A stretch of 64,000 nt of DNA from Flavobacteriaceae bacterium (GCA_016780345.1 JADHLZ010000003.1:1-64000); one strand, 5' to 3'; positions 1 through 64,000 are shown, counted from the first letter of the stretch. Notes: generated by a model from the sequence alone, not told the origin. Numbers and translations are program-made.

Positions 1-231
1 GCTATGGTTTCAAAGCCAAAAGTTCTACTAGCTGATGAACCAACAGGGGCTTTAGATTCTAAAACATCCAAAGAGGTTATGGCTTTGATTCAACAAATCA
101 ATAAATCTGGAAAAACAGTTCTTATTGTAACTCATGAAGAAGACATTGCAAAAATGTGCTCTAGAATAGTTAGGTTAAAAGATGGAGTGATCATGGAGGA
201 TAAAAAAAATAAAATGATAAGTGCAATTTAA
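1..231 (+). CDS. ABC transporter ATP-binding protein, C-terminal end (LolD/MacB type), cut by window start
   Basis: Only the last 76 or so residues are present; the reading frame is already open at base 1, so the Met at base 4 is internal. The fragment carries the Walker B stretch VLLADEPTGALD with its D-loop, followed by the H-loop LIVTHE, the order seen at the end of LolD/MacB-type ATPases. It would hydrolyse ATP at the inner membrane face to drive the two permeases that follow. The stop codon overlaps the next gene's ATG by one base (TAATG), so the genes are probably translationally coupled. The substrate cannot be told from sequence. Confidence 0.93.
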   Translation, partial: AMVSKPKVLLADEPTGALDSKTSKEVMALIQQINKSGKTVLIVTHEEDIAKMCSRIVRLKDGVIMEDKKNKMISAI

Positions 232-1463
232 TGTTTAGTAGAGACCGCTGGTTAGAAATATTCGAAACAATTAAAAAGAACAAGCTTAGAACTTTTCTTT
301 CAGGTTTTACAGTGGCTTTAGGGATTCTAATCTTTGTAGTTCTTTTTGGTTTTGGAAACGGACTAAGAAATACTTTTGATAAATTCTTTAAAGATGATGC
401 AATAAACACAATATGGCTAAATCCATCAAGAACTTCTAAACCTTACATGGGTTATGAAGCTAATCGAAGAATTGAGTTTGATAATGATGATATGGAGGAT
501 ATTCAGAAAAGATTTGATTTTTATATTGAAGGAATGACCCCAAGAATTTCTTTTAGCGGAAATGTAGGCTACAAACTAGAATCAAATAATTATTCTGTAA
601 GAGGAGTAGGCCCTTCTCATCAAAAAAATGAGATGACCATCATTATGAAAGGTAGATTTTTAAACGGATTAGATATTGAAAATAAAGAAAGAAATGTAGT
701 AATTGGTAGACTTGTCGAGCAAGATCTATTCAAAGGTGAAGATGGTATCGGAAAATTTATAAGCGGTGGCGGAAGGTCATGGAAAGTAGTTGGGGTCTTT
801 CAAGATGACGGAGGTGATAGAGAAGAACGAATAATTTATGCTCCATACACAACCGTTCAGTCCATTAGAAAAAGTACTGACAAAGTAGATCAAATTATAA
901 TTTCTTATAAACCTGAAATTGGCTATGTTGGAGCGGTAGCTTTTGAAAAGCAGTTAAAAAAATACATGAAGCAAAAAAAGTTTATTGATCCTAAAGATCC
1001 AAGAGGGATTTTTATAAGAAGTGCTTCAAACGACATGAAAGAAAACGATCAATTTGCTTCAGTTCTTCAATATATTATTTCGTTTGTTGGTATTGGAACT
1101 CTTCTTGCAGGGATTATTGGAATTTCTAATATTATGGTTTTTGTAGTTAAAGAAAGAACCAAAGAACTTGGTATCAGAAAAGCTATAGGTGCTACACCAA
1201 AATCTATAGTAGGTATGATACTTCATGAATCAATTTTTATAACAACAATTTCTGGATATTTCGGATTATTGTTTGGTGTTGGATTATTAAATTTTATTGG
1301 AGATAAATTAGAAGAAGAATACTATATTACAGATCCTAGTATTGATATTTCCACAGGAATTGCTGCTACGATTGTATTAATCATTTTTGGAGCATTTGCT
1401 GGATATTTACCAGCAAAAAGAGCTGCTCAAATTAAACCTATTGAAGCTTTAAGAGACGAATAA
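231..1463 (+). CDS. ABC transporter permease, MacB/FtsX family (first of two)
   Basis: 410 aa. One membrane segment near residues 20-45 is followed by a periplasmic MacB-type domain to about residue 260, then three C-terminal membrane segments. The FtsX-family cytoplasmic signature is clear (ERTKELGIRKAIGATP, after the second membrane segment), and the protein ends with the typical PAKRAAQIKPIEALRDE. MacB-type permeases do not form a channel; they couple ATP use to push substrate from the periplasm into a TolC duct. It lies between the ATPase and a second similar permease, so the transporter is probably a heterodimer. Substrate unknown: peptides, antibiotics or lipids are all possible. Confidence 0.93.
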   Translation: MFSRDRWLEIFETIKKNKLRTFLSGFTVALGILIFVVLFGFGNGLRNTFDKFFKDDAINTIWLNPSRTSKPYMGYEANRRIEFDNDDMEDIQKRFDFYIEGMTPRISFSGNVGYKLESNNYSVRGVGPSHQKNEMTIIMKGRFLNGLDIENKERNVVIGRLVEQDLFKGEDGIGKFISGGGRSWKVVGVFQDDGGDREERIIYAPYTTVQSIRKSTDKVDQIIISYKPEIGYVGAVAFEKQLKKYMKQKKFIDPKDPRGIFIRSASNDMKENDQFASVLQYIISFVGIGTLLAGIIGISNIMVFVVKERTKELGIRKAIGATPKSIVGMILHESIFITTISGYFGLLFGVGLLNFIGDKLEEEYYITDPSIDISTGIAATIVLIIFGAFAGYLPAKRAAQIKPIEALRDE

Positions 1464-1464
1464 T

Positions 1465-2730
1465 ATGAAAAAAATATTTGATAATGATACGTGGCAAGAA
1501 ATATTTGGTTCTATTAAAAAAAATAGAACAAGAACCATAATAACTATGATAGGAGTTTTATGGGGAATCTTTATCTACATAACGCTTGCAGGATCTTCAA
1601 AAGGTCTTGACAATGGATTTGAGAGAGCATTTCAGTCTATCGCTTCAAATAGTATATTTATTTGGGCTCAGTACACAAGCCTTCCATATGCCGGGTACAA
1701 AGCCGAAAGAGGAATTCAACTTAAATTAAGTGATGTAGATGTTATTAAGAAAAAAGTAAAAGACATCAAGTTTATCGCTCCAAGAAATGTTGCAGGAGTT
1801 TTTGGCTCAGCAGGAGGAAATATTGTAAGAGGAAATAAAACAGGTACCTATGCTATTTATGGAGAGTTTCCTGAATACATTAAGATTGCAACATCAAAAA
1901 TTTACGATGGTGGAAGATTTATAAACGAATCAGATATCAAGTATGAACGAAAAGTTTGTATTATTGGAGAGAGAACACAACAAGAATTATTTGAGGAGGA
2001 CGAAAACCCAATAGGAAAATTTATTAGTATAAATAAGATGAACTTTAAAGTAGTGGGAGTTCACAAATTTGTGCAAGGAGGAGGTTTTGGTGATGATGGT
2101 GATATTTACATTCCTTTTGCAACTTTTAAGAAAATTTTTAATACAGGAGAAAATGTTAATTTTTTCATGATAGCAGCCAAAGACAACGTAGATGGAGTAA
2201 GAGTTGAAAAGGAAATCAAAGCTACTTTAAAAGAAATACACAAAATACATCCTGATGACGAAAGAGCAATCTCAGGATTTAATTTAGGAGAAGTTTTTAA
2301 AAAAACAATGAATTTTGCCAATGGATTAACCTTTTTATCCTTGATTGTAGGTATAACTACAATTTTAGCTGGAGTAATAGGCATTGGAAATATACTGCTA
2401 ATATCAGTTAAAGAGAGAACTAAAGAAATTGGAATAAGACGTGCTCTTGGCGCAACTCCGTCAGAAGTAAGAGCTCAAATAATATTGGAATCCGTTTTTT
2501 TAACAACTTTTGCTGGAATAATAGGAATTGTACTGGGATCATTTGTTTTATATGGTATTAATGCCGCTACAATTGATGTGACAGACTTTCCGTATACTAA
2601 TCCAACTGTACCAATTCCTTATGTTTTAGGTGCGCTCGCATTTATGATAATACTTGGAACACTAATAGGAATCATTCCTGCTCAAAGAGCAGTAAGTATA
2701 AAACCAATAGACGCTTTAAGAGAAGAATAA
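1465..2730 (+). CDS. ABC transporter permease, MacB/FtsX family (second of two)
   Basis: 421 aa, same architecture as the preceding gene: one N-terminal membrane segment (about 20-45), a MacB-like periplasmic domain, three C-terminal membrane segments, and the FtsX signature ERTKEIGIRRALGATP. It ends with PAQRAVSIKPIDALREE, nearly the same tail as its neighbour, so the two look like an old tandem duplication. It starts one base after the upstream stop. The likely role is the second half of a heterodimeric permease working with the upstream ATPase and the downstream adaptor and outer-membrane channel. Confidence 0.93.
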   Translation: MKKIFDNDTWQEIFGSIKKNRTRTIITMIGVLWGIFIYITLAGSSKGLDNGFERAFQSIASNSIFIWAQYTSLPYAGYKAERGIQLKLSDVDVIKKKVKDIKFIAPRNVAGVFGSAGGNIVRGNKTGTYAIYGEFPEYIKIATSKIYDGGRFINESDIKYERKVCIIGERTQQELFEEDENPIGKFISINKMNFKVVGVHKFVQGGGFGDDGDIYIPFATFKKIFNTGENVNFFMIAAKDNVDGVRVEKEIKATLKEIHKIHPDDERAISGFNLGEVFKKTMNFANGLTFLSLIVGITTILAGVIGIGNILLISVKERTKEIGIRRALGATPSEVRAQIILESVFLTTFAGIIGIVLGSFVLYGINAATIDVTDFPYTNPTVPIPYVLGALAFMIILGTLIGIIPAQRAVSIKPIDALREE

Positions 2731-2749
2731 TTAAAAACAATAAATAACA

Positions 2750-3877
2750 ATGAAATATTTAAAATACGTAGGACTATTTGCCTTAGGCTTTGGAATATTA
2801 TTTTCAATTGCATTTTTCGTAAAATCAAATAGTAGATCTGCAATTCAGTATGAAACTCAAACTTTAATCACCGCTACAATTGAAGATAAAATAGTAGCTA
2901 CGGGAAAAGTTTTACCAGAAGACGAAGTAAATGTTGTACCTCAAATTGCTGGAATAATACAGGAGCTTTATGTGGAAGAGGGTGATGAGGTTTCTACGGG
3001 TGATTTAATTGCAAAAATTAAAGTTGTTCCAAACGAACAAACTTTAAATAGTGCCGAGGGAAGAGTGAAAAGTGCTCAGATTGTAATGAACAATTCTAAA
3101 ATTGAATTTGAAAGAAATAAAATTCTTTATGAAAAAGAAATTATTTCTGAACAAGATTTCAATTCGGCAACTTTGAGATACAATCAGGACATGCAAAATT
3201 TATCTAATGCAAAAAGCGATTTACAGATTATTAAATTAGGGTCTTCTGGAGGTTCAACTATAACTAATACAAATGTTAGGGCAACTGTTTCTGGAACCAT
3301 ATTGGAAATTCCTGTCGAAGAAGGAGATCAAGTTATTCAAGCAAATACATTTAATGCAGGAACCATAATAGCTACCATCGCAGATCTTAATAAAATGATT
3401 TTTGAAGGTCAAGTTGACGAGGGTGAAGTTGGAAAACTTTCTCTGAATATGCCATTAATAGTAACACTTGGTGCTATTGAGGGTAAAGAATACGATGCAA
3501 AACTTAGATTAATTGCACCTAAAGGAACAGAAGTAGCAGGAGCAATACAATTTAAAATTGAGGGAGAAGTTTATTTAGATGATGAATATGTAGTTAGAGC
3601 TGGATACAGTGCTAATGCATCAATTGTAGCTGAAAAGAAAGTAGATGTTTTAGCCATAAGCGAAGCGCTTTTACAATATGATAGTAAAACTAAAAAACCT
3701 TATGTTGAAATTGAAACTTCTTCTCAAAAGTTTGAAAGAAGAGACGTTAAACTAGGAATTTCAGATGGAGTTAATGCGGAACTTTTAAGTGGGGTATCTA
3801 AAACAGACAAAATTAAAGTTTGGAATAGAACTGAACCTGATAAAAGAGGTGATGTAGACAGTGAAGATGCTGGATAA
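2750..3877 (+). CDS. HlyD/MacA-type periplasmic adaptor (membrane fusion protein)
   Basis: 375 aa. One N-terminal membrane anchor (about residues 4-25) is followed by a split biotinyl-lipoyl domain (GKVLPEDEVNVVPQIAGIIQELYVEEGDEV and, after the hairpin, VRATVSGTILEIPVEEGDQV). Between them lies an alpha-helical hairpin rich in Glu, Lys and Asn (about 75-150), then beta-barrel and membrane-proximal domains. Adaptors of this family bridge an inner-membrane pump to a TolC channel. The position between the MacB-type permeases and a TolC gene fits exactly. No lipobox is visible, so it is probably anchored by its uncleaved helix. Confidence 0.92.
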   Translation: MKYLKYVGLFALGFGILFSIAFFVKSNSRSAIQYETQTLITATIEDKIVATGKVLPEDEVNVVPQIAGIIQELYVEEGDEVSTGDLIAKIKVVPNEQTLNSAEGRVKSAQIVMNNSKIEFERNKILYEKEIISEQDFNSATLRYNQDMQNLSNAKSDLQIIKLGSSGGSTITNTNVRATVSGTILEIPVEEGDQVIQANTFNAGTIIATIADLNKMIFEGQVDEGEVGKLSLNMPLIVTLGAIEGKEYDAKLRLIAPKGTEVAGAIQFKIEGEVYLDDEYVVRAGYSANASIVAEKKVDVLAISEALLQYDSKTKKPYVEIETSSQKFERRDVKLGISDGVNAELLSGVSKTDKIKVWNRTEPDKRGDVDSEDAG

Positions 3878-3901
3878 GATAATTAAAGCAATAAAAGAAT
3901 T

Positions 3902-5320
3902 ATGAAAAAAATTATATTAACATTTTTAACACTATTGCTTTCGGGTTCCCAATATGCACAAGAGCCCTGGACATTAGAAGCATGTGTCGAAAGAGCCCTG
4001 GAAATGAATATTTCTATTAAGCAATCTCAACTTGATTATGTCAATTCTGAAATAGAAAAGAAGGGGGCTATTGGGAATTTTTTGCCAAATGTAAACGTTG
4101 GAGGAAATCATTCTTGGAATGTAGGATTAAATCAGAATATTACAACTGGTTTACTTGAAAATGTTACAACACAGTTCTCCTCAATGAATTTAAATCTAAA
4201 TGTAGACCTTTATAACGGATTACAAAATGTCAAAAGACTTCACAGAGCAAATTTATCTTTATTAGCTAGTCAATATCAGCTTGAAGACATGGCTGAAAAT
4301 GTTGCTCTTCTTGTTGCAAATTCTTATTTGCAAGTTCTATTTAGTAAAGAAGCATTGGCTGCTCAAAAATTACAATTAGAAATTACCAAAAGAGAATTAG
4401 ATAGAACTAAAAAGTTGATAAGTTCTGGTGTAATTCCAAAGGGAGATGTTTATGAGGTTGAGGCAAACTTAGCTTCTCAAGAAAAAAGTGTTGTGGATGC
4501 ACAGAATGCGTATTATCTTTCAAAAATTGCACTTGCGCAACTTATTTTGATTGATGATTATGAAAACTTTAAAATTGCTAATGAAAAATACGATATCCCA
4601 GTTTCAGATATTTTATCTAAAACACCAACTGAGATTTTCAGTTATGCTGTAGAAAACAAAAAAGATATAAAACTTATTGAAACTAATGTTGAAATAGCTA
4701 AAAAGGATTTAGAAATTTCTAAAGCTTTGTCAATGCCAAGATTATCTGCTTTTTATTCTTATAGTTCAAGAATAAGTTATAGTGATAGAATTGTTCCGAC
4801 AGGTGAGTATGGGTTAAATACGATTGGAGTTGTAGAAAGTACTAATGAAAAAGTTGTTGCTCCTTATCCAATATATAAAACAGAAAAACCGTTATCTTTT
4901 TCAGATCAGTTTGATTTAAATAAGGGTCAAAATTTTGGACTTAGTTTGTCAATACCAATTCTAAATAGTTTTAGCACAAGAAACAATATTGATAGATCTA
5001 AAATTAATATTTTAAGAAGCGTTAACTCTCTTGAACAAAAAAAATTAGATTTAGAAAACACAGTTAATCAGTCTTATAATGATGCAAAAGGTGCTATTAA
5101 AGCATATCAAGCATCCCTAAAGTTATTAGCAGCAAGAAAACAAGCTTTTGAGTATGCCTCTGATAAATTTGAAATAGGAACGATGAACTCATTTGATTTC
5201 TCTCAAGCTAAACAGCGATATGAACTCGCTCAGTTTGAATTAATTAGGACAAAGTATGATTATATTTTTAAACTCAAAGTATTAGAATTTTATTTTGGAG
5301 CTCCAATTACGGTTAATTAA
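3902..5320 (+). CDS. TolC-family outer membrane efflux channel
   Basis: 472 aa with a signal peptide (MKKIILTFLTLLLSGSQYAQ, likely cleaved after AQ). The mature start PWTLEACVERALEMNISIKQSQ is the usual opening of TolC-family proteins in Bacteroidota. The two long internally repeated helical halves (about 130-230 and 345-450) are the OEP domains that trimerise into the periplasmic tunnel and outer-membrane barrel. It completes the ATPase-permease-permease-adaptor-channel export machine. Its TAA stop is directly followed by the ATG of tsaB (TAAATG), so the unrelated tsaB gene may ride on the same transcript. Confidence 0.93.
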   Translation: MKKIILTFLTLLLSGSQYAQEPWTLEACVERALEMNISIKQSQLDYVNSEIEKKGAIGNFLPNVNVGGNHSWNVGLNQNITTGLLENVTTQFSSMNLNLNVDLYNGLQNVKRLHRANLSLLASQYQLEDMAENVALLVANSYLQVLFSKEALAAQKLQLEITKRELDRTKKLISSGVIPKGDVYEVEANLASQEKSVVDAQNAYYLSKIALAQLILIDDYENFKIANEKYDIPVSDILSKTPTEIFSYAVENKKDIKLIETNVEIAKKDLEISKALSMPRLSAFYSYSSRISYSDRIVPTGEYGLNTIGVVESTNEKVVAPYPIYKTEKPLSFSDQFDLNKGQNFGLSLSIPILNSFSTRNNIDRSKINILRSVNSLEQKKLDLENTVNQSYNDAKGAIKAYQASLKLLAARKQAFEYASDKFEIGTMNSFDFSQAKQRYELAQFELIRTKYDYIFKLKVLEFYFGAPITVN

Positions 5321-5998
5321 ATGTGTCATATTCTAAACATAGAAACTTCTTCAACTAATTGTTCTGTTTCGTTATCAAAAAATGGAAAGTTAACATCTAT
5401 AATGGAAGAAAATGACGAAAAATATTCTCATTCAACTAAATTACACCTGTTTATAAAGGATGTCCTTGAGGAGTCGAATATCAATGTAAATGAACTTTCA
5501 GCCGTTTCAGTTAGTAAAGGTCCTGGATCTTATACTGGTCTTAGAATTGGAGTAGCAGCTGCCAAGGGGTTGTGCTTTTCTTTAGATATTCCACTGATTT
5601 CTATTTCAACTCTTTTAATTTTAGCCAAACAAGTAAAAGTTGATAGTGGTTATATACTACCAGTATTAGATTCCAGAAGAAATGAAGTTTACAGTGCTGT
5701 ATATGATCATAAATTTAATTTGATTGAGAATGATTCACCCGTAACACTTAAAAAAGATTCATTTAAAAAATATTTAAAAAATAACAGGGTAAATTTAGTT
5801 GGTAGTGGACAGAATAAATGTAAGGATATTATCAGTGATAGTAAAAATTTAATTTTTTTTGATTCAAATACCTATCCTTCTTCAAATGAGATGTCTCTAC
5901 TGTCTTTTCAGAAATATCAAAATGCAGATTTTGAAAACCTTGCATATTTCGAACCTGCTTATTTAAAGAATTTTATATTAGATAGTCTTAACCATTAA
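5321..5998 (+). CDS. tsaB: tRNA threonylcarbamoyladenosine biosynthesis protein TsaB
   Basis: 225 aa. The N-terminus ILNIETSSTNCSVSL and the motif SKGPGSYTGLRIGVAAAKGLC are diagnostic of TsaB (YeaZ). TsaB is an ASKHA-fold scaffold that binds TsaD and TsaE to build the t6A modification at position 37 of ANN-decoding tRNAs. Length is normal for the family. It abuts the TolC gene with no spacer and overlaps the convergent nfu-like gene by 11 bases at its end. The partners tsaC, tsaD and tsaE are not in the window. Confidence 0.95.
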   Translation: MCHILNIETSSTNCSVSLSKNGKLTSIMEENDEKYSHSTKLHLFIKDVLEESNINVNELSAVSVSKGPGSYTGLRIGVAAAKGLCFSLDIPLISISTLLILAKQVKVDSGYILPVLDSRRNEVYSAVYDHKFNLIENDSPVTLKKDSFKKYLKNNRVNLVGSGQNKCKDIISDSKNLIFFDSNTYPSSNEMSLLSFQKYQNADFENLAYFEPAYLKNFILDSLNH

Positions 5999-6869
5999 TA
6001 GCATTAACTTCAGATATTTTTCCAGGTAACATATCTTTTAACATTGTTTCAATTCCACTTTTTAATGTAATTGTTGAAGAAGGACAGCCACTACACGCAC
6101 CTTGTAGAATTACATTTACTTTTTTTGTTTCAGTCTCATAAGATTCGAATAGAATATTTCCACCATCAGAAGCAACTGCAGGCTTTATGTTCTCATCAAT
6201 AATTTTTATGATTTCTTTTGAAACATCATCAATAGGAGTATCAGTTTTAACTTTTGAAGCTTTTTTAATATTTTCCTCAAATACAATAGTATTTTTATCC
6301 TGAATGAACGACCTAATAAACTCTCTTACATCCATCACATTTTCTTCCCACTTGAATCCAGGTTTTTGAATAATTGAAACAAAATTAAAGTCAAAAAAAA
6401 CTTCCTTTACAAATTCAAACCCAAATAATGATTTTGCTAATGGAGATTCATATGAATCTTCAAGTGATTTAAACTCATAAATATCACTAACAATTCTTTT
6501 ATTTACCACAAACTTCATGGCATTTGGGTTAGGAGTGCTTTCAGCATAAACAGTCACTGGAGATGTTTTTTTAATTTGATTTTTACTTACAACTCCTCCC
6601 TTATTTAGAAAATCTTGTAGTTGAGAGCATAATTCTTCTTGAACATCTGCCCAATCTAAAATATTAAGTTTTTCTATATATATTGAATATTTGTTTAGAG
6701 TAACTTTTTTTATAAATGGTAAATAAAAAATTTGTTGAATTAAGGGGAAATCGTTAGTTTCTTCAATCTTATGAAATTCAATTCTTTTTTCTGAAAGAAA
6801 GTTATTAGAATAAAACTCAAGCTCTTCTTCCCGGCTAGTTTCTTTATACTTAATAATATGGTTATTCAT
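5988..6869 (-). CDS. NifU/Nfu family Fe-S cluster carrier with tandem Nfu-N domains
   Basis: 293 aa. The C-terminal 75 residues are a NifU C-terminal domain with the cluster-binding CxxC (QGACSGCPSSTITLKSGIE). The middle (about 105-195) is an Nfu-N scaffold domain beginning ESTPNPNAMKFVVNK and with SPLAKSLFGFEFVKEVF. The first 100 residues look like a second, decayed Nfu-N copy lacking the TPNPN motif. The protein should carry 4Fe-4S clusters from the assembly scaffold to apo-enzymes in the cytoplasm. Its start overlaps the end of murI by 8 bases, and its end overlaps tsaB on the other strand. Confidence 0.9.
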   Translation of the reverse strand: MNNHIIKYKETSREEELEFYSNNFLSEKRIEFHKIEETNDFPLIQQIFYLPFIKKVTLNKYSIYIEKLNILDWADVQEELCSQLQDFLNKGGVVSKNQIKKTSPVTVYAESTPNPNAMKFVVNKRIVSDIYEFKSLEDSYESPLAKSLFGFEFVKEVFFDFNFVSIIQKPGFKWEENVMDVREFIRSFIQDKNTIVFEENIKKASKVKTDTPIDDVSKEIIKIIDENIKPAVASDGGNILFESYETETKKVNVILQGACSGCPSSTITLKSGIETMLKDMLPGKISEVNAING

Positions 6870-7641
6870 AATCTATATAATTTATAGTGTATTTATATTC
6901 TAATAATTTTTCTAATGTTTTTGTAGAAGAATTACAATAGAACTCAAATTTAGATCTTTTCAATTCGTTTAGTAAATTATTTTCTTTTAAAATTTTTTTA
7001 GTTTGTTTTGCTACGGCCTCACCACTTTCAAGAATTTTAACTGAACCTGGCAATATTTTTTTAATACTTTCTTTTATTAAAGGATAGTGGGTACAACCTA
7101 AAACTAAATGATCAATATTGTATTTAATCATTGGTTTAATATACTTATTTAAAAGTTTTTGTAACTCATTTCCATTTGTAATACCATTTTCTATTAATTC
7201 AACTAAACCATCTCCGTTTTTTTCAATAATATTTATATTGTCGCAATATTGGTTTGATGTTGTATTAAATAGTTGACTTGATAGAGTCCCTTTCGTTGCA
7301 AGAACACCAATTGAACCTGTTTTAGTATTTAATGCAGCTGGTTTTATTGCTGGTTCAACTCCGATAAAGTTTATGTCATAAAGATTTCTTAAATATGAAA
7401 TACTATTGGTTGTAGCAGTATTACACGCAACAATAATTAATTTACAATTTTTACTCAATAACCATTCTGTATTTTTTTTGCATATATTATTAATTTGTTC
7501 TTTAGATTTTTTTCCATAAGGGGAATTAAAATTATCAGACAGATAAATTACGTTTTCATTAGGCAATAATTTTTTAATTGAATTTAAAATTGTAATTCCT
7601 CCCACACCCGAGTCAAAAATGCCTATAGGTTGATTTTGCAT
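6862..7641 (-). CDS. murI: Glutamate racemase
   Basis: 259 aa, normal length. It begins PIGIFDSGVGGITILNSIKKLLP, the family's substrate and catalytic-acid loop. It carries both catalytic cysteines in their standard contexts, VACNTATT (about residue 73) and VLGCTHYPLI (about residue 182). It interconverts L- and D-glutamate in the cytoplasm to feed peptidoglycan synthesis. It lies downstream of the two OmpH genes, as is common in Flavobacteriia, but a strong bidirectional terminator separates it from them, so it may have its own promoter in the short gap. Confidence 0.96.
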   Translation of the reverse strand: MQNQPIGIFDSGVGGITILNSIKKLLPNENVIYLSDNFNSPYGKKSKEQINNICKKNTEWLLSKNCKLIIVACNTATTNSISYLRNLYDINFIGVEPAIKPAALNTKTGSIGVLATKGTLSSQLFNTTSNQYCDNINIIEKNGDGLVELIENGITNGNELQKLLNKYIKPMIKYNIDHLVLGCTHYPLIKESIKKILPGSVKILESGEAVAKQTKKILKENNLLNELKRSKFEFYCNSSTKTLEKLLEYKYTINYIDYE

Positions 7642-7655
7642 GATTTAAAAATAAA

Positions 7656-7685
7656 AAAAACTACCTAGGGTATTAGGTAGTTTTT
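7656..7685. terminator. Bidirectional intrinsic terminator between ompH and murI
   Basis: A 12-bp perfect stem, AAAAACTACCTA paired with TAGGTAGTTTTT, around a 6-base loop. It has an A-run before and a T-run after, so it can end transcription in either direction. It lies in the 65-base gap between the upstream ompH gene and murI on the minus strand. Confidence 0.75.
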
Positions 7686-7706
7686 ATAAATTTCTTTATG
7701 AGTTCT

Positions 7707-8213
7707 TTAGAATCCTAATTCTTTTTTTACATCTTCCATCAGGTCTTTTCCATCTGCAAGAATTAAACTTCCCCCTTGAGTTCCGTCAATAACATAATCA
7801 AAACCTTGAGCTCTTGCTACTTTCTGAATAGCAGCTCTAGCTTTTTCAATTAAAGGTCTTAACAAATCAGCTTGCTTTTTTTGAATATCTTGTGATGCGG
7901 TTTGCTGATACTGTTGAATATTTTGTTCCATACCAGCTAATTCTTTTTGACGAGCTTGATTAGTAACTTCAGTTTGATTTTGCGCGTCAGCTGAATAAGT
8001 TTGCAACTTAGTTTGATATTCTTTCATTGAAGCATCAATTTCAGTTGAATAAGTTTTTTGAAGTTTTTCAAGTTGAGCTTGAGCTTCTTTAACTTCAGGC
8101 ATTTCACTAATTAGTGTTTGACTATCAATGTGTGCAATTTTACTTTGAGCTGTAATTGTAAATGAAACAAACATTAGTAAAATCGCAGCTGTTAATTTCT
8201 TAAAAATTTTCAT
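7707..8213 (-). CDS. OmpH/Skp family periplasmic chaperone (first copy)
   Basis: 168 aa with a clear signal peptide (MKIFKKLTAAILLMFVSFTITAQ). The mature protein starts SKIAHIDSQTLISEMPEVKEAQAQLEKL, the OmpH signature, followed by a long helical coiled coil (about 40-120) rich in Gln, Ala and Lys, and the C-terminal body FDYVIDGTQGGSLI. Skp trimers hold unfolded outer-membrane proteins as they cross the periplasm and deliver them to BamA. It is the second of two consecutive ompH genes downstream of bamA, and a terminator follows it. Confidence 0.93.
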   Translation of the reverse strand: MKIFKKLTAAILLMFVSFTITAQSKIAHIDSQTLISEMPEVKEAQAQLEKLQKTYSTEIDASMKEYQTKLQTYSADAQNQTEVTNQARQKELAGMEQNIQQYQQTASQDIQKKQADLLRPLIEKARAAIQKVARAQGFDYVIDGTQGGSLILADGKDLMEDVKKELGF

Positions 8214-8232
8214 TTTTTTAATTTTTTAATGG

Positions 8233-8964
8233 TTACTTTTTTCTTTTTAATTTTAAAAGACTATCTCTTTTTTTTAAATAAATCTCTTTTTTTTCTTCTC
8301 TTTGTTTTAAAATTAATTCTCTTCTTGATTTTAATTCTTCAGCTTTTTGTGTTTTTTTTTCTTCAAGAAGTTTCTTTCTTTCTTCTAATTGGGGATTTAA
8401 ACTGTCTTCATTAAATTCAATGTTTAACTTTTCTAATTTATCCTCTCGTAGAATACTTTTTAAAACTAGGTCGCTAATATCGTATTTTTTTTCGGAATAA
8501 AGCACAATTGCGTCAGCAGATTGATCAAAAATTTTATCGAATTTTTTTTGTTTTGCTATACTCTGAACAACATTTAAAACCTGATCTTGTATTGGCTTTA
8601 TTAATAAAAGCTCTTGTGCTATCCAATCTCCATTAATACCAAACCTTTTCTCTTTATAATCAATAAGTTTTTTTTCTTCAAAATCAATTTCAGACTCTCT
8701 ATCTTCAATTAATTCTTTAGTCATTAGAGGACGTTCAATTTCTAGACTGTCTTTTAGATTTTCAATATATTTATTTTGAATCTCAATCTCATTTTTCCAC
8801 TCACTAATCTTTTCTTCCAATTGTTTGCTGGCAGCAGTATAATCTTCTATTTTAGACAAAATGTAATTCATGTCAATTATCCCAATTCGTTCACTTTTTT
8901 GAGTATAAGAATTATTGAAAAAAAATAGAGTTAGAATAATTAAAAATATTTTTAAGAGATTCAT
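8233..8964 (-). CDS. OmpH/Skp family periplasmic chaperone (second, longer copy with charged tail)
   Basis: 243 aa with an N-terminal signal peptide ending near NSYTQ. The OmpH core (ERIGIIDMNYILSKIEDYTAASKQLEEKI, coiled coil to about 110, then FDKIFDQSADAIVLYSEKKYDISD) is followed by about 60 extra residues made almost only of Lys, Glu, Arg and Leu, ending LKLKRKK. This extension is absent from the first copy and from E. coli Skp and is predicted to be one long charged helix. The gene sits 31 bases after bamA and 19 bases before the first ompH copy, so the three are probably co-transcribed. Confidence 0.9.
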   Translation of the reverse strand: MNLLKIFLIILTLFFFNNSYTQKSERIGIIDMNYILSKIEDYTAASKQLEEKISEWKNEIEIQNKYIENLKDSLEIERPLMTKELIEDRESEIDFEEKKLIDYKEKRFGINGDWIAQELLLIKPIQDQVLNVVQSIAKQKKFDKIFDQSADAIVLYSEKKYDISDLVLKSILREDKLEKLNIEFNEDSLNPQLEERKKLLEEKKTQKAEELKSRRELILKQREEKKEIYLKKRDSLLKLKRKK

Positions 8965-8995
8965 TTAACTAAATATTAAGTTAAATATAAGTATT

Positions 8996-11563
8996 CTAAA
9001 AGTTTTGACCGATCACAAAATGCGTTTCCCAACCGTGAGATTTTAAATCTCCAGCATATTGACTATCAAATCCATAACCAAAATCGATTCCAAGTAGCCC
9101 AAAAGCTGGCATGAAAATTCTAATCCCAAGGCCAGCAGATCTTTTGGAATTAAAAGGATTAAAATCTCTAAATTTATCGTAACCATTTCCAGATTCTAAA
9201 AATGATAAAGCAAAAATTGAAGCAGCTGGCTTTAATGAAATAGGATACCTTAGTTCAAGAGAAAATTTATTGTATATAGTTGATCCATCTTGACTAGACA
9301 GAGACTGATTAGGATATCCTCTTAAACTAACTGTTTCTCTTCCATCCATAGCATATTGAGACATACCATCACCACCAAGAAAAAATCTATCAAATGGGAT
9401 TACTCCTCTACTATTATTGTAAGCTCCTAAGAATCCAAATTCAGCATGAGTTCTGAGTACAAATTTGTCAATTAATCTAGTATACCATGTACCATTAAAC
9501 TTAATTTTGTAAAATTCTAGCCATTTAAACTTTTCTTGATCAATTTTTGCTTGATTAGGTGTTCCATCTTCATTTTGATATTCAGGTTGATTTTCTAAGT
9601 TATCATAATCAATATCGTTAAAAAGAGAATATGGTAGTGAAAGCTTTGCACTTATTGAAAACTGAGATCCACCAAGAGGAAATACTGGGTTTACAAATGT
9701 ATTGTCTCTTAATAAATTAACCTCATAGAAAATATTATTAGATTGTCCGTCTCCAAAGGTGAATAATCCAGTGTAGTAATTACTTAAATTATAGTATTGG
9801 TAACCAATTGATTGTCTTAAAACAAAATAGTCATCAGGAACTCTTAGTTTTTTTGCAATACCAATTTGAGCACCTGTTATTTCAAAAAATTGATTTTTAT
9901 TTGCTTGACCAGTAAAATAATCGTAGCGATATTGCTTAGTTCGTGAAATAGAGGTAGAAAATGATACAGGTTGTTTGCCTCCAAGCCAGGGTTCAGAAAA
10001 AGAAAAACTTGCTGTATTGTAAAAACGATTCGCTTGTAATCTAAGAGACAAGGCTTGACCATCTCCCATAGGTAATGGCTTAAATCTACTTTTATCTTTT
10101 AATCCCGAGACCGAAAAATTATTAAATGATAGCCCTAAAGTACCAATAAACCCACCACCTCCGTATCCACCTTGAAGTTCTACTTGACTGGCACCTTTTT
10201 CAACTAAACCATATTCAATATCAACAGTTCCGTTATTTGGATCTACATTTTTAAAATCAGGACTAATTTGTTCAGGGTCAAAGAATCCTATCTGGCCTAA
10301 TTCTCTTACAGTTCTAACAACCTGATCTTTACTATATAGGTCTCCAGGCTTGGTTCTTAGTTCCCTATAAATTACATGATCATTTGTTCTAGTATTTCCA
10401 ACTACACTTATTTTATTAAAATAAGCTGGTTTACCTTCAACAATTCTAATTTCAAAATTAATTGTATCGTTTTCAACAGATACTTCAACTGGATTTATAC
10501 TTGAAAATAAGTATCCATTATTTTGATATAAGTTAGTTAAATCTTCACCGTCTGGTTTTGTATTATCCGCAATTCTCTTTTTTAAAAGGACACCATTGTA
10601 TGTATCTCCCTTATATAAACCTAAAGCTCTGGATAGTATATTATCTGAATAAACAGAATTTCCTAAAAAGGTAATATCACCAAAATAATATTTGTTTCCT
10701 TCTTCTAAATCGATATTAATTGTAATATTATTTTTTTCAGTTATGACAGTATCAGCAATTATTCTAGCATCTCTATATCCCTTCTCTTTATAAAAATCTA
10801 GAATAGTTGTTAAATCTTCTTTATAGTCTTTTTCAATAAATTTTGATTTTTTCCAAAATCTTCCAAATAACTTTGATTTGGTGTTTTTCATCTTCTTTTT
10901 GAGTTTTGAAGATTTAGCTAATTCATTTCCCTTAAAATTTATTTTTTTTACTTTTACTCTGTCTCCTAAATCTACTTTTATGATCATTTTACTAAAGTTT
11001 ACTTCAGATGTATCAGGTATTACGTTAATAGCCACTTTTGTATTTAAAAAACCATCTTTTTTATATTTATTTATAATGTAATTCTTAGTTGTTTTAATGA
11101 AGTTTTCAGTAATTTTTTTTCCTTTTTTTAATTCAGTATCAGAGACTATGGTTTCAATTTTTGATTTTTTTAATCCAGTAATCTTAAATTCAGACAATGT
11201 GGGAAGTTCAGTAATCTCAATTTGAATCGTAGCTTCTTCATCTTCAATATCTGTCAAATAAAAATTAATATCACCAAATAAATCAAGCTTCCATAACTTA
11301 CTTATGATTGCGCTTATTTCTTCTCCAGGTATTCTGATTTTTTGTCCCTTTTTAAGTCCAGTATACGTAATTACAGTTTGTTCATTAAAATTTTTGAGTC
11401 CTACAACAGTAATATCTTTTAAAATATATTCATTTCCCTTAATATAATTTGTTTCTTGTGAATAGGATTTAATACCTAAAATCAATATAAAAAACAGTCC
11501 AACAATCTTAAAGTTGTTTGGGAGATTCAATTTATTTTTTGTTTTATTCATTAATTTTTCCAA
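8996..11563 (-). CDS. bamA: Outer membrane protein assembly factor BamA (Omp85)
   Basis: 855 aa in the ORF track. The more likely start is the internal Met five codons in (MNKTKNKLNLPNNF, base 11551), which leaves a normal signal peptide ending KSYSQ. Five POTRA domains occupy roughly 40-440 (for example YILKDITVVGLKNFNEQTVITYTGLKKG and YFNKISVVGNTRTNDHVIYRELRTKPGDLYS). A 16-strand barrel follows with the Omp85 motif RGYPNQSLS around residue 735, and the chain ends in FVIGQNF with a C-terminal aromatic. It folds and inserts outer-membrane barrels. It overlaps the end of uppS and precedes two ompH chaperone genes. Confidence 0.96.
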   Translation of the reverse strand: MEKLMNKTKNKLNLPNNFKIVGLFFILILGIKSYSQETNYIKGNEYILKDITVVGLKNFNEQTVITYTGLKKGQKIRIPGEEISAIISKLWKLDLFGDINFYLTDIEDEEATIQIEITELPTLSEFKITGLKKSKIETIVSDTELKKGKKITENFIKTTKNYIINKYKKDGFLNTKVAINVIPDTSEVNFSKMIIKVDLGDRVKVKKINFKGNELAKSSKLKKKMKNTKSKLFGRFWKKSKFIEKDYKEDLTTILDFYKEKGYRDARIIADTVITEKNNITINIDLEEGNKYYFGDITFLGNSVYSDNILSRALGLYKGDTYNGVLLKKRIADNTKPDGEDLTNLYQNNGYLFSSINPVEVSVENDTINFEIRIVEGKPAYFNKISVVGNTRTNDHVIYRELRTKPGDLYSKDQVVRTVRELGQIGFFDPEQISPDFKNVDPNNGTVDIEYGLVEKGASQVELQGGYGGGGFIGTLGLSFNNFSVSGLKDKSRFKPLPMGDGQALSLRLQANRFYNTASFSFSEPWLGGKQPVSFSTSISRTKQYRYDYFTGQANKNQFFEITGAQIGIAKKLRVPDDYFVLRQSIGYQYYNLSNYYTGLFTFGDGQSNNIFYEVNLLRDNTFVNPVFPLGGSQFSISAKLSLPYSLFNDIDYDNLENQPEYQNEDGTPNQAKIDQEKFKWLEFYKIKFNGTWYTRLIDKFVLRTHAEFGFLGAYNNSRGVIPFDRFFLGGDGMSQYAMDGRETVSLRGYPNQSLSSQDGSTIYNKFSLELRYPISLKPAASIFALSFLESGNGYDKFRDFNPFNSKRSAGLGIRIFMPAFGLLGIDFGYGFDSQYAGDLKSHGWETHFVIGQNF

Positions 11564-12266
11564 ATCTTCTTTCTCTTTTTTGAAAATTCACAATCGCTTC
11601 AAAAAAATCTTTTTCCTTAAAATCAGGCCAAAGTATGTCAGTAAAGTACAATTCCGCATAAGCAATTTGCCAAAGTAAAAAATTACTTACTCTACTTTCT
11701 CCTCCAGTTCTAATCAAAAGATCAACGTTTGGTAAATTTCGGGTGTAAAGATGCTCATTTATTATCTTTTCATCAATATTTTTTTCAGAAATTATGTTAT
11801 TTTTAACTTTAATTGATACTTCTTTGATTGCTTTTATTAATTCTTGACGCGAACCATAGCTAATTGCAAGATTCAAATTCAATTTATTATTATTTTTTGT
11901 GCTCAAAATTATTTCTTCAAGTTTTTCTTTTGGCTTTTTATTTAAACTTTCTAATTCTCCAAATACATTAACTTTTATATCATTTTTAATTAATGATTTC
12001 TTTTGGTTTTTTATGGTGTAAACTAACAGATCCATTAAAGCACTTACCTCAAATTTTGGCCTTTTCCAGTTTTCTGTTGAAAAAACATATAGAGTTAAAT
12101 TTTTAATTCCAAGTCTAATTGATGCATCTATACACTCCTTTACTGAATTTGTTCCATTTTCATGACCAAACGCTCTTTTTTTTCCAATTTGTTTTGCCCA
12201 ACGTCCATTACCATCCATTATTATGGCAACGTGTTTGGGTATATGACCATTTAAAATATTATTCAT
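11544..12266 (-). CDS. uppS: Isoprenyl transferase (undecaprenyl diphosphate synthase)
   Basis: 240 aa. All cis-prenyltransferase signatures are present: HVAIIMDGNGRWAKQIGKKRAFGHENG near the N-terminus with the catalytic Asp, the central ISYGSRQELIKA, and the C-terminal LIRTGGESRVSNFLLWQIAYAELYF. It extends farnesyl diphosphate with isopentenyl units to the C55 carrier lipid for peptidoglycan and surface polysaccharide. It lies between the porG-like gene (6-base gap) and bamA (overlapping), the standard order in Bacteroidota. Confidence 0.96.
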   Translation of the reverse strand: MNNILNGHIPKHVAIIMDGNGRWAKQIGKKRAFGHENGTNSVKECIDASIRLGIKNLTLYVFSTENWKRPKFEVSALMDLLVYTIKNQKKSLIKNDIKVNVFGELESLNKKPKEKLEEIILSTKNNNKLNLNLAISYGSRQELIKAIKEVSIKVKNNIISEKNIDEKIINEHLYTRNLPNVDLLIRTGGESRVSNFLLWQIAYAELYFTDILWPDFKEKDFFEAIVNFQKRERRFGKINE

Positions 12267-12272
12267 AACAAT

Positions 12273-13016
12273 TTAGTTGGGACAATAGCATTTTTTAGAG
12301 CCAAAAATATAGGTTAAACTAATACCTGTAAACACGTACCAATCTTGACTCAAGGTAGATCCGAAATAATATGAAGAAGTTTTTAGTTTATCTCCAGGTT
12401 GACTCCCATCTAAGTTATCAGTAAAACTATGGCTTGCTGTTATTTCAAATGAAAATATAAAATCATTAAGTGGCTTGATCTTGTATCCAAGAGTAATTGG
12501 TAAAGATATATTAGAGTCATCACCATATTGGCTAGCTTCAAATTCTCCAATCCCGTATCTTAATGGATCATACTCAAAAACTGAAATTCCTGTACTAACA
12601 TATGGTGTCATTTGAAATGAGGAGTCTAAAACATCAAATTTTAAAAAATTGAAATCTAAGCCAAGTCCAAATTCTATAACTCTATTTCTAAAATAGAGAC
12701 CTCTTTCTTTTCGGTAATCAACTGTATTTGACCAATTATCAGAGCTTCCAATTCTGGCATAATTAAATTTTGCTCTTGCAGAAATTCTATCATTAAAATT
12801 CTTTCTATATATAATTCCAGCCACAAAATTATTTGATGCATTATATGAGAAGGGACTAATGTAAGTTGTAGGACCAACATCTCCTATGTAGTTTGCTCCT
12901 CCCGCAAAAAATCCGATTTCATTATTTTGAGAAAAAATACTTGTTATAATAAATAAGGAAAGTATGTTAATATTTTTTCTGATCATGTTTTGTGGTGTAA
13001 ATATAAATAAATTCAA
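12273..13016 (-). CDS. porG: PorG-like outer membrane protein of the type IX secretion system (DUF6089 family)
   Basis: 247 aa as an ORF. The internal start at base 12986 (MIRKNINILSLFIITSIFSQ) gives a cleaner signal peptide and is preferred. The mature part is a predicted eight-strand beta barrel starting NEIGFFAGGANYIGDVGPTTYISP, the opening typical of DUF6089 proteins, and ending with a cysteine-containing tail GSKKCYCPN. In Porphyromonas gingivalis the DUF6089 protein PorG tethers the PorK-PorN ring of the type IX secretion system and is encoded beside uppS, Omp85 and ompH, the same order as here. The assignment rests on family resemblance plus this synteny. Confidence 0.8.
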   Translation of the reverse strand: MNLFIFTPQNMIRKNINILSLFIITSIFSQNNEIGFFAGGANYIGDVGPTTYISPFSYNASNNFVAGIIYRKNFNDRISARAKFNYARIGSSDNWSNTVDYRKERGLYFRNRVIEFGLGLDFNFLKFDVLDSSFQMTPYVSTGISVFEYDPLRYGIGEFEASQYGDDSNISLPITLGYKIKPLNDFIFSFEITASHSFTDNLDGSQPGDKLKTSSYYFGSTLSQDWYVFTGISLTYIFGSKKCYCPN

Positions 13017-13021
13017 TTTTG

Positions 13022-13915
13022 CTATAAATTCCTTTTATCTTCTCCCCAAAGAAGTTTATTTCTTAAAGTTTTATAAAAACTATTATTAGAAAGTGAAGCT
13101 AATTTAATTTTAAAATCAGCTTTCTTAATGTTTATTTTGGTATTGTTTCTTAATGAAATAATCTTAGAATCAAGAGAAAGAAGATGTGAGTCTTCACGAC
13201 CTTCAACCGAGATTTCTATATTAGTTTTATCTGAAATTATTAATGGTCTAGCGTTTAAATTATGTGGAGCTATTGGAGTTATAGAAAAGGTTTTACTTTT
13301 CGGAGTCATTATTGGACCACCGCAACTTAAAGAATATCCTGTAGATCCTGTTGGGGTAGAAATTATTAAACCATCAGCCCAATAAGTATTTAAGTATTCA
13401 CCATCTAAATTGGTTTTAATTTCAATCATTGAAGTTGTATTTTTTCTACTAACGCTTACCTCATTTAATGCATAATTAAAATCTTGAAAATTTGAATAAT
13501 TTTCAACTTCTACACTTAACAAACTTCTTTCCTCAAATTTAAAATTACCTTCAAAAACTTTAATTAGTTCAGAATTTAATTTTTTTTGACTTATTGTAGC
13601 TAAAAATCCCAACCTGCCAGAATTTATACCCATAATTGGAATTTCTAAATTTCTTACAAAAGTGATGGATCTTAAAAGAGTTCCATCTCCACCAATAGTG
13701 ATCATCAAATCTATTGAATTATCTAGTTGATTAAAATTTGTAAAAACACTGTTTTTATGCTTTTGATTAATTATAGAATTAAAGTTTTTTTCAATAATTA
13801 TTTGATGATTTTTATGTTTTGCAATTTTTAAAAGCTCCAAAAATATTTTTACAGAAATATCGTCGTTGGATTGTCCATAAATTGCAATTTTCATTTTAAT
13901 CTCTTTTGTTTGCAA
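13022..13915 (-). CDS. nadK: NAD kinase
   Basis: 297 aa as an ORF; the likelier start is the Met at codon 8 (MKIAIYGQSND, base 13894), which matches the usual family N-terminus. The GGDGTLL motif (ATP binding and catalysis, around residue 75) and the NAD-binding PTGSTGYSLSCGGP (around residue 185) are intact. It phosphorylates NAD to NADP in the cytoplasm. It heads the minus-strand block nadK-porG-uppS-bamA-ompH-ompH, with 6 bases to porG. It is divergent from pdxJ, which shares the short upstream region. Confidence 0.95.
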   Translation of the reverse strand: MQTKEIKMKIAIYGQSNDDISVKIFLELLKIAKHKNHQIIIEKNFNSIINQKHKNSVFTNFNQLDNSIDLMITIGGDGTLLRSITFVRNLEIPIMGINSGRLGFLATISQKKLNSELIKVFEGNFKFEERSLLSVEVENYSNFQDFNYALNEVSVSRKNTTSMIEIKTNLDGEYLNTYWADGLIISTPTGSTGYSLSCGGPIMTPKSKTFSITPIAPHNLNARPLIISDKTNIEISVEGREDSHLLSLDSKIISLRNNTKINIKKADFKIKLASLSNNSFYKTLRNKLLWGEDKRNL

Positions 13916-13959
13916 ATTAATTAAAATAACAGATAATAAATCTTTAATTTTGAAAAATT

Positions 13960-14685
13960 ATGACAAAATTAAGTGTTAATATAAACAAGATAGCAACAAT
14001 TAGAAATGCCAGGGGAGGGAATAATCCAAATTTAGTTCAAATGGCTAAAGATATTCAATCTTATGGCGCCAATGGGATTACAATTCATCCCAGACCAGAC
14101 CAAAGACACATTACCTATAATGACGCGAGGACTCTTACAGATTTTATAACTACTGAGTTCAATATTGAAGGAAATCCAATTGAAAAATTTGTAGAGCTAG
14201 TTTGTAATGTGAAACCAGATCAAGTAACCTTAGTTCCTGATAGTATTGACGCTCTAACTTCTAATGCAGGCTGGGATACAATATCTAATAGATCTTTTTT
14301 AAAAGAGGTTATCACTGAATTTAAAAACAATAATATTAGAACCTCAATCTTTATTGATACAAATCATCAATTTATTGAAGGAGCAAAAGATGTTGGAGCT
14401 GATAGAATTGAATTATATACAGAATCATATGCTGTTAATTTTGAAAAAAACAATCTCAATGAAATTAAGAAATATATAGATGCATCATTTTATGCAAACA
14501 GCATTGGACTAGGCGTTAACGCCGGTCACGATTTAAATCTTGAAAACATTAATTTTTTCGTTAAGGAAATACCATTTTTAGATGAAGTTTCTATTGGGCA
14601 TGCTATAGTTTGTGAAGCTCTTTATCTAGGAATGGAAAATGTGATTAACATGTATCTTGAAAAAATAAATAATGCTCTTAAATAG
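13960..14685 (+). CDS. pdxJ: Pyridoxine 5'-phosphate synthase
   Basis: 241 aa, the family's normal size. Motifs include KLSVNINKIATIRNARGGNNPN at the N-terminus, the ring-closure site ITIHPRPDQRHI, and the phosphate-binding end VSIGHAIVCEALYLGME. PdxJ condenses 1-deoxyxylulose 5-phosphate with 3-amino-2-oxopropyl phosphate to make pyridoxine 5'-phosphate. A TAATTTTG box 8 bases before the ATG resembles a -7 element but sits so close that the leader would be very short. The next gene starts inside its last codons. Confidence 0.95.
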   Translation: MTKLSVNINKIATIRNARGGNNPNLVQMAKDIQSYGANGITIHPRPDQRHITYNDARTLTDFITTEFNIEGNPIEKFVELVCNVKPDQVTLVPDSIDALTSNAGWDTISNRSFLKEVITEFKNNNIRTSIFIDTNHQFIEGAKDVGADRIELYTESYAVNFEKNNLNEIKKYIDASFYANSIGLGVNAGHDLNLENINFFVKEIPFLDEVSIGHAIVCEALYLGMENVINMYLEKINNALK

Positions 14686-15442
14686 TAAAATTAGTGGTTC
14701 TGGAAACCATGTTTTAATAGTTTTACATGGTTTTTTGGGAATGTTAGACAATTGGAAATCTTTTGCAAAAAGAATGGACCAAAATAAATACCAAATCCAT
14801 TTAGTGGATCAAAGAAATCATGGTAAAAGTTTTCATAGTAATTTATTTAATTATGAAATTTTAGCAACAGATCTAAAGAATTATATTGACCATTATAAGA
14901 TTAAAAAATTTTCTTTGATTGGTCATTCAATGGGAGGTAAAACTGCCATGATGTTTTCAAGTATGTATCCCCAATTAATTAAAAAATTAATTATAGTTGA
15001 TATTTTACCAATATATTACAGTAATGATTATGATAAAATTATAGATTCTTTAAAATCATTGGATCTTAAAAAATTGGTAAGTAGAGTTAATATTGACAAG
15101 GCACTAGAATCAGAATTTAAAGAACCTGCATTTAGAGCTTTTTTACTTAAGAATTTATACAGAGTTAATAAAGATGAACTTGCTTTCAAAATTGATTTGG
15201 ACATAATTTCAAATAATTTAAATGAAGTGGAAAAATCGTTACCAACAGATCTATATTTTAGTGGAAAGACTTTATTTATAAAGGGTCAAAAATCAGATTA
15301 TATAAATAAAATAAATAGCTCATTACTTAAAAAAGTATTTCCTGATCACAAAATTGTTGAAGTTCAAAAGGCTGGACATTGGGTTCATGCTGAAAATTTA
15401 GAAGGTTTTGTAAATGAAACTGAATTGTTTTTAGAATCTTAA
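14672..15442 (+). CDS. Alpha/beta-fold hydrolase (YbfF-like esterase)
   Basis: 256 aa. Features of the alpha/beta hydrolase fold are the oxyanion region VLHGFLGMLDNW, the nucleophile elbow GHSMGG (Ser about residue 90) and the catalytic His in AGHWVHAE near the end. No signal peptide, so it is cytoplasmic. The gene overlaps pdxJ by 14 bases, a pairing often seen in Flavobacteriia. It most resembles small acyl-ester hydrolases such as E. coli YbfF. The physiological substrate is not known. Confidence 0.88.
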   Translation: MLLNSKISGSGNHVLIVLHGFLGMLDNWKSFAKRMDQNKYQIHLVDQRNHGKSFHSNLFNYEILATDLKNYIDHYKIKKFSLIGHSMGGKTAMMFSSMYPQLIKKLIIVDILPIYYSNDYDKIIDSLKSLDLKKLVSRVNIDKALESEFKEPAFRAFLLKNLYRVNKDELAFKIDLDIISNNLNEVEKSLPTDLYFSGKTLFIKGQKSDYINKINSSLLKKVFPDHKIVEVQKAGHWVHAENLEGFVNETELFLES

Positions 15443-15445
15443 AAG

Positions 15446-15476
15446 TTGCCGAACTTTAAGAAAAGAGCTACTTTTG
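15446..15476 (+). promoter_or_regulatory. Bacteroidota-type promoter for tig-clpP-clpX
   Basis: TTG at 15446-15448 and TACTTTTG at 15469-15476 are separated by 20 bases, matching the Bacteroidota sigma-A pattern TTTG / TAnnTTTG. The box ends 20 bases before the trigger factor ATG, leaving a short plausible leader. Confidence 0.6.
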
Positions 15477-15496
15477 CCACCTAATTTTAAAAAATC

Positions 15497-16822
15497 ATGA
15501 AGGTTTCAAAAAAAGATATTGATAAGTTAAATTCCGTTCTTTCGGTTGAGATTCAAAAAAAAGATTATGAATCCAACGTAGATAAAGTTTTAAAAGATTA
15601 CAGAAAAAGAGCGAATATCCCTGGTTTTAGAAAAGGACATACCCCAATTGGTTTAATAAAAAAACAATATGGAATGTCTGTTAAAGTTGATGAAATAAAC
15701 AAACTAATGCAGAAGAGCTTATCAGAGTATCTAAACATTGAAAAATTGGCAATTTTAGGAAATCCAATCCCCGTTGAAAAAAATGAAATCGATTGGAATT
15801 CTGATGTGTTATCTTTTGACTTTGAAATTGGTTTATCTCCAGAATTCGATGTTAATTTAAAAAATAAAAAAGCAATTCTCTCTTACGAGATTGATGTAGA
15901 TAAGAAAATGATTGATGATCAAATTAAAAACATACAGAATCAGTATGGAAAATTGGTTTCCAGAGATAAAGTTGAAGATGGTTTTGAAATTAACGGAACA
16001 TTTAGTAACGAAGAATTTGAGGTTGAAAATAGATCTAATTTTAAGTTAGAAAATATTAAAGGTAAATCTAACCAAGAAATTTTTTTGGGTCTAAAAGTTG
16101 GCGAATCAATTATTTTAAAAACTAAGGACTTATTTAAAAACGAATCTGATTTATCATTTCATTTAAAACTTAATGACGAGAACAAAGACAAAATAAAAAC
16201 AGTTAATTTTTCTTTAAATGAAATAAACGAAAGACAACCTGCTGATTTAGATCAGGAATTGTTTGATAAATTATTTGGGAAAGACAGTGTAAAGACTGTA
16301 ACCGAACTTAAGAAAAAGTTAAAAAGTGATGCAGAATCAAATTTTGTTAATCAAACTGATCAAAAATTATTAAATGATGTGACCGAATATTTAATTGAAA
16401 ACACAAAATTTAATTTACCAGATGAATTTTTAAAAAAATGGATGCAAACTGCTGGAGAGAAGAAGTTAAGTGTAGTTGAAGCGGAATCGGAATATGAAAA
16501 GTCTGAAAAGGGTTTAAGGTATCAATTGATTGAAGCTAAGTTAATTGAACAGAACGACATTAAAATTGATCCTAGTCAAATTAAAAATTTCGCGAAGGAA
16601 TTGATTAAATCTCAAATGAAACAATATGGTCAAAATAATCCTGATGAAAAGGAATTAGAATCCATATCTCAAAGAATTCTTTCAAACAAAGAGGAAGTAA
16701 AAAGAATTTCTGATCAATTGTTAAGTAAAAAACTAATTGAATTATTTAAATCAAATCTAAAGTTCAAAAACAATAAAGTCACTTATGATAAATTCATTGA
16801 AATGGCTTATGCTAAAAAATAA
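15497..16822 (+). CDS. tig: Trigger factor (ribosome-associated chaperone)
   Basis: 441 aa. The N-terminal ribosome-binding domain carries a form of the signature loop (YRKRANIPGFRKGHTPIGLIKKQYG, residues about 35-60; the family motif is GFRxGxxP). A weakly conserved FKBP-like middle domain (about 150-245) and a long helical C-terminal arm follow. Trigger factor binds beside the ribosome exit tunnel and shields nascent chains. The central PPIase domain looks eroded, as is usual in Bacteroidota. It heads an operon-like run with clpP (31-base gap) and clpX. Confidence 0.93.
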   Translation: MKVSKKDIDKLNSVLSVEIQKKDYESNVDKVLKDYRKRANIPGFRKGHTPIGLIKKQYGMSVKVDEINKLMQKSLSEYLNIEKLAILGNPIPVEKNEIDWNSDVLSFDFEIGLSPEFDVNLKNKKAILSYEIDVDKKMIDDQIKNIQNQYGKLVSRDKVEDGFEINGTFSNEEFEVENRSNFKLENIKGKSNQEIFLGLKVGESIILKTKDLFKNESDLSFHLKLNDENKDKIKTVNFSLNEINERQPADLDQELFDKLFGKDSVKTVTELKKKLKSDAESNFVNQTDQKLLNDVTEYLIENTKFNLPDEFLKKWMQTAGEKKLSVVEAESEYEKSEKGLRYQLIEAKLIEQNDIKIDPSQIKNFAKELIKSQMKQYGQNNPDEKELESISQRILSNKEEVKRISDQLLSKKLIELFKSNLKFKNNKVTYDKFIEMAYAKK

Positions 16823-16853
16823 CTAACTTTAGAATAATTAAAATTAATGATCT

Positions 16854-17513
16854 ATGGATTACTCGAAGGAATTTAAAAAATATTCAATAAAACATCATGG
16901 TATAAATTCTCTATATTATGACAAATTAGTCAGTAGTATGACTCCTTATATTATTGAAGAAAGACAACTGAACGTAGCGCAAATGGATGTTTTTTCAAGG
17001 CTTATGATGGACAGAATAATTTTTTTGGGAACTGGTATTAACGATTCAATAGCTAATATAATTCAAGCTCAATTACTTTTTTTAGAGAGTACAGATAAAG
17101 ATAAAGACATTCAAATATATATCAATTCACCAGGTGGATCTGTCTACGCTGGTTTAGGTATTTACGATACAATGCAATTTATAAATCCTGAGGTTGCCAC
17201 AATATGCACAGGAATTGCAGCTTCAATGGCTGCAGTTTTACTATGTGCTGGACAAAATGGAAAACGATCTGGATTAACTCATTCAAGAGTTATGATTCAT
17301 CAGCCTTTGGGTGGTGCACAAGGTCAAGCTTCTGATATTGAGATAACGGCCAGAGAAATAGGAAAGTTAAAAAAGGAATTATACGAAATTATTGCAAATC
17401 ATTCTGGTCAAAAATATGATAAAGTTTATAAGGATAGTGATAGAGATTACTGGATGAAAGCACAGGAAGCTAAAAAATATGGTATGATTGACGAAGTTTT
17501 AACAAAAAAATAA
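16854..17513 (+). CDS. clpP: ATP-dependent Clp protease proteolytic subunit
   Basis: 219 aa. The catalytic triad is in place: Ser in GIAASMAAVLLCAG, His in MIHQPLGGAQGQASD, and Asp in DRDYWMKAQEAKKYGMIDEV. The Gly-rich YINSPGGSVYAGLGIYD strand is typical. Fourteen copies form the barrel that degrades proteins fed in by ClpX. A start at the track's Met gives a propeptide of normal size. It is followed after 3 bases by clpX, the standard pairing. Confidence 0.97.
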   Translation: MDYSKEFKKYSIKHHGINSLYYDKLVSSMTPYIIEERQLNVAQMDVFSRLMMDRIIFLGTGINDSIANIIQAQLLFLESTDKDKDIQIYINSPGGSVYAGLGIYDTMQFINPEVATICTGIAASMAAVLLCAGQNGKRSGLTHSRVMIHQPLGGAQGQASDIEITAREIGKLKKELYEIIANHSGQKYDKVYKDSDRDYWMKAQEAKKYGMIDEVLTKK

Positions 17514-17516
17514 TTA

Positions 17517-18746
17517 ATGTCAGATCAAAACTTGTTATGTTCTTTTTGTGGTTTATCTAAAACACAAACTAACCTACTTGTAGCTGGTCAAGAAGCACAT
17601 ATTTGCGACAGCTGTATTGAACAAGCATACAATATAATTATTGAGGAATCTAAAAGAGATGAATCATCAAACCAGTCTGAAAATCATAAAATTGCTAAAC
17701 CTAAGGAAATAAAAGCTTTTTTAGATGAATATGTTATAGGTCAAGATTATACAAAAAAAATAATTTCAGTAGCTGTTTACAATCACTACAAAAGATTGAA
17801 TCAAATAAACAAAAAAAATGGTGTTGAAATTGATAAAAGTAATATTCTAATCGTTGGTGAAACAGGCACAGGTAAAACTTTAATTGCAAAAACTATAGCT
17901 AAAATGTTGGATGTTCCATTGGCTATTGTTGATGCTACTGTTTTAACCGAGGCAGGATATGTAGGCGAGGATGTTGAAACCATATTAACGAGACTTCTTC
18001 AGGCGTCTGATTATAATAAGGAAAAAGCAGAAAGAGGTATTGTTTTTATTGATGAAATTGATAAAATTGCTCGAAAAAGTGATAATCCGTCTATTACTAG
18101 AGATGTTTCTGGAGAAGGTGTTCAGCAAGCTTTATTAAAATTGTTGGAAGGTACTGTTGTAAATGTTCCTCCAAAGGGAGGAAGAAAGCATCCTGATCAA
18201 AAATTTATTGAATTAAATACTCAAAATATCCTTTTCATTGCCGGAGGGGCATTTGATGGAATTGAAAAGGTGATTTCAAAAAGATTAAATATGCAAGTTG
18301 TTGGATATAAAAATCCTTCTTCGAAAAGAGTTGATATTAAAAATATTTTATCGTTTATTTCACCAAAAGACTTAAAAGATTTTGGACTCATTCCAGAAAT
18401 ATTAGGTCGATTACCTGTGCTGTCTTACATGAATTCTTTAGACAAAAGTACTTTAAGATCTATTTTAACAGATCCAAAAAATTCTCTAATCAAACAATAC
18501 AAAAAATTATTTGATATTGATGGAATTAAACTGTCATTTAGTGAAGAAGGATTGGAGTACATCGTCGATAAAGCATTTGAATTTAATTTAGGTGCTAGAG
18601 GGCTAAGATCTATATGTGAATTAATTTTAAATGATGCAATGTATGAGTTGCCAAGTACTAATAGAAAAAAACTTAATGTTGATAAAACATATATTTCAAA
18701 AAAATTATCACATTCAAGTTTAAACGTTTTAAAAGTAGCTTCTTAA
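17517..18746 (+). CDS. clpX: ATP-dependent Clp protease ATP-binding subunit ClpX
   Basis: 409 aa. An N-terminal four-cysteine zinc domain (CSFCGLS ... HICDSCI) is followed by an AAA+ module with Walker A GETGTGKT, the GYVGEDVE pore loop, Walker [11 protein letters not shown], and sensor regions [11 protein letters not shown]. ClpX hexamers unfold tagged substrates and pass them to ClpP, whose gene lies immediately upstream. The 3' end overlaps the convergent GH3-family gene by 4 bases. Confidence 0.97.
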
Positions 18747-20251
18747 TTTAATTTCAATAGTTCTTCAATTATTTTTCGATCATTTGATAATCTTGGAACC
18801 TTATTTTGTCCTCCAAGTTTTTTTTTATTTTTTAACCAATCATAAAAAACATTACTCCTTCCTTCAATTATTTCAAGCTCTTGCATAGTAATATTTTTAA
18901 ATCTTTTAGCTTCGTAATCACTATTTAATTTTTGAAGATTAAGGTCTAAATCCCTTTTAAAATTATTGATGTTTTTAGGTTTTATATAAAATTCAATAAA
19001 CCAGTCATGGTTTCCAGACTTATTATTTTTTATAAAATTTGGTGCTACTGTGTATTCACATACAGTTGATTTATGTTTACTCAATGTTTTATTTATTGCT
19101 TTCTCGGCATTTTCAATTATAAGTTCTTCTCCAAATGCATTGATAAAATTTTTTGTTCTTCCAGAAATTTTGAATCTATATGGATCTAAACTTGTAAACT
19201 TAATGGTATCTCCTATTTTATATCTCCAAAGTCCTGCATTTGTTGTAATGATAATCGCATAATTTGTGTTAAGCTTTACATCAGAAAGATTAACTATTTT
19301 ATTATTTTTATATTCATCACTGTTATATTCTTGAAACTCAAAAAATATTCCATAATCAAGCATCAATAGCATATCTTCACTATTATTTCTATCTTGAATT
19401 CCAAAAAACCCCTCAGATGCATTATAAACTTCATAAAACTGAACTTTTGGACCTAAAATTTTTTTGAATTGATTTTTATAAGGTTTAAAGTCAATACCTC
19501 CATGAAAATAAACTTCCAAGTTTTTCCAAACCTCTGAAATATTATTAAACTTTTTTTCTTTTAGAACTTTATTTAACATGATCAACATCCAAGAGGGTAC
19601 ACCTGCAAGACTAGTAACATTTTCTTTGATACTAGTTTCAATAATTCTAATTAATTTATTATCCCAGTCATTTATTAAAGATATTTCAGAATTTGGAGTG
19701 CTCATCATTTCAGCCCAAAGGGGTAAATTATCTATTAAAATAGCAGATAGATCTCCAAAATAATTATCTCCTTTATTTAATATTTTTCTACTACCACCAA
19801 GTCTTAAAGATTTTCCAGAAAAAAGATTGGATTTTTCATTATTATTTATGTAAAGACATAAAACGTCTTTACCAGCTCTGTAATGACATTCTTCTAATGA
19901 TTCTATGCTAACGGGAATATACTTGCTTTTGGAGTTTGTTGTCCCACTAGATTGGGCATACCATTTTATTTTAGAACTCCAAAATATATTGTCTTCTCCA
20001 TCAATAGATCTTTTAATATAGGGATAAAATTCTTCGTAAGTAGTTAGGGGTATATTTTTTGAAAATGATTTATAATCTTTGATTGATTTAAAATCATATT
20101 TTTTACCAAGTTCAGTATTTTCAGCTTTTTTAATTAAGGAAAATAAAACCTCATTTTGAACCTCAATTGGATACTTTTTAAACAATTCAATTTGATGTAT
20201 TCTTTTTTTTAAAAACCACGATGTAATTGAATTAATAATTGAGAAAGGCAT
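18743..20251 (-). CDS. GH3 auxin-responsive promoter family protein (acyl-adenylate-type ligase)
   Basis: 502 aa. The whole length fits the GH3 family: ATP-loop [18 protein letters not shown] near residue 105, [10 protein letters not shown] near 255, [12 protein letters not shown] near 285, and [13 protein letters not shown] near 355. Plant GH3 enzymes join amino acids to hormones by adenylation. Bacterial versions are common in Bacteroidota and their substrates are unknown, so ligase chemistry is inferred only. No signal peptide. It is divergent from a DUF2797 gene 40 bases away, a pairing I recall in other Flavobacteriia. Confidence 0.88.
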
Positions 20252-20291
20252 TTTAAGTATCTTTATTTTAAAATTATATAATTCTTATAAT

Positions 20292-21092
20292 ATGTTCAAA
20301 GGTGTTTTAAATAAAATGAAAACTGAAATTAATGGCAATGTAGAATATTATTTAGAACTAGAAAATGATTTTATTAATCTTAATCAAATCATAAATTCTA
20401 ATTTAGAATTAAATTTTGAAGGTTATCAGTGTTTAAATTGTAGTTCTGGCATTCAAATTTATAGACAAGGACATTGTAAAAAATGTTTTTTTGAATTGCC
20501 AACTACAGCTGATTGGATTATGAAACCCGAACTTAGTAAAGCACACCTTAATATTGAAGATAGAGATTTGGAATTTGAGAAGGAAGTTCAGCTTAAACCT
20601 CATATTTTATACTTAGCGTATTCTAGTAATATAAAAGTTGGCGTTACACGAAAATCTCAAATTCCTCACAGATGGATTGATCAAGGAGCTATAAATGCAA
20701 TTGAGATTGCAGAATTTCCTAATCGGTTTTTGGCAGGTGTTTCTGAAGTTGAATTAAAAAATTTTTATACTGATAAAACTAATTGGAGAGAAATGTTGAA
20801 GGTTAGTCAAACTACAGTTGACCTTGAAAACGAAAGAGAAAAAGCGTTTGAAAAAATCCCAGTAGAAGCTCAACAGATGGCAAAATTAAATAATTTTTCA
20901 TCTTTTAAAATTAATTATCCTGTTTTTAAATATCCTATCAAACCTAAAAGTTTAAATATTATTAAAGAAAAATCTTTTACCAATCAATTAGTTGGAATTA
21001 AAGGGCAGTATTTGATTTTTAAAGATGAAACGGTATTTAATATTAGATCAAACGAAGGTATAGTAATTAGTTTAAATATTATTAAATCTTAA
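20292..21092 (+). CDS. DUF2797 protein with zinc-ribbon-like CxxC pairs
   Basis: 266 aa. The region around residues 50-65 has two CxxC pairs (YQCLNCSSG and HCKKCFF), suggesting a small zinc ribbon. The central part (ILYLAYSSNIKVGVTRKSQIPHRWIDQGAINAIEIAEFPNRFLAGVSEVELKNFY) is the diagnostic core of DUF2797 and is reminiscent of GIY-YIG-like sequences that bind nucleic acid. Function is not established. The gene is divergent from the GH3-family gene and convergent with the queuosine transporter, overlapping it by 11 bases. Confidence 0.82.
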   Translation: MFKGVLNKMKTEINGNVEYYLELENDFINLNQIINSNLELNFEGYQCLNCSSGIQIYRQGHCKKCFFELPTTADWIMKPELSKAHLNIEDRDLEFEKEVQLKPHILYLAYSSNIKVGVTRKSQIPHRWIDQGAINAIEIAEFPNRFLAGVSEVELKNFYTDKTNWREMLKVSQTTVDLENEREKAFEKIPVEAQQMAKLNNFSSFKINYPVFKYPIKPKSLNIIKEKSFTNQLVGIKGQYLIFKDETVFNIRSNEGIVISLNIIKS

Positions 21093-21783
21093 TTTCTTCA
21101 CCCACTTTCAAATCAAACTTTTTTCTAAAAAGAAAAACAAATAAATAAAGAAGTGGCGTATCTAAAAATGCTATTAAAATTTTAAATATTACACCAGACA
21201 CAACTAGTCCCCAAAAAATTTCCCAGTTTAAAACCTGGAAAATACATAATAAAGAAATAACTGTAACAGTATCAATTATTTGAGAACTGAAGGTGGAGAA
21301 ATTATTTCTTAACCACAACATTTTTCCATTGGTTAACTTTTTCCAAAAATGATAAATTTTTATATCAATGAATTGAGCAAACAAATATGCTAACATTGAA
21401 GCCAATACAGCAAGTCCTGACAAAGAAAAAACTTTGCTAAATGTTTCATCATTAATTGGTGAAGAATCAATAGCTGGTACTAAATTAGAGATCAATATTA
21501 TACTTAATGAAAAAAAGGAAGCAAATATTCCTGAAATTACAACTTGATTAGCTTTTTTTTGACCATAGATTTCTGAAATTAAATCAGTAACCAAAAAAGT
21601 AATTGGGTAAGGAAGAATTCCAACTGAAAGCTCAAACAATTTGATTCCTCCAATTGTAAGATCGAGAGGATACCAATAAAAAAATTTTTGAAATATAAGA
21701 TTTGAGACAACAAGTGAGGTTATAAATAATGCTGCCAAGTATAAATAAATTTTTTTTGCTAAATTTTTTTTTAATTCAGACAT
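21082..21783 (-). CDS. Queuosine precursor transporter (VUT family, YhhQ-like)
   Basis: 233 aa with about six membrane segments. Family signatures are LFELSVGILPYPITFLVTDLISEIYGQKKANQVV and, later, YLFAQFIDIKIYHFWKKLTNGKMLWLRNNFSTFSSQIIDTV. YhhQ-type proteins import queuosine precursors (preQ0/preQ1) for the wobble modification of tRNAs with GUN anticodons. tRNA-Asp in this window (anticodon GTC) would be a substrate of that modification. No queuosine biosynthesis gene is nearby. Confidence 0.87.
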   Translation of the reverse strand: MSELKKNLAKKIYLYLAALFITSLVVSNLIFQKFFYWYPLDLTIGGIKLFELSVGILPYPITFLVTDLISEIYGQKKANQVVISGIFASFFSLSIILISNLVPAIDSSPINDETFSKVFSLSGLAVLASMLAYLFAQFIDIKIYHFWKKLTNGKMLWLRNNFSTFSSQIIDTVTVISLLCIFQVLNWEIFWGLVVSGVIFKILIAFLDTPLLYLFVFLFRKKFDLKVGEEIKI

Positions 21784-21853
21784 ATAATTAATTGTTCAAT
21801 TTTAAGGTTATTAAATATACCATAATATAGATACTTTTATTTAATTTGCTTAT

Positions 21854-22981
21854 GTGAAATTCAACATTGTTTACCTATCATTGGGTAGTAATTTGGGAGA
21901 TAAAATAAATAATCTTCAAAATGCTATAAATTTAATTGATTCAAAAGTTGGTGATGTTCTTTTAATTTCAAGTTTATATAAAACTAAAGCTGATGGTTTT
22001 GTTGGAGAAGATTTTTTAAACTGTTGTTTATCTCTTCGTACATCAATGGAACCCAAAATATTGATTAAAGAATTAATTAATATTGAATCTAAAAATGGCA
22101 GATTAAGATCAAACAGAAATATCTATGAATCCAGATCCATTGATATAGACATTTTATTTTATGAGGATAAAATAATTAATCAAAATAATTTAACAATTCC
22201 ACATCCTCGTATGCATAAGAGAAATTTTGTTATTAAACCACTTCTGGAAATTGCTAAAAGTAAAATTCACCCTGTCTTAAATCAAACAACATTCGAAATT
22301 GACTTGAATCTTAGTGGTACTGGAATATTCAAAATAAATGATACTTTAACGCTACCCATTTTTGAAAAACTAAAATCTATAAAAAATATTGTTGTTGAAG
22401 GAAATATTGGAGTTGGCAAAACATGTCTATCGGAGAAATTATCAAAGGATTTAAATAAAGAACTTATATTAGAGGGGTATATGGATAATCCTTTCTTGGA
22501 AAAATATTATGAAAATCCAGATCGATACGCATTGAATGTTGAACTTACATTTTTAATAGATAGGTGTCGTCAATTGAACGATTTTAACAATCAGATTAGT
22601 TTATTTAATTCTGGATTAGTTGCTGATTATGATATATTTAAATCATTGGTTTTTGCAGGAATTTCATTGAAAGAAATTGAGTATAATCTTTTTAGAAGGA
22701 TTTTTATTTATATGACGAAAGATTTATTTAAGTCTAATCTAATTATTTATTTATTACAGTCCACTGAACAATTACTTGAAAACATTAAAAAAAGAGGAAG
22801 GGGTTTTGAAAAAAAAATAGATAAAAAATATTTAGATAAAGTAAACAAAGGTTATTTAAATTATTTAAAAAATAATTCTGATCTAAATATTATTTTTATT
22901 GACGTCTCAGATTTAGATTTTGTTGAATCAAAGACGGATTACATTGAACTTCTTTACAGGATAAAAAAAAATTTAAGATAG
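21854..22981 (+). CDS. folK: Fusion: HPPK (FolK) + deoxynucleoside kinase
   Basis: 375 aa starting at a GTG; the ATG two bases upstream runs straight into TGA (ATGTGA), so GTG is the real start. Residues 1-150 are hydroxymethyldihydropterin diphosphokinase (YLSLGSNLGDKINNLQNAI, SRSIDIDILFYED, IPHPRMHKRNFVIKPL). Residues 175-375 are a deoxynucleoside kinase with P-loop EGNIGVGKT and a DRCRQLN-type region. The first half makes a folate precursor, and the second phosphorylates deoxynucleosides for salvage. The fusion is known in Bacteroidota. The 3' end overlaps the convergent methyltransferase by 9 bases. Confidence 0.92.
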   Translation: MKFNIVYLSLGSNLGDKINNLQNAINLIDSKVGDVLLISSLYKTKADGFVGEDFLNCCLSLRTSMEPKILIKELINIESKNGRLRSNRNIYESRSIDIDILFYEDKIINQNNLTIPHPRMHKRNFVIKPLLEIAKSKIHPVLNQTTFEIDLNLSGTGIFKINDTLTLPIFEKLKSIKNIVVEGNIGVGKTCLSEKLSKDLNKELILEGYMDNPFLEKYYENPDRYALNVELTFLIDRCRQLNDFNNQISLFNSGLVADYDIFKSLVFAGISLKEIEYNLFRRIFIYMTKDLFKSNLIIYLLQSTEQLLENIKKRGRGFEKKIDKKYLDKVNKGYLNYLKNNSDLNIIFIDVSDLDFVESKTDYIELLYRIKKNLR

Positions 22982-23500
22982 TCTTCTAAAAAATTCCCAG
23001 ATAATTATCCCTGAACATACTGAAATATTTAGAGAATGTTTTGTGCCATGTTGTTCTATTTCTAAGACATCATCAGATAATCCTATAGCAATATCAGAAA
23101 CACCTTTAACTTCATTGCCAAAAATCACGGCATGTTTTTCATCTTTTTTTATAGAGAAGTTAGTCAGTTTTTTTGAATTATTGGCTTGTTCAATACTCCA
23201 GATTTTAGTTTTATTTTTTTTTAGTTTTAGTAATAGATCTGAAATGTTTTCAACATATTCCCACTCAACACTTTCTGTTGATCCAAGTGCTGTTTTTTGA
23301 ATGTCTTTGTGAGGTGGGCATGCAGTTATTCCACATAAATAAATTTTTTCGATTAAAAATGCATCACATGTTCTAAAAACTGATCCTATATTGTTTAGAC
23401 TTCTGATATCATCAAGAATGATAATAAGATTGGTTTTTTTTGAATTTTTATATTGGTTGACAGTTTTCCTTTTAAGTTCAATATTTTTTAATTTTCTCAT
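22973..23500 (-). CDS. TrmH/SpoU-family RNA 2'-O-methyltransferase
   Basis: 175 aa, a minimal SPOUT enzyme. Motif 1 is LDDIRSLNNIGSVFRTCDAF, motif 2 AVIFGNEVKGVSD, and motif 3 EIEQHGTKHSLNISVCSGI, which form the SAM-binding trefoil knot. It methylates a ribose in tRNA or rRNA. The short length without an N-terminal substrate-binding domain resembles TrmL/TrmH-type proteins, but the target nucleotide cannot be assigned. It is divergent from mutS with an 85-base gap. Confidence 0.9.
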   Translation of the reverse strand: MRKLKNIELKRKTVNQYKNSKKTNLIIILDDIRSLNNIGSVFRTCDAFLIEKIYLCGITACPPHKDIQKTALGSTESVEWEYVENISDLLLKLKKNKTKIWSIEQANNSKKLTNFSIKKDEKHAVIFGNEVKGVSDIAIGLSDDVLEIEQHGTKHSLNISVCSGIIIWEFFRRLS

Positions 23501-23585
23501 AATTTTAAACTCACAATCAATAAGTTATACAAAGTAATAGATTAAAATATTAATTAATGGTATTTTAGCTTTAATTCATATTATT

Positions 23586-26171
23586 TTGGAAAAGAAATTA
23601 ACTCCTTTAATGCTTCAATATTATAAAATTAAGGCAAAATATCCTGATGCATTGCTTTTATTTAGAGTAGGAGATTTTTATGAAACATTTCATGAAGATG
23701 CTGTAAAAACATCTAAAATATTGGGTATTATTTTAACTAAAAGAGGTGCTGGTAGTAATAGCGAAACAAAACTAGCAGGTTTTCCACATCATTCATTAAA
23801 TACATATTTACACAAGCTAGTAAAAGCAGGTGAAAGAGTAGCAATATGTGAACAATTAGAAGATCCAAAAAAAACTAAAAACATTGTAAAAAGAGGAGTA
23901 ACGGAACTAATAACACCAGGAGTTGCTTTGAATGATGGGATTTTAGATAAAAGTTCAAACAATTTTTTAGCTTCCGTATATGATATCAAGGAAAGATATG
24001 GTATTTCTTTTTTCGATATATCAACCGGAGAGCTACTAATTTCAGAAGGAAATCTTGATTACGTTAAAAACTTACTTTTAAATTATGACGCTAAAGAAGT
24101 CTTAGTTTGTAAAACTAAAAAATCGAATTTTAAATCGAATTTTGGGGAACTTAGCAATATTTTTTACTTAGAAGACTGGGCATATGGAAAAGATTTTTCT
24201 ATTGAAAAAATTAAAAATCATTTTGGAGTTAATAATTTAAAAGGATTTGGTATTGATAAAAATAATATAGGAATACTTGCTTGTGGTTCTATTTTACATT
24301 ATTTAGAAGAAACTCAACACAACAAACTTTCTCATATTACTAAAATTAATCAGATTATTAATAGTGATTATGTTTGGATGGATCAATTTACAGTTTCAAA
24401 CCTAGAATTGATTAACAGCAATTCAAAAGAAGGAAAATCTTTAATTGAAATTATTGATCATACTTTAACCCCTATGGGTTCAAGAAAATTAAAAAGATGG
24501 TTAATACATCCCCAGATTGATATTGATGAGTTAAATTTTAGACATGATACAATTGAGGATATTTTAAAAATCAATAATTTACTTATCAGCTTAGAAAACC
24601 AACTTGACTCTTTCTCAGATTTGGAGAGAATTATGGGTAAAATTGTCAATTATAAGATTAGCCCCAGAGAATTGGTTCAACTGAAGTTTTCTTTGGAAAA
24701 AATAAAAGAAATAAAACAGTTAATTGATTTAAAGTCATCTCAAAATTTAAAAAAAATAAATTCATCACTGTTGGACTGCAAGTCTATTATTGATCTTATT
24801 GATAGAACTTTAAATGAAGAGGCTCCAGTTAATTTAAGTAAAGGAAATGTAATTAAATCAAACTTTAATTCTGAGTTAGATCAACTTAGAGACTTATCAA
24901 TTTCTGGAAAAAATTACTTAGATGAAATTTTAGAAAAAGAAAAACAGAAAACAGGAATAAGTTCTCTTAAAATTAGTTTTAACAATGTTTTTGGGTATTA
25001 TATTGAGGTTAGAAATCTTCACAAAGATAAGGTGCCTGAAGATTGGATTCGAAAACAGACATTAGTAAATGCTGAAAGATACATAACTTCAGAATTGAAG
25101 GAATATGAATCAAAAATTCTTGGAGCTGAAGAAAAAATAAATTTGTTAGAGTATCAACTCTTTAATGAACTTATTTCAAAACTAATAAATGAAGTTAAAG
25201 TTATTCAAGAAAATTCATTTTGGATTGCAACTCTAGATTGTTTAACTGGGTTTGCCAAACTAGCTTTAAAAGCTAATTACTGTAAGCCAATTTTAGAAAA
25301 TTCTAAGATTTTAGATATTAAAATGGGAAGACACCCTGTTATAGAATCACAGCTTAATCATGAAAGCCCTTACATACCAAATGATATTAAAATGTGCGAT
25401 AAAAAAAATCAAATAATGATGATTACTGGACCAAATATGTCAGGAAAATCAGCAATATTAAGACAGACTGCTTTAATTGTTTTGTTAGCACAAATTGGAA
25501 GTTATGTTCCAGCTAAATATGCAAAAATTGGAATAGTAGACAAAATTTTTACTCGCGTTGGAGCAAGTGATAATATTTCTGCTGGTGAATCTACTTTTAT
25601 GGTAGAAATGAATGAATCTGCTTCTATTATTAATAATATTTCAACAAACAGTTTGATATTATTAGATGAAATAGGCAGGGGAACAAGTACATATGACGGT
25701 ATTTCTATAGCTTGGGCTATTGCTGAGTTTTTGCACGATCATCCTAACAAGCCAAAAACATTATTTGCCACTCATTATCATGAATTAAATATGATGGCTA
25801 ACTCTTTTGAAAGAATTAATAATGTAAATGTTTCTATTAAAGAGACAAAAGATGGTGTAATTTTTTTGAGAAAATTAGAGTCTGGAGGGAGTGCTCATAG
25901 TTTCGGAATACATGTTGCTAAAATGGCAGGTATGCCTAATGGGATTATAAAATCTGCCCATAAAATGTTAAAAAAATTAGAAAATTCCCATAGAAATAAA
26001 AAAATCAATTTAAAGAAAAATGATTCGGAAATGCAGTTAAGTTTCTTCAATTTAGACGATCCTAAATTGGAAGAATTAAAGGAAGATATACTAACATTAA
26101 ATACAGATCAATTAACTCCAATTGAAGCTTTAATTAAATTAAATGAAATAAAAAGAATTTTGAAATCATAA
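23586..26171 (+). CDS. mutS: DNA mismatch repair protein MutS
   Basis: 861 aa beginning at TTG; the next in-frame Met (codon 9, in TPLMLQYYKIK) would cut into the conserved N-terminus, so TTG is chosen. The mismatch-recognition motif FRVGDFYETF is intact with its wedge Phe. The connector, lever and clamp regions follow, then the ATPase with Walker A TGPNMSGKSAILRQ, Walker B LILLDEIGRGTSTYDG and the FATHYHEL switch. MutS finds mispairs and recruits MutL. MutL is not in the window. Confidence 0.97.
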   Translation: MEKKLTPLMLQYYKIKAKYPDALLLFRVGDFYETFHEDAVKTSKILGIILTKRGAGSNSETKLAGFPHHSLNTYLHKLVKAGERVAICEQLEDPKKTKNIVKRGVTELITPGVALNDGILDKSSNNFLASVYDIKERYGISFFDISTGELLISEGNLDYVKNLLLNYDAKEVLVCKTKKSNFKSNFGELSNIFYLEDWAYGKDFSIEKIKNHFGVNNLKGFGIDKNNIGILACGSILHYLEETQHNKLSHITKINQIINSDYVWMDQFTVSNLELINSNSKEGKSLIEIIDHTLTPMGSRKLKRWLIHPQIDIDELNFRHDTIEDILKINNLLISLENQLDSFSDLERIMGKIVNYKISPRELVQLKFSLEKIKEIKQLIDLKSSQNLKKINSSLLDCKSIIDLIDRTLNEEAPVNLSKGNVIKSNFNSELDQLRDLSISGKNYLDEILEKEKQKTGISSLKISFNNVFGYYIEVRNLHKDKVPEDWIRKQTLVNAERYITSELKEYESKILGAEEKINLLEYQLFNELISKLINEVKVIQENSFWIATLDCLTGFAKLALKANYCKPILENSKILDIKMGRHPVIESQLNHESPYIPNDIKMCDKKNQIMMITGPNMSGKSAILRQTALIVLLAQIGSYVPAKYAKIGIVDKIFTRVGASDNISAGESTFMVEMNESASIINNISTNSLILLDEIGRGTSTYDGISIAWAIAEFLHDHPNKPKTLFATHYHELNMMANSFERINNVNVSIKETKDGVIFLRKLESGGSAHSFGIHVAKMAGMPNGIIKSAHKMLKKLENSHRNKKINLKKNDSEMQLSFFNLDDPKLEELKEDILTLNTDQLTPIEALIKLNEIKRILKS

Positions 26172-26219
26172 CTAAAACTATTATTCGATATAATATTTAT
26201 TTATTTTCATTTTTTATTT

Positions 26220-26227
26220 TACATTTG
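26220..26227 (+). promoter_or_regulatory. -7 box upstream of tRNA-Gly and tRNA-Leu
   Basis: TACATTTG matches the Bacteroidota -7 consensus TAnnTTTG, 11 bases before the tRNA-Gly 5' end. No good -33 TTG is visible at the usual spacing, so the call rests on the box and its position. Confidence 0.45.
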
Positions 26228-26238
26228 CAGTCCAATTT

Positions 26239-26310
26239 GCGAAAGTAGCTCAGGGGTAGAGCATCACCTTGCCAAGGTGAGGGTCGCGGGTTCAAATCCC
26301 GTCTTTCGCT
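26239..26310 (+). tRNA. tRNA-Gly (anticodon GCC)
   Basis: The 72-nt cloverleaf has the acceptor stem GCGAAAG paired with CTTTCGC and discriminator T. The anticodon arm TCACC-TTGCCAA-GGTGA places GCC as the anticodon, and the T arm contains GGGTTCAAATCCC. No CCA is encoded. It reads GGC and GGU codons and is 13 bases upstream of tRNA-Leu. Confidence 0.96.
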
Positions 26311-26323
26311 CTGAAAAGACACT

Positions 26324-26409
26324 GCTCGAGTGGTGGAATTGGTAGACACGTTGGACTTAAAATCCAATGAACAGTAATGTTCGTGCGGGTTCAAGTCCCG
26401 CCTCGAGTA
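26324..26409 (+). tRNA. tRNA-Leu (anticodon TAA)
   Basis: The 86-nt class II tRNA has acceptor GCTCGAG paired with CTCGAGT (terminal G-U) and discriminator A. The anticodon arm TTGGA-CTTAAAA-TCCAA gives TAA, a long variable arm follows, and the T arm has GGGTTCAAGTCCC. It reads UUA, the commonest Leu codon in this AT-rich DNA. Confidence 0.96.
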
Positions 26410-26412
26410 CTT

Positions 26413-26449
26413 AAAGGGAGACAACTTTTATAAGATGTCTCCCTTTTTT
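26413..26449 (+). terminator. Intrinsic terminator after the tRNA-Gly/tRNA-Leu pair
   Basis: AAAGGGAGACA pairs with TGTCTCCCTTT across a 12-base loop (11 perfect pairs) and runs into further T residues. It directly follows tRNA-Leu and would end the tRNA transcript before the convergent oxidoreductase gene. Confidence 0.85.
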
Positions 26450-26465
26450 GTTTTATTTGAATTTA

Positions 26466-27581
26466 TTATTTAATTTTTTGAGCTAATTCATTACCAATTA
26501 TTGAACCTATCGCAACCCCCATTCCACCAAGTCTAATACCACAAAATACATTATGACTAATAGCTTTAACAATTGCGGTTTTTTTATTTCCAATACCCAT
26601 TATCCCACTCCATTTATAATCAATTTCAACTTTAGTTTTAGGAAGAATTATTTTTTTTAAAAGTATTTCAAGTTCAGTATGAATATTTTCATTAAGCCCA
26701 AATTCATCAGTTTCTTCATTTTTAAAATCTAAGTTTCTCCCCCCTCCCATTAATATTCTATTATGAATGTTTCGGAAATAGTAGTAGCCTTTATCAAAGT
26801 GAAAAGTTCCTTTAATAGATAAACCATTTATAGGTTTTGTTATTAAAACTTGAGCTCTTGCAGGTTTTAATTTTTCATTTAAAAATCTGTTTGAAAATCC
26901 ATTTGTTGCAATAAATAATTTTGTAGTAATGAAACTGAAATTGTCTGTAATTAATTCGACACAATTATTGTTTTCAATAAATGAATTGACTTTTACATTA
27001 TTTAGAATAGAAATGTTTTTTTTTCTAACCTTTTCAATTAATGATTTCATCATTTTTCCAGTATCAATTTGGCCTTCATGTGAGTTTAGAATTACTTTAT
27101 TTAATACATTGTCAAAACCAAAGAAATTATTCTTAATCTCAAAAACATCCTTTGAGAAAAGAGGGTTTAATAAGCTGTTCACTTCATTTAATTTTGTCAT
27201 AGAATTTTCAAAAAGTTCAGGATTTTTTTTTGGAAAAATCTCATAACCTCCATATTGTTTGTAATCAATCTTATTATCTCCAAGCAATTTTCTTAATAGC
27301 TTTAAACCCTGAGTTCTTTTTTTTATTATAGAGAAGACTTCATCAACACTATGGGTTTTTAAGTCATCTAAAATTTCACTAACGCTGCCAAAACATGCAA
27401 ATCCTGCATTTTTGGTACTAGCTCCACTTGGCAAAACACCTTTTTCTAAAATCAATATTTTTGATTTGGGAAATTTTTCTCTTAGACTAAGTGCACAATT
27501 AAGTCCCACAATTCCACTTCCAATAATAGTAAAGTCAATATTACTTAACCATGATTTTATTTCCCAATAAGACAAGTTCAT
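26466..27581 (-). CDS. FAD-dependent oxidoreductase (DadA/glycine oxidase type)
   Basis: 371 aa. The Rossmann FAD motif is DFTIIGSGIVGLNCALSLREKFPKSKILILEKG at residues 16-48, followed by the family's SGASTKNAGFA. The C-terminal FAD-closing strand GIRLGGMGVAIGSIIG is present, and the catalytic-domain region MGGGRNLDFKNEETDE is visible. Members of this group oxidise secondary or primary amines of D-amino acids or glycine, often in the cytoplasm; the substrate here is unknown. It is the last gene of a minus-strand run that starts at rpsP and lies 6 bases after the TonB receptor. Confidence 0.87.
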   Translation of the reverse strand: MNLSYWEIKSWLSNIDFTIIGSGIVGLNCALSLREKFPKSKILILEKGVLPSGASTKNAGFACFGSVSEILDDLKTHSVDEVFSIIKKRTQGLKLLRKLLGDNKIDYKQYGGYEIFPKKNPELFENSMTKLNEVNSLLNPLFSKDVFEIKNNFFGFDNVLNKVILNSHEGQIDTGKMMKSLIEKVRKKNISILNNVKVNSFIENNNCVELITDNFSFITTKLFIATNGFSNRFLNEKLKPARAQVLITKPINGLSIKGTFHFDKGYYYFRNIHNRILMGGGRNLDFKNEETDEFGLNENIHTELEILLKKIILPKTKVEIDYKWSGIMGIGNKKTAIVKAISHNVFCGIRLGGMGVAIGSIIGNELAQKIK

Positions 27582-27587
27582 AATTTA

Positions 27588-29618
27588 TTATAGAGAAATT
27601 CTTATGCCTCCAAAAATAGTTCTTTTTGGTGCAGGTTCATAATATCTTCCCGCTAAAGCATTTATTCTAATGTTGTCAAAATATTCTTCCTCAAATATGT
27701 TGTTGACAATTAAAAATGGATAAATCATTGATTTATAAAATTTAAATTCTTTTCCCATTTTAAAATTTAATGTATTGAACTTGTTAATATGAACTGAGTT
27801 TGAATTATCGGCAAACATAGAACCTGTATTTTTGAAATTAAAATTTAAAAACAAATTGTTTTTAGTTTTATGTTCAAGGCTTACAGTTAAAATATTATTT
27901 GGAATACCAGGAATTTTATTCCCTTTATAATCGTTAACATTATCTTTAAATTCTTTAAAGATATATTTTCCTAATGTAAATGATGTACTAATAATGGTTT
28001 TATTAATTGTATAGAAGCCCAATATTTCAATACCCTCTCTTTTAGATTTGCCTGCATTGTTGTAAAACTTTTGATTTGGAAAATTTTCATCTTCATAAGA
28101 TAAAACTTCATCATTTGAAACAGTTTCAAAATACACTAGGTCAATGTTTGAATTTCTTTTACTATTAAAAAAAGAGATTCCTATTTCAAAACCCATATTT
28201 CTTTGAGACTTTAATTCTTCATTAAATCCAGTTCCAATTGGTGAAGAACTATACTCATTTAATGTTGGTGTTTCAAATCCGCTACTTGTATTAATAAATA
28301 TTCTGCTGTTTTTACTTAATTTATAATTAATTCCAATACTAGGGTTTAATGAATTTAATTTTATCTTATCTGAAGAATTCCCATCTTCTAAATATTGGTC
28401 TTTTAGTTCAATTTTATTTATATCATATCTTATTCCTGAACTTATGGTAAACTTATCAAGTTGAAAATTATTAACTAAATATATTCCTGTATTAATAAAA
28501 TTTTCTCTTTGATTTAAAACTAAACTTTCAATAATACCTTGATTGTTAATAAATCTTTTTCTTGCATCATTTTGATTTCCAATATCTATACCAAATTGAG
28601 TTTTGAATTTTGATTCATTGTTATAATTAGCACCAAATCCCCAATAATTTCTATTTAATTTAATTGCTCCTCCATTTTTTACAGGCGTTTTACCGTTAAA
28701 ATTTCTTTTGGATATAAAAACGTATGAAGAAAATGAATTTTTTTCATTAAAATTTTTCCCATAGCTTGAGTTAAATTTGAAATGATTAACTTCTTCTTTT
28801 GTTTTATATTGAACATTTCTATCTCTTGCTTTTTTTCTGTCATTATTTGCTTCGGCAATTGTTAATCCTCCAGAATCATATGCATATGGGCTATTAACTA
28901 TATTAAAATTTATATTAATCCATGATTCTTTGGAAATATTTTTTTTAAAATTTAAGTTAAAGTTAGAATTTTTGAAATCGCTAAAGTTTCTGTAACCCTC
29001 AGATTTTGTTTCTCCAACTAATATTGTATAAAATGAGTTATTGTTTTTTAATCCAAAAAAAGCTTGCTTTTTAGCTTGATTATATGAGCCATATGAATAA
29101 CTAATTTTAGAAAAATTTTTATTAAATTCTGTTAAAGATTTAATTTTGATAACACCTGCTGAGGAATTTCCATACAATGATGAACTAGTTCCTTTTATTA
29201 TTTCAATATTTTGTATTATTTCAAGATTTAAATTATCAATTTGACTTTGTCCGTCAGGTGTTGTTTCAGGGACTCCGTCAATTATTAGTTTTATTCCTCT
29301 GATTCCAAAGTTAGCTCTAGATCCAAATCCACGAATTGAAATTCTTGAATCTTGAGCGAAATTATTATCATTAGAAATAAAAATTCCAGGGTTTCTTTCA
29401 ATATACTCACTTAAATAAAATTGTTGAGCATTTTTCTGAAAATCCATATAATCTGTGGAAGAAATAGAGAAAGGGGATTTTTTGATTGAATCTTTTATTT
29501 TTGTTATCGAAACTACTACTTCATTTAAATTAATACTATCATTTATGAAATTTTGAGAATATCCAAACATAATTTGGATGAAAAAAAATATTATAAGTTT
29601 TTTATTTGCCATGAACAC
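27588..29618 (-). CDS. TonB-dependent outer membrane receptor
   Basis: 676 aa; start may be the Met two codons on (MANKKLIIFFFIQIMFGYSQ). After the signal peptide comes a plug domain (LNEVVVSITKIKDSIKKSPFSISS, ISIRGFGSRANFGIRGIKLIIDGVPETTPDGQSQIDNLNLEIIQNIEIIKGTSSSLYGNSSAGVI), then a barrel ending RTIFGGIRISL. No carboxypeptidase-like N-terminal domain and no SusD partner, so it is not a SusC-type glycan importer. It is more like siderophore, metal or vitamin receptors. It overlaps the rluF-like gene by 17 bases and is followed by the FAD oxidoreductase. Ligand unknown. Confidence 0.9.
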   Translation of the reverse strand: MFMANKKLIIFFFIQIMFGYSQNFINDSINLNEVVVSITKIKDSIKKSPFSISSTDYMDFQKNAQQFYLSEYIERNPGIFISNDNNFAQDSRISIRGFGSRANFGIRGIKLIIDGVPETTPDGQSQIDNLNLEIIQNIEIIKGTSSSLYGNSSAGVIKIKSLTEFNKNFSKISYSYGSYNQAKKQAFFGLKNNNSFYTILVGETKSEGYRNFSDFKNSNFNLNFKKNISKESWININFNIVNSPYAYDSGGLTIAEANNDRKKARDRNVQYKTKEEVNHFKFNSSYGKNFNEKNSFSSYVFISKRNFNGKTPVKNGGAIKLNRNYWGFGANYNNESKFKTQFGIDIGNQNDARKRFINNQGIIESLVLNQRENFINTGIYLVNNFQLDKFTISSGIRYDINKIELKDQYLEDGNSSDKIKLNSLNPSIGINYKLSKNSRIFINTSSGFETPTLNEYSSSPIGTGFNEELKSQRNMGFEIGISFFNSKRNSNIDLVYFETVSNDEVLSYEDENFPNQKFYNNAGKSKREGIEILGFYTINKTIISTSFTLGKYIFKEFKDNVNDYKGNKIPGIPNNILTVSLEHKTKNNLFLNFNFKNTGSMFADNSNSVHINKFNTLNFKMGKEFKFYKSMIYPFLIVNNIFEEEYFDNIRINALAGRYYEPAPKRTIFGGIRISL

Positions 29619-30333
29619 TTGTTGATCTGGATAATATTTTTTTTAATTCTGAAATTTCACTGTCATTAAAATATCTCCATTCTCCTAGAGGAATATCTAA
29701 TTTGATATTAATAATTCTAATTCTTCTTAATTTTTTTACTTTATATCCAAAATGTTCACACATTCTTCTAATTTGTCTGTTTAATCCTTGTGTCAAAATA
29801 ATTTTAAATTCATATTCTTTTATTCGTTTAATTTCACAAGGTCTAGTAACGGTATTTAAAATTGGTACACCCGTACTCATTTTTTTTAAAAAATCGTTAT
29901 TTAATGGCTTGTCAACGGTTACGTGATATTCTTTTTCATGTTTATTTTTTGCTCTAAGAATTTGATTTACAATATCTCCATCGTTGGTTAAAAAAATAAG
30001 GCCTTCAGATGTTTTGTCTAGTCTCCCGACTGGAAAAATTCGTTTAGGATGATTTATATAATCAATAATATTGTTTTTTTCAACTCCAGAATCAGTAGTA
30101 CAAACAATACCTTTAGGCTTATTTAATAAAATATAGATTTTTTCGTTAGCTTTTTTTGATATTCTTTCTCCATCAACAGAAATATCATTTTTTGGATCTG
30201 TTTTTTCCCCCATCTTAGCTAATACTCCATTTATGGAAACTCTTTCTTCTAAAATGAGTTTATCAGCTTCACGTCTAGAACAAAATCCTTTTTGACTTAA
30301 TAATTTATTAATTCTAATTTTTTTATCCATCAT
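29602..30333 (-). CDS. rluF: 23S rRNA pseudouridine synthase, RluF/RsuA family
   Basis: 243 aa. An S4 RNA-binding domain (RINKLLSQKGFCSRREADKLILEERVSINGVLAKMGEKTDP) is followed by the pseudouridine synthase domain with the catalytic Asp in FPVGRLDKTSEGLIFLTNDGD and the C-terminal LTQGLNRQIRRMCEHFGYKVKKLRRIRI. The RINK start and the LNRQIRRMCEHFGYKV stretch favour RluF (target U2604 of 23S rRNA in E. coli) over RsuA or RluB. It lies 2 bases after rimM, so the translation-related genes form one unit. Confidence 0.88.
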   Translation of the reverse strand: MMDKKIRINKLLSQKGFCSRREADKLILEERVSINGVLAKMGEKTDPKNDISVDGERISKKANEKIYILLNKPKGIVCTTDSGVEKNNIIDYINHPKRIFPVGRLDKTSEGLIFLTNDGDIVNQILRAKNKHEKEYHVTVDKPLNNDFLKKMSTGVPILNTVTRPCEIKRIKEYEFKIILTQGLNRQIRRMCEHFGYKVKKLRRIRIINIKLDIPLGEWRYFNDSEISELKKILSRSTSVHGK

Positions 30334-30335
30334 CT

Positions 30336-30851
30336 TTACAAATTTGTAATACCGTCTGGTAACTCGAAAATTAATTTTTTTTCTTTTCTATCAACTTCAA
30401 TTAGAAATTCATCAACTAAAGGAATCATAATTTCTTTCTCATTTTTTTTGACAATTAATACCGGTTGAGATGTTTGATCATTTACACTCATTACTTTTCC
30501 TATTTCTCCTAAATTATTATCGATGACTTTAAATCCCGATATTTCGTGATAATAAAATTTATTTTCCGAAAGAGGTGGCAAATCATTAATTGGAAGAAAA
30601 ACTTCACTTTTAATAACTCTGTCAGCTTTTATTTCATTGTCAACACCTTCAACTGAAAATCTTAAAAGAGAAGATTTGTGAAGTTGTAATTTATTAATCT
30701 TAAAGGGTACTAATGAACCATCGATTTCAATAAAAATAGATTTTAGTTCTTTAAAATTTATTTCGTCAGATTCTATTTTTAAAAGAAGTTCTCCTTTAAA
30801 ACTATACTTTGATACGATCTTTCCAAGATAATAGAAATCTTGTTTATTCAT
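30336..30851 (-). CDS. rimM: Ribosome maturation factor RimM
   Basis: 171 aa. The N-terminal RimM domain starts YYLGKIVSKYSFKGELLLKIESDE. The PRC-barrel half has GEIGKVMSVNDQTSQPVLIVKKNEKEIMIPLVDEFLIEVDRKEKKLIFELPDGI, matching the family. RimM binds ribosomal protein S19 during maturation of the 30S head. It sits 37 bases downstream of rpsP, the near-universal bacterial order. Confidence 0.94.
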   Translation of the reverse strand: MNKQDFYYLGKIVSKYSFKGELLLKIESDEINFKELKSIFIEIDGSLVPFKINKLQLHKSSLLRFSVEGVDNEIKADRVIKSEVFLPINDLPPLSENKFYYHEISGFKVIDNNLGEIGKVMSVNDQTSQPVLIVKKNEKEIMIPLVDEFLIEVDRKEKKLIFELPDGITNL

Positions 30852-30888
30852 CGTACTAAATTATAAGAAAATTATTATTGTTCTTCAG

Positions 30889-31644
30889 TTAAGCTTTTTT
30901 TTGAGCAGGTATTTCTTCAGCAGCTGGCATTTCTTCTTGAGTAGCTAGAGCTTCTTCTGCAGCAGGTGTTTCTTCAGCAGCTGGCACTTCTTCTTGAGTA
31001 GCTAGAGTTTCTTCTGCAGCAGGTGTTTCTTCAGCAGCTGGCACTTCTTCTTGAGTAGCTAGAGTTTCTTCTGCAGCAGGTGTTTCTTCAGCAGCTGGCA
31101 TTTCTTCTTGAGTAGCTAGAGCTTCTTCTGCAGCAGGTGTTTCTTCAGCAGCAGGTATTTGTTCAGAAGCTGGCACTTCTTCTTGAGTAGCGAGAGATTC
31201 TTCAGTTTTTGCCTTTCTTTTGGCACTGGCTTCCTTTTCTAAATCTAAAGCTTTCTTTTTCTGTAGTTGAGCTTCTTTTTCAAGTGAAGATTTTTTATTG
31301 TTAATAGAAGAAGACTTTTCAGATAACCACTCTTGGTATTTTTCTTCTGCTTGTTCTTCTGTTAAAGCACCTTTAATTACACCATTTTTTAAATGATTTT
31401 TTAAAAGTACACCTTTGTATGAAAGAATATTTCTTGCTGTATCTGTTGGTTGGGCTCCAAATTGAAGCCATTTCACTGATTCATCTATGTTGAGTTCGAT
31501 TGAGGCAGGATTTGTGTTGGGATTATAAGTTCCTAGTTTTTGTAAAAATCTTCCATCTCTTTTAGATCTAGCATCTGCAGCAACAATCCAAAAAAATGCC
31601 TTACCTTTTTTACCGTGTCTTTGAAGTCGAATTTTTACTGACAT
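30889..31644 (-). CDS. rpsP: 30S ribosomal protein S16 with long acidic repeat tail
   Basis: 251 aa, about three times the length of E. coli S16. Residues 1-80 are ordinary S16 ([54 protein letters not shown]). Residues 80-150 are a Lys/Glu-rich helical extension as found in many Bacteroidota. Residues 151-251 are about five copies of a 19-residue unit of the type [19 protein letters not shown], strongly acidic and probably disordered. S16 is an early assembly protein of the 30S subunit. The gene heads the minus-strand unit that continues with rimM and rluF. Confidence 0.95.
30892..31194 (-). repeat. In-frame 57-bp tandem repeat in the 3' part of rpsP
   Basis: Four nearly identical 57-bp units plus one longer first unit (25 codons) are laid end to end. 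They encode LATQEE[VM][11 protein letters not shown][TA] and themselves contain shorter PAAEE sub-repeats. Differences between units are few (for example V/M and T/A codons), pointing to recent slippage or unequal crossing-over. Confidence 0.9.
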
Positions 31645-31691
31645 ATCATATTAAATTTTAGAGGTTCAAAACCTTTGTTATTAATGAGGTG

Positions 31692-31721
31692 CAAATGTAA
31701 ATTTTTTTTTCAAACTAGCAA
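31692..31721 (-). promoter_or_regulatory. Bacteroidota-type promoter for rpsP-rimM-rluF
   Basis: On the minus strand TACATTTG (31699-31692) lies 19 bases downstream of a TTG (31721-31719), matching the -33/-7 pattern. It leaves a leader of about 40 bases before the rpsP ATG. Confidence 0.6.
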
Positions 31722-31817
31722 ATTTTAAATTTTTTATTAACGTTGATAACTTAGTGCAAATCATTAAGAATTAAGCAAAAAGATAGTTATTTTTAACTAT
31801 TCAAATCTGTTTTTTTA

Positions 31818-34800
31818 ATGTATTTAATATTTGATACTGAAACTACTGGACTTCCTAAGAAATGGAATGCACCAATCACTGATTCGGAAAATTGGCCAAG
31901 ATGTGTTCAATTGGCTTGGCAGTTGCACGACTCAAAAGGAAATATTGTATCAAATTATAGTTATCTAATTAAACCAGAAAATTTTAATATTCCATTTGAA
32001 TCTGAACAAATCCATGGTATTTCTACTGAGCTTGCAAAAACTATTGGAATTAGTTTGAATGAAGCTTTAGATAAATTTATTAATGACTTAAATAAAGCTG
32101 GTTTTATAATAGGTCACAATGTAAAGTTTGATTTAAATATTATTGGAGCAGAATTACATAGATTACAATCTAATTTCAATTTATTTGAAAAGGATGTACT
32201 GGATACTTGTACTGAACTTACGGCTAATTTTTGTAAAATTCCTGGAGGAAGAAGAGGTAAATTTAAATTTCCAACCTTAATTGAAATTTATTCTTTTCTG
32301 TTTAATCAAGATTTTAGTGAAGCACACAATGCATCTGCTGATGTAGAGGCAACAGCTAGAGTTTTTTTTGAATTAGTTAGAATTGGAGTTTTAAATCAAA
32401 CTGTTTTTAAAGGATATCATGAACTTTCACAAGCACTTAAAAAATTTGATAAAACAAAAGTTCAATTATATGATATAAAACATTTAAATCTCAAAAAAGA
32501 ATCAAAAAAAATTATTAATAAAATCTCAATAGAAAGTGAAAAGGAAATAAAATTAAATGATTTAATTCCTAATGATTTAAAAGATGTTCCATTTGCACAT
32601 TTACATAACAATACACAATTTTCTATTTTGCAATCAACCTCTAGAATAGTAAACCTTGTGAAAAAGGCAGGTAATAGTAATATGTCAGCAATTGCTATAA
32701 CTGACAAAGGAAATATGATGGGATGTTTTCATTTTATTAAAGCTATAAAAAGCTACAATGAATCAATAATTGATGAGCCAAATAAGAATAAGATTAAACC
32801 TATTATAGGTTGTGAACTTAATGTATGTGTCAACCATAAAGACAAATCAAATAGAGATGATGGATATCAAATTGTTTTTTTAGCAAAAAATAAAAATGGA
32901 TATAAAAATTTGTCAAAGATGTGTTCAATTGGATACACTGACGGATTTTATTATGTTCCCCGTGTTGATAAAGAAATTATTGAAAAGTATAAATCAGATT
33001 TAATTGTACTTTCTGGAAACATGTATGGAGAGGTTGCTAGTAAAATTTTAAATGTTGGGGAATTACAGGCTGAGAAGTCTTTAATATATTGGAAAAATTT
33101 GTTTAAAGACGATTTCTATATAGAAATGATGAGACATGGACAAGAAGATGAAAACAGAGTTAATGATATTCTTTTAAATTTTTCTGTAAAACATAAAATC
33201 AAAATTATACCAACTAATAACTCTTTTTATTTAAATAAAGAAGATGCCAATGCTCATGATATTTTATTGTGTGTTAAGGATGGAGAAAAGCAATCAACTC
33301 CTATTGGTAGAGGAAGAGGTTTTAGATATGGATTACAAAATCAGGAATATTATTTCAAGTCTTCAAGTGAGATGAAGCTTTTATTTAAAGATCGACCAGA
33401 TTTTATTTTAAATATTTCTGAGATAGTTGAAAAGGTTGAACTATTTGATTTAGAAAGAGAGGTATTACTTCCAAAATTTAAAATTCCTGAAGATTTTAAA
33501 AATGATAATAAAAATGATTTAGAAAATGAATATCTAAAATTTTTAACTTTTGAGGGTGCAAAGAAACATTACTCAGAAATTGATCAAGATTTAAATGATC
33601 GCATATTATTTGAATTAAATGTTATTAAAAATTCTGGATACCCAGGATATTTTTTGATTGTTCAAGATTTGATAAAAGCTGCTATTAGAATGGGAGTTTC
33701 TGTAGGTCCTGGAAGAGGATCAGCCGCAGGTTCTGTAGTTGCTTACTGTCTTGGCATCACAAAAATTGATCCAATAAAGTATGATTTACTTTTTGAGAGA
33801 TTTTTAAATCCAGATAGGGTTAGTATGCCAGATATCGATATTGATTTTGATGATGAAGGTAGAAATAAAGTAATTGATTATGTAATTGAAAAGTATGGTT
33901 CCAATCAAGTTGCACAAATTATTACATATGGTAAAATGGCTGCCAAGTCATCAATTAGAGATACTGCAAGAGTTTTAGATCTTTCATTAAGTGATGCTGA
34001 TAGGATTGCAAAGCTAGTTCCTAATCTAAAATTGAAAGATATATTTGAAAAAGACGAAAAAAAACTCAGTGATGATCTTAGATCTGAGGATTATTCTAAT
34101 GTTTTGGAACTAAAAGCACTTTCAGGTGGCAATGATTTACAAGCAGAAACTATTAACCAGGCCAGAATTTTGGAGGGAAGTTTAAGAAATGTTGGAACTC
34201 ATGCTTGTGGAATTATTATAACACCTGACGACATAACCAATTTTGTTCCTATTGCTACAGCTAAAGATTCTGATTTATATGTTACTCAATATGATAATTC
34301 TGTTGTTGAAAGTGCAGGTTTATTAAAAATGGATTTTTTAGGATTAAAAACTTTAACAATAATAAAAGACACTACAAAACTGATTAAATACAAACACAAT
34401 ATTGAAATAGATATAGATTTGCTTCAGCTTGATGATAAAAAAACTTATGAGCTTTTTCAAAGAGGAGAGACTGTTGGAGTTTTCCAGTATGAAAGCGCTG
34501 GGATGCAAAAATATTTAAGAGATCTTAAGCCAACAGTATTTGAAGATTTAATAGCAATGAATGCTTTGTATAGGCCAGGCCCATTGGAATATATACCATC
34601 ATTTGTTAATAGAAAAAATGGTAAAGAAGACATCACTTATGATATTCCAATTATGGAGGAAATATTAAAAGAGACTTATGGTATCACTGTTTATCAAGAA
34701 CAAGTAATGCAGCTTTCACAAAAACTTGCCAATTTTTCAAAGGGTGATGCTGATTTACTTAGGAAAGCTATGGGTAAAAAAATATTTGACTTACTAAGTA

Positions 34801-36146
34801 AATTAAAACCAAAATTTCTGGATGGAGGAGAGTTTAATGGTTATGAAAGAGAAATTTTAGAAAAAGTATGGAAAGACTGGGAGGCTTTTGCCTCATATGC
34901 TTTTAATAAATCTCATTCTACATGTTATGCTCTAATTGCATATCAAACTGCCTATTTGAAAGCCCATTACCCTGCAGAGTATATGGCCGCTGTTTTATCT
35001 AACAATATGAATGATATCAAACAAGTTAGTTTCTTTATGGAAGAATGTAAAAGAATGTCCATTAAAGTATTGGGACCAGACGTTAATGAATCTTTTTACA
35101 AATTTACAGTTAATGATAATAATGCAATTCGATTTGGAATGGGGGCTGTTAAAGGTATTGGATCTGGTGCAGTAAAAACTATAATTGAAGGAAGAAAAGA
35201 CCAAAAGTATAAATCAATTTTTGACCTTACTAAAAAAATAGATTTAAGATCGGCTAATAAAAAGGCTTTTGATAGTTTAGTTTATGCAGGAGGATTTGAT
35301 TCTTTTAAAGGAGTCAACAGAGCTCAATATATGAAAGACAATGGTGATGGAATTACGTTTATTGAAAAAGCTCTAAGATTTGGAGCAAAATTTCAAGAAA
35401 ACAAGAACTCATCTCAGGTTAGTTTATTTGCTGATAGTGAAGAAGTTCAATTACAAGAGCCGGAAATTCCATATTGTAAACCCTGGCCAACTTTAGAAGA
35501 ATTAAAATTGGAAAAAGATGTTGTAGGGATATATATATCAGGTCATCCTCTAGATGATTTTAAGGTTCACTTAGAACATTTTTGTAATGCATCACTTGAG
35601 TTATTAAAAGATTTATCTCTTTTAGTAAATAGAGAACTTAGAATAGGTGGAATAATAGGAGAAGTAGAACATAGAGTATCAAAAAACGGAAAGGGATGGG
35701 CAAGTTTTACTGTTGAAGATTATACAGATTCTTATAATTTTAGAATATTTGGAGAAGAGTACTTAAAGTTTAAACATTTTTTGATTGAAAATAATTTTAT
35801 TTATATGCGATTACTAGTTAAAGAGGGATGGAGAAATAAAGAAACTGGAAAAACTGGTGATTTTAGAATTAGTTTTCTTTCTTTTCAACAACTGCAAGAT
35901 ATACTTGAAAAAAACTCTAAAAAGCTGACTTTACAACTAAGTATTGATGATTTAGACGAAGAAAAATCAAATGAAATTATAAGCTTATTTAAAAAGTTTA
36001 AGGGAAAAAATCAACTGGAGTTTTCATTTTATGAAAACAACGAAAAAATAAAATTGACAATGTTGAGCGATAGTTATAAAATTTCTATAAATGAAGCCTT
36101 AATAACTCAGATAAATGAGAAACGACTTCATTTTAAATTATCATAA
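31818..36146 (+). CDS. dnaE: DNA polymerase III alpha subunit with N-terminal proofreading-type exonuclease domain
   Basis: 1442 aa. Residues 1-195 are a DEDDh 3'-5' exonuclease domain (FDTETTG; GHNVKFDLN; HNASADVEATARVF). A PHP domain starts near residue 256 (FAHLHNNTQFSILQS), followed by the Pol III palm with the catalytic Asp triad region SMPDIDIDFDDEGRNKVIDYV, GPGRGSAAGSVVAYCLG, NVGTHACGIII and GDADLLRKAMGKK. The C-terminal part has a helix-hairpin-helix region and an OB fold (LRIGGIIGEVEHRVSKNGKGWASFTVEDY). It is the replicative polymerase with its own exonuclease attached, a form found in Flavobacteriia. The third PHP histidine is Asn. Confidence 0.96.
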   Translation: MYLIFDTETTGLPKKWNAPITDSENWPRCVQLAWQLHDSKGNIVSNYSYLIKPENFNIPFESEQIHGISTELAKTIGISLNEALDKFINDLNKAGFIIGHNVKFDLNIIGAELHRLQSNFNLFEKDVLDTCTELTANFCKIPGGRRGKFKFPTLIEIYSFLFNQDFSEAHNASADVEATARVFFELVRIGVLNQTVFKGYHELSQALKKFDKTKVQLYDIKHLNLKKESKKIINKISIESEKEIKLNDLIPNDLKDVPFAHLHNNTQFSILQSTSRIVNLVKKAGNSNMSAIAITDKGNMMGCFHFIKAIKSYNESIIDEPNKNKIKPIIGCELNVCVNHKDKSNRDDGYQIVFLAKNKNGYKNLSKMCSIGYTDGFYYVPRVDKEIIEKYKSDLIVLSGNMYGEVASKILNVGELQAEKSLIYWKNLFKDDFYIEMMRHGQEDENRVNDILLNFSVKHKIKIIPTNNSFYLNKEDANAHDILLCVKDGEKQSTPIGRGRGFRYGLQNQEYYFKSSSEMKLLFKDRPDFILNISEIVEKVELFDLEREVLLPKFKIPEDFKNDNKNDLENEYLKFLTFEGAKKHYSEIDQDLNDRILFELNVIKNSGYPGYFLIVQDLIKAAIRMGVSVGPGRGSAAGSVVAYCLGITKIDPIKYDLLFERFLNPDRVSMPDIDIDFDDEGRNKVIDYVIEKYGSNQVAQIITYGKMAAKSSIRDTARVLDLSLSDADRIAKLVPNLKLKDIFEKDEKKLSDDLRSEDYSNVLELKALSGGNDLQAETINQARILEGSLRNVGTHACGIIITPDDITNFVPIATAKDSDLYVTQYDNSVVESAGLLKMDFLGLKTLTIIKDTTKLIKYKHNIEIDIDLLQLDDKKTYELFQRGETVGVFQYESAGMQKYLRDLKPTVFEDLIAMNALYRPGPLEYIPSFVNRKNGKEDITYDIPIMEEILKETYGITVYQEQVMQLSQKLANFSKGDADLLRKAMGKKIFDLLSKLKPKFLDGGEFNGYEREILEKVWKDWEAFASYAFNKSHSTCYALIAYQTAYLKAHYPAEYMAAVLSNNMNDIKQVSFFMEECKRMSIKVLGPDVNESFYKFTVNDNNAIRFGMGAVKGIGSGAVKTIIEGRKDQKYKSIFDLTKKIDLRSANKKAFDSLVYAGGFDSFKGVNRAQYMKDNGDGITFIEKALRFGAKFQENKNSSQVSLFADSEEVQLQEPEIPYCKPWPTLEELKLEKDVVGIYISGHPLDDFKVHLEHFCNASLELLKDLSLLVNRELRIGGIIGEVEHRVSKNGKGWASFTVEDYTDSYNFRIFGEEYLKFKHFLIENNFIYMRLLVKEGWRNKETGKTGDFRISFLSFQQLQDILEKNSKKLTLQLSIDDLDEEKSNEIISLFKKFKGKNQLEFSFYENNEKIKLTMLSDSYKISINEALITQINEKRLHFKLS

Positions 36147-36308
36147 TTATACAGCTCGATTAAAAGTTTATGTATTTTCAAAAGTAAAAGAATTGTATTA
36201 TATGTTCTAAAAAATGATTTGAAATCGATTTTATAATGTAGTTTAATTTGAAATTTATTCAGATAAATGCGAGATAACTTGAATTTTTCTAATTATTTTA
36301 ATGATAAG

Positions 36309-36340
36309 TTTGAATAGTGTTTTTTCTTTAGTTAATTTTG
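36309..36340 (+). promoter_or_regulatory. Bacteroidota-type promoter for trxA
   Basis: TTTG (36309-36312) and TAATTTTG (36333-36340) are 20 bases apart, 30 bases ahead of the trxA ATG. The rest of the 224-base dnaE-trxA gap is AT-rich with no hairpin or ORF that I can support. Confidence 0.55.
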
Positions 36341-36370
36341 ATTCTCTTTTAAAAATTAAATAAAATTAAT

Positions 36371-36688
36371 ATGGCATTAGAAATCACAGATGCAAATTTT
36401 GATGAATTAGTTTTAAAATCTGATAAACCAGTAATGGTTGATTTTTGGGCTGAATGGTGTGGGCCTTGTAGAATGTTAGGTCCGATCATTGAAGAAGTTA
36501 GTAAGGATTATGATGGAAAAGCAGTCGTAGGAAAATTAGATGTTGATTCTAATCAAGAATTTGCTGCTAAGTTTGGAGTAAGAAATATTCCAACTGTTTT
36601 AGTCTTCAAAAATGGTGAATTAGTTAATAGACAAGTTGGCGTCTCACCCAAAAATGTTTACACTGAAAGTTTAGACGCATTACTATAG
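36371..36688 (+). CDS. trxA: Thioredoxin
   Basis: 105 aa, a full-length thioredoxin with the active site WAEWCGPCRMLGPIIEEV and the cis-Pro loop VRNIPTVLVFKNGELV. It has no signal peptide and therefore works in the cytoplasm as a dithiol reductant. The dnaE-trxA neighbourhood is common in Flavobacteriia. It has its own promoter-like element in the gap. Confidence 0.97.
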   Translation: MALEITDANFDELVLKSDKPVMVDFWAEWCGPCRMLGPIIEEVSKDYDGKAVVGKLDVDSNQEFAAKFGVRNIPTVLVFKNGELVNRQVGVSPKNVYTESLDALL

Positions 36689-36699
36689 ATTGTTTTTTA

Positions 36700-36730
36700 T
36701 TTGCGTAATAGAAAATGCAATGTATATTTG
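36700..36730 (+). promoter_or_regulatory. Bacteroidota-type promoter for tRNA-Asp
   Basis: TTTG (36700-36703) and TATATTTG (36723-36730) with 19 bases between them match the consensus. They end 14 bases before the tRNA 5' end. Confidence 0.65.
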
Positions 36731-36744
36731 CATTCGCTAATGTT

Positions 36745-36818
36745 GGTCTGGTAGTTCAGTTGGTTAGAATACCTGCCTGTCACGCAGGGGGTCGCGGGTT
36801 CGAGTCCCGTCCAGACCG
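36745..36818 (+). tRNA. tRNA-Asp (anticodon GTC)
   Basis: The 74-nt cloverleaf has acceptor GGTCTGG paired with CCAGACC and discriminator G. The anticodon arm CCTGC-CTGTCAC-GCAGG gives GTC, and the T arm has GGGTTCGAGTCCC. CCA is not encoded. With a G34 wobble base it is a queuosine target. Confidence 0.96.
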
Positions 36819-36825
36819 CAAAATC

Positions 36826-36849
36826 ATCCTCCAATTTGGGGGATTTTTT
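36826..36849 (+). terminator. Intrinsic terminator after tRNA-Asp
   Basis: ATCCTCC pairs with GGGGGAT (one G-U) around a 5-base loop and is followed by a T-run, 7 bases after the tRNA 3' end. Confidence 0.8.
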
Positions 36850-36914
36850 GTTTTTTTAAAATCAAACTATTTTAATTTAATGACTTTGTTTTTAATATTC
36901 TACAAACAAAAACC

Positions 36915-36922
36915 TATATTTG
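36915..36922 (+). promoter_or_regulatory. -7 box ahead of a candidate small RNA
   Basis: TATATTTG is identical to the box used for tRNA-Asp. The nearest TTTG upstream (36885-36888) is 26 bases away, longer than the usual 19-20, so this is a weaker match. Confidence 0.4.
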
Positions 36923-36928
36923 CAAAAG

Positions 36929-37000
36929 TTGTGTTACCTGCTTTATGCAGGAGGTTTGTAGAAAGCCGATGAAGAGCTTTCCTTTTGGGAAGCTTTTTTT
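36929..37000 (+). ncRNA. Candidate small RNA or leader/attenuator between tRNA-Asp and the GH20-type gene
   Basis: About 70 bases lie between a TATATTTG box and a strong terminator with no credible ORF. The interval contains a 5-bp hairpin CCTGC-TTTAT-GCAGG (36937-36951), a GC-richer single-stranded stretch, then the terminator. It is locally richer in G and C than the surrounding intergenic DNA, as structured RNAs are in AT-rich genomes. It could be an independent sRNA or an attenuator for the gene starting 50 bases later. I do not recognise the family; the 5' end is estimated from the box. Confidence 0.4.
36972..37000 (+). terminator. Strong intrinsic terminator ending the candidate small RNA
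   Basis: AAGAGCTTTCC pairs with GGGAAGCTTTT over 11 positions (two G-U) around a TTTT loop, then continues in T residues. It stands 50 bases before the next start codon with no gene in front of it, which is why a small transcript is proposed. Confidence 0.75.
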
Positions 37001-37049
37001 GTTTGGTTTTGTTTGAATAGGAAGCTAAAATTCTTTAATTTAAAGATGA

Positions 37050-39080
37050 ATGATACATATAGTTGTTTTATTATTAATCTTTTCTTTCAATTCTAATATT
37101 GAAGAGACTAAATTAAATTTATTGCCTTCCGTAAAGTTTAATTCTAAAATAAAAAAGTATTCAAATATTGATCCTGAAGATAAACTTGTAGCATCTTCGA
37201 ATTCTAATTTGCAATTACCAATTTTATATTCTAAAAATATTATTTATGGAGATCTTATGGAATCTGAAATTGAATTTAGTATTGATCCATCAGTTGATTT
37301 ACCAAGTGAAGGCTATTATTTGAAAATTGAAAAGAATAAAATAAAATTAACTGGAAAAGATAAAGCAGGTTTGTTTTACGCTTTTATTACTTTAGATCAA
37401 TTAATTGATGATTCAATTAATAATAAAACTAGTCTTCCAATTTTATCAATCAAAGATTTTCCATCTCTTGCGTTTAGACCAATTCATCTTGATTTAAAAC
37501 ATCACACAGAAAAGCAATCTTATTATTTTGAGTTAATTGATGAGTTAGCAAAACAAAAAATTAATGGAATAATTGTAGAGTTTGAAGACAAGTTAAAATA
37601 CGAATCGAGGCCTGAGGTAGGTTCATCTGATTCTTTTAGCATAGATTGGTGGATACAACTAAGTAATTATGCAAAAGAAAGAAATATTATGATTAATCCT
37701 TTAGTTCAAGGACTTGGACATGCGTCATACATTTTAAAACATAAAAAAAATCAACATTTAAGAGATGATCTTAAAAGTGATTGGGCTTTTAACCCGTTAA
37801 ATCCCCTAACATATAGGTTACAGTTTGATCTTTATTTGGATGCTATAAAGGCAACTCCACATGGAAAATATTTGCATGTGGGAGGTGATGAGGTTAATTT
37901 AATTAAAAGAGATAATAAATCTGAATTAGAATTAAACCTTATTTGGTTAAATAAGGTTTGTGAGTTTGCAGAAAAACATGATAGAATTCCAATTTTTTGG
38001 GACGATATGCCATTAAAGCATGCTGGATTTTGGAATTCACTATTTAATGATAAAATGACTGAAAGTCAAGTTGATGAACTGTGGAATAAAAATGAAATTA
38101 ACTTAATGAAATTCATTGAAAAGTTTCCTAAAAATGCTGTTTACATGAGATGGAATTATCAAAAATCAGATACATATGGAAACTTAAAAGCTATGGATTG
38201 GTATTCAAAAAATGATTTAAAAGTAATGGGTGCTAGTGCAGGTCAAACCAGATGGACTTTAATGCCTCAAAATGAAAGTAATATTTCACAAATAAGATCA
38301 TTTTCTATTAACTCTATTGAAAAAAAATTAGATGGACTGCTTTTAACTTTATGGGACGATGATTCTCCTCACTTTGAGCTTTATAAAAGAGGAATATCTG
38401 CTTTTTCTGAATATAGTTGGTCTGGAAATAATTTATCAATTGCCGAATTTAAATCTAGGTATAGATACAGAACCTTTGGATCTGAGTTTTCAAATTCTAA
38501 ATATGGTTTTATTGATATTCTTGAGAAGCCTGTGGAAATGTGGTTAAATATGCTGCTTTCTGAAAACGGTTGGAGGCCTGGATTATCTAAAAAACAGAAC
38601 CCATTAGAAACAGATATAATAGATTTACCAGATTTAAATAATAAAGGAAATTGGATTAAAAAACACAGTGAAAGAATAAAAAAAGCTAAAAAATCTCTAG
38701 AAATTTCTAAAAAAGTTGATTTGATTATTGATGAGATTCAAAAAAAAGAAGCTAAAAATCAATATGCACTGGATATTTACAAACAAGTTAATCAGTTAAC
38801 CAAATTTTCCTCAGAATTAATATTGAAACTTGAAAAAGTTGATAAAAGTGGAGATTTAAAACACTTATATGGCATTATAGCAGAGTTTGATAAAATGAGG
38901 TCTAAATTTGAAGACGTTTATTCAAAAACCAGAATGATTAATAAGCCAAATGACTACATTTTAGACCAGGATCACCATCATCATCCTGCTAATCAAACTA
39001 TAAATTTTGATTGGCAATTTTTGACAGAAATAATGTTATTAGAAAAAATTAATACAACCTATAATTATGAAAATTTATAA
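37050..39080 (+). CDS. Divergent GH20-type glycoside hydrolase (beta-N-acetylhexosaminidase-like), exported
   Basis: 676 aa with a short N-terminal hydrophobic stretch (MIHIVVLLLIFSFNS) that may be a signal peptide. Residues about 35-135 look like the GH20b accessory domain (YLKIEKNKIKLTGKDKAGLFYAFITLDQLI). The TIM barrel follows (FRPIHLDLKHHTEKQSYYFELIDELAKQKINGIIVEF) and contains the catalytic pair in LHVGGDEV near residue 280. The usual DSRH / HxxDDQGW segment is replaced by DLKHH and FEDKLKYES, so it is a remote subgroup and its sugar may not be GlcNAc. The C-terminal 130 residues are helical. The DUF1080 gene starts inside its last codons. Confidence 0.75.
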   Translation: MIHIVVLLLIFSFNSNIEETKLNLLPSVKFNSKIKKYSNIDPEDKLVASSNSNLQLPILYSKNIIYGDLMESEIEFSIDPSVDLPSEGYYLKIEKNKIKLTGKDKAGLFYAFITLDQLIDDSINNKTSLPILSIKDFPSLAFRPIHLDLKHHTEKQSYYFELIDELAKQKINGIIVEFEDKLKYESRPEVGSSDSFSIDWWIQLSNYAKERNIMINPLVQGLGHASYILKHKKNQHLRDDLKSDWAFNPLNPLTYRLQFDLYLDAIKATPHGKYLHVGGDEVNLIKRDNKSELELNLIWLNKVCEFAEKHDRIPIFWDDMPLKHAGFWNSLFNDKMTESQVDELWNKNEINLMKFIEKFPKNAVYMRWNYQKSDTYGNLKAMDWYSKNDLKVMGASAGQTRWTLMPQNESNISQIRSFSINSIEKKLDGLLLTLWDDDSPHFELYKRGISAFSEYSWSGNNLSIAEFKSRYRYRTFGSEFSNSKYGFIDILEKPVEMWLNMLLSENGWRPGLSKKQNPLETDIIDLPDLNNKGNWIKKHSERIKKAKKSLEISKKVDLIIDEIQKKEAKNQYALDIYKQVNQLTKFSSELILKLEKVDKSGDLKHLYGIIAEFDKMRSKFEDVYSKTRMINKPNDYILDQDHHHHPANQTINFDWQFLTEIMLLEKINTTYNYENL

Positions 39081-39774
39081 ACTTTACTTATTAGCAATTG
39101 TTTTTTTTACACAATCTTGCTCAGATGATAAATCAGATTGGATTTATTTATTCGATGGTAAAACAACTGATGGATGGAGAGCCTATAATGGAGACAAAAT
39201 TCCAGAAAAATGGGCAGTAGTTGATGGTGAACTAACCTTCAATACACAATTAAAGTTGGAGGGAGACTGGAAAGGTGGAGGAGATATAATTTATTATAAG
39301 GAACAATTTAAATACTTTGATTTATTTCTTGAATGGAAATTACCAAAAGGTGGTAATAGTGGAGTTTTTTATAATGTTCAAGAGGGATACGATGCACCTT
39401 ATGCAATTGCGCCTGAGTATCAATTATTAGATGATGATGGTTGGGAAGAAATAAACAATTCAAAACTTGAAGAATGGCAAAAAGCAGGTGCAAATTATGC
39501 TATGCACAAGGCTGATGTAAAAAAGAAAAAATTAAATCCTGCAGGCCATTGGAATTCATCAAGAATTGTTTACTCTGAAAACAAAGTTCAACATTGGTTA
39601 AATGGAGAATTGATATTAGAATTTGAACCCTATTCAGAGAACTGGTTCAAAAAAAGGAATTCAGGTAAATGGGACGGTTATCCAAATTATGGAAAATATA
39701 GGCAAGGATATATTGCACTTCAAGACCACGATTCTCCAATATGGTTTAGAAATATTAAAATCAAAAAATTATAA
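39067..39774 (+). CDS. DUF1080 (3-keto-disaccharide hydrolase family) lipoprotein
   Basis: 235 aa. The signal ends in a lipobox (LAIVFFTQSC), so it is a lipoprotein. The body is a complete DUF1080 jelly-roll: WIYLFDGKTTDGWRAYNGDKIPEKWAVVDGELTF, DLFLEWKLPKGGNSGVFYNVQEG, YQLLDDDG, HWNSSRIVYSENKVQHWLNGELILEFE and the end GYIALQDHDSPIWFRNIKIKKL. The Pfam family is named for cleavage of 3-keto-glycosides. It overlaps the GH20-type gene by 14 bases, so both probably act on the same glycan. Its stop abuts the end of a convergent gene. Confidence 0.87.
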   Translation: MKIYKLYLLAIVFFTQSCSDDKSDWIYLFDGKTTDGWRAYNGDKIPEKWAVVDGELTFNTQLKLEGDWKGGGDIIYYKEQFKYFDLFLEWKLPKGGNSGVFYNVQEGYDAPYAIAPEYQLLDDDGWEEINNSKLEEWQKAGANYAMHKADVKKKKLNPAGHWNSSRIVYSENKVQHWLNGELILEFEPYSENWFKKRNSGKWDGYPNYGKYRQGYIALQDHDSPIWFRNIKIKKL

Positions 39775-40899
39775 TTATTCAAAGATTTTTGAAATTACTG
39801 GAATTATTTTGTCAACCCATAGTTTGTACATTTTTCCACTAGGGTGCAATCTGTCATCAGCAATAAGACTTTCGTCAGTCAAAGCTCTTCTTGAAATTTG
39901 GGTGACATCAAAATATTGAACTCCTCTTTTTTCAGTTTCTTCTTTAATAACAGAATTAAATTCATCAATTTCTTTTGAAACTTTTGTTCTGTCAAAGCCA
40001 GCTCCAAAGGGACTTGCCCCCCAATCTGGAATTGAAACTACAAATAGTCTTTCTTTTTTATTTTTTACAAGTTTTAAAGATCTATCTAATATATCAACAA
40101 ATTCAGGTCTAAATCCAATAGCATTCTGGCCCTGAAACTGATTATTAACTCCAATAAGTAAGGATACTAAACCATATGGAGGATCTAAATTTGCATTATT
40201 CATGGCATTTTTTAGATCTTCTACTCTCCACCCTGATGTTGCAATTATTTGAAGTGTATCAATTTGATCGGTATATGATTTTAGTTCTTTTAAAAATTGA
40301 ACAGGCCACCTTTCACTAAAATCAACTCCAGCACCAATTGTGTAACTATCTCCAAGAGCTAGAAATTTTGAAGTATTTTTGCCAAGGAATTCTTCTTCAA
40401 AAACAGCTGTAATGTTTTTAATGCCATTAACGGTAATATTTTGAGGGTTTGTAGTTTTATTATTTATATCTCCTTTCCAATTAACAAATGACCAACCCGG
40501 GTTTGCATTAGCTAAAATTTCAACTATGCTTCCATGAACATAATCGTTTTTTATACCGTTTTGTATTAATCTTTTAGAAACCCAGCCATTTCCCTCAATA
40601 GAAATGTTTATTTCAAATTTTTTTTTTGAAAAATTCGCCGTTATAATTTTATCTGAATCAATTGTTAGCTCAATAATAGAATCATTACTAGAAAAGTCTC
40701 CAGACCAATTATTAAATAAATAATTTTTAGACGCTGATGCACTTGTATTTATGATTTCTCCTTCACGGTATAAATCAGAAGGCATGCTTATTGAACCTCC
40801 ATTATCAGGACTTACATTGAAATCTACTTTGTAAAAAACAGGATCTTTAGAACATGAGACTATAAAAAGTACACAATAAAATAAATTTTTTATTGACAA
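39775..40899 (-). CDS. SGNH/GDSL hydrolase lipoprotein with two InlB-like B-repeats
   Basis: 374 aa. The lipobox is in YCVLFIVSCSKD. Two divergent InlB B-repeat-like modules follow (about 25-95, ending KIITANF, and 95-170, ending NITAVF; each contains a W-x-G-D core such as FNNWSGDF and FVNWKGDI). The SGNH esterase domain has block I LALGDSYTIGAGV, the block III Asn in LIGVNNQF and the catalytic DRLHPS near the end. It probably removes acyl groups from a polysaccharide at the cell surface, with the repeats as spacer or binding modules. The C-terminus abuts the convergent DUF1080 gene. Confidence 0.85.
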   Translation of the reverse strand: MSIKNLFYCVLFIVSCSKDPVFYKVDFNVSPDNGGSISMPSDLYREGEIINTSASASKNYLFNNWSGDFSSNDSIIELTIDSDKIITANFSKKKFEINISIEGNGWVSKRLIQNGIKNDYVHGSIVEILANANPGWSFVNWKGDINNKTTNPQNITVNGIKNITAVFEEEFLGKNTSKFLALGDSYTIGAGVDFSERWPVQFLKELKSYTDQIDTLQIIATSGWRVEDLKNAMNNANLDPPYGLVSLLIGVNNQFQGQNAIGFRPEFVDILDRSLKLVKNKKERLFVVSIPDWGASPFGAGFDRTKVSKEIDEFNSVIKEETEKRGVQYFDVTQISRRALTDESLIADDRLHPSGKMYKLWVDKIIPVISKIFE

Positions 40900-40953
40900 T
40901 TGAGATTATTTATTAATAAATTAAATCAAATATTATGCTAAATAAGATTAAAA

Positions 40954-42315
40954 CTACAATGACCACCCTTTTCTGTAGGTTTTATGTAATAAAGCATTAG
41001 CTTGCTCATTGTTTTTGAATTTAAAGTTTTCTGAATCCCATTCAAGTTTTTGATTTTTTAACCTTATAGCTATCATTCCAAGTAATGCCATTTCGGTAAG
41101 TGGCCCACCATAATCAAAATTAGAGCTTGCTGGAATACCATCTTTACATGCTCTAATCCAATCTCCCTCATGAGTTGTATCTACTCTTGGAATGTAAGGT
41201 GATGGCTGTTTATAATTTAACATTTTTTCTTCGGGTAAAATTTTAACACCACTTGCTCCGTGTGAGTCATGAGTTATTTTTCCATTATCACCAATAAACA
41301 TAGCTCCGCTTAAAGTAAATTTTTCACCGCTTTTAAATTCATCGGGAATTGCTGGTTGAATTCTTCCATCTGACCATGTTAAATTTAACTCGGGATGTTT
41401 TCCTCTTTTTGGAAACTTCATCCTAACAATTGAAGCCGTTGGATAGGTTTGAGATTCAATTTCAGGTATATAGTGAGTAGATGAAGCTTGAATTTCTGTA
41501 GGAGCACCCAGTTCTAATGCATAAAAAGCAGGGTCTAAAATATGACATCCCATATCCCCCATTGAACCTGTTCCAAAATCAATCCAAGCTCGCCATGAAA
41601 GCGGATGATAGTCTGGATGATAATCTCTATATTTTGCTGGACCAAGCCACAAATCCCAGTCAAGACCCTCAGGAATTGGAGGTTTTTCGCTGGACTTAGC
41701 CTTAACAGCAAAAGTATCCCAAGCATTTCCTCCAAGTGGTCTGTCTGTCCAGGCATATAGTTGTCTTACAGGTCCAATAGCACCATCATCTATCCATTCT
41801 TTTAACTTTCTTATTTCATCTGAAGATCGTCCTTGATTACCCATCTGAGTTTGTACATTATATTTTCTGGCAGCTTTAGTTATTTCTCTTGCTTCATAGA
41901 CCGTGTGAGTTAATGGTTTTTGACAATAAACATGTTTTCCCATTTTTATGGCCTTCATCGTAATTACTGCATGATTGTGATCAGGTGTAGCTACAATTAC
42001 CGCATCAATATCTTTCTGCTTGTCAAGCATTACTCTATAATCCTTGTAGATTTTGGCTTTTGGATATTTGTCAAATGTTGGTTTAGATTGATTAAAATCC
42101 ACATCACACAAGGCCACGATATTTTCACTTCGACATTGATGGATATTGTTAGAACCCATTCCCCATTTTCTAACTCCTATACCTGCAATATTTAATTTAT
42201 CACTTGGAGCGGTATGCCCTTTTCCTCCTAAAACATGACGAGGCACAATGAATAGTGGTGGTATTACGATTGATTTTTTTAAAAAAATCCTTCTAGAATT
42301 ATTTTTTTTACTCAT
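40954..42315 (-). CDS. Gfo/Idh/MocA oxidoreductase, Tat-exported (first of three)
   Basis: 453 aa. The Tat signal has the motif NSRRIFLKKS at residues 6-15 and a weak hydrophobic stretch after it. The NAD(P)-binding start is LNIAGIGVRKWGMGSNNIHQC, and the catalytic-lysine motif is the variant GKHVYCQKPLTH (usual EKP). The C-terminal domain has GTGSMGDMGCHILDPAFYALELGAP. Family members oxidise or reduce sugar hydroxyls; the cofactor would be loaded before Tat export. Similar proteins abound in Planctomycetes. It is divergent from the next Gfo/Idh gene. Confidence 0.88.
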   Translation of the reverse strand: MSKKNNSRRIFLKKSIVIPPLFIVPRHVLGGKGHTAPSDKLNIAGIGVRKWGMGSNNIHQCRSENIVALCDVDFNQSKPTFDKYPKAKIYKDYRVMLDKQKDIDAVIVATPDHNHAVITMKAIKMGKHVYCQKPLTHTVYEAREITKAARKYNVQTQMGNQGRSSDEIRKLKEWIDDGAIGPVRQLYAWTDRPLGGNAWDTFAVKAKSSEKPPIPEGLDWDLWLGPAKYRDYHPDYHPLSWRAWIDFGTGSMGDMGCHILDPAFYALELGAPTEIQASSTHYIPEIESQTYPTASIVRMKFPKRGKHPELNLTWSDGRIQPAIPDEFKSGEKFTLSGAMFIGDNGKITHDSHGASGVKILPEEKMLNYKQPSPYIPRVDTTHEGDWIRACKDGIPASSNFDYGGPLTEMALLGMIAIRLKNQKLEWDSENFKFKNNEQANALLHKTYRKGWSL

Positions 42316-42481
42316 AATATTCGTGATTTATTTAAAGTTAAGTTTAATAACTTTTTAAAACAAGTTTTGAAAGACTAATGCTTTGTGTGTTCATATTAGT
42401 AGTTGACTTTTTATTGTTAATCTTAATTAAATTTTTTTGTTTAAATTTTTACTTAAATTTAAATAAATCATAAATTTAATA

Positions 42482-43825
42482 ATGAAAACTAAAAGGAGAA
42501 ATTTTATAAAATCATCTGCTGCGCTATTTTCAATGAGTTTATTGCCTTCATCATTATGGTCTTCTCAAAATAGAAGATTGAGAACTGCCCATATAGGTGT
42601 TGGAGGAATGGGAGCTGCAGATTTAAATGATATTGCATCACATAAATCTGTTGATGTAATTGCTCTGTGTGATGTAGATTCAAATGCTCTTCAAAAAGCA
42701 AGTGAATTATTTCCAAAAGCCAAAATCTACAAGGATTATAGAGAAATGTTTAATGAACTTTCAGATTCAATTGATGCTGTTATTGTATCCACACCAGATC
42801 ATACACATGCACCAGCTTCGATTATGGCTATGAATCTTAATAAAGCTGTTTATTGCCAAAAGCCATTAACACATCATGTTAGTGAGGCTAGAGCAATGAG
42901 AAAATTAGCGAATGAGAAAAATTTAATTACTCAAATGGGTATTCAAGTTCATTCATTTTACGATTATAAATTAGCCACATTATTAATTCAATCAGGAATA
43001 ATTGGAAGGGTTAGTAGAGTTAGAGCTTGGTCACCCAAAAATTGGGGATACGATGGCCCTAAACCAGAAGGTCAAGATAAAGCGCCAGAAAATTTAGATT
43101 GGAATTTGTGGCTTGGTACATCAGCTAAAAGACCTTATAAAGATAAATTATATCATCCTGGAAATTGGAGAAAAATAGTAGATTATGGATGTGGAACCTT
43201 GGGAGATATGGGAGTTCATATATTTGATACACCATATAATGCTTTAGAATTAGATGTCCCTTTAACTATTAAAAACAATTGTAGAAAACCAAATGAATTT
43301 GGATTTCCTGAAAAAAATCAAGTTACTTATCAATTTCCTGGAACAAAATATACCACAGATAAACTCGAATGGATTTGGCAAGACGGTTCAGGTGCTCCAA
43401 AAAAACATAAAGATTTAAGATTACCTAATAATGATAAGCTGCCATTACAGGGCGCAATGTTCATTGGAGAAAAGGGAAGATTGTTATTGCCTCATTTTAT
43501 GGAACTACCCAAACACATTGTTAATGGGAAATATGTGGATTTAGATATATCTAAGTTTGAAGAATCAGGACAAATAACTGACAAGCCCGTTAGAGATTAT
43601 GGTGGTGAGTCTTATTTGCATTACCATCAATTTGTAGATGCATGTTTAGGAAAAGATAAATGCTCAGCTCCTTTTTCATATTCTGCAAGGCTGACTGAGA
43701 CAATTCTTTTAGGTGTAATTGCTGGACGATTTCCAGGAAAAACATTACATTGGGATAATACTTCTGCCAAATTTCAGGAAGAGGAAGCAAATGAGTTTTT
43801 GGATTCACCTTATCGAGATTTTTAA
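42482..43825 (+). CDS. Gfo/Idh/MocA oxidoreductase, Tat-exported (second of three)
   Basis: 447 aa with Tat signal KRRNFIKSSAALFSMSLLPSSLWSS. The Rossmann motif is RTAHIGVGGMGAADLNDI with acidic residue ALCDVD, and the catalytic region NKAVYCQKPLTHHVSEARAM. The C-terminal domain has GCGTLGDMGVHIFDTPYNALELDVP. It is the same subgroup (CQKPLTH) as the divergent neighbour, so the two probably arose by duplication and may act on related sugars in opposite or sequential steps. It heads a plus-strand run with the FGE-like, TIM-barrel and third oxidoreductase genes. Confidence 0.88.
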   Translation: MKTKRRNFIKSSAALFSMSLLPSSLWSSQNRRLRTAHIGVGGMGAADLNDIASHKSVDVIALCDVDSNALQKASELFPKAKIYKDYREMFNELSDSIDAVIVSTPDHTHAPASIMAMNLNKAVYCQKPLTHHVSEARAMRKLANEKNLITQMGIQVHSFYDYKLATLLIQSGIIGRVSRVRAWSPKNWGYDGPKPEGQDKAPENLDWNLWLGTSAKRPYKDKLYHPGNWRKIVDYGCGTLGDMGVHIFDTPYNALELDVPLTIKNNCRKPNEFGFPEKNQVTYQFPGTKYTTDKLEWIWQDGSGAPKKHKDLRLPNNDKLPLQGAMFIGEKGRLLLPHFMELPKHIVNGKYVDLDISKFEESGQITDKPVRDYGGESYLHYHQFVDACLGKDKCSAPFSYSARLTETILLGVIAGRFPGKTLHWDNTSAKFQEEEANEFLDSPYRDF

Positions 43826-43868
43826 TTTACAATTAGCAAAGCAATCTTTTTTTGAGTAAATTGATTAA

Positions 43869-44831
43869 GTGAATAGAATAGTTTTAATCTTTTATTTTTC
43901 TTTTAATTTTTTGTGTTCTCAAAATGAATTTTCTGAGTACAATCAGTTAATTCTTGACACAGATTATAATCTTATAATGATTCCTATTTCTGGTGGAGAA
44001 TTCTCAATGGGAAGTCCTATTTTCGAAAAAAGCAGATTAGCTGACGAGGGACCGATCAGAAAAGTTAAAGTTGATTCCTTTTGGATGGCTAAATATGAAA
44101 CAACATGGGACTTGTTTAATCTTTTTGTAAGTCGAAACTTAGATGAACTTCAACCAAATTATGATAAAAAAAGTGAAGTTAATATTGATGTGGATGCAAT
44201 TTCAGGTGCAACAACCCCTTATGTTGAAATGAGTTTTGGTATGGGAGTACAAGGTTACCCCGCAATATCCATGACACAACTTGCTGCAAAAAAATTTTCT
44301 AAATGGCTGTCAGCTATGACAGGGAATTTTTATAGGCTTCCTACTGAAGCAGAATGGGAATATGCATGTAGAGCAAATTCAAATACATCTTACTCTTTTG
44401 GAAACGATCCTAAAGAACTAGATAAATATGCTTGGTATGATAAAAACAGTCAAAACAAATACCATAAAGTAGGGCAAAAACTTCCTAATAAGTGGGGTTT
44501 ACACGATATGCACGGAAATGTTTCGGAGTGGACCCTAGATGCATATAATCCTAGTTTTTATAGTCAAGAAAATAACATTCTTAATAACAATCCCTATAAC
44601 AAACCAATTAAGCTTTATCCGCGTGTTGTTCGTGGAGGTTCATGGATGAGTTCAGATTATAGGTTGAGGAGTGCTTCAAGGCAAGGGTCCTCAAAACAAT
44701 GGAAAAGACAAGATCCTCAAATCCCAAGAAGCAAATGGTGGCATACTGATGCTCAATTTGTAGGATTTAGACTGATTCGTCCATTAAAAACTCCTACTAT
44801 TGAGCAACAAAATGAATATTGGAATAATTAA
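43869..44831 (+). CDS. FGE-sulfatase-domain (SUMF1-like) protein lacking catalytic cysteines, secreted
   Basis: 320 aa, starting at GTG; signal peptide MNRIVLIFYFSFNFLCSQ. The SUMF1 fold is complete: MIPISGGEFSMGSPIFEKSRLADEGP, VDSFWMAKYETTWDLF, FYRLPTEAEWEYACRAN, WGLHDMHGNVSEWTLDAY, RVVRGGSWMSSDYRLRSASRQGS and FVGFRLIRP. True formylglycine-generating enzymes have two active-site cysteines just after RGGSW/Y; here that stretch has none, and no other Cys pair exists. It is therefore not a sulfatase activator. Related proteins serve as sugar-binding or other non-FGE enzymes. It sits between two Tat-exported sugar enzymes. Confidence 0.85.
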   Translation: MNRIVLIFYFSFNFLCSQNEFSEYNQLILDTDYNLIMIPISGGEFSMGSPIFEKSRLADEGPIRKVKVDSFWMAKYETTWDLFNLFVSRNLDELQPNYDKKSEVNIDVDAISGATTPYVEMSFGMGVQGYPAISMTQLAAKKFSKWLSAMTGNFYRLPTEAEWEYACRANSNTSYSFGNDPKELDKYAWYDKNSQNKYHKVGQKLPNKWGLHDMHGNVSEWTLDAYNPSFYSQENNILNNNPYNKPIKLYPRVVRGGSWMSSDYRLRSASRQGSSKQWKRQDPQIPRSKWWHTDAQFVGFRLIRPLKTPTIEQQNEYWNN

Positions 44832-44842
44832 TTAACAATACA

Positions 44843-45757
44843 ATGAAAAGAAGAAGTTTTTTAAAAAACTCAACGCTTGCAGGAGCTAGTTTTTTCCCAA
44901 TTCAAGCATTTGAATCGACTAATGAGCTTATTCAAAAAAATAATTTTAATTTAAAATATGCTCCTCATTTTGGAATGTTTAAAAATTACTCAGGAAGTGA
45001 TTTATTGAACCAGTTAAAATTTATGCGTGACTCAGGTTTCACTGCTTTTGAAGATAATGGAATGAAAGACAGGAGTATTGCTACACAAAATAAAATAGGA
45101 AAATTCTTAAATGACAATAATATGGAGATGGGAGTATTTGTTGCTCATAAAATCCATTGGAAAAAACCAAACCTGGCAAGTGGAAACCTAGACAAAAGAA
45201 ATGAATTTCTTAATGATATTAAAGAATCAATTGAAGTGGCAAAAAGAGTTAATGCAAAGTGGATGACAGTGGTCCCAGGTCACCTAGATTTAAGATTAGA
45301 CATGAACTTTCAAACTCAAAATGTGATTGAAGCTTTAAAGCAAGCTTCTGGAATTTTAGAACCACACAATTTAACAATGGTTTTAGAACCATTGAACTTC
45401 AGAGATCATCCAGGATTGTTTTTAACAGAAAGCCCGCAAGCATATAAAATTTGTAGAGAAGTTGATTCTCCATCATGTAAAATATTATTTGACATTTATC
45501 ATCAACAGATTCAAGAGGGTAATTTAATTCCTAATATCGAATTTACGTGGAATGAAATAGCTTATTTTCAAATTGGGGACAATCCAGGCAGAAACGAACC
45601 TACAACTGGAGAAATTAATTATAAAAATATTTTTAAATATATTTCTGAAAAGGGATATAAGGGAATACTTGGGATGGAGCATGGAAATTCATTAAAAGGA
45701 ATAAAAGGTGAAGAAAAAATTATAAATTCCTATAGGGAAGTAGACAACTTTAAATAA
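44843..45757 (+). CDS. Hydroxypyruvate isomerase-like TIM-barrel protein with Tat signal
   Basis: 304 aa. The Tat signal is KRRSFLKNSTLAGASFFP. The barrel carries the metal-site residues of the hydroxypyruvate isomerase / sugar-phosphate isomerase-epimerase family: Glu in MVLEPLNFRDHPG, Asp and His in LFDIYHQQIQEG, then FQIGDNPGRNEPTTGEINYKNIF and the final Glu in GMEHGNS. Proteins of this fold also act as lyases on 3-keto-glycosides together with Gfo/Idh enzymes, in C-deglycosylation systems. Here it is exported and next to such oxidoreductases, which favours that role over cytoplasmic hydroxypyruvate metabolism. Confidence 0.85.
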   Translation: MKRRSFLKNSTLAGASFFPIQAFESTNELIQKNNFNLKYAPHFGMFKNYSGSDLLNQLKFMRDSGFTAFEDNGMKDRSIATQNKIGKFLNDNNMEMGVFVAHKIHWKKPNLASGNLDKRNEFLNDIKESIEVAKRVNAKWMTVVPGHLDLRLDMNFQTQNVIEALKQASGILEPHNLTMVLEPLNFRDHPGLFLTESPQAYKICREVDSPSCKILFDIYHQQIQEGNLIPNIEFTWNEIAYFQIGDNPGRNEPTTGEINYKNIFKYISEKGYKGILGMEHGNSLKGIKGEEKIINSYREVDNFK

Positions 45758-45762
45758 TAATT

Positions 45763-47079
45763 ATGAAAAACAGCAACTTTTCAAGAAGAACATTTGTTAA
45801 ATCAGCAACTCTTACAGGAGGTCTATTGCTATCTCCTAGTTTTTCCTTGGAAGCGATGGCAAATAGTTCAAATAATAAGAAATTAAAATTGGCTTTAGTT
45901 GGTTGTGGTGGAAGAGGAACTGGGGCAGCCGTTCAGGCACTCAGAGCGGATAAAGATGTTGAACTAGTTGCTGTTGCAGATGCCTTTAAAGACAGGATAG
46001 AATCTAGTTTAAAATCTATTTATGAAGAACTGGACGGGGAAATTGAGGTTAAAGTGAAGGAAAAAAATAGATTTGTTGGATTTAACTCCTATCAAAAAGC
46101 AATTGATAAAGCTGATGTTGTCATTCTAACAACACCACCAGGTTTTAGACCATTACATTTTAAATATGCTATTGATAATGATAAGCATGTTTTCATGGAA
46201 AAACCGGTTGCTACTGATGCTGCTGGTGTAAGACAAGTTTTAAATTCAGCTAAAATTGCAACTAAGAAAAAATTAAATGTGGTTGTAGGTTTACAAAGAA
46301 GATATCAAAACAGTTATAATAGGACATTAAAATATATTGAGGACGGAACTGTTGGTAAAATTCTTTCTGGACAAGTCTATTGGAACAGCTCAGGTGTTTG
46401 GGTAAGAAAAAGAATTTCAGGTCAGAGTGAAATGGAATACCAGATGCGAAATTGGTATTATTTTAATTGGCTGTGTGGTGATCATATTTTAGAACAACAT
46501 ATTCACAATATTGATGTGGCAAACTGGTTCATTGGTGAATATCCTAAATCTGCTGCTGGAATGGGTGGAAGAGAGGTTAGAAATGGATTAGATCATGGAG
46601 AGATTTTTGATCATCATTATGTTGAATTTAAATATCCAGGAGGAGCAGTAGTGTCAAGTCAATGTAGACATCAACCAGGAACTAAATTTAATGTTAGTGA
46701 AGCTTTCCAGGGTTCAAAAAATAATATCACAACATCTGGTGATTATTGCAATGTGATAAGTCACGAGGGAAAAAGTGTTTACAAACACAATCCTAATGAT
46801 GATAAAAGTCCATATCAAATTGAACATGATAAATTATTTGAATCAATTAGATCAGGTGGGTTAATAAATGATGCTGAATATGGAGCTAAATCTACTCTTA
46901 CTGCGATTATGGGTAGGATGGCGACATATACTGGAAAAGAAATTAATTGGGATCAGGCTTTAAATTCTCAAGAAATATTAGTGCCTGAAAATCTAAGTTG
47001 GAATTCAATACCACCAACTCTTCCTGATCAGAATGGAAGATATAAAATCCCTGTTCCAGGTGTTACAAAAATATTATAA
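45763..47079 (+). CDS. Gfo/Idh/MocA oxidoreductase, Tat-exported (third of three)
   Basis: 438 aa with Tat signal FSRRTFVKSATLTGGLLLSPSF. The Rossmann motif is LALVGCGGRGTGAAVQAL, and the catalytic motif is the classical DKHVFMEKPVATDAAGV. The C-terminal domain has WYYFNWLCGDHILEQHIHNIDVANWFIGEYP with several His residues at the likely active site. It belongs to a different subgroup from the two CQKPLTH enzymes, suggesting a different step of the same pathway. It lies 5 bases after the TIM-barrel gene. Confidence 0.89.
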   Translation: MKNSNFSRRTFVKSATLTGGLLLSPSFSLEAMANSSNNKKLKLALVGCGGRGTGAAVQALRADKDVELVAVADAFKDRIESSLKSIYEELDGEIEVKVKEKNRFVGFNSYQKAIDKADVVILTTPPGFRPLHFKYAIDNDKHVFMEKPVATDAAGVRQVLNSAKIATKKKLNVVVGLQRRYQNSYNRTLKYIEDGTVGKILSGQVYWNSSGVWVRKRISGQSEMEYQMRNWYYFNWLCGDHILEQHIHNIDVANWFIGEYPKSAAGMGGREVRNGLDHGEIFDHHYVEFKYPGGAVVSSQCRHQPGTKFNVSEAFQGSKNNITTSGDYCNVISHEGKSVYKHNPNDDKSPYQIEHDKLFESIRSGGLINDAEYGAKSTLTAIMGRMATYTGKEINWDQALNSQEILVPENLSWNSIPPTLPDQNGRYKIPVPGVTKIL

Positions 47080-47080
47080 T

Positions 47081-47992
47081 TTGAAAAGGCTATTAAAGTT
47101 TCATTTTTTAGTATTAATTTTTTTATCATGTAGTGATAGTGATGATGATTATGTAATAATCGATGATAATTCTAATTGGACTCAAAAAGAATTTAAAATG
47201 AATTATGATGGATTGGAAAGAGTCTACATTTTATATAAACCAAAGAATTTTTCTGAAAATGCCCCACTAGTGATGATGCTTCACGGTTATTCTAGCAATA
47301 GAAATAATATTCTTTCCTATTCACAAATGAATTCAATTGCAGATCGAAATGGATTTATGGTGTGTTATCCTCAAGGTTCAATCACTCCCTTAACGGGACA
47401 AACTCATTGGAATGCAAATCTTCAAATGAGTGATGTTAATGATATTGGTTTTTTATCAAATTTAGTTTCTAATATTCAACAACAATATAAAACCAGTAAG
47501 GAAAATGTTTTTGTTTCAGGAATGTCAAATGGTGGATTTATGTCCTACACTTTAGGTTGTGAAAAATCTGATATTTTTAAAGCAGTTGCATCAATTACTG
47601 GCACTATGAGCGGTTATGATTGGCAAAATTGTTCTCCAGCATATAAAATCCCTATTTTACAAATGTCAGGAACAAACGATTTAACAGTCCCATGGGATGG
47701 AACGATGAATACTGCTTTAGGTTGGGGAGGGGCTCCACATATATTGGAGGTTATGGAGTTTTGGTCTGATATAAATAACTGTATTGAGGATGAAATAATA
47801 AATTTTCCCGATGTTGATAAAACAGATTATTCAACAGTCTCATTGACTAAAAAAAAGGGCGGAAGTTATGATAATGAAGTTTGGTTTTACAAAGTTGATG
47901 GAGGGGGACACGACTGGCCAGGAGCTTGGGGAAATCAAGATATTAATGCAAGCGAAGAAATTTGGAAATTTTTTAAAAAGCATCTTAATTAA
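47081..47992 (+). CDS. PHB depolymerase/feruloyl-esterase-like alpha/beta hydrolase lipoprotein
   Basis: The ORF opens at 47033 inside the previous gene. A TTG at 47081, just past that gene's stop, gives MKRLLKFHFLVLIFLSC, a textbook lipoprotein signal, and is preferred. The esterase domain has APLVMMLHGYSSNRNN, the GFMVCYPQG strand, the nucleophile GMSNGGFMSYTLGC, LQMSGTNDLTVPWDG with the acidic residue, and the catalytic His in GGGHDWPG. LpqC-type enzymes cleave acetyl, feruloyl or hydroxyalkanoate esters on polymers. Its end overlaps the convergent DUF1501 gene by 4 bases. Confidence 0.84.
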   Translation: MKRLLKFHFLVLIFLSCSDSDDDYVIIDDNSNWTQKEFKMNYDGLERVYILYKPKNFSENAPLVMMLHGYSSNRNNILSYSQMNSIADRNGFMVCYPQGSITPLTGQTHWNANLQMSDVNDIGFLSNLVSNIQQQYKTSKENVFVSGMSNGGFMSYTLGCEKSDIFKAVASITGTMSGYDWQNCSPAYKIPILQMSGTNDLTVPWDGTMNTALGWGGAPHILEVMEFWSDINNCIEDEIINFPDVDKTDYSTVSLTKKKGGSYDNEVWFYKVDGGGHDWPGAWGNQDINASEEIWKFFKKHLN

Positions 47993-49455
47993 GAAAGTAT
48001 GTCTTTAACAACATGTCCTGAAACATCTGTTAATCTAAATCTTCTTCCTTGGTGCTTGTAAGTCATTTTTGTATGATCTATTCCAAACTGATTCAAAATA
48101 GTTGCTTGTAAATCATGAACATGAACAGGATCTTTTATTATGTTATATCCTAAATCGTCAGTTTCACCATAGCTAAACCCAGGTTTAATTCCAGCGCCAG
48201 CCATAAATACAGTAAATGAGCGCGGGTGGTGATCTCTTCCGTAATTAGTGTCTGTTAAATTTCCTTGACAATAATTAGTTCTTCCAAACTCACCTCCCCA
48301 AACAACTAAAGTATCTTCTAATAAACCTCTCTGTTTAAGATCCATTATTAAAGCTGCTGTTGGTTGGTCAACATCACTTGACTGCCCTTTTATTTGAGTT
48401 GGAAGATTTTCATGCTGGTCCCAACCCATATGGTATAATTGAACAAACCTAACATCTTTTTCGATTAGTCTTCTAGCTTGAATGCAATTAGCAGCATATG
48501 TACCCGGTTTTTGAGAATTTGGACCGTACATTTTTAAAATATGATCAGGTTCATCCGAAATATCCATTGTTTTTGGAACCGAAGTTTGCATCCTGTAGGC
48601 CATTTCATATTGCGCAATTCTACTGCTTATTTCTGGATCATCAAAAAAAGCTTCTTGTTTGTAATTTAGTTCAGCTAAATAATCTAACATTTTTCTTCTC
48701 TCATGAGCAGAAACACCATCAGGATTTTTTAGATACAAAACAGGATCTTTTGCAGATCTAAATTGAACTCCTTGATGAAGAGAACTTAAAAATCCATTTC
48801 CCCAAAGTCTAGAATACAAAGGCTGTCCTTTAGGTCGACCAGTTCCATTGGATAACAAAACAACAAATGAGGGCATATTATTATTTAAGCTTCCAAGTCC
48901 ATAACTCATCCATGAACCCATACTTGGTCTTCCAGGCTGTTGTGATCCAGTTTGAAAAAAAGTTATAGCAGGATCATGATTAATAGCTTCTGTATGCATT
49001 GACTTTATAAAGCATAATTCATCTGCAATTTTACCCACATATGGCATAAGTTCACTTACCCAAGCTCTAGATTCACCATATTGCTTAAAGTTGTAATTAC
49101 TTCCAACAAGTGGAAATTTATCCTGACCTGATGTCATACCGGTAAGTCTTTGTCCATCTCTTACAGATTCTGGAAGATTACTTCCTCTCAACTCATTTAG
49201 CATTGGCTTATAATCAAATAAATCAAGCTGTGAGGGACCTCCACTTTGAAACAGATATATAATTCTTTTTGCTTTAGGAGCAAAATGTGGAAGATTTAAT
49301 TCGTTATTATTTAAACTTGAAAATGGATCAACTTCTTTTCCAAAGTTAAATGGGTCTAGTAGAGAACCCAAAGCAAGTCCTCCAATACCAAGTCCAGCTT
49401 TTTTAAGAAAGTTTCTTCTATTATTATTTAAAAAATGCTTGTGTAATTCTTCCAT
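47989..49455 (-). CDS. DUF1501 family protein (sulfatase/alkaline-phosphatase-like fold), Tat-exported
   Basis: 488 aa. The Tat signal is NNRRNFLKKAGLGIGGLALGSLL. The body shows the DUF1501 hallmarks AKRIIYLFQSGGPSQLDLFDYKP, MHTEAINHDPAITFFQTG, PGRPSMGSWMSYGLGS, WDQHENLP, LVVWGGEFGRTNYCQG and GRDHHPRSFTVFMAGAGIKPGFSYGETDDLG. DUF1501 proteins belong to the alkaline-phosphatase superfamily by fold and always pair with DUF1549/DUF1553 proteins in Planctomycetes; reaction unknown. The pair is present here, 6 bases apart. Confidence 0.88.
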   Translation of the reverse strand: MEELHKHFLNNNRRNFLKKAGLGIGGLALGSLLDPFNFGKEVDPFSSLNNNELNLPHFAPKAKRIIYLFQSGGPSQLDLFDYKPMLNELRGSNLPESVRDGQRLTGMTSGQDKFPLVGSNYNFKQYGESRAWVSELMPYVGKIADELCFIKSMHTEAINHDPAITFFQTGSQQPGRPSMGSWMSYGLGSLNNNMPSFVVLLSNGTGRPKGQPLYSRLWGNGFLSSLHQGVQFRSAKDPVLYLKNPDGVSAHERRKMLDYLAELNYKQEAFFDDPEISSRIAQYEMAYRMQTSVPKTMDISDEPDHILKMYGPNSQKPGTYAANCIQARRLIEKDVRFVQLYHMGWDQHENLPTQIKGQSSDVDQPTAALIMDLKQRGLLEDTLVVWGGEFGRTNYCQGNLTDTNYGRDHHPRSFTVFMAGAGIKPGFSYGETDDLGYNIIKDPVHVHDLQATILNQFGIDHTKMTYKHQGRRFRLTDVSGHVVKDILS

Positions 49456-49461
49456 GATTTT

Positions 49462-51750
49462 CTAACTTTTTTGAGTCGTTTCGTCTAGATTATACACTAA
49501 AACCACTAAAGAATTAAAAGCTTTACTTTCTTCAATTTTGTTTAAACTTTTAATTTCGTTTAAATATTTTTTTAATTCTTCTATTTCATCTTCTTTTGGA
49601 GTTCTTCCAGTAACAGTTCTATACAGTTTGTTAATTTTTTTCTCTATACTAGTGTCCTCATTAAATATATTATGAGATAAATTTTCCGCAGCTATTTGAT
49701 ACTGAGGATCGTTCATTAAAGCTAATGATTGTAATGGAGTGCTTGTTTTTTGACGAACCGGAGAACAAAAATCTCTGGTTGGTGCATCAAAAATCATCAT
49801 TGAAGGAGGAGGAACTGTTCTTTTCCAAAAGGTATATAAGCTTCTTCTATATAAATTTTCTCCAGTATCTTCTACATAGAAAGCTAAACTACCACCACCA
49901 CCACCTGTAACTTCGTCCCAAAGCCCAGGTGGTTGCATGGGTTTTACGCTAGGTCCACCAACTTTGTTAACTAACATTCCACTTGTTGCAAGTGCATTAT
50001 CTCTAATCATTTCTGCAGATAGTTTTTGTCTTGGGTAATTTGCTAAGTAAGTATTATCAGGATCTTTTAATCTATTTTCGTCTTTGACCTTGCTTGATTG
50101 TTTATAGGTTGAAGACATCACGATTCTTTTAATGAATTTTTTTGTATCCCATTTGTCATGATGTTGAAAAGTATATGCAAGCCAGTCTAACAGTTCGGGA
50201 TTAAATGGTTTATTTCCTTGACTTCCAAAGTCATCAGGTGTTGCTACTATTCCTACTCCAAAAAATTGTTGCCATAATCTATTAACTGTAACTCTTGATG
50301 TTAAAGGATTGTCATCATCGAAAAACCATTTGGATAATCCTATTCTGTTTGAAGGGTATTTATCTTTGTCAAATTTTAAAACAACTTCTGGAGTACTAGG
50401 CTTGACTAGCTTTGTAGGAGAATCATAACTTCCTCTATTTAATACATAAGTATTTCTTAGGTTCTCAGTCTCTTTCATAACCATCAACGTTACATCATTA
50501 ATACTATCAGGTAAATTGATAAAAGAAAGATCTTTATTAATATCGGCTTTTTTGATGGTTAAATTTGGTTTTGGTGCAGTAATACCATAGCCAATTAAAC
50601 CGTCTTCATCAACATTATTAAAAAAACTATATAAGCTAAAAAATTCGTCATGAGAAATTGGATCGTATTTGTGAGTATGACATCTTGCACATTCCACGGT
50701 TAGACCCATCATTATTTTTGCAGATGTCACTGTCCTATCAGCAACATACTCGACTCTATATTCTTCAGGAACTACTCCACCCTCTTGAGTTATCTTATGA
50801 TTTCTGTTAAATCCAGATGCAATTATTTGTTCTTTGGTTGCATTAGGAAGCATATCACCAGCCATTTGCCAAGTAATGAATTTATCGTACGTCATATTAG
50901 TATTATACGCATGGATTACCCAATCTCTCCAAGGCCACATTATTCTTTCTTGATCATCTTGGTATCCGTGACTGTCCCCGTATCTAGACAGATCCATCCA
51001 AATTGCAGCCATTCTTTCCCCGTAGGATTTTGATTCAAGTAATTTATCAATTACTTTTTCATATGCGTTATTACTATTATCTGAAATAAATTCGTCAACT
51101 TCTTGAATAGTGGGTGGTAAACCTATTAAGTCAAAATATGCTCTTCGTATTAAAATTTCCTTTTCTTCTTTTTCTGAGGGAGTCATTCCAACAGACTCTA
51201 GTTTTTTTGCAATGAAATAATCTATCTCATTTGAAGCCCAGTTTTTTGAATCTATCTTAGGTATACTAGGTAATTTAGGTTTAGTATACGCCCAATGTGG
51301 CTCCCAATTTCCCCCTTGATCAACCCACTTTTTAAGAATTTCTTTTTCTCTAGCCGAAAGTTTTAAATTGGATTCAGGTGGTGGCATAACGTAGCTAGCG
51401 TTTTCACTATTTATCCTATTTAAAATTTCACTCTTTTCAGGATTGTTTTTATTTATAACATAATAATTTGGATTGTCTTCAAGACTTTTGTAAAAACCAC
51501 TTTCAATATCAAGCCTAAGGTTTGCTTTTCGGGTTTTATCATCAGGACCATGACAGGTGTAGCATTTATCAGATAATATTGGTTTTACGTCAAAATTAAA
51601 GTTTACTTCATCGATTTTAAAACTAGATTTTATTAATTCAACAGATTGCTTTGTGTTATAAATTTCAGTAACTGAAGGTTTTGAACTAAAGTATTTTAAT
51701 ATTAAAACACATAGAAGCGGAATAATAAAAAATAATAAGTCTTTTTTCAT
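49462..51750 (-). CDS. DUF1549/DUF1553 protein with cytochrome-c-like haem motifs (planctomycete type)
   Basis: 762 aa. A hydrophobic N-terminus (LLFFIIPLLCVLILKYF) acts as anchor or signal. A PSCyt1 domain with haem motif CYTCH is at residues 63-67 (PILSDKCYTCHGPDDKTRKANLRLD). DUF1549 follows (WASNEIDYFIAKKLESVGM, RRAYFDLIGLPPT, WMDLSRYGDSHGY), a second haem motif CARCH at 354-358, and DUF1553 (NPLTSRVTVNRLWQQFFGVGIVATPDDFGSQG, RRSLYTFWKRTVPPPSM). It would sit in the periplasm holding one or two c-type haems. Role unknown; pairing with DUF1501 is the family rule. Confidence 0.9.
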   Translation of the reverse strand: MKKDLLFFIIPLLCVLILKYFSSKPSVTEIYNTKQSVELIKSSFKIDEVNFNFDVKPILSDKCYTCHGPDDKTRKANLRLDIESGFYKSLEDNPNYYVINKNNPEKSEILNRINSENASYVMPPPESNLKLSAREKEILKKWVDQGGNWEPHWAYTKPKLPSIPKIDSKNWASNEIDYFIAKKLESVGMTPSEKEEKEILIRRAYFDLIGLPPTIQEVDEFISDNSNNAYEKVIDKLLESKSYGERMAAIWMDLSRYGDSHGYQDDQERIMWPWRDWVIHAYNTNMTYDKFITWQMAGDMLPNATKEQIIASGFNRNHKITQEGGVVPEEYRVEYVADRTVTSAKIMMGLTVECARCHTHKYDPISHDEFFSLYSFFNNVDEDGLIGYGITAPKPNLTIKKADINKDLSFINLPDSINDVTLMVMKETENLRNTYVLNRGSYDSPTKLVKPSTPEVVLKFDKDKYPSNRIGLSKWFFDDDNPLTSRVTVNRLWQQFFGVGIVATPDDFGSQGNKPFNPELLDWLAYTFQHHDKWDTKKFIKRIVMSSTYKQSSKVKDENRLKDPDNTYLANYPRQKLSAEMIRDNALATSGMLVNKVGGPSVKPMQPPGLWDEVTGGGGGSLAFYVEDTGENLYRRSLYTFWKRTVPPPSMMIFDAPTRDFCSPVRQKTSTPLQSLALMNDPQYQIAAENLSHNIFNEDTSIEKKINKLYRTVTGRTPKEDEIEELKKYLNEIKSLNKIEESKAFNSLVVLVYNLDETTQKS

Positions 51751-51810
51751 TTCAACTAAAGTTAATGAAATTAGTTTAAATGATTGATTGTTATAATTTT
51801 AAAACAGTAA

Positions 51811-52518
51811 TCATTTCAAGGCAGCTAATATAAGCTCTTCCATTACTTTATAACCAGCTAAATTTGGATGTACTAAATCGTTAGCTGATGTAAACTCAGG
51901 AACTTTTAAACCGCCTATTTCATCAACCATTGCAGAGAAATAATCTACATATTTAATATTGTTGTTTTCACAATATTCCTTTAAGATCTTATTAAGCTTA
52001 ATCACCTTAGGTGCTGGTTTTAGACCAGGTGACCATGGGAAGTCTATCGCTGGTAGGGTAGAACATATGTAGACTTTTATATTATTAGCTTTTGCTATCT
52101 CTGCCATAGAAATTATGTTTTCAGCTGTATTTTCAATTGTTATTGGACCTGTATTTCCAGCGATATCATTAATACCTGCAAGTATTACTACACTTTTTGG
52201 TTTAAGATTAATTACGTCAGGTCTGAATCTTATGAGCATTTGAGGAGTGGTTTGACCACCAATTCCTCTATTTACAAAGGGATTATTAATGAAGAAATCT
52301 TTGTCAAAATGTGACCAACCCTCAGTGATTGAATTTCCCATAAAAACAACTCTATTGGGATCTGATATTTTTTTCAATTCTTCATTTTCCTTTTCATATT
52401 TTTTTAAATGAGCCCAATCTTTCAAGGTCCCACCTCCTTGAATAAAAATTTCTTGTGCGTTATTACTAATCATTGAAAAAATTAATAAAATTAATATTGA
52501 TAAATTTTCGTATTTCAT
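51811..52518 (-). CDS. SGNH/GDSL hydrolase, secreted
   Basis: The ORF starts at 52545, but the internal Met at 52518 (MKYENLSILILLIFSMISNNAQ) gives a clean signal peptide and overlaps the upstream stop as ATGA, so I take it as the start (235 aa). Block I is VVFMGNSITEGW (GNS in place of GDS, as common in this subgroup), then NRGIGGQTTPQMLIRF, the Asn in ILAGINDIAGNTG, and the catalytic DLVHPN near the end. Likely an acetyl-ester hydrolase acting on sugars or lipids outside the cytoplasm. It is coupled to the esterase gene upstream. Confidence 0.87.
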   Translation of the reverse strand: MKYENLSILILLIFSMISNNAQEIFIQGGGTLKDWAHLKKYEKENEELKKISDPNRVVFMGNSITEGWSHFDKDFFINNPFVNRGIGGQTTPQMLIRFRPDVINLKPKSVVILAGINDIAGNTGPITIENTAENIISMAEIAKANNIKVYICSTLPAIDFPWSPGLKPAPKVIKLNKILKEYCENNNIKYVDYFSAMVDEIGGLKVPEFTSANDLVHPNLAGYKVMEELILAALK

Positions 52519-53297
52519 TTGGTTTTTGATTTTGAGTGAATCCATTTTAAAAAATCTTTTTCTTCAAATGCATTATTCCAACTGTCGTGTCCAACATTTT
52601 CATAGAATGTAATTTTTGGACTTCCGCCAGCTTCAATTACTGCTTTTGCCATTTTAAGAGAATATTTTGGGCTAACTACTGTATCATCTGATCCATGAAA
52701 AATCCATAAAGGAACTTTTTTTGCATAAATCTTTGCAAATTCTTCAATTCCATCCCCACAAATTGGTGTTGCTGCAGCAAACATTTCTGGTCTTCTGTGT
52801 AAAATTTCAAAAGTTCCCATTCCTCCCATTGATAAACCACTTACATATATCCTGTTTTTATCTACGTTATTTTGTTCTATAATTGTATCCATCAACTTTA
52901 TGACTAAACCCAAACTTGGATTTACAGTATTTTTTTTCTTCATTTGGACTAGCGACTCATTATTTTCTGGAACATAAACCATATTTGCCCAGTAATCATT
53001 CTTAGCACACTGAGGAAAAATAACCCAAGAGTTATAGTTAATCCTGTTTTCTTTTTTCAAAAAAAGATCAGCTCCATGAGTTAGTTGAAGTTCATTATCG
53101 TCACCAACTTCACCTGCACCATGTAGAAAAAGGTGAACAGGATATTTTTTGTTTATATCAAAATTTAGTGGTTTTAATATTCTGTATTTTAAAGTGTCGT
53201 TTTTATATATAAATAATTCTTTTTCAAATAAACTTAAGTCCTGGGAATTTAAATTTATCATTGCGAACATTAAAAAAAGTAATTTAACAATCTTCAT
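52515..53297 (-). CDS. Prolyl-oligopeptidase/PHB-depolymerase-like esterase, secreted
   Basis: 260 aa with signal peptide MKIVKLLFLMFAMINLNSQ. Alpha/beta hydrolase features are YPVHLFLHGAGEVGDDNELQLTHG, the elbow YVSGLSMGGMGTFEILHRRP with the nucleophile Ser, PLWIFHGSDDTVVSP with the acid, and the catalytic His in YENVGHDSWNNAF. This group contains phospholipase/carboxylesterases and carbohydrate esterases in glycan loci. The following SGNH gene overlaps its stop (ATGA), so the two esterases are likely made together. Confidence 0.87.
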   Translation of the reverse strand: MKIVKLLFLMFAMINLNSQDLSLFEKELFIYKNDTLKYRILKPLNFDINKKYPVHLFLHGAGEVGDDNELQLTHGADLFLKKENRINYNSWVIFPQCAKNDYWANMVYVPENNESLVQMKKKNTVNPSLGLVIKLMDTIIEQNNVDKNRIYVSGLSMGGMGTFEILHRRPEMFAAATPICGDGIEEFAKIYAKKVPLWIFHGSDDTVVSPKYSLKMAKAVIEAGGSPKITFYENVGHDSWNNAFEEKDFLKWIHSKSKTK

Positions 53298-53303
53298 ATT
53301 TAA

Positions 53304-54968
53304 TTACTCTGGAATTCTAATTTTTTCAACTAATTCTTGAATTTCTTCAGATGGTTCTTTAGTGATATGACAAACAGTTAATGAGACGACGAAATTAACG
53401 AGCATAGCTAATGTTCCAAAACCTTCTGGAGATATACCAAACCACCAGTCTGATTCATCACCACCACCAAACCATCCAAACTTAAATTTTGTCATATAAA
53501 AAAGCATTAAAAGTAAACCAGTTAACATACCAGAAATTGCACCTTCTTTATTCATTCTTTTATAAAATATTCCCATAACAATTGCAGGGAAAAAAGAGGC
53601 TGCTGCTAATCCAAAAGCTAAAGCAACTACTGCAGCGACAAACCCAGGAGGATTAATACCAAAATATCCAGCCATTATAACAGCAAAAAATGCAGAAATT
53701 CTAGCTGCTATTAATTCTCCTTTTTCACTAACATCAGGTTTTATAATTTTTTTAATTAAATCATGTGAAACTGAAGATGAAATAACAAGAAGCAATCCTG
53801 CTGCTGTTGATAAAGCTGCAGCTAAAGCTCCAGCTGCAAGAAGGGCTATAACCCAATTCGGAAGCTCAGCTATTTCAGGGTTGGCCATAACCATGATATC
53901 CCTGTCTATTGTAAGTTCATTGATTTGAGGATCAGCAACATATTGAATAACTCCATCATTATTTTTATCATCAAATTTTAAGAGTCCTGTTTTTTCCCAA
54001 TTGTCAAACCATAACGGCATTTCATCGTATTTTTTTTCACTAACCGTTTCAATTAAATTTGTTCTTGCAAAAACTGCAATCGCTGGGGCTGTTGTGTACA
54101 AAATTGCTATAAATAATAATGCCCAACCTGCAGATTTTCTTGCATCACTAACCTTTTTAACGGTGAAAAATCTAACAATAACGTGTGGGAGACCTGCAGT
54201 TCCAATCATTAAAGCAGCAGTAATAAAAAACACATCAAGTTTAGATTTAGATCCTGTTGTATATTCATGAAAACCCAGTTCTTTGCTCAATCCATCTAGT
54301 TTTTCTAAAAGATAAACTCCATCAGCACCTTCTGATCCAAAGCCTATTTGCGGAATTGGATTTCCAGTCATCTGAATTGAAATAAAAATAGCAGGAACCA
54401 TAAATGCAAAGATTAAAACACAGTATTGTGCAACTTGAGTGTATGTAATTCCTTTCATACCCCCAAGTACAGCATAAAATAAAACTATGGCCATTCCAAT
54501 TACAACCCCTGTATTTATATCTACTTCTAAGTACCTTGAAAATACTAATCCTACACCTCTCATTTGACCAGCTACGTAAGTAAAAGATATTATCAGAGCA
54601 CAAAAAACAGCCACAAGTCTAGCGGTGTCAGAGTAGTATCTATCTCCAATAAAATCAGGTACTGTAAATTTTCCAAACTTTCTAAGATAAGGAGCTAGTA
54701 AAAGTGCGAGTAAAACATATCCCCCAGTCCAACCCATTAGGTAAACTGATCCATCATAGCCCATAAAAGATATGAGTCCAGCCATCGAGATAAAGGATGC
54801 AGCCGACATCCAATCAGCAGCTGTTGCCATTCCATTTGCAATAGGTGATACACCTGTTCCAGCAACATAAAATTCATTAGTAGAGCCAGCTTTAGACCAT
54901 ATTGCAATACCAATGTAAAGTGAAAAGGTTAATCCTATCATTAACCAAATCCAAACTTGTAATTCCAT
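53304..54968 (-). CDS. Sodium:solute symporter, ActP-like (large subunit)
   Basis: 554 aa with about 13 membrane segments and the SSS fold: [77 protein letters not shown], and the conserved [22 protein letters not shown] Na-site region. It groups with the acetate-permease-like branch. A hydrophilic insert near residues 315-365 ([23 protein letters not shown]) contains an EF-hand-like DKNNDG. It lies 2 bases after a DUF4212 gene, whose product is regarded as the small subunit of such symporters. Substrate: a small organic acid is most likely. Confidence 0.9.
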
Positions 54969-54970
54969 AA

Positions 54971-55225
54971 TTATTTTTTAGAATGATATTTTTTATCTAA
55001 TCTGTTCATTAAATAGATGTATATAAAAATCAAAGTAACAAATACATATATCGATCCTTGTTGTGCAAACCAAAAACCAAGTTTAAATCCTGCAATTTTT
55101 ATTTGGTTTAATTCATCAATTAATAAAATTCCAAAACCAAATGAAACGATAAACCATATTGATAATAGAATTAATAAATATTTAAGATTTTTTTTCCAGT
55201 ATTTTTCAGCTAAATTTTTACTCAT
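54971..55225 (-). CDS. DUF4212 small subunit of a sodium:solute symporter
   Basis: 84 aa with two membrane segments (about 15-35 and 50-72). The family core is [72 protein letters not shown], including the near-invariant [13 protein letters not shown]. It is always encoded beside an ActP-like symporter, as here. The upstream leader is the repeated CAACAACAACAAAAT with no Shine-Dalgarno. Confidence 0.9.
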
Positions 55226-55609
55226 AATATTTTGTTGTTGTTGTATTTATATAATTAACCTATAAATACATTTAATTATAATACATTTTAAAAAATTAAA
55301 ACCCTTTATAATTAATATGTTTACTAGTTGTTGTAAATAAGTAATAAAACACATCAAATAAATATGGATTATTTCTTATAATTAACAAGTTAACAATAAA
55401 TAATATTTGTGATAATTAAAATGGATTAACTTATTTTTTTTTATCATTAATCAATAAAAATATAAGACAAACATTTTAAGTAGGAAATTAGAATGTGTTT
55501 TAAAAAACAAAAATGCCCAGTTTTAGGAACTGAGCATTTTAACAACAACTAACCAAAAATATTATGTATTAATAATTTTACATTAACCGTGCCAAACTTT
55601 ATTTTTTGT
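55226..55609. other. 384-base gene-free region between DUF4212 and the GYDIA kinase
   Basis: Very AT-rich, with no credible ORF. It contains the DUF4212 leader, several TATAAT-like runs, a strong hairpin at 55511-55539, and just after it on the + strand AACAACAACTAACCAAAAATATT followed by ATG TAT TAA. That last stretch looks like a translation-initiation leader whose reading frame closes at once. See findings. Confidence 0.6.
55511..55539 (-). terminator. Intrinsic terminator downstream of mvaA-GYDIA kinase
   Basis: AAATGC-C-CAGTT pairs with AACTG-A-GCATTT (11 pairs and one mismatch) around a 5-base loop. Read on the minus strand, the hairpin runs into TTTTTGTTTTTT, so it would stop the mevalonate-gene transcript. 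It lies about 70 bases after the kinase stop codon. On the + strand the T-run is only four bases. Confidence 0.7.
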
Positions 55610-56509
55610 TTAAAAAATTTCTTTATACTTGAAAACGATTGAAAACCCTTTTTCAAAAAAATATTCCTTTGAATCAAGGGGTCCTGCAGCTAAAATAAAA
55701 TCTCCTCCCCAAGCACCTAAACTTTTTATTTTTCCATTGTAATCATTAAAATACTTTTTCTTAATTAACTCTTTACCTATTGTTTTAGAAATAATTAATT
55801 CATGTTCAGATATACATCTTTGAAAATCTTCTAAGTTTTTGGCGTTAATAAATCTTGTTGTTAACTCAGAGATTTTTCTAACTAAACTTTCATCAAATTT
55901 AATATTAGAAAAATTATCAACTTCAACATTACTATCTTGTTTTTTATTTAGATAAACGAAAAATAAGTGGTTTTTAAAATTTGGATTGAATTTTACCTGC
56001 TTTACATTAGGCTTATTATTGATCAATGTATAAATTAGAGGTTTTTCAGAATTTGCACAAGCAATGTCATACCCACTTCCTTTAAAATTATTCCATAAAA
56101 GCTCATAGGGGTCAATTTTGGCCCATAAAGCAATATTATTGATAAGAGTAGATGAGGTTCCCAAACCCCAATTAGTTTCAAAATTTAATGAAGTTGTAAC
56201 TTCTCCACCTTGATTTTTTTGTAAGAATTCTGAATTTATGTTTCTAGCTGATCTTAAGATTTTCTGTAAATTAAGACTTTGCTTGTTTTTATCGCTAAGT
56301 ATTGAAATATTATTTAAATCAAAAAGAACTTCAATCCAAACTTGATTATGACTATCTAAGCTTGTCCATTTTAATTTGTTTGATGCGTTGTATTTAAATT
56401 CTAAATCTTGTTTAAATTTTGTTGGGATTGCAAATGATTTAGCACCCTTTAGTACATAATATTCTGCTGTTATTAATAATTTTCCAGGGCTAGATACTTT
56501 AAAATCCAT
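55610..56509 (-). CDS. GYDIA family GHMP kinase (probable mevalonate-pathway kinase)
   Basis: 299 aa. The N-terminus SPGKLLITAEYYVLKGAKSFAIPTKF parallels the mevalonate/phosphomevalonate kinase opening. The ATP loop is NWGLGTSSTLINNIALWAK, and the family's name motif is GSGYDIACANSEKPLIY near residue 150. The C-terminal loop is LGAWGGDFILAAG. It abuts the HMG-CoA reductase gene, so it most likely phosphorylates mevalonate or phosphomevalonate for isoprenoid synthesis, which also feeds UppS. Which of the two steps is not certain. Confidence 0.85.
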   Translation of the reverse strand: MDFKVSSPGKLLITAEYYVLKGAKSFAIPTKFKQDLEFKYNASNKLKWTSLDSHNQVWIEVLFDLNNISILSDKNKQSLNLQKILRSARNINSEFLQKNQGGEVTTSLNFETNWGLGTSSTLINNIALWAKIDPYELLWNNFKGSGYDIACANSEKPLIYTLINNKPNVKQVKFNPNFKNHLFFVYLNKKQDSNVEVDNFSNIKFDESLVRKISELTTRFINAKNLEDFQRCISEHELIISKTIGKELIKKKYFNDYNGKIKSLGAWGGDFILAAGPLDSKEYFFEKGFSIVFKYKEIF

Positions 56510-57832
56510 TTACCTAAGCTTTTCAAGTTCTTTTTTTACAGCACTGTATGAAACTGTATTTTTTTTAAAAAAATTAATTAGTTTATTTTTTTCATTCTTT
56601 GAAGCATTTAAGGAATTTAAAATATTTATCAGATGCATTTTCATATGTCCCTTTTGAATTCCAGTAGTAATAAGAGAATCTAATGCTCCAAAGTTTTGAG
56701 CTAATCCTGCGACTGCAACAATTCTCATTAATTCTTTTGCGTCAGGGTTTTTTAGTAATTCTAAGGACCACCTAACTAGGGGATGAAGATTAGTAATTCC
56801 TCCAACAGTTCCCAATGCCAGTGGGATTTCAATCCAAAATTTGAAAGTATTGTTTTCAACACAAGCATCTGTTAGGCTTTTATACATTCCAGTTTTGGCT
56901 GCATAAGCATGAACACCAGCTTCTATCGCTCTAAAATCGTTTCCAGTTGCAATAACTACAGCATCAACTCCGTTCATTATTCCTTTATTGTGTGTTACTG
57001 CTCTACAGGTTTGTGTTTTTGCAATTTTTATGGCTTGTATAAATTTATCTGTATACTCTTTTCCGCTAAGACCACTAGTTTGATCAATTTCGCTTAAATC
57101 GCAACTAACTTCAGCTTTTACTAAACACTCAGGAACGTAATTTGATAAAATACTCATAATGATTTCGAGCGAGTAATTAGAACTAGTAATGTCTAAACAA
57201 TTTTTTATTTCATTTTTTAAAGTTGAAGCAAATTGCTCAAGACACGAGTTTATAAAATTTGCACCCATTGAATCAACAGTGTCAAATACAGCATTTATTT
57301 GAAAGTAGTTATCAATATCATGTGTTTTGTCTAATAGTTCAATATTTAAAATACCACCACCTCTTTTCTTCATGTTAAAGGAAATTTCTTTACAATCTTC
57401 AAAAAATTTTGATTTGTTTTCTTTAAAAAATTTTTCAAGTTTAGATTTATCCCCTTTAAAAATAAAATGAACTTGACCTGTTTTTTTTAAACTTATTATT
57501 GAAGTCTTAAATCCTCCTTTATTTCTCCAAAACTTAGCAGCTTTACAAGCAGCAGCAACAACTGAACTTTCTTCAATAACCATTGGTACAGTATAGTCAT
57601 TATTGTCAATTAAAAAATTTGGTGCTACTCCAATTGGAAGATAAAAGTTTGAAATGGTGTTTTCAGTAAATTCATCATGAATTTTTTGTAAAGAACTATC
57701 AGAATTCCAGTATTTATTTAGAATTTTATTTGAATTATTATTGAAATAATTTTCTTTCAACCATTTTATTTTTTCTTCTTTGGTTTTTTTAGAAAATCCT
57801 TCAACTTTATTTTTGACATTCTTTCTATTCAT
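56510..57832 (-). CDS. mvaA: Hydroxymethylglutaryl-CoA reductase, class II
   Basis: 440 aa. Class II HMG-CoA reductase features are ENTISNFYLPIGVAPNFLIDNNDYTVPMVIEESSVVAAACKAAKFW with the catalytic Glu, DTVDSMGANFINSCLE, the catalytic Lys region THNKGIMNGVDAVVIATGNDFRAIEAGVHAYA, and LALGTVGGITNLHPLVRW. It lacks the membrane domain of class I enzymes. Class II enzymes act biosynthetically in bacteria using the mevalonate route, which is common in Flavobacteriia. The kinase gene follows without a gap. A CAAAGATA (TATCTTTG on the minus strand) just upstream is too near the ATG to be a confident promoter. Confidence 0.94.
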   Translation of the reverse strand: MNRKNVKNKVEGFSKKTKEEKIKWLKENYFNNNSNKILNKYWNSDSSLQKIHDEFTENTISNFYLPIGVAPNFLIDNNDYTVPMVIEESSVVAAACKAAKFWRNKGGFKTSIISLKKTGQVHFIFKGDKSKLEKFFKENKSKFFEDCKEISFNMKKRGGGILNIELLDKTHDIDNYFQINAVFDTVDSMGANFINSCLEQFASTLKNEIKNCLDITSSNYSLEIIMSILSNYVPECLVKAEVSCDLSEIDQTSGLSGKEYTDKFIQAIKIAKTQTCRAVTHNKGIMNGVDAVVIATGNDFRAIEAGVHAYAAKTGMYKSLTDACVENNTFKFWIEIPLALGTVGGITNLHPLVRWSLELLKNPDAKELMRIVAVAGLAQNFGALDSLITTGIQKGHMKMHLINILNSLNASKNEKNKLINFFKKNTVSYSAVKKELEKLR

Positions 57833-57907
57833 GCTTCAAAGATAGTTAATGTATTAATCAAGTTCTTTCAATTTTTTTAATTTAGTTATACTACAAATAA
57901 TAATATT

Positions 57908-59431
57908 ATGAAAAGCAAAGCATATTTTTTTGTTCTTTTAGTTTTCTTTTTAACATCGTGCAGTAATAACACTAATCAATATAATAAACCAAACATTATT
58001 TATATTTTGGCTGATGATCTAGGTTATGGTGAGTTGGGAAAATATGGACAAAAGTTTATTGAAACACCCAACATTGATAATTTAGCTAAAAATGGAATGA
58101 CATTTACCAATCATTATACAGGCGCGCCTGTATGTGCTCCAGCTAGAAGTGTTCTTATGACAGGAAAACATTCTGGAAATACTCACATAAGAGCAAATGG
58201 TGAATGGGCAGAAAGAGGAAATGTCTGGAGTTTTAAAGCAATGTTTGATGATCCAAATTTAGAAGGTCAAAGACCTCTGTTAGATTCTATAATTACTGTA
58301 GCTCAAGTTCTTAAAAAAAATGGATACAAAACGGGAATGGTTGGAAAGTGGGGCTTGGGTGCCCCAAACACCAACAGTATTCCAAACAAAAAAGGATTTG
58401 ATTTTTTTTATGGTTACAATTGTCAAAGACAAGCTCATACATATTATCCAACTCACCTTTGGAAAAATGAAAAAAGACACATGTTAAATAATTTCATAGT
58501 TACAAAACAGGAAGGTTTGGGGGATCTTGATCCTTTAAGTGATATTTCTTATAAGAAATATAATCAAAAAGACTACGCTCCAACTCTAATGCATAATGAA
58601 GCTCTAAGTTTTATAACAAAAAATAAAAATTCACCATTCTTTTTATATTATGCATCACCAATACCTCACTTACCTTTGCAAGCCCCTAAAAAATGGGTCA
58701 ATTATTACATAGAAAAGTTTGGTAAGGAAAAGCCTTACACAGGAAAGTCCTATTACCCTAATAGGACGCCTAAAGCTACTTACGCTGCTATGATCTCTTA
58801 TTTAGATGAGCAAGTTGGTGAACTTGTAGAAAAACTTAAGGAAATAAATCAGTATGAAAACACTCTTATAATTTTTACAAGTGATAATGGACCGACATGG
58901 GTGGATCATGTTGATTATAACTTTTTTAATAGCACTGGAAAATTTGTTAATTCAAGATTTACAATGAAAGGTAGTGTTCAAGAGGGTGGAATTAGAGTTC
59001 CAATGATTGCTTCTTGGCCAAAAAAAATAAAACCCAGTTCAACTTCCGATCATATTTCTGCATTCTATGATTTTTTTGCAACAGCTTGTGAGATTGCTGG
59101 AGTTAAAAATTGTGAAGAAACGGATGGAATTAGTTTTTTGCCAGAACTATTAGGCCATAAACAAACAAAACACGATTATTTATATTGGGAGTATCCAGCT
59201 AGTGTAGGATTTCAGGCAATAAGAATGGGAAAATGGAAAGGAATAAAAAGAAATTTGTTCAAAACAAATCCAAAACTTGAATTGTATAATTTAGACATGG
59301 ATGAAAAAGAGTTAAATGACATTGCTAATTTATATCCAAATGTAGTTGATGAATTGGAAATGAAATTAAAAGAAGCTCACAGTACTCCTTTTTTGAGTGA
59401 ATTTATAATCCCAAACTTAGAACAAGATTAA
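57908..59431 (+). CDS. Cysteine-type arylsulfatase, lipoprotein
   Basis: 507 aa. The lipobox is LLVFFLTSC. The sulfatase domain starts PNIIYILADDLGYGELGKYGQ (metal-binding DD), then the formylglycine consensus APVCAPARSVLMTGKHSGNTHIR, matching CxPxR with Cys as the residue to be modified. GMVGKWGLG, PFFLYYASPIPHLPLQAP and FTSDNGP follow. The Cys needs conversion by an FGE or an anaerobic maturase, and neither is in the window. It would remove sulfate esters from glycans at the cell surface or in the periplasm. It abuts the kinase gene (TAAATG) and heads the amino-sugar operon. Confidence 0.93.
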   Translation: MKSKAYFFVLLVFFLTSCSNNTNQYNKPNIIYILADDLGYGELGKYGQKFIETPNIDNLAKNGMTFTNHYTGAPVCAPARSVLMTGKHSGNTHIRANGEWAERGNVWSFKAMFDDPNLEGQRPLLDSIITVAQVLKKNGYKTGMVGKWGLGAPNTNSIPNKKGFDFFYGYNCQRQAHTYYPTHLWKNEKRHMLNNFIVTKQEGLGDLDPLSDISYKKYNQKDYAPTLMHNEALSFITKNKNSPFFLYYASPIPHLPLQAPKKWVNYYIEKFGKEKPYTGKSYYPNRTPKATYAAMISYLDEQVGELVEKLKEINQYENTLIIFTSDNGPTWVDHVDYNFFNSTGKFVNSRFTMKGSVQEGGIRVPMIASWPKKIKPSSTSDHISAFYDFFATACEIAGVKNCEETDGISFLPELLGHKQTKHDYLYWEYPASVGFQAIRMGKWKGIKRNLFKTNPKLELYNLDMDEKELNDIANLYPNVVDELEMKLKEAHSTPFLSEFIIPNLEQD

Positions 59432-60496
59432 ATGATTTCTAAAGCTCCTGCAAGAATTTGTTTGTTTGGTGATCATCAAGATTATTTGGGACTACCTGTG
59501 ATTGCTTGTGCCATAGATAAATATTTGACAGTATCTGGAATTCCTAACCAAACCGATCTTTTAAATTTTGATTTAATTGATTTGAATAGACATAGAGCTA
59601 TAAATATTAATAGGGATTTGTCACAAATTGAAAAAGGAGATCATATTTTGTTTGTTTTAAAAACCTTAAAAAATCATGGGGTTATTATTAATAATGGATA
59701 TGATATTAAAATAAAAAGTGAAATTTTCATTAATGCTGGTATATCTAGTTCATCAGCTTTAATTGTCGCTTTAATAAATTTTTTTTTAAAAATTTATAAT
59801 CCTGAAAAAGTTAGTGCTAAATACATTTCTGAATTAGCATATGAAAGTGAAGTTTTACAGCAAGGAGGATCTGGAGGAAAAATGGATCAGTATTCAATAT
59901 CATATGGAAATACAATTTTTTTAGAAACTGGGGTTAATAATAGTTTAAAAAAAATAAAATTACCGTTTAGAAATTTTATAATAGCAAATTCTGGAGTTAA
60001 AAAACAAACGGACCAAATACTTTCTGAATTAAAGATTAAAACACTTGATGCAATTAAAAATATAAGTAAGCACTATCCAGCTTTTAAATTATGTGATATA
60101 AAACAGAGGCAAGTAAATGATTTTAGAGGTTTAATTGATGAAAAATCTTTTCAATATTTTAAAGCTGCAATTATAAATCATACAATTACTTTAGATGCTT
60201 TGTATGAGATAGAAAAAGAAAAGCCTGATTTAATAAGGCTGGGAAAATTAATGATTAAACATCATAATGTTTTAAAAAATAAACTTTGTATAACTGTTCC
60301 TAAAATTGATAGGATGATTGATTTGGTCAAAAAAAACGGAGCATATGGATATAAAATAATTGGTTCTGGAGGAGGTGGTTCAATATTAATTTTAGCCAAA
60401 AATAAGTTTCATGAAAAAATTATAAATGATCTAAAAAAAATAGGAGTCAATGAGATTGTAAAATCTAATGAGTCCCCTGGTATACTTAATCTATAA
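59432..60496 (+). CDS. Galactokinase-like GHMP sugar kinase
   Basis: 354 aa, cytoplasmic. Motif 1 is APARICLFGDHQDYLGLPVIACAID (compare GEHTDYNGG...LPxAID of galactokinase), motif 2 FINAGISSSSALIVAL, the catalytic-Asp motif GGSGGKMDQYSISYGN, and motif 3 GSGGGGSILIL. Galactokinase relatives phosphorylate C1 of galactose, N-acetylgalactosamine, fucose or related sugars. The gene lies between a sulfatase and a symporter followed by NagB/LmbE, so an amino-sugar or galactose-type substrate is likely, but it cannot be fixed from sequence. Confidence 0.85.
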   Translation: MISKAPARICLFGDHQDYLGLPVIACAIDKYLTVSGIPNQTDLLNFDLIDLNRHRAININRDLSQIEKGDHILFVLKTLKNHGVIINNGYDIKIKSEIFINAGISSSSALIVALINFFLKIYNPEKVSAKYISELAYESEVLQQGGSGGKMDQYSISYGNTIFLETGVNNSLKKIKLPFRNFIIANSGVKKQTDQILSELKIKTLDAIKNISKHYPAFKLCDIKQRQVNDFRGLIDEKSFQYFKAAIINHTITLDALYEIEKEKPDLIRLGKLMIKHHNVLKNKLCITVPKIDRMIDLVKKNGAYGYKIIGSGGGGSILILAKNKFHEKIINDLKKIGVNEIVKSNESPGILNL

Positions 60497-60568
60497 AAAT
60501 TTCAATTTTATCTATTTATGAAAGTTGCTAAAATTTAAATAACTAAATTTATAAGACAACTAATAATT

Positions 60569-62383
60569 ATGATTGAACTTTCACTATTAGATATCTCAAT
60601 AATTGTAGCATTTTTTTCAATAACTTTATTAATTGGATTTTATGTTTCAAAAAAATCTTCATCCAGTTCCTCAGAGTATTTTCTTTCTGGTAGAAGCATG
60701 CCTTGGTGGCTTTTGGGAATTTCAATGGTTGCCACAACTTTTTCCACTGACACTCCAAACTTAGTGACGGATATTGTAAGGAATAATGGTGTTTCTGGAA
60801 ATTGGGTTTGGTGGGCCTTTCTTTTGACTGGCCTATTGACGGTTTTTGTATATGCAAAATTGTGGAGAAGATCTGAGGTTTCAACAGATATGGAGTTTTA
60901 TGAATTAAGGTATAGTGGTTGGGGAGGTAAGTTTTTAAGAGGTTTTAGAGCTGTTTATTTAGGTGTGATTTTTAATGTTATGGCAATGGCTGGAGTTACT
61001 CTTGCAGCAATAAAAATAGGTGAAATAATGTTAGGTTTAGATCCTTTGGAAACAATATTATATGCTGGAACTATTACAGTTGTTTTCAGTACTGTTGGTG
61101 GATTCAGAGGAGTTGTTTATACAGATTTTATTCTTTTTTTCGCTGCCATGGTAGGTTCAATTGGAGCAGCATATTATTTAGTGAACTTACCTGAAGTTGG
61201 AGGAATTGAAAATTTAATTTCAAATGAAAGTATTTCAGAAAAGCTGTCCATATTGCCAAGCTTCGATGATCCTGATTTATATATTCCTTTATTAATGGTT
61301 CCATTAGCAGTTCAATGGTGGAGCTCATGGTATCCAGGAGCTGAGCCAGGAGGAGGAGGATATATTGCTCAAAGAATGTTAGCAGCAAAAAATGAAAATC
61401 ATGCAATTGGAGCTACTTTTTTCTTTAATGTAATGCATTACGCGTTAAGACCATGGCCATGGATAATTGTGGCTTTAGCCTCACTGATTGTTTTTCCTGA
61501 TATCGCATCAATACAAGATGCATTTCCAAATATTTCAGAAGATAAATTAGGACAAGATTTAGCCTATCCTGCTATGTTAACTAAATTACCGTCTGGACTT
61601 CTAGGAATTGTTGTGGCTTCTTTGGGGGCTGCTTTTATGTCAACTATTTCTACACATTTGAACTGGGGATCATCTTATATAGTTAACGATTTCTATAAAC
61701 AACAAATAAATAAAAATGCATCCGAAAGAGAACTTGTAAATGTTGGGAGGATTTCAACAGTAATTTTATTTGTATTAAGTTCTATTTTTGCGTTAATACT
61801 AACAAACGCCCTACAGCTTTTTGAAGTTATTTTAATGTTTGGAGCTGGTACGGGATTGATTTTTATTTTAAGATGGTTTTGGTGGAGAATAAATGCTTGG
61901 AGTGAAATTTCAGCAATGTTTGTTTCTGGGGTTATTTCAATTGCCCTAAATTTTACAAATCTTGGTGAATTTTTATTTTCTGATACAGGTTTTTTTAAAA
62001 GTTACTATAAGTTTCCCTTCGTAGTAATTTTTACAACACTGATCTGGTTAATAATAACTTATTTAACGAAACCTGATAAAACAGAATCATTAATAAAATT
62101 TTGTCAAAAAACTAACCCTGGAGGTCCAGGTTGGGAAAAAATCAGAAAAGAAGCTCAACTACAAAACATAATTTTTGATTCTGGAATTGATGATAAAACT
62201 TGGTCAGTTCCTTTAGGAATATTATGTATGTTATGTGGATGTCTTGCAATTTATTCTTTATTATTTTCTACAGGCTATTTTATTTATGGAGAATTGAATA
62301 ATGGAATATCATTTTTATTTATTGGAATTGTTTTTTCATGGGGATTAAAACATAATTGGAATAAACTAAATAAGTTAAATTAA
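60569..62383 (+). CDS. Sodium:solute symporter (SSS family), SGLT-like
   Basis: 604 aa with about 14 membrane segments. The start is ELSLLDISIIVAFFSITLLIGFYVSKKSSSSSSEYFLSGRSMPWWLLGISMVATTFSTDTPNLVTDIVRNNG. The middle has YTDFILFFAAMVGS and AVQWWSSWYPGAEPGGGGYIAQRMLAAKNENHAIGAT, and the second Na site is GAAFMSTISTHLNWGSSYIVNDFY. Unlike the ActP-like symporter above it has no DUF4212 partner. It ends one base before the NagB/LmbE start, so it most likely imports the sugar handled by that enzyme. Confidence 0.9.
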   Translation: MIELSLLDISIIVAFFSITLLIGFYVSKKSSSSSSEYFLSGRSMPWWLLGISMVATTFSTDTPNLVTDIVRNNGVSGNWVWWAFLLTGLLTVFVYAKLWRRSEVSTDMEFYELRYSGWGGKFLRGFRAVYLGVIFNVMAMAGVTLAAIKIGEIMLGLDPLETILYAGTITVVFSTVGGFRGVVYTDFILFFAAMVGSIGAAYYLVNLPEVGGIENLISNESISEKLSILPSFDDPDLYIPLLMVPLAVQWWSSWYPGAEPGGGGYIAQRMLAAKNENHAIGATFFFNVMHYALRPWPWIIVALASLIVFPDIASIQDAFPNISEDKLGQDLAYPAMLTKLPSGLLGIVVASLGAAFMSTISTHLNWGSSYIVNDFYKQQINKNASERELVNVGRISTVILFVLSSIFALILTNALQLFEVILMFGAGTGLIFILRWFWWRINAWSEISAMFVSGVISIALNFTNLGEFLFSDTGFFKSYYKFPFVVIFTTLIWLIITYLTKPDKTESLIKFCQKTNPGGPGWEKIRKEAQLQNIIFDSGIDDKTWSVPLGILCMLCGCLAIYSLLFSTGYFIYGELNNGISFLFIGIVFSWGLKHNWNKLNKLN

Positions 62384-64000
62384 ATGAATATAGATTATAA
62401 ATCACCGGGTGCTCTTGAAGAAACTAGATTTGAAAAAATTCATAGTGTAATTTTTAATGACTCAAGAAACGCTTCACTTTTTATTGCTCATGAAATATCT
62501 GCTTTAATTAGAAATAAACAAGAACAAAACAAAAATTGTGTGTTAGGATTAGCTACTGGTTCATCTCCAATTTCTGTTTATCAAGAGTTGGTTAGAATGC
62601 ATAAAGAAGAAGGACTTAGCTTTAAAAATGTAGTAACATTTAATTTAGATGAATACTATCCAATGTCTAAAGACGATATTAATAGTTATCATTATTTTAT
62701 GCATATTCATCTGTTTAATCACATTGATATAAAAAAAGAAAACATTCATATTCCTGATGGAACTATAAAAAAAGAAGATATAAATGATTATTGTGAAGAA
62801 TATGAAAAAAGAATATTAAAAGAGGGAGGTTTAGATTTTCAGTTACTTGGTATTGGAAGAACTGGACATATTGGGTTTAATGAACCAGGATCTAACTATG
62901 ATTCTTTTACAAGGCTTGTGCATCTCGATTATTTAACTAGAAATGATGCTAGAAAATCTTTTTTTGGAATTGAAAATGTTCCAACAAAAGCAATTACGAT
63001 GGGTATTAGGACAATTAGAAAGTCAAAAAGAATAGTTTTGATGGCTTGGGGTAATAATAAATCATTAGTAATTCAAAAAGCAATTGAAGGCAAAATAAAC
63101 TCTAATATTCCTGCAAGCTTTCTTCAAAGTCATAAAAATGTAACATTTATTTTAGATAAATCAGCATCTGAAAATCTTACAAGAATTAAAACTCCTTGGA
63201 GAACCGGATCATCTATATGGAATGATGAGTTAAAATATAAAGCTGTTGCTTGGCTGTGTGAAAAAACTGGCAAATCAATTTTAAACTTAACAGAATCTGA
63301 TTACAATGAAAACAATTTATCTGAACTATTATTAAATAAATCATATTATGATATAAATTTAGATTTTTATAAGAGACTTCATAGATCTATTACTGGTTGG
63401 CCTGGTGGAAAACCTAATTCAGATGATAATATGAGGCCAGAGAGGTCAAAACCATCAAAAAAAAGAGTTTTAATTTTTAGTCCTCACCCTGATGATGATG
63501 TAATTTCAATGGGAGGAACTTTTGATAGACTTGTATCACAAGGGCATGAAGTTCATGTCGCTTACCAAACCTCTGGAAATATAGCTGTTAGTAATTCTGA
63601 TGTTTTAAGGTATTTAGAAGTTATAAATTCTATTTATCCTGATTGTAAATGTGAAAATGAAAAAATAATTAATTTATTAAAAAACAATGTTGATATAGTT
63701 AATGATCATAGGGTAAGAAAAATTGCATCAACTATTAGAGAAAAAGAATCTTTGGCAGCTACAAGGTTTATTGGAATTTCTGATAATCAAGTTCATTTTT
63801 TAAAACTTCCGTTTTATGAGACTGGAACAATCACTAAAAACCCAGCATCTGAAGAAGATATTGATATTATTTCTGAGATTATAACTAAAATAAAACCACA
63901 TCAAATATATGCTGCTGGTGATTTAGCTGATCCCCATGGAACTCATAAAGTTTGTTTAGATATTCTTTTTGACTCTTTAAAAAAATTGAAAGTAAAATCT
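62384..64000 (+). CDS. nagB: Glucosamine-6-phosphate deaminase fused to LmbE/PIG-L deacetylase domain, cut by window end
   Basis: The frame is open from ATG 62384 to the last base (539 codons); the ORF track omits it. Residues 1-270 are NagB: LGLATGSSPISVYQEL, VTFNLDEYYPM, the catalytic LGIGRTGHIGFNEPGS and TMGIRTIRKSKRI. Residues about 360 onward are a LmbE-like domain with the metal site IFSPHPDDDVISMGGTFDRL (HPDD near residue 366) and later AAGDLADPHGTHKVC. NagB turns glucosamine 6-phosphate into fructose 6-phosphate and ammonia; the LmbE half could remove the N-acetyl group. This fusion is typical of Bacteroidota. Roughly 100 residues are missing, judging from family length. Confidence 0.93.
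   Translation, partial: MNIDYKSPGALEETRFEKIHSVIFNDSRNASLFIAHEISALIRNKQEQNKNCVLGLATGSSPISVYQELVRMHKEEGLSFKNVVTFNLDEYYPMSKDDINSYHYFMHIHLFNHIDIKKENIHIPDGTIKKEDINDYCEEYEKRILKEGGLDFQLLGIGRTGHIGFNEPGSNYDSFTRLVHLDYLTRNDARKSFFGIENVPTKAITMGIRTIRKSKRIVLMAWGNNKSLVIQKAIEGKINSNIPASFLQSHKNVTFILDKSASENLTRIKTPWRTGSSIWNDELKYKAVAWLCEKTGKSILNLTESDYNENNLSELLLNKSYYDINLDFYKRLHRSITGWPGGKPNSDDNMRPERSKPSKKRVLIFSPHPDDDVISMGGTFDRLVSQGHEVHVAYQTSGNIAVSNSDVLRYLEVINSIYPDCKCENEKIINLLKNNVDIVNDHRVRKIASTIREKESLAATRFIGISDNQVHFLKLPFYETGTITKNPASEEDIDIISEIITKIKPHQIYAAGDLADPHGTHKVCLDILFDSLKKLKVKS

Follow-up and report, generated by a model that had tools for sequence, protein, structure and literature searches.

The window, a stretch of 64,000 nucleotides from a marine bacterium with a small genome, contains a block of genes that begins on the plus strand with a divergent GH20-family protein resembling beta-N-acetylhexosaminidases (37050-39080; Pfam GH20b E 1e-11, GH20 E 1.5e-07). 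Its 3' end overlaps by 14 nt the start of the gene for a probable lipoprotein of the DUF1080, or 3-keto-disaccharide hydrolase, family (39067-39774, plus strand; PF06439 E 1e-47). Two genes on the opposite strand, encoding an InlB-repeat and GDSL hydrolase assigned by Pfam, itself a probable lipoprotein (39775-40899), and the Tat-exported, BT2158-like Gfo/Idh/MocA protein Gfo1 (40954-42315), split the block between DUF1080 and its partner Gfo2, a second Tat-exported Gfo/Idh/MocA protein (42482-43825, plus strand); DUF1080 and Gfo2 form what we call module A. Module B follows on the plus strand, with a SUMF1/FGE-like protein (43869-44831; PF03781 E 1e-41), a Tat-exported TIM barrel resembling hydroxypyruvate isomerases and ketose epimerases (44843-45757; PF01261 E 8e-31) and a third Tat-exported Gfo/Idh/MocA protein, Gfo3 (45763-47079; PF01408 E 1.6e-11). 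The plus-strand run ends with a lipoprotein resembling PHB depolymerases and feruloyl esterases (47033-47992; NCBIfam e_dPHAscl_type1, 152.5 bits for a cut-off of 150), which is genus-specific and found in 10 of the 80 Gfo2 loci; the GDSL hydrolase is a lineage-specific insertion present at just 3 of them. A promoter scan returned 72 matches, against 55 +/- 8 expected, and gave no useful information. The five open reading frames named in the original prediction are all present at the coordinates and in the families that it gave (DUF1080; AP_endonuc_2 for the TIM barrel; GFO_IDH_MocA at E 2e-19, 3e-19 and 2e-11 for Gfo1, Gfo2 and Gfo3), but it had omitted the SUMF1-like and GH20 genes and the opposite-strand position of Gfo1 and the GDSL hydrolase. 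Its statement that SusC/SusD are missing holds for SusD on the contig of the window, where none was found, but three SusD genes lie elsewhere in the genome.

As had been predicted, Gfo1, Gfo2, the TIM barrel and Gfo3 begin with RRxF signals, that is, a twin-arginine n-region followed by a hydrophobic stretch. The arginine pair is kept in the close orthologues of Gfo1 (6/6), the TIM barrel (11/11) and Gfo3 (10/10), either RR or KR is found in all 80 orthologues of Gfo2, and the assembly also has a gene for TatC, so that by signal and genomic TatC the four proteins are of the kind exported by Tat. The CSDDKSD start of the DUF1080 protein could hint at export to the cell surface, but this acidic stretch is not conserved among orthologues. 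The best-matching model for both Gfo1 and Gfo2 is the NCBIfam BT_2158_fam (NF058561), which is aligned over its full length, with 506.7 bits for Gfo1 (residues 7-442 on model positions 1-438 of 487) and 309 bits for Gfo2 (residues 4-440 on 1-438). Since neither reaches the equivalog cut-off of 750 bits, identity of function with BT2158 is not established; judged by their sequences, the two proteins are related to the BT2158 family and are not filed as equivalogs. The closest solved structures for Gfo1 are 8TDF and 8TDH (8tdf, E 3e-102), which are also the best matches of Gfo2, and in the tree Gfo1 belongs to the clade of 8TDF (97/96), Gfo2 forms its sister clade and Gfo3 a distinct one. It can therefore be proposed that Gfo1 is a probable glycoside 3-dehydrogenase. 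The model of the disaccharide 3-dehydrogenase BT_2159 (NF058563, cut-off 650) gives 41, 51 and 20 bits for Gfo1, Gfo2 and Gfo3, below its cut-off in each case. The lysine of the KP motif and the D/E-x3-H motif are kept in all three proteins, and the aspartate following beta-2 in each of them suggests NAD as the cofactor. Within the genus, E146-K147-P148, E244 and H248 of Gfo3 are invariant; its closest profile matches are, weakly, inositol dehydrogenases, and its AlphaFold2 model, built with 8 close sequences, has a pLDDT of 44, too poor for fold comparison. The proposed division of labour in which CQKP denotes oxidation and EKP reduction has to be abandoned, because the residue is unstable within orthologues: Gfo1 orthologues that are 91% identical differ by Q or E at this position, and the solved BT2158-type enzyme carries EKP.

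The DUF1080 protein covers the whole PF06439 profile (1-187 of 187; 163 bits, cut-off 26.8), and its top PDB chain is 3u1x (1.9e-47), with 8tda and 8tde at about 4e-36. Among 78 Bacteroidota Gfo2 loci picked by similarity, DUF1080 is directly upstream of Gfo2 in 49, against 14 of 1,027 other genes there (Fisher 7e-52, a value that ignores shared ancestry), mostly with gaps below 140 bp. In an unbiased class sample, by contrast, DUF1080 lies within 1.5 kb of only two of five Gfo2 orthologues, at 29% identity. Module A loci are often near GH20, GH109, GH2, sulfatase or SusC/SusD genes, with GH20 or GH109 immediately 5' of DUF1080 at 20 of 53 loci, and at loci of the L073 type SusC/SusD and a sulfatase adjoin GH20-DUF1080-Gfo2. 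In sister species GH109, GH2 and a sulfatase are co-encoded, GH109 occupying the same operon position. The GH20-family protein of the window, although divergent, scores above the domain cut-off, matches PDB GH20 chains from E 6e-10 and keeps the catalytic D-E pair (LHVGGDEV, GGDE at residue 278, aligned with 8qk1). Profiles, PDB matches, the tree and linkage thus support the exported 3-keto-glycoside function foreseen for the DUF1080 protein and the BT2158-like Gfo proteins.

The most conserved neighbour of Gfo3 is the SUMF1-like gene, upstream of it in 13 of 14 class-level orthologues, and ApbE adjoins Gfo3 at 8 of these 14 loci. The TIM barrel and Gfo3 also co-occur at the genome level (13/16, with 13 genomes common to both; Fisher 9e-20, again ignoring shared ancestry), and outside the genus module B is mostly found without DUF1080. 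Outside the genus, linkage is seen for the DUF1080-Gfo2 pair and for the SUMF1-like/Gfo3/TIM set, and the single five-member pathway originally envisaged breaks up there into two separate modules. The TIM barrel (PF01261, 108 bits, cut-off 31.1) keeps the metal-site residues E182, D217, Q243 and E279 in the genus alignment. It scores below the equivalog cut-offs for hydroxypyruvate isomerase (TIGR03234, 134 of 353 bits) and 2-oxo-tetronate isomerase (NF043033, 132 of 325 bits), and its profile and fold neighbours are PDB 3ngf/1k77 and ketose 3-epimerases, followed more weakly by YcjR (6wn6, E 3e-09). By sequence, profile and fold comparison it resembles isomerases and epimerases, and the eliminase histidine of the ExH motif, which stands two residues beyond the beta-5 metal ligand, is absent, EPLN with Leu184 taking its place (placed by motif, not by structural superposition); the role of glycoside lyase once assigned to it is accordingly not upheld. 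The SUMF1-like protein lacks the copper-binding cysteine pair of FGE: its only cysteines are C16 and C167, with none in RGGSWMSSDYRLRSASRQ, which we take to be the location of that pair. A Cys-type sulfatase is encoded at 57908 in the window, and a role of the SUMF1-like protein as its maturation enzyme is rejected because the pair is missing. The SUMF1-like protein also carries DAISGAT at residues 109-115, and the ApbE consensus DxxSGAT is present in every genus orthologue and confined to the genus. It is conceivable, if very doubtful, that ApbE covalently flavinylates this protein, which would take electrons from NADH in Gfo3 as part of an unrecognised envelope electron-transfer unit. Coincidence is more likely, since the same columns in other clades mostly read D[AG]x[ST]xP[TS] and the ApbE-linked clades are without the consensus. 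To our knowledge, no function has been assigned to the SUMF1-like/Gfo3/TIM module, and we know of no member of module B that has been assayed.

We favour, with somewhat better than even confidence, a reading in which the block encodes two envelope modules of sugar oxidoreduction, A acting by a 3-keto route and B by oxidation, isomerisation or epimerisation, and reduction. That module A represents some variant of the known cleavage of glycosides through C3 oxidation is almost certain. From family membership, export signals, conserved residues of the catalytic motifs and gene linkage, we infer that a Tat-exported Gfo with bound NAD+ would oxidise the glycoside at C3, that the DUF1080 lipoprotein would cleave the activated bond by elimination and hydration, and that a Gfo protein would hand the hydride back to the released 3-keto sugar, in which case soluble NAD(H) would not be needed. 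In this scheme, which also implies a direction for each Gfo protein, the BT2158-like Gfo1 would be an addition to the DUF1080-Gfo2 pair. Hints on the substrate come from neighbouring genes alone, and they suggest oligosaccharides pre-trimmed by co-encoded classical enzymes, i.e. GH20 here and GH109, GH2 or a sulfatase in sister species. Module B, by analogy, probably oxidises and rearranges a sugar; most likely the TIM barrel would isomerise or epimerise the keto-sugar before its re-reduction, as do YcjS and YcjR in the cytoplasm of E. coli.

It is possible, though unlikely, that C3 is oxidised instead by an FAD-dependent GMC glucoside 3-dehydrogenase of the LacA type, which would feed the electrons into the respiratory chain, while the Gfo proteins would do no more than reduce the 3-keto products. 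Oxidation may be the work of a flavoenzyme given that a small protein and then a GMC oxidoreductase follow Gfo2 in six loci (L081, L126, L128, L133, L135 and L142) and that a Gluconate_2-dh3/GMC/DUF1080/Gfo1-like locus is present on contig C40 of this genome. Precedents are Caulobacter LacABC with DUF1080 and a putative lactose dehydrogenase of Pedobacter that is important for the use of lactose and salicin (PMC9007349). However, the examined block contains no GMC gene, and BT2158, the closest relative studied experimentally, is an oxidising 3-dehydrogenase. There is a slim chance that all the genes, which do stand together in this genus, serve a single pathway in which the two CQKP Gfo proteins are the oxidising enzymes, the TIM barrel is an eliminase, DUF1080 acts as the hydrolase and the reductive step falls to the EKP Gfo, in the manner of the oxidation-elimination-hydration-reduction routes for levoglucosan and C-glycosides. 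The interchange of E and Q in nearly identical Gfo1 orthologues, the isomerase-like TIM barrel devoid of the ExH histidine and the usual separation of module B from DUF1080 argue against it. We regard as improbable the view that each Gfo protein works by itself as an NAD-dependent glycosidase, completing every step in a single active site, with DUF1080 as an accessory. The operon position of GH109 in sister species, the GH109 encoded on contig C11 here, and NAD-dependent C3 oxidation in GH109 and sulfoquinovosidases (PMC10755693) speak for this view, but Pfam finds the GH109 C-terminal domain (PF21252) in the L071 and L009 proteins and not in Gfo1-3, which have KP where GH109 has VP and fall in separate clades. 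Finally, the notion that DUF1080 is here a glycan-binding protein or a hydrolase of the ordinary kind, with Gfo proteins acting on free sugars, cyclitols or amino-sugars of that glycan and no 3-keto-glycoside cleavage, could draw on the single-domain DUF1080 protein THTE_1561, cited as an endo-xanthanase/lichenase (PMC9007349), and on the faint inositol dehydrogenase likeness of Gfo3, but is most improbable in view of the tight DUF1080-Gfo2 pairing and the relationship to BT2158.

The two-module reading connects the recently described redox cleavage of glycans with classical genes of glycan degradation (GH20, GH109, GH2, sulfatases and SusC/SusD) in small-genome ocean Bacteroidota. It offers DUF1080-Gfo2 as a precise gene pair for tracing the 3-keto route in marine data, and it singles out SUMF1-like/Gfo3/TIM, frequently with ApbE beside it, as another conserved module of exported proteins. 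In the YcjQRS system of E. coli, YcjS is a glucoside 3-dehydrogenase and YcjR (PDB 6wn6) is a 3-keto-glucoside 4-epimerase. Module B similarly pairs a Gfo/Idh/MocA enzyme with a TIM barrel related in fold to YcjR, but it is Tat-exported rather than cytoplasmic, shows only distant sequence similarity, with YcjR as the member compared, and includes a SUMF1-like protein that has no counterpart there. The NAD-dependent N-acetylgalactosaminidases of GH109 share the Gfo/Idh/MocA fold, export, bound NAD and C3 oxidation-elimination, whereas their C-terminal domain and motif are different and one enzyme performs all steps. A broad-specificity 3-keto-glycoside pathway encoded by BT2156-BT2160 of Bacteroides thetaiotaomicron was reportedly described by Nasseri and colleagues in Nature in 2024 (doi 10.1038/s41586-024-07574-y), and the 3-keto-glycoside idea itself is thus already published. 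This pathway is cited in PMC12291463, and mutant work is summarised in PMC11300592 and PMC9007349: BT2158 is a periplasmic glycoside 3-dehydrogenase required for the use of disaccharides and glucosinolates (PMC11300592), and the DUF1080 protein BT2157 is a 3-ketotrehalose hydrolase (PMC9007349). The present block is alike in its DUF1080 and exported BT2158-type Gfo/Idh/MocA proteins, with a further Gfo and a TIM barrel nearby. It differs in the sub-cut-off scores of Gfo1 and Gfo2, the lack of a good BT2159 match, the separate sister clade of Gfo2, the GH20/GH109/GH2/sulfatase neighbours, the extra SUMF1-like, esterase and GDSL genes, and the separate module formed by the TIM barrel and Gfo3. 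The 3-keto-C/O-glycoside eliminases CGE and AtOGE, the latter with His132/His134 (PMC10628242), are likewise TIM barrels that use a divalent metal and act after C3 oxidation; unlike them, the TIM barrel of the window has no ExH histidine, and it was not recovered with them in the profile search. In the lactose 3-oxidation system of Caulobacter, LacABC with DUF1080 (PMC9007349), DUF1080 also acts on a periplasmic 3-keto-glycoside, but there a membrane-bound dehydrogenase of a different kind performs the oxidation, in place of the NAD-dependent Gfo proposed here, and a locus with the corresponding GMC, Gluconate_2-dh3 and DUF1080 genes does exist elsewhere in this genome.

The five reading frames of the original prediction are all found at 39067-47079, each in its assigned family: a DUF1080 lipoprotein (39067-39774), three Gfo/Idh/MocA oxidoreductases, here Gfo1 (40954-42315), Gfo2 (42482-43825) and Gfo3 (45763-47079), and a hydroxypyruvate-isomerase-like TIM barrel (TIM, 44843-45757). 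The observation as a whole is confirmed, and its interpretation as an exported 3-keto-glycoside breakdown pathway is partly supported. The RRxFxK export signals are borne out by the orthologues: all close ones of Gfo1, Gfo3 and TIM keep RR, 80/80 of Gfo2 have RR or KR, and a TatC gene lies on C46, another contig of the assembly. This assembly, of a small-genome marine Flavobacteriaceae (1.39 Mb, 78% complete; the window belongs to its contig C28), has uncultured Flavobacteriaceae/Cryomorphaceae genomes as its nearest named matches and holds 7 Gfo/Idh/MocA matches and 4 DUF1080 genes in total, so that three and one of these within 8 kb represent a real concentration. Two genes had been omitted: a GH20 (37050-39080), whose stop lies 14 nt inside DUF1080, and a SUMF1-like protein (43869-44831) between Gfo2 and TIM. 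The strand opposite to the rest of the block carries a GDSL protein (39775-40899) as well as Gfo1, and the plus-strand series of Gfo2, SUMF1-like protein, TIM, Gfo3 and an esterase is consistent with an operon, its first three junctions measuring 43, 11 and 5 bp and its last two genes overlapping. The adjoining genes at 47989-51750, encoding a DUF1501 protein with a Tat signal and a Planctomycetes-typical PSCyt1/PSCyt2/PSD1 pair, are 72-93% conserved within the genus. Further along lie an HMG-CoA reductase with a GYDIA-family GHMP kinase (55610-57832), a Cys-type sulfatase (CAPAR; 57908-59431) and, 3' of it, another GHMP kinase (59432-60496) falling between the mevalonate kinase and galactokinase models. 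The maturation enzyme of this sulfatase must be encoded elsewhere, since the SUMF1-like protein is devoid of the formylglycine-generating cysteines.

In other Bacteroidota, co-occurrence holds within two linked sets, DUF1080 with Gfo2 and the SUMF1-like protein with TIM and Gfo3, and does not generally extend across them. Among 80 Bacteroidota loci picked by similarity to Gfo2, DUF1080 is directly upstream on the same strand in 49/78 and no more than three genes away in 57 of the 74 with enough sequence, compared with 14 among 1,027 other genes of the same loci having DUF1080 directly upstream on the same strand. Insertion of GDSL1/Gfo1 or of a GH2 gene has separated the two partners in the window, and likewise in sister species. 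In an even sample of 296 genomes of the class, Gfo2 occurs in only five others, two of them with DUF1080 within 1.5 kb. The gene directly 5' of DUF1080 is a GH20 in 11/53 loci and a GH109 in 9/53, and in loci of the L073 type SusC, SusD and a sulfatase adjoin GH20-DUF1080-Gfo2-Gfo; such surroundings would point to a glycan that contains HexNAc and is often sulfated. GH109 proteins (L071:5876-7270, L138 and contig C11 of this genome, L009:5899-7278; twin-arginine signals in the first and last) are encoded directly upstream of DUF1080 in the relatives and, on C11, after a GalE-like gene near a GH65. Of 295 other class genomes, about 5% carry an orthologue of TIM and about 5% one of Gfo3, the two coinciding in 13 genomes (Fisher 9e-20, a value that ignores shared ancestry). 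A SUMF1-like gene adjoins Gfo3 in 13/14 class-level cases, with ApbE in 8 and TIM in 7 within 1.5 kb; at phylum level, Gfo3 stands beside the SUMF1-like gene in 22/29 SUMF1-like loci. DUF1080 accompanies this set only occasionally (L160, L173, L204); TIM and Gfo3 thus belong together, but generally not with DUF1080.

Because NAD enzymes of the envelope are out of reach of the cytosolic NAD pool, a bound cofactor, reduced and then re-oxidised inside the pathway, would be the natural solution there; GH109 makes comparable use of one (PMC10755693). The KP lysine, the D/E-x3-H motif and the Asp after beta-2 are kept in all three oxidoreductases. CQKP versus EKP, proposed as a mark of oxidation or reduction, must be abandoned: the window's Gfo1 has QKP, its 91% identical orthologue and 8TDF have EKP, and the residue therefore carries no information on direction. 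The strongest rival is that the 3-keto-glycoside could come from a flavoenzyme, a GMC oxidoreductase, as would be allowed by six loci in which first a small-protein gene and then a GMC gene come after Gfo2, together with contig C40 of this genome (L008:4703-10057; Gluconate_2-dh3 subunit, GMC oxidoreductase, DUF1080, BT2158-like Gfo and ThuA). At L081:2719-13583, L126, L128, L133 and L142, a Gfo1-like/GalE/TIM operon lies near DUF1080/Gfo2/small protein/GMC genes (DUF1080 being undetected between the two groups in L142), an arrangement that may represent the pathway in a more complete form. The predicted role of TIM as a glycoside lyase fares less well. Comparisons that included its predicted model (pLDDT 78) place it closest to structures of the hydroxypyruvate isomerase type (3ngf, 1k77) and to ketose 3-epimerases, YcjR of E. 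coli coming lower in the list. E182, D217, Q243 and E279 are its presumed metal ligands, and Leu184 stands where the catalytic His of eliminases, located by reference to AtOGE (PMC10628242), was looked for and found absent. On these grounds we read TIM as a putative isomerase/epimerase. An electron-transfer role for a flavinylated SUMF1-like protein is unlikely: the match of its DAISGAT (residues 109-115; 44193-44213) to the ApbE flavinylation consensus is probably coincidental, since orthologues outside the genus have TRPT, SRPS, SLPT or STPT at the same columns even where ApbE adjoins, and ApbE is often beside Gfo3 in such xPT/xPS clades. The consensus occurs in 28 of 1,769 ORFs scanned and in every genus orthologue, the single ApbE of this genome is on a different contig, and the main flavinylation survey mentions neither sulfatase-type nor Gfo proteins.

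The closest comparison is with Bacteroides thetaiotaomicron, for which Nasseri et al. 2024 reportedly give the full biochemical account of the pathway. The model of its glycoside 3-dehydrogenase, BT_2158, matches Gfo1 (507 bits) and Gfo2 (309 bits) along its length, both under the cut-off of 750, and 8tdf and 8tdh are the best-matching solved structures for both. In a maximum-likelihood tree, Gfo1 falls inside the 8TDF clade (97/96), its exact position there being weakly supported, and Gfo2 forms a clade of its own. PMC9007349 cites the DUF1080 protein BT2157 as hydrolysing 3-ketotrehalose and ties the family to lactose oxidation by LacABC; for raffinose-family sugars, deletion of BT2157 or BT2158 was without effect in a later study (PMC11501099). 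Since the B. thetaiotaomicron and DUF1080 literature already describes it, the 3-keto-glycoside chemistry of the original prediction is established and not new.
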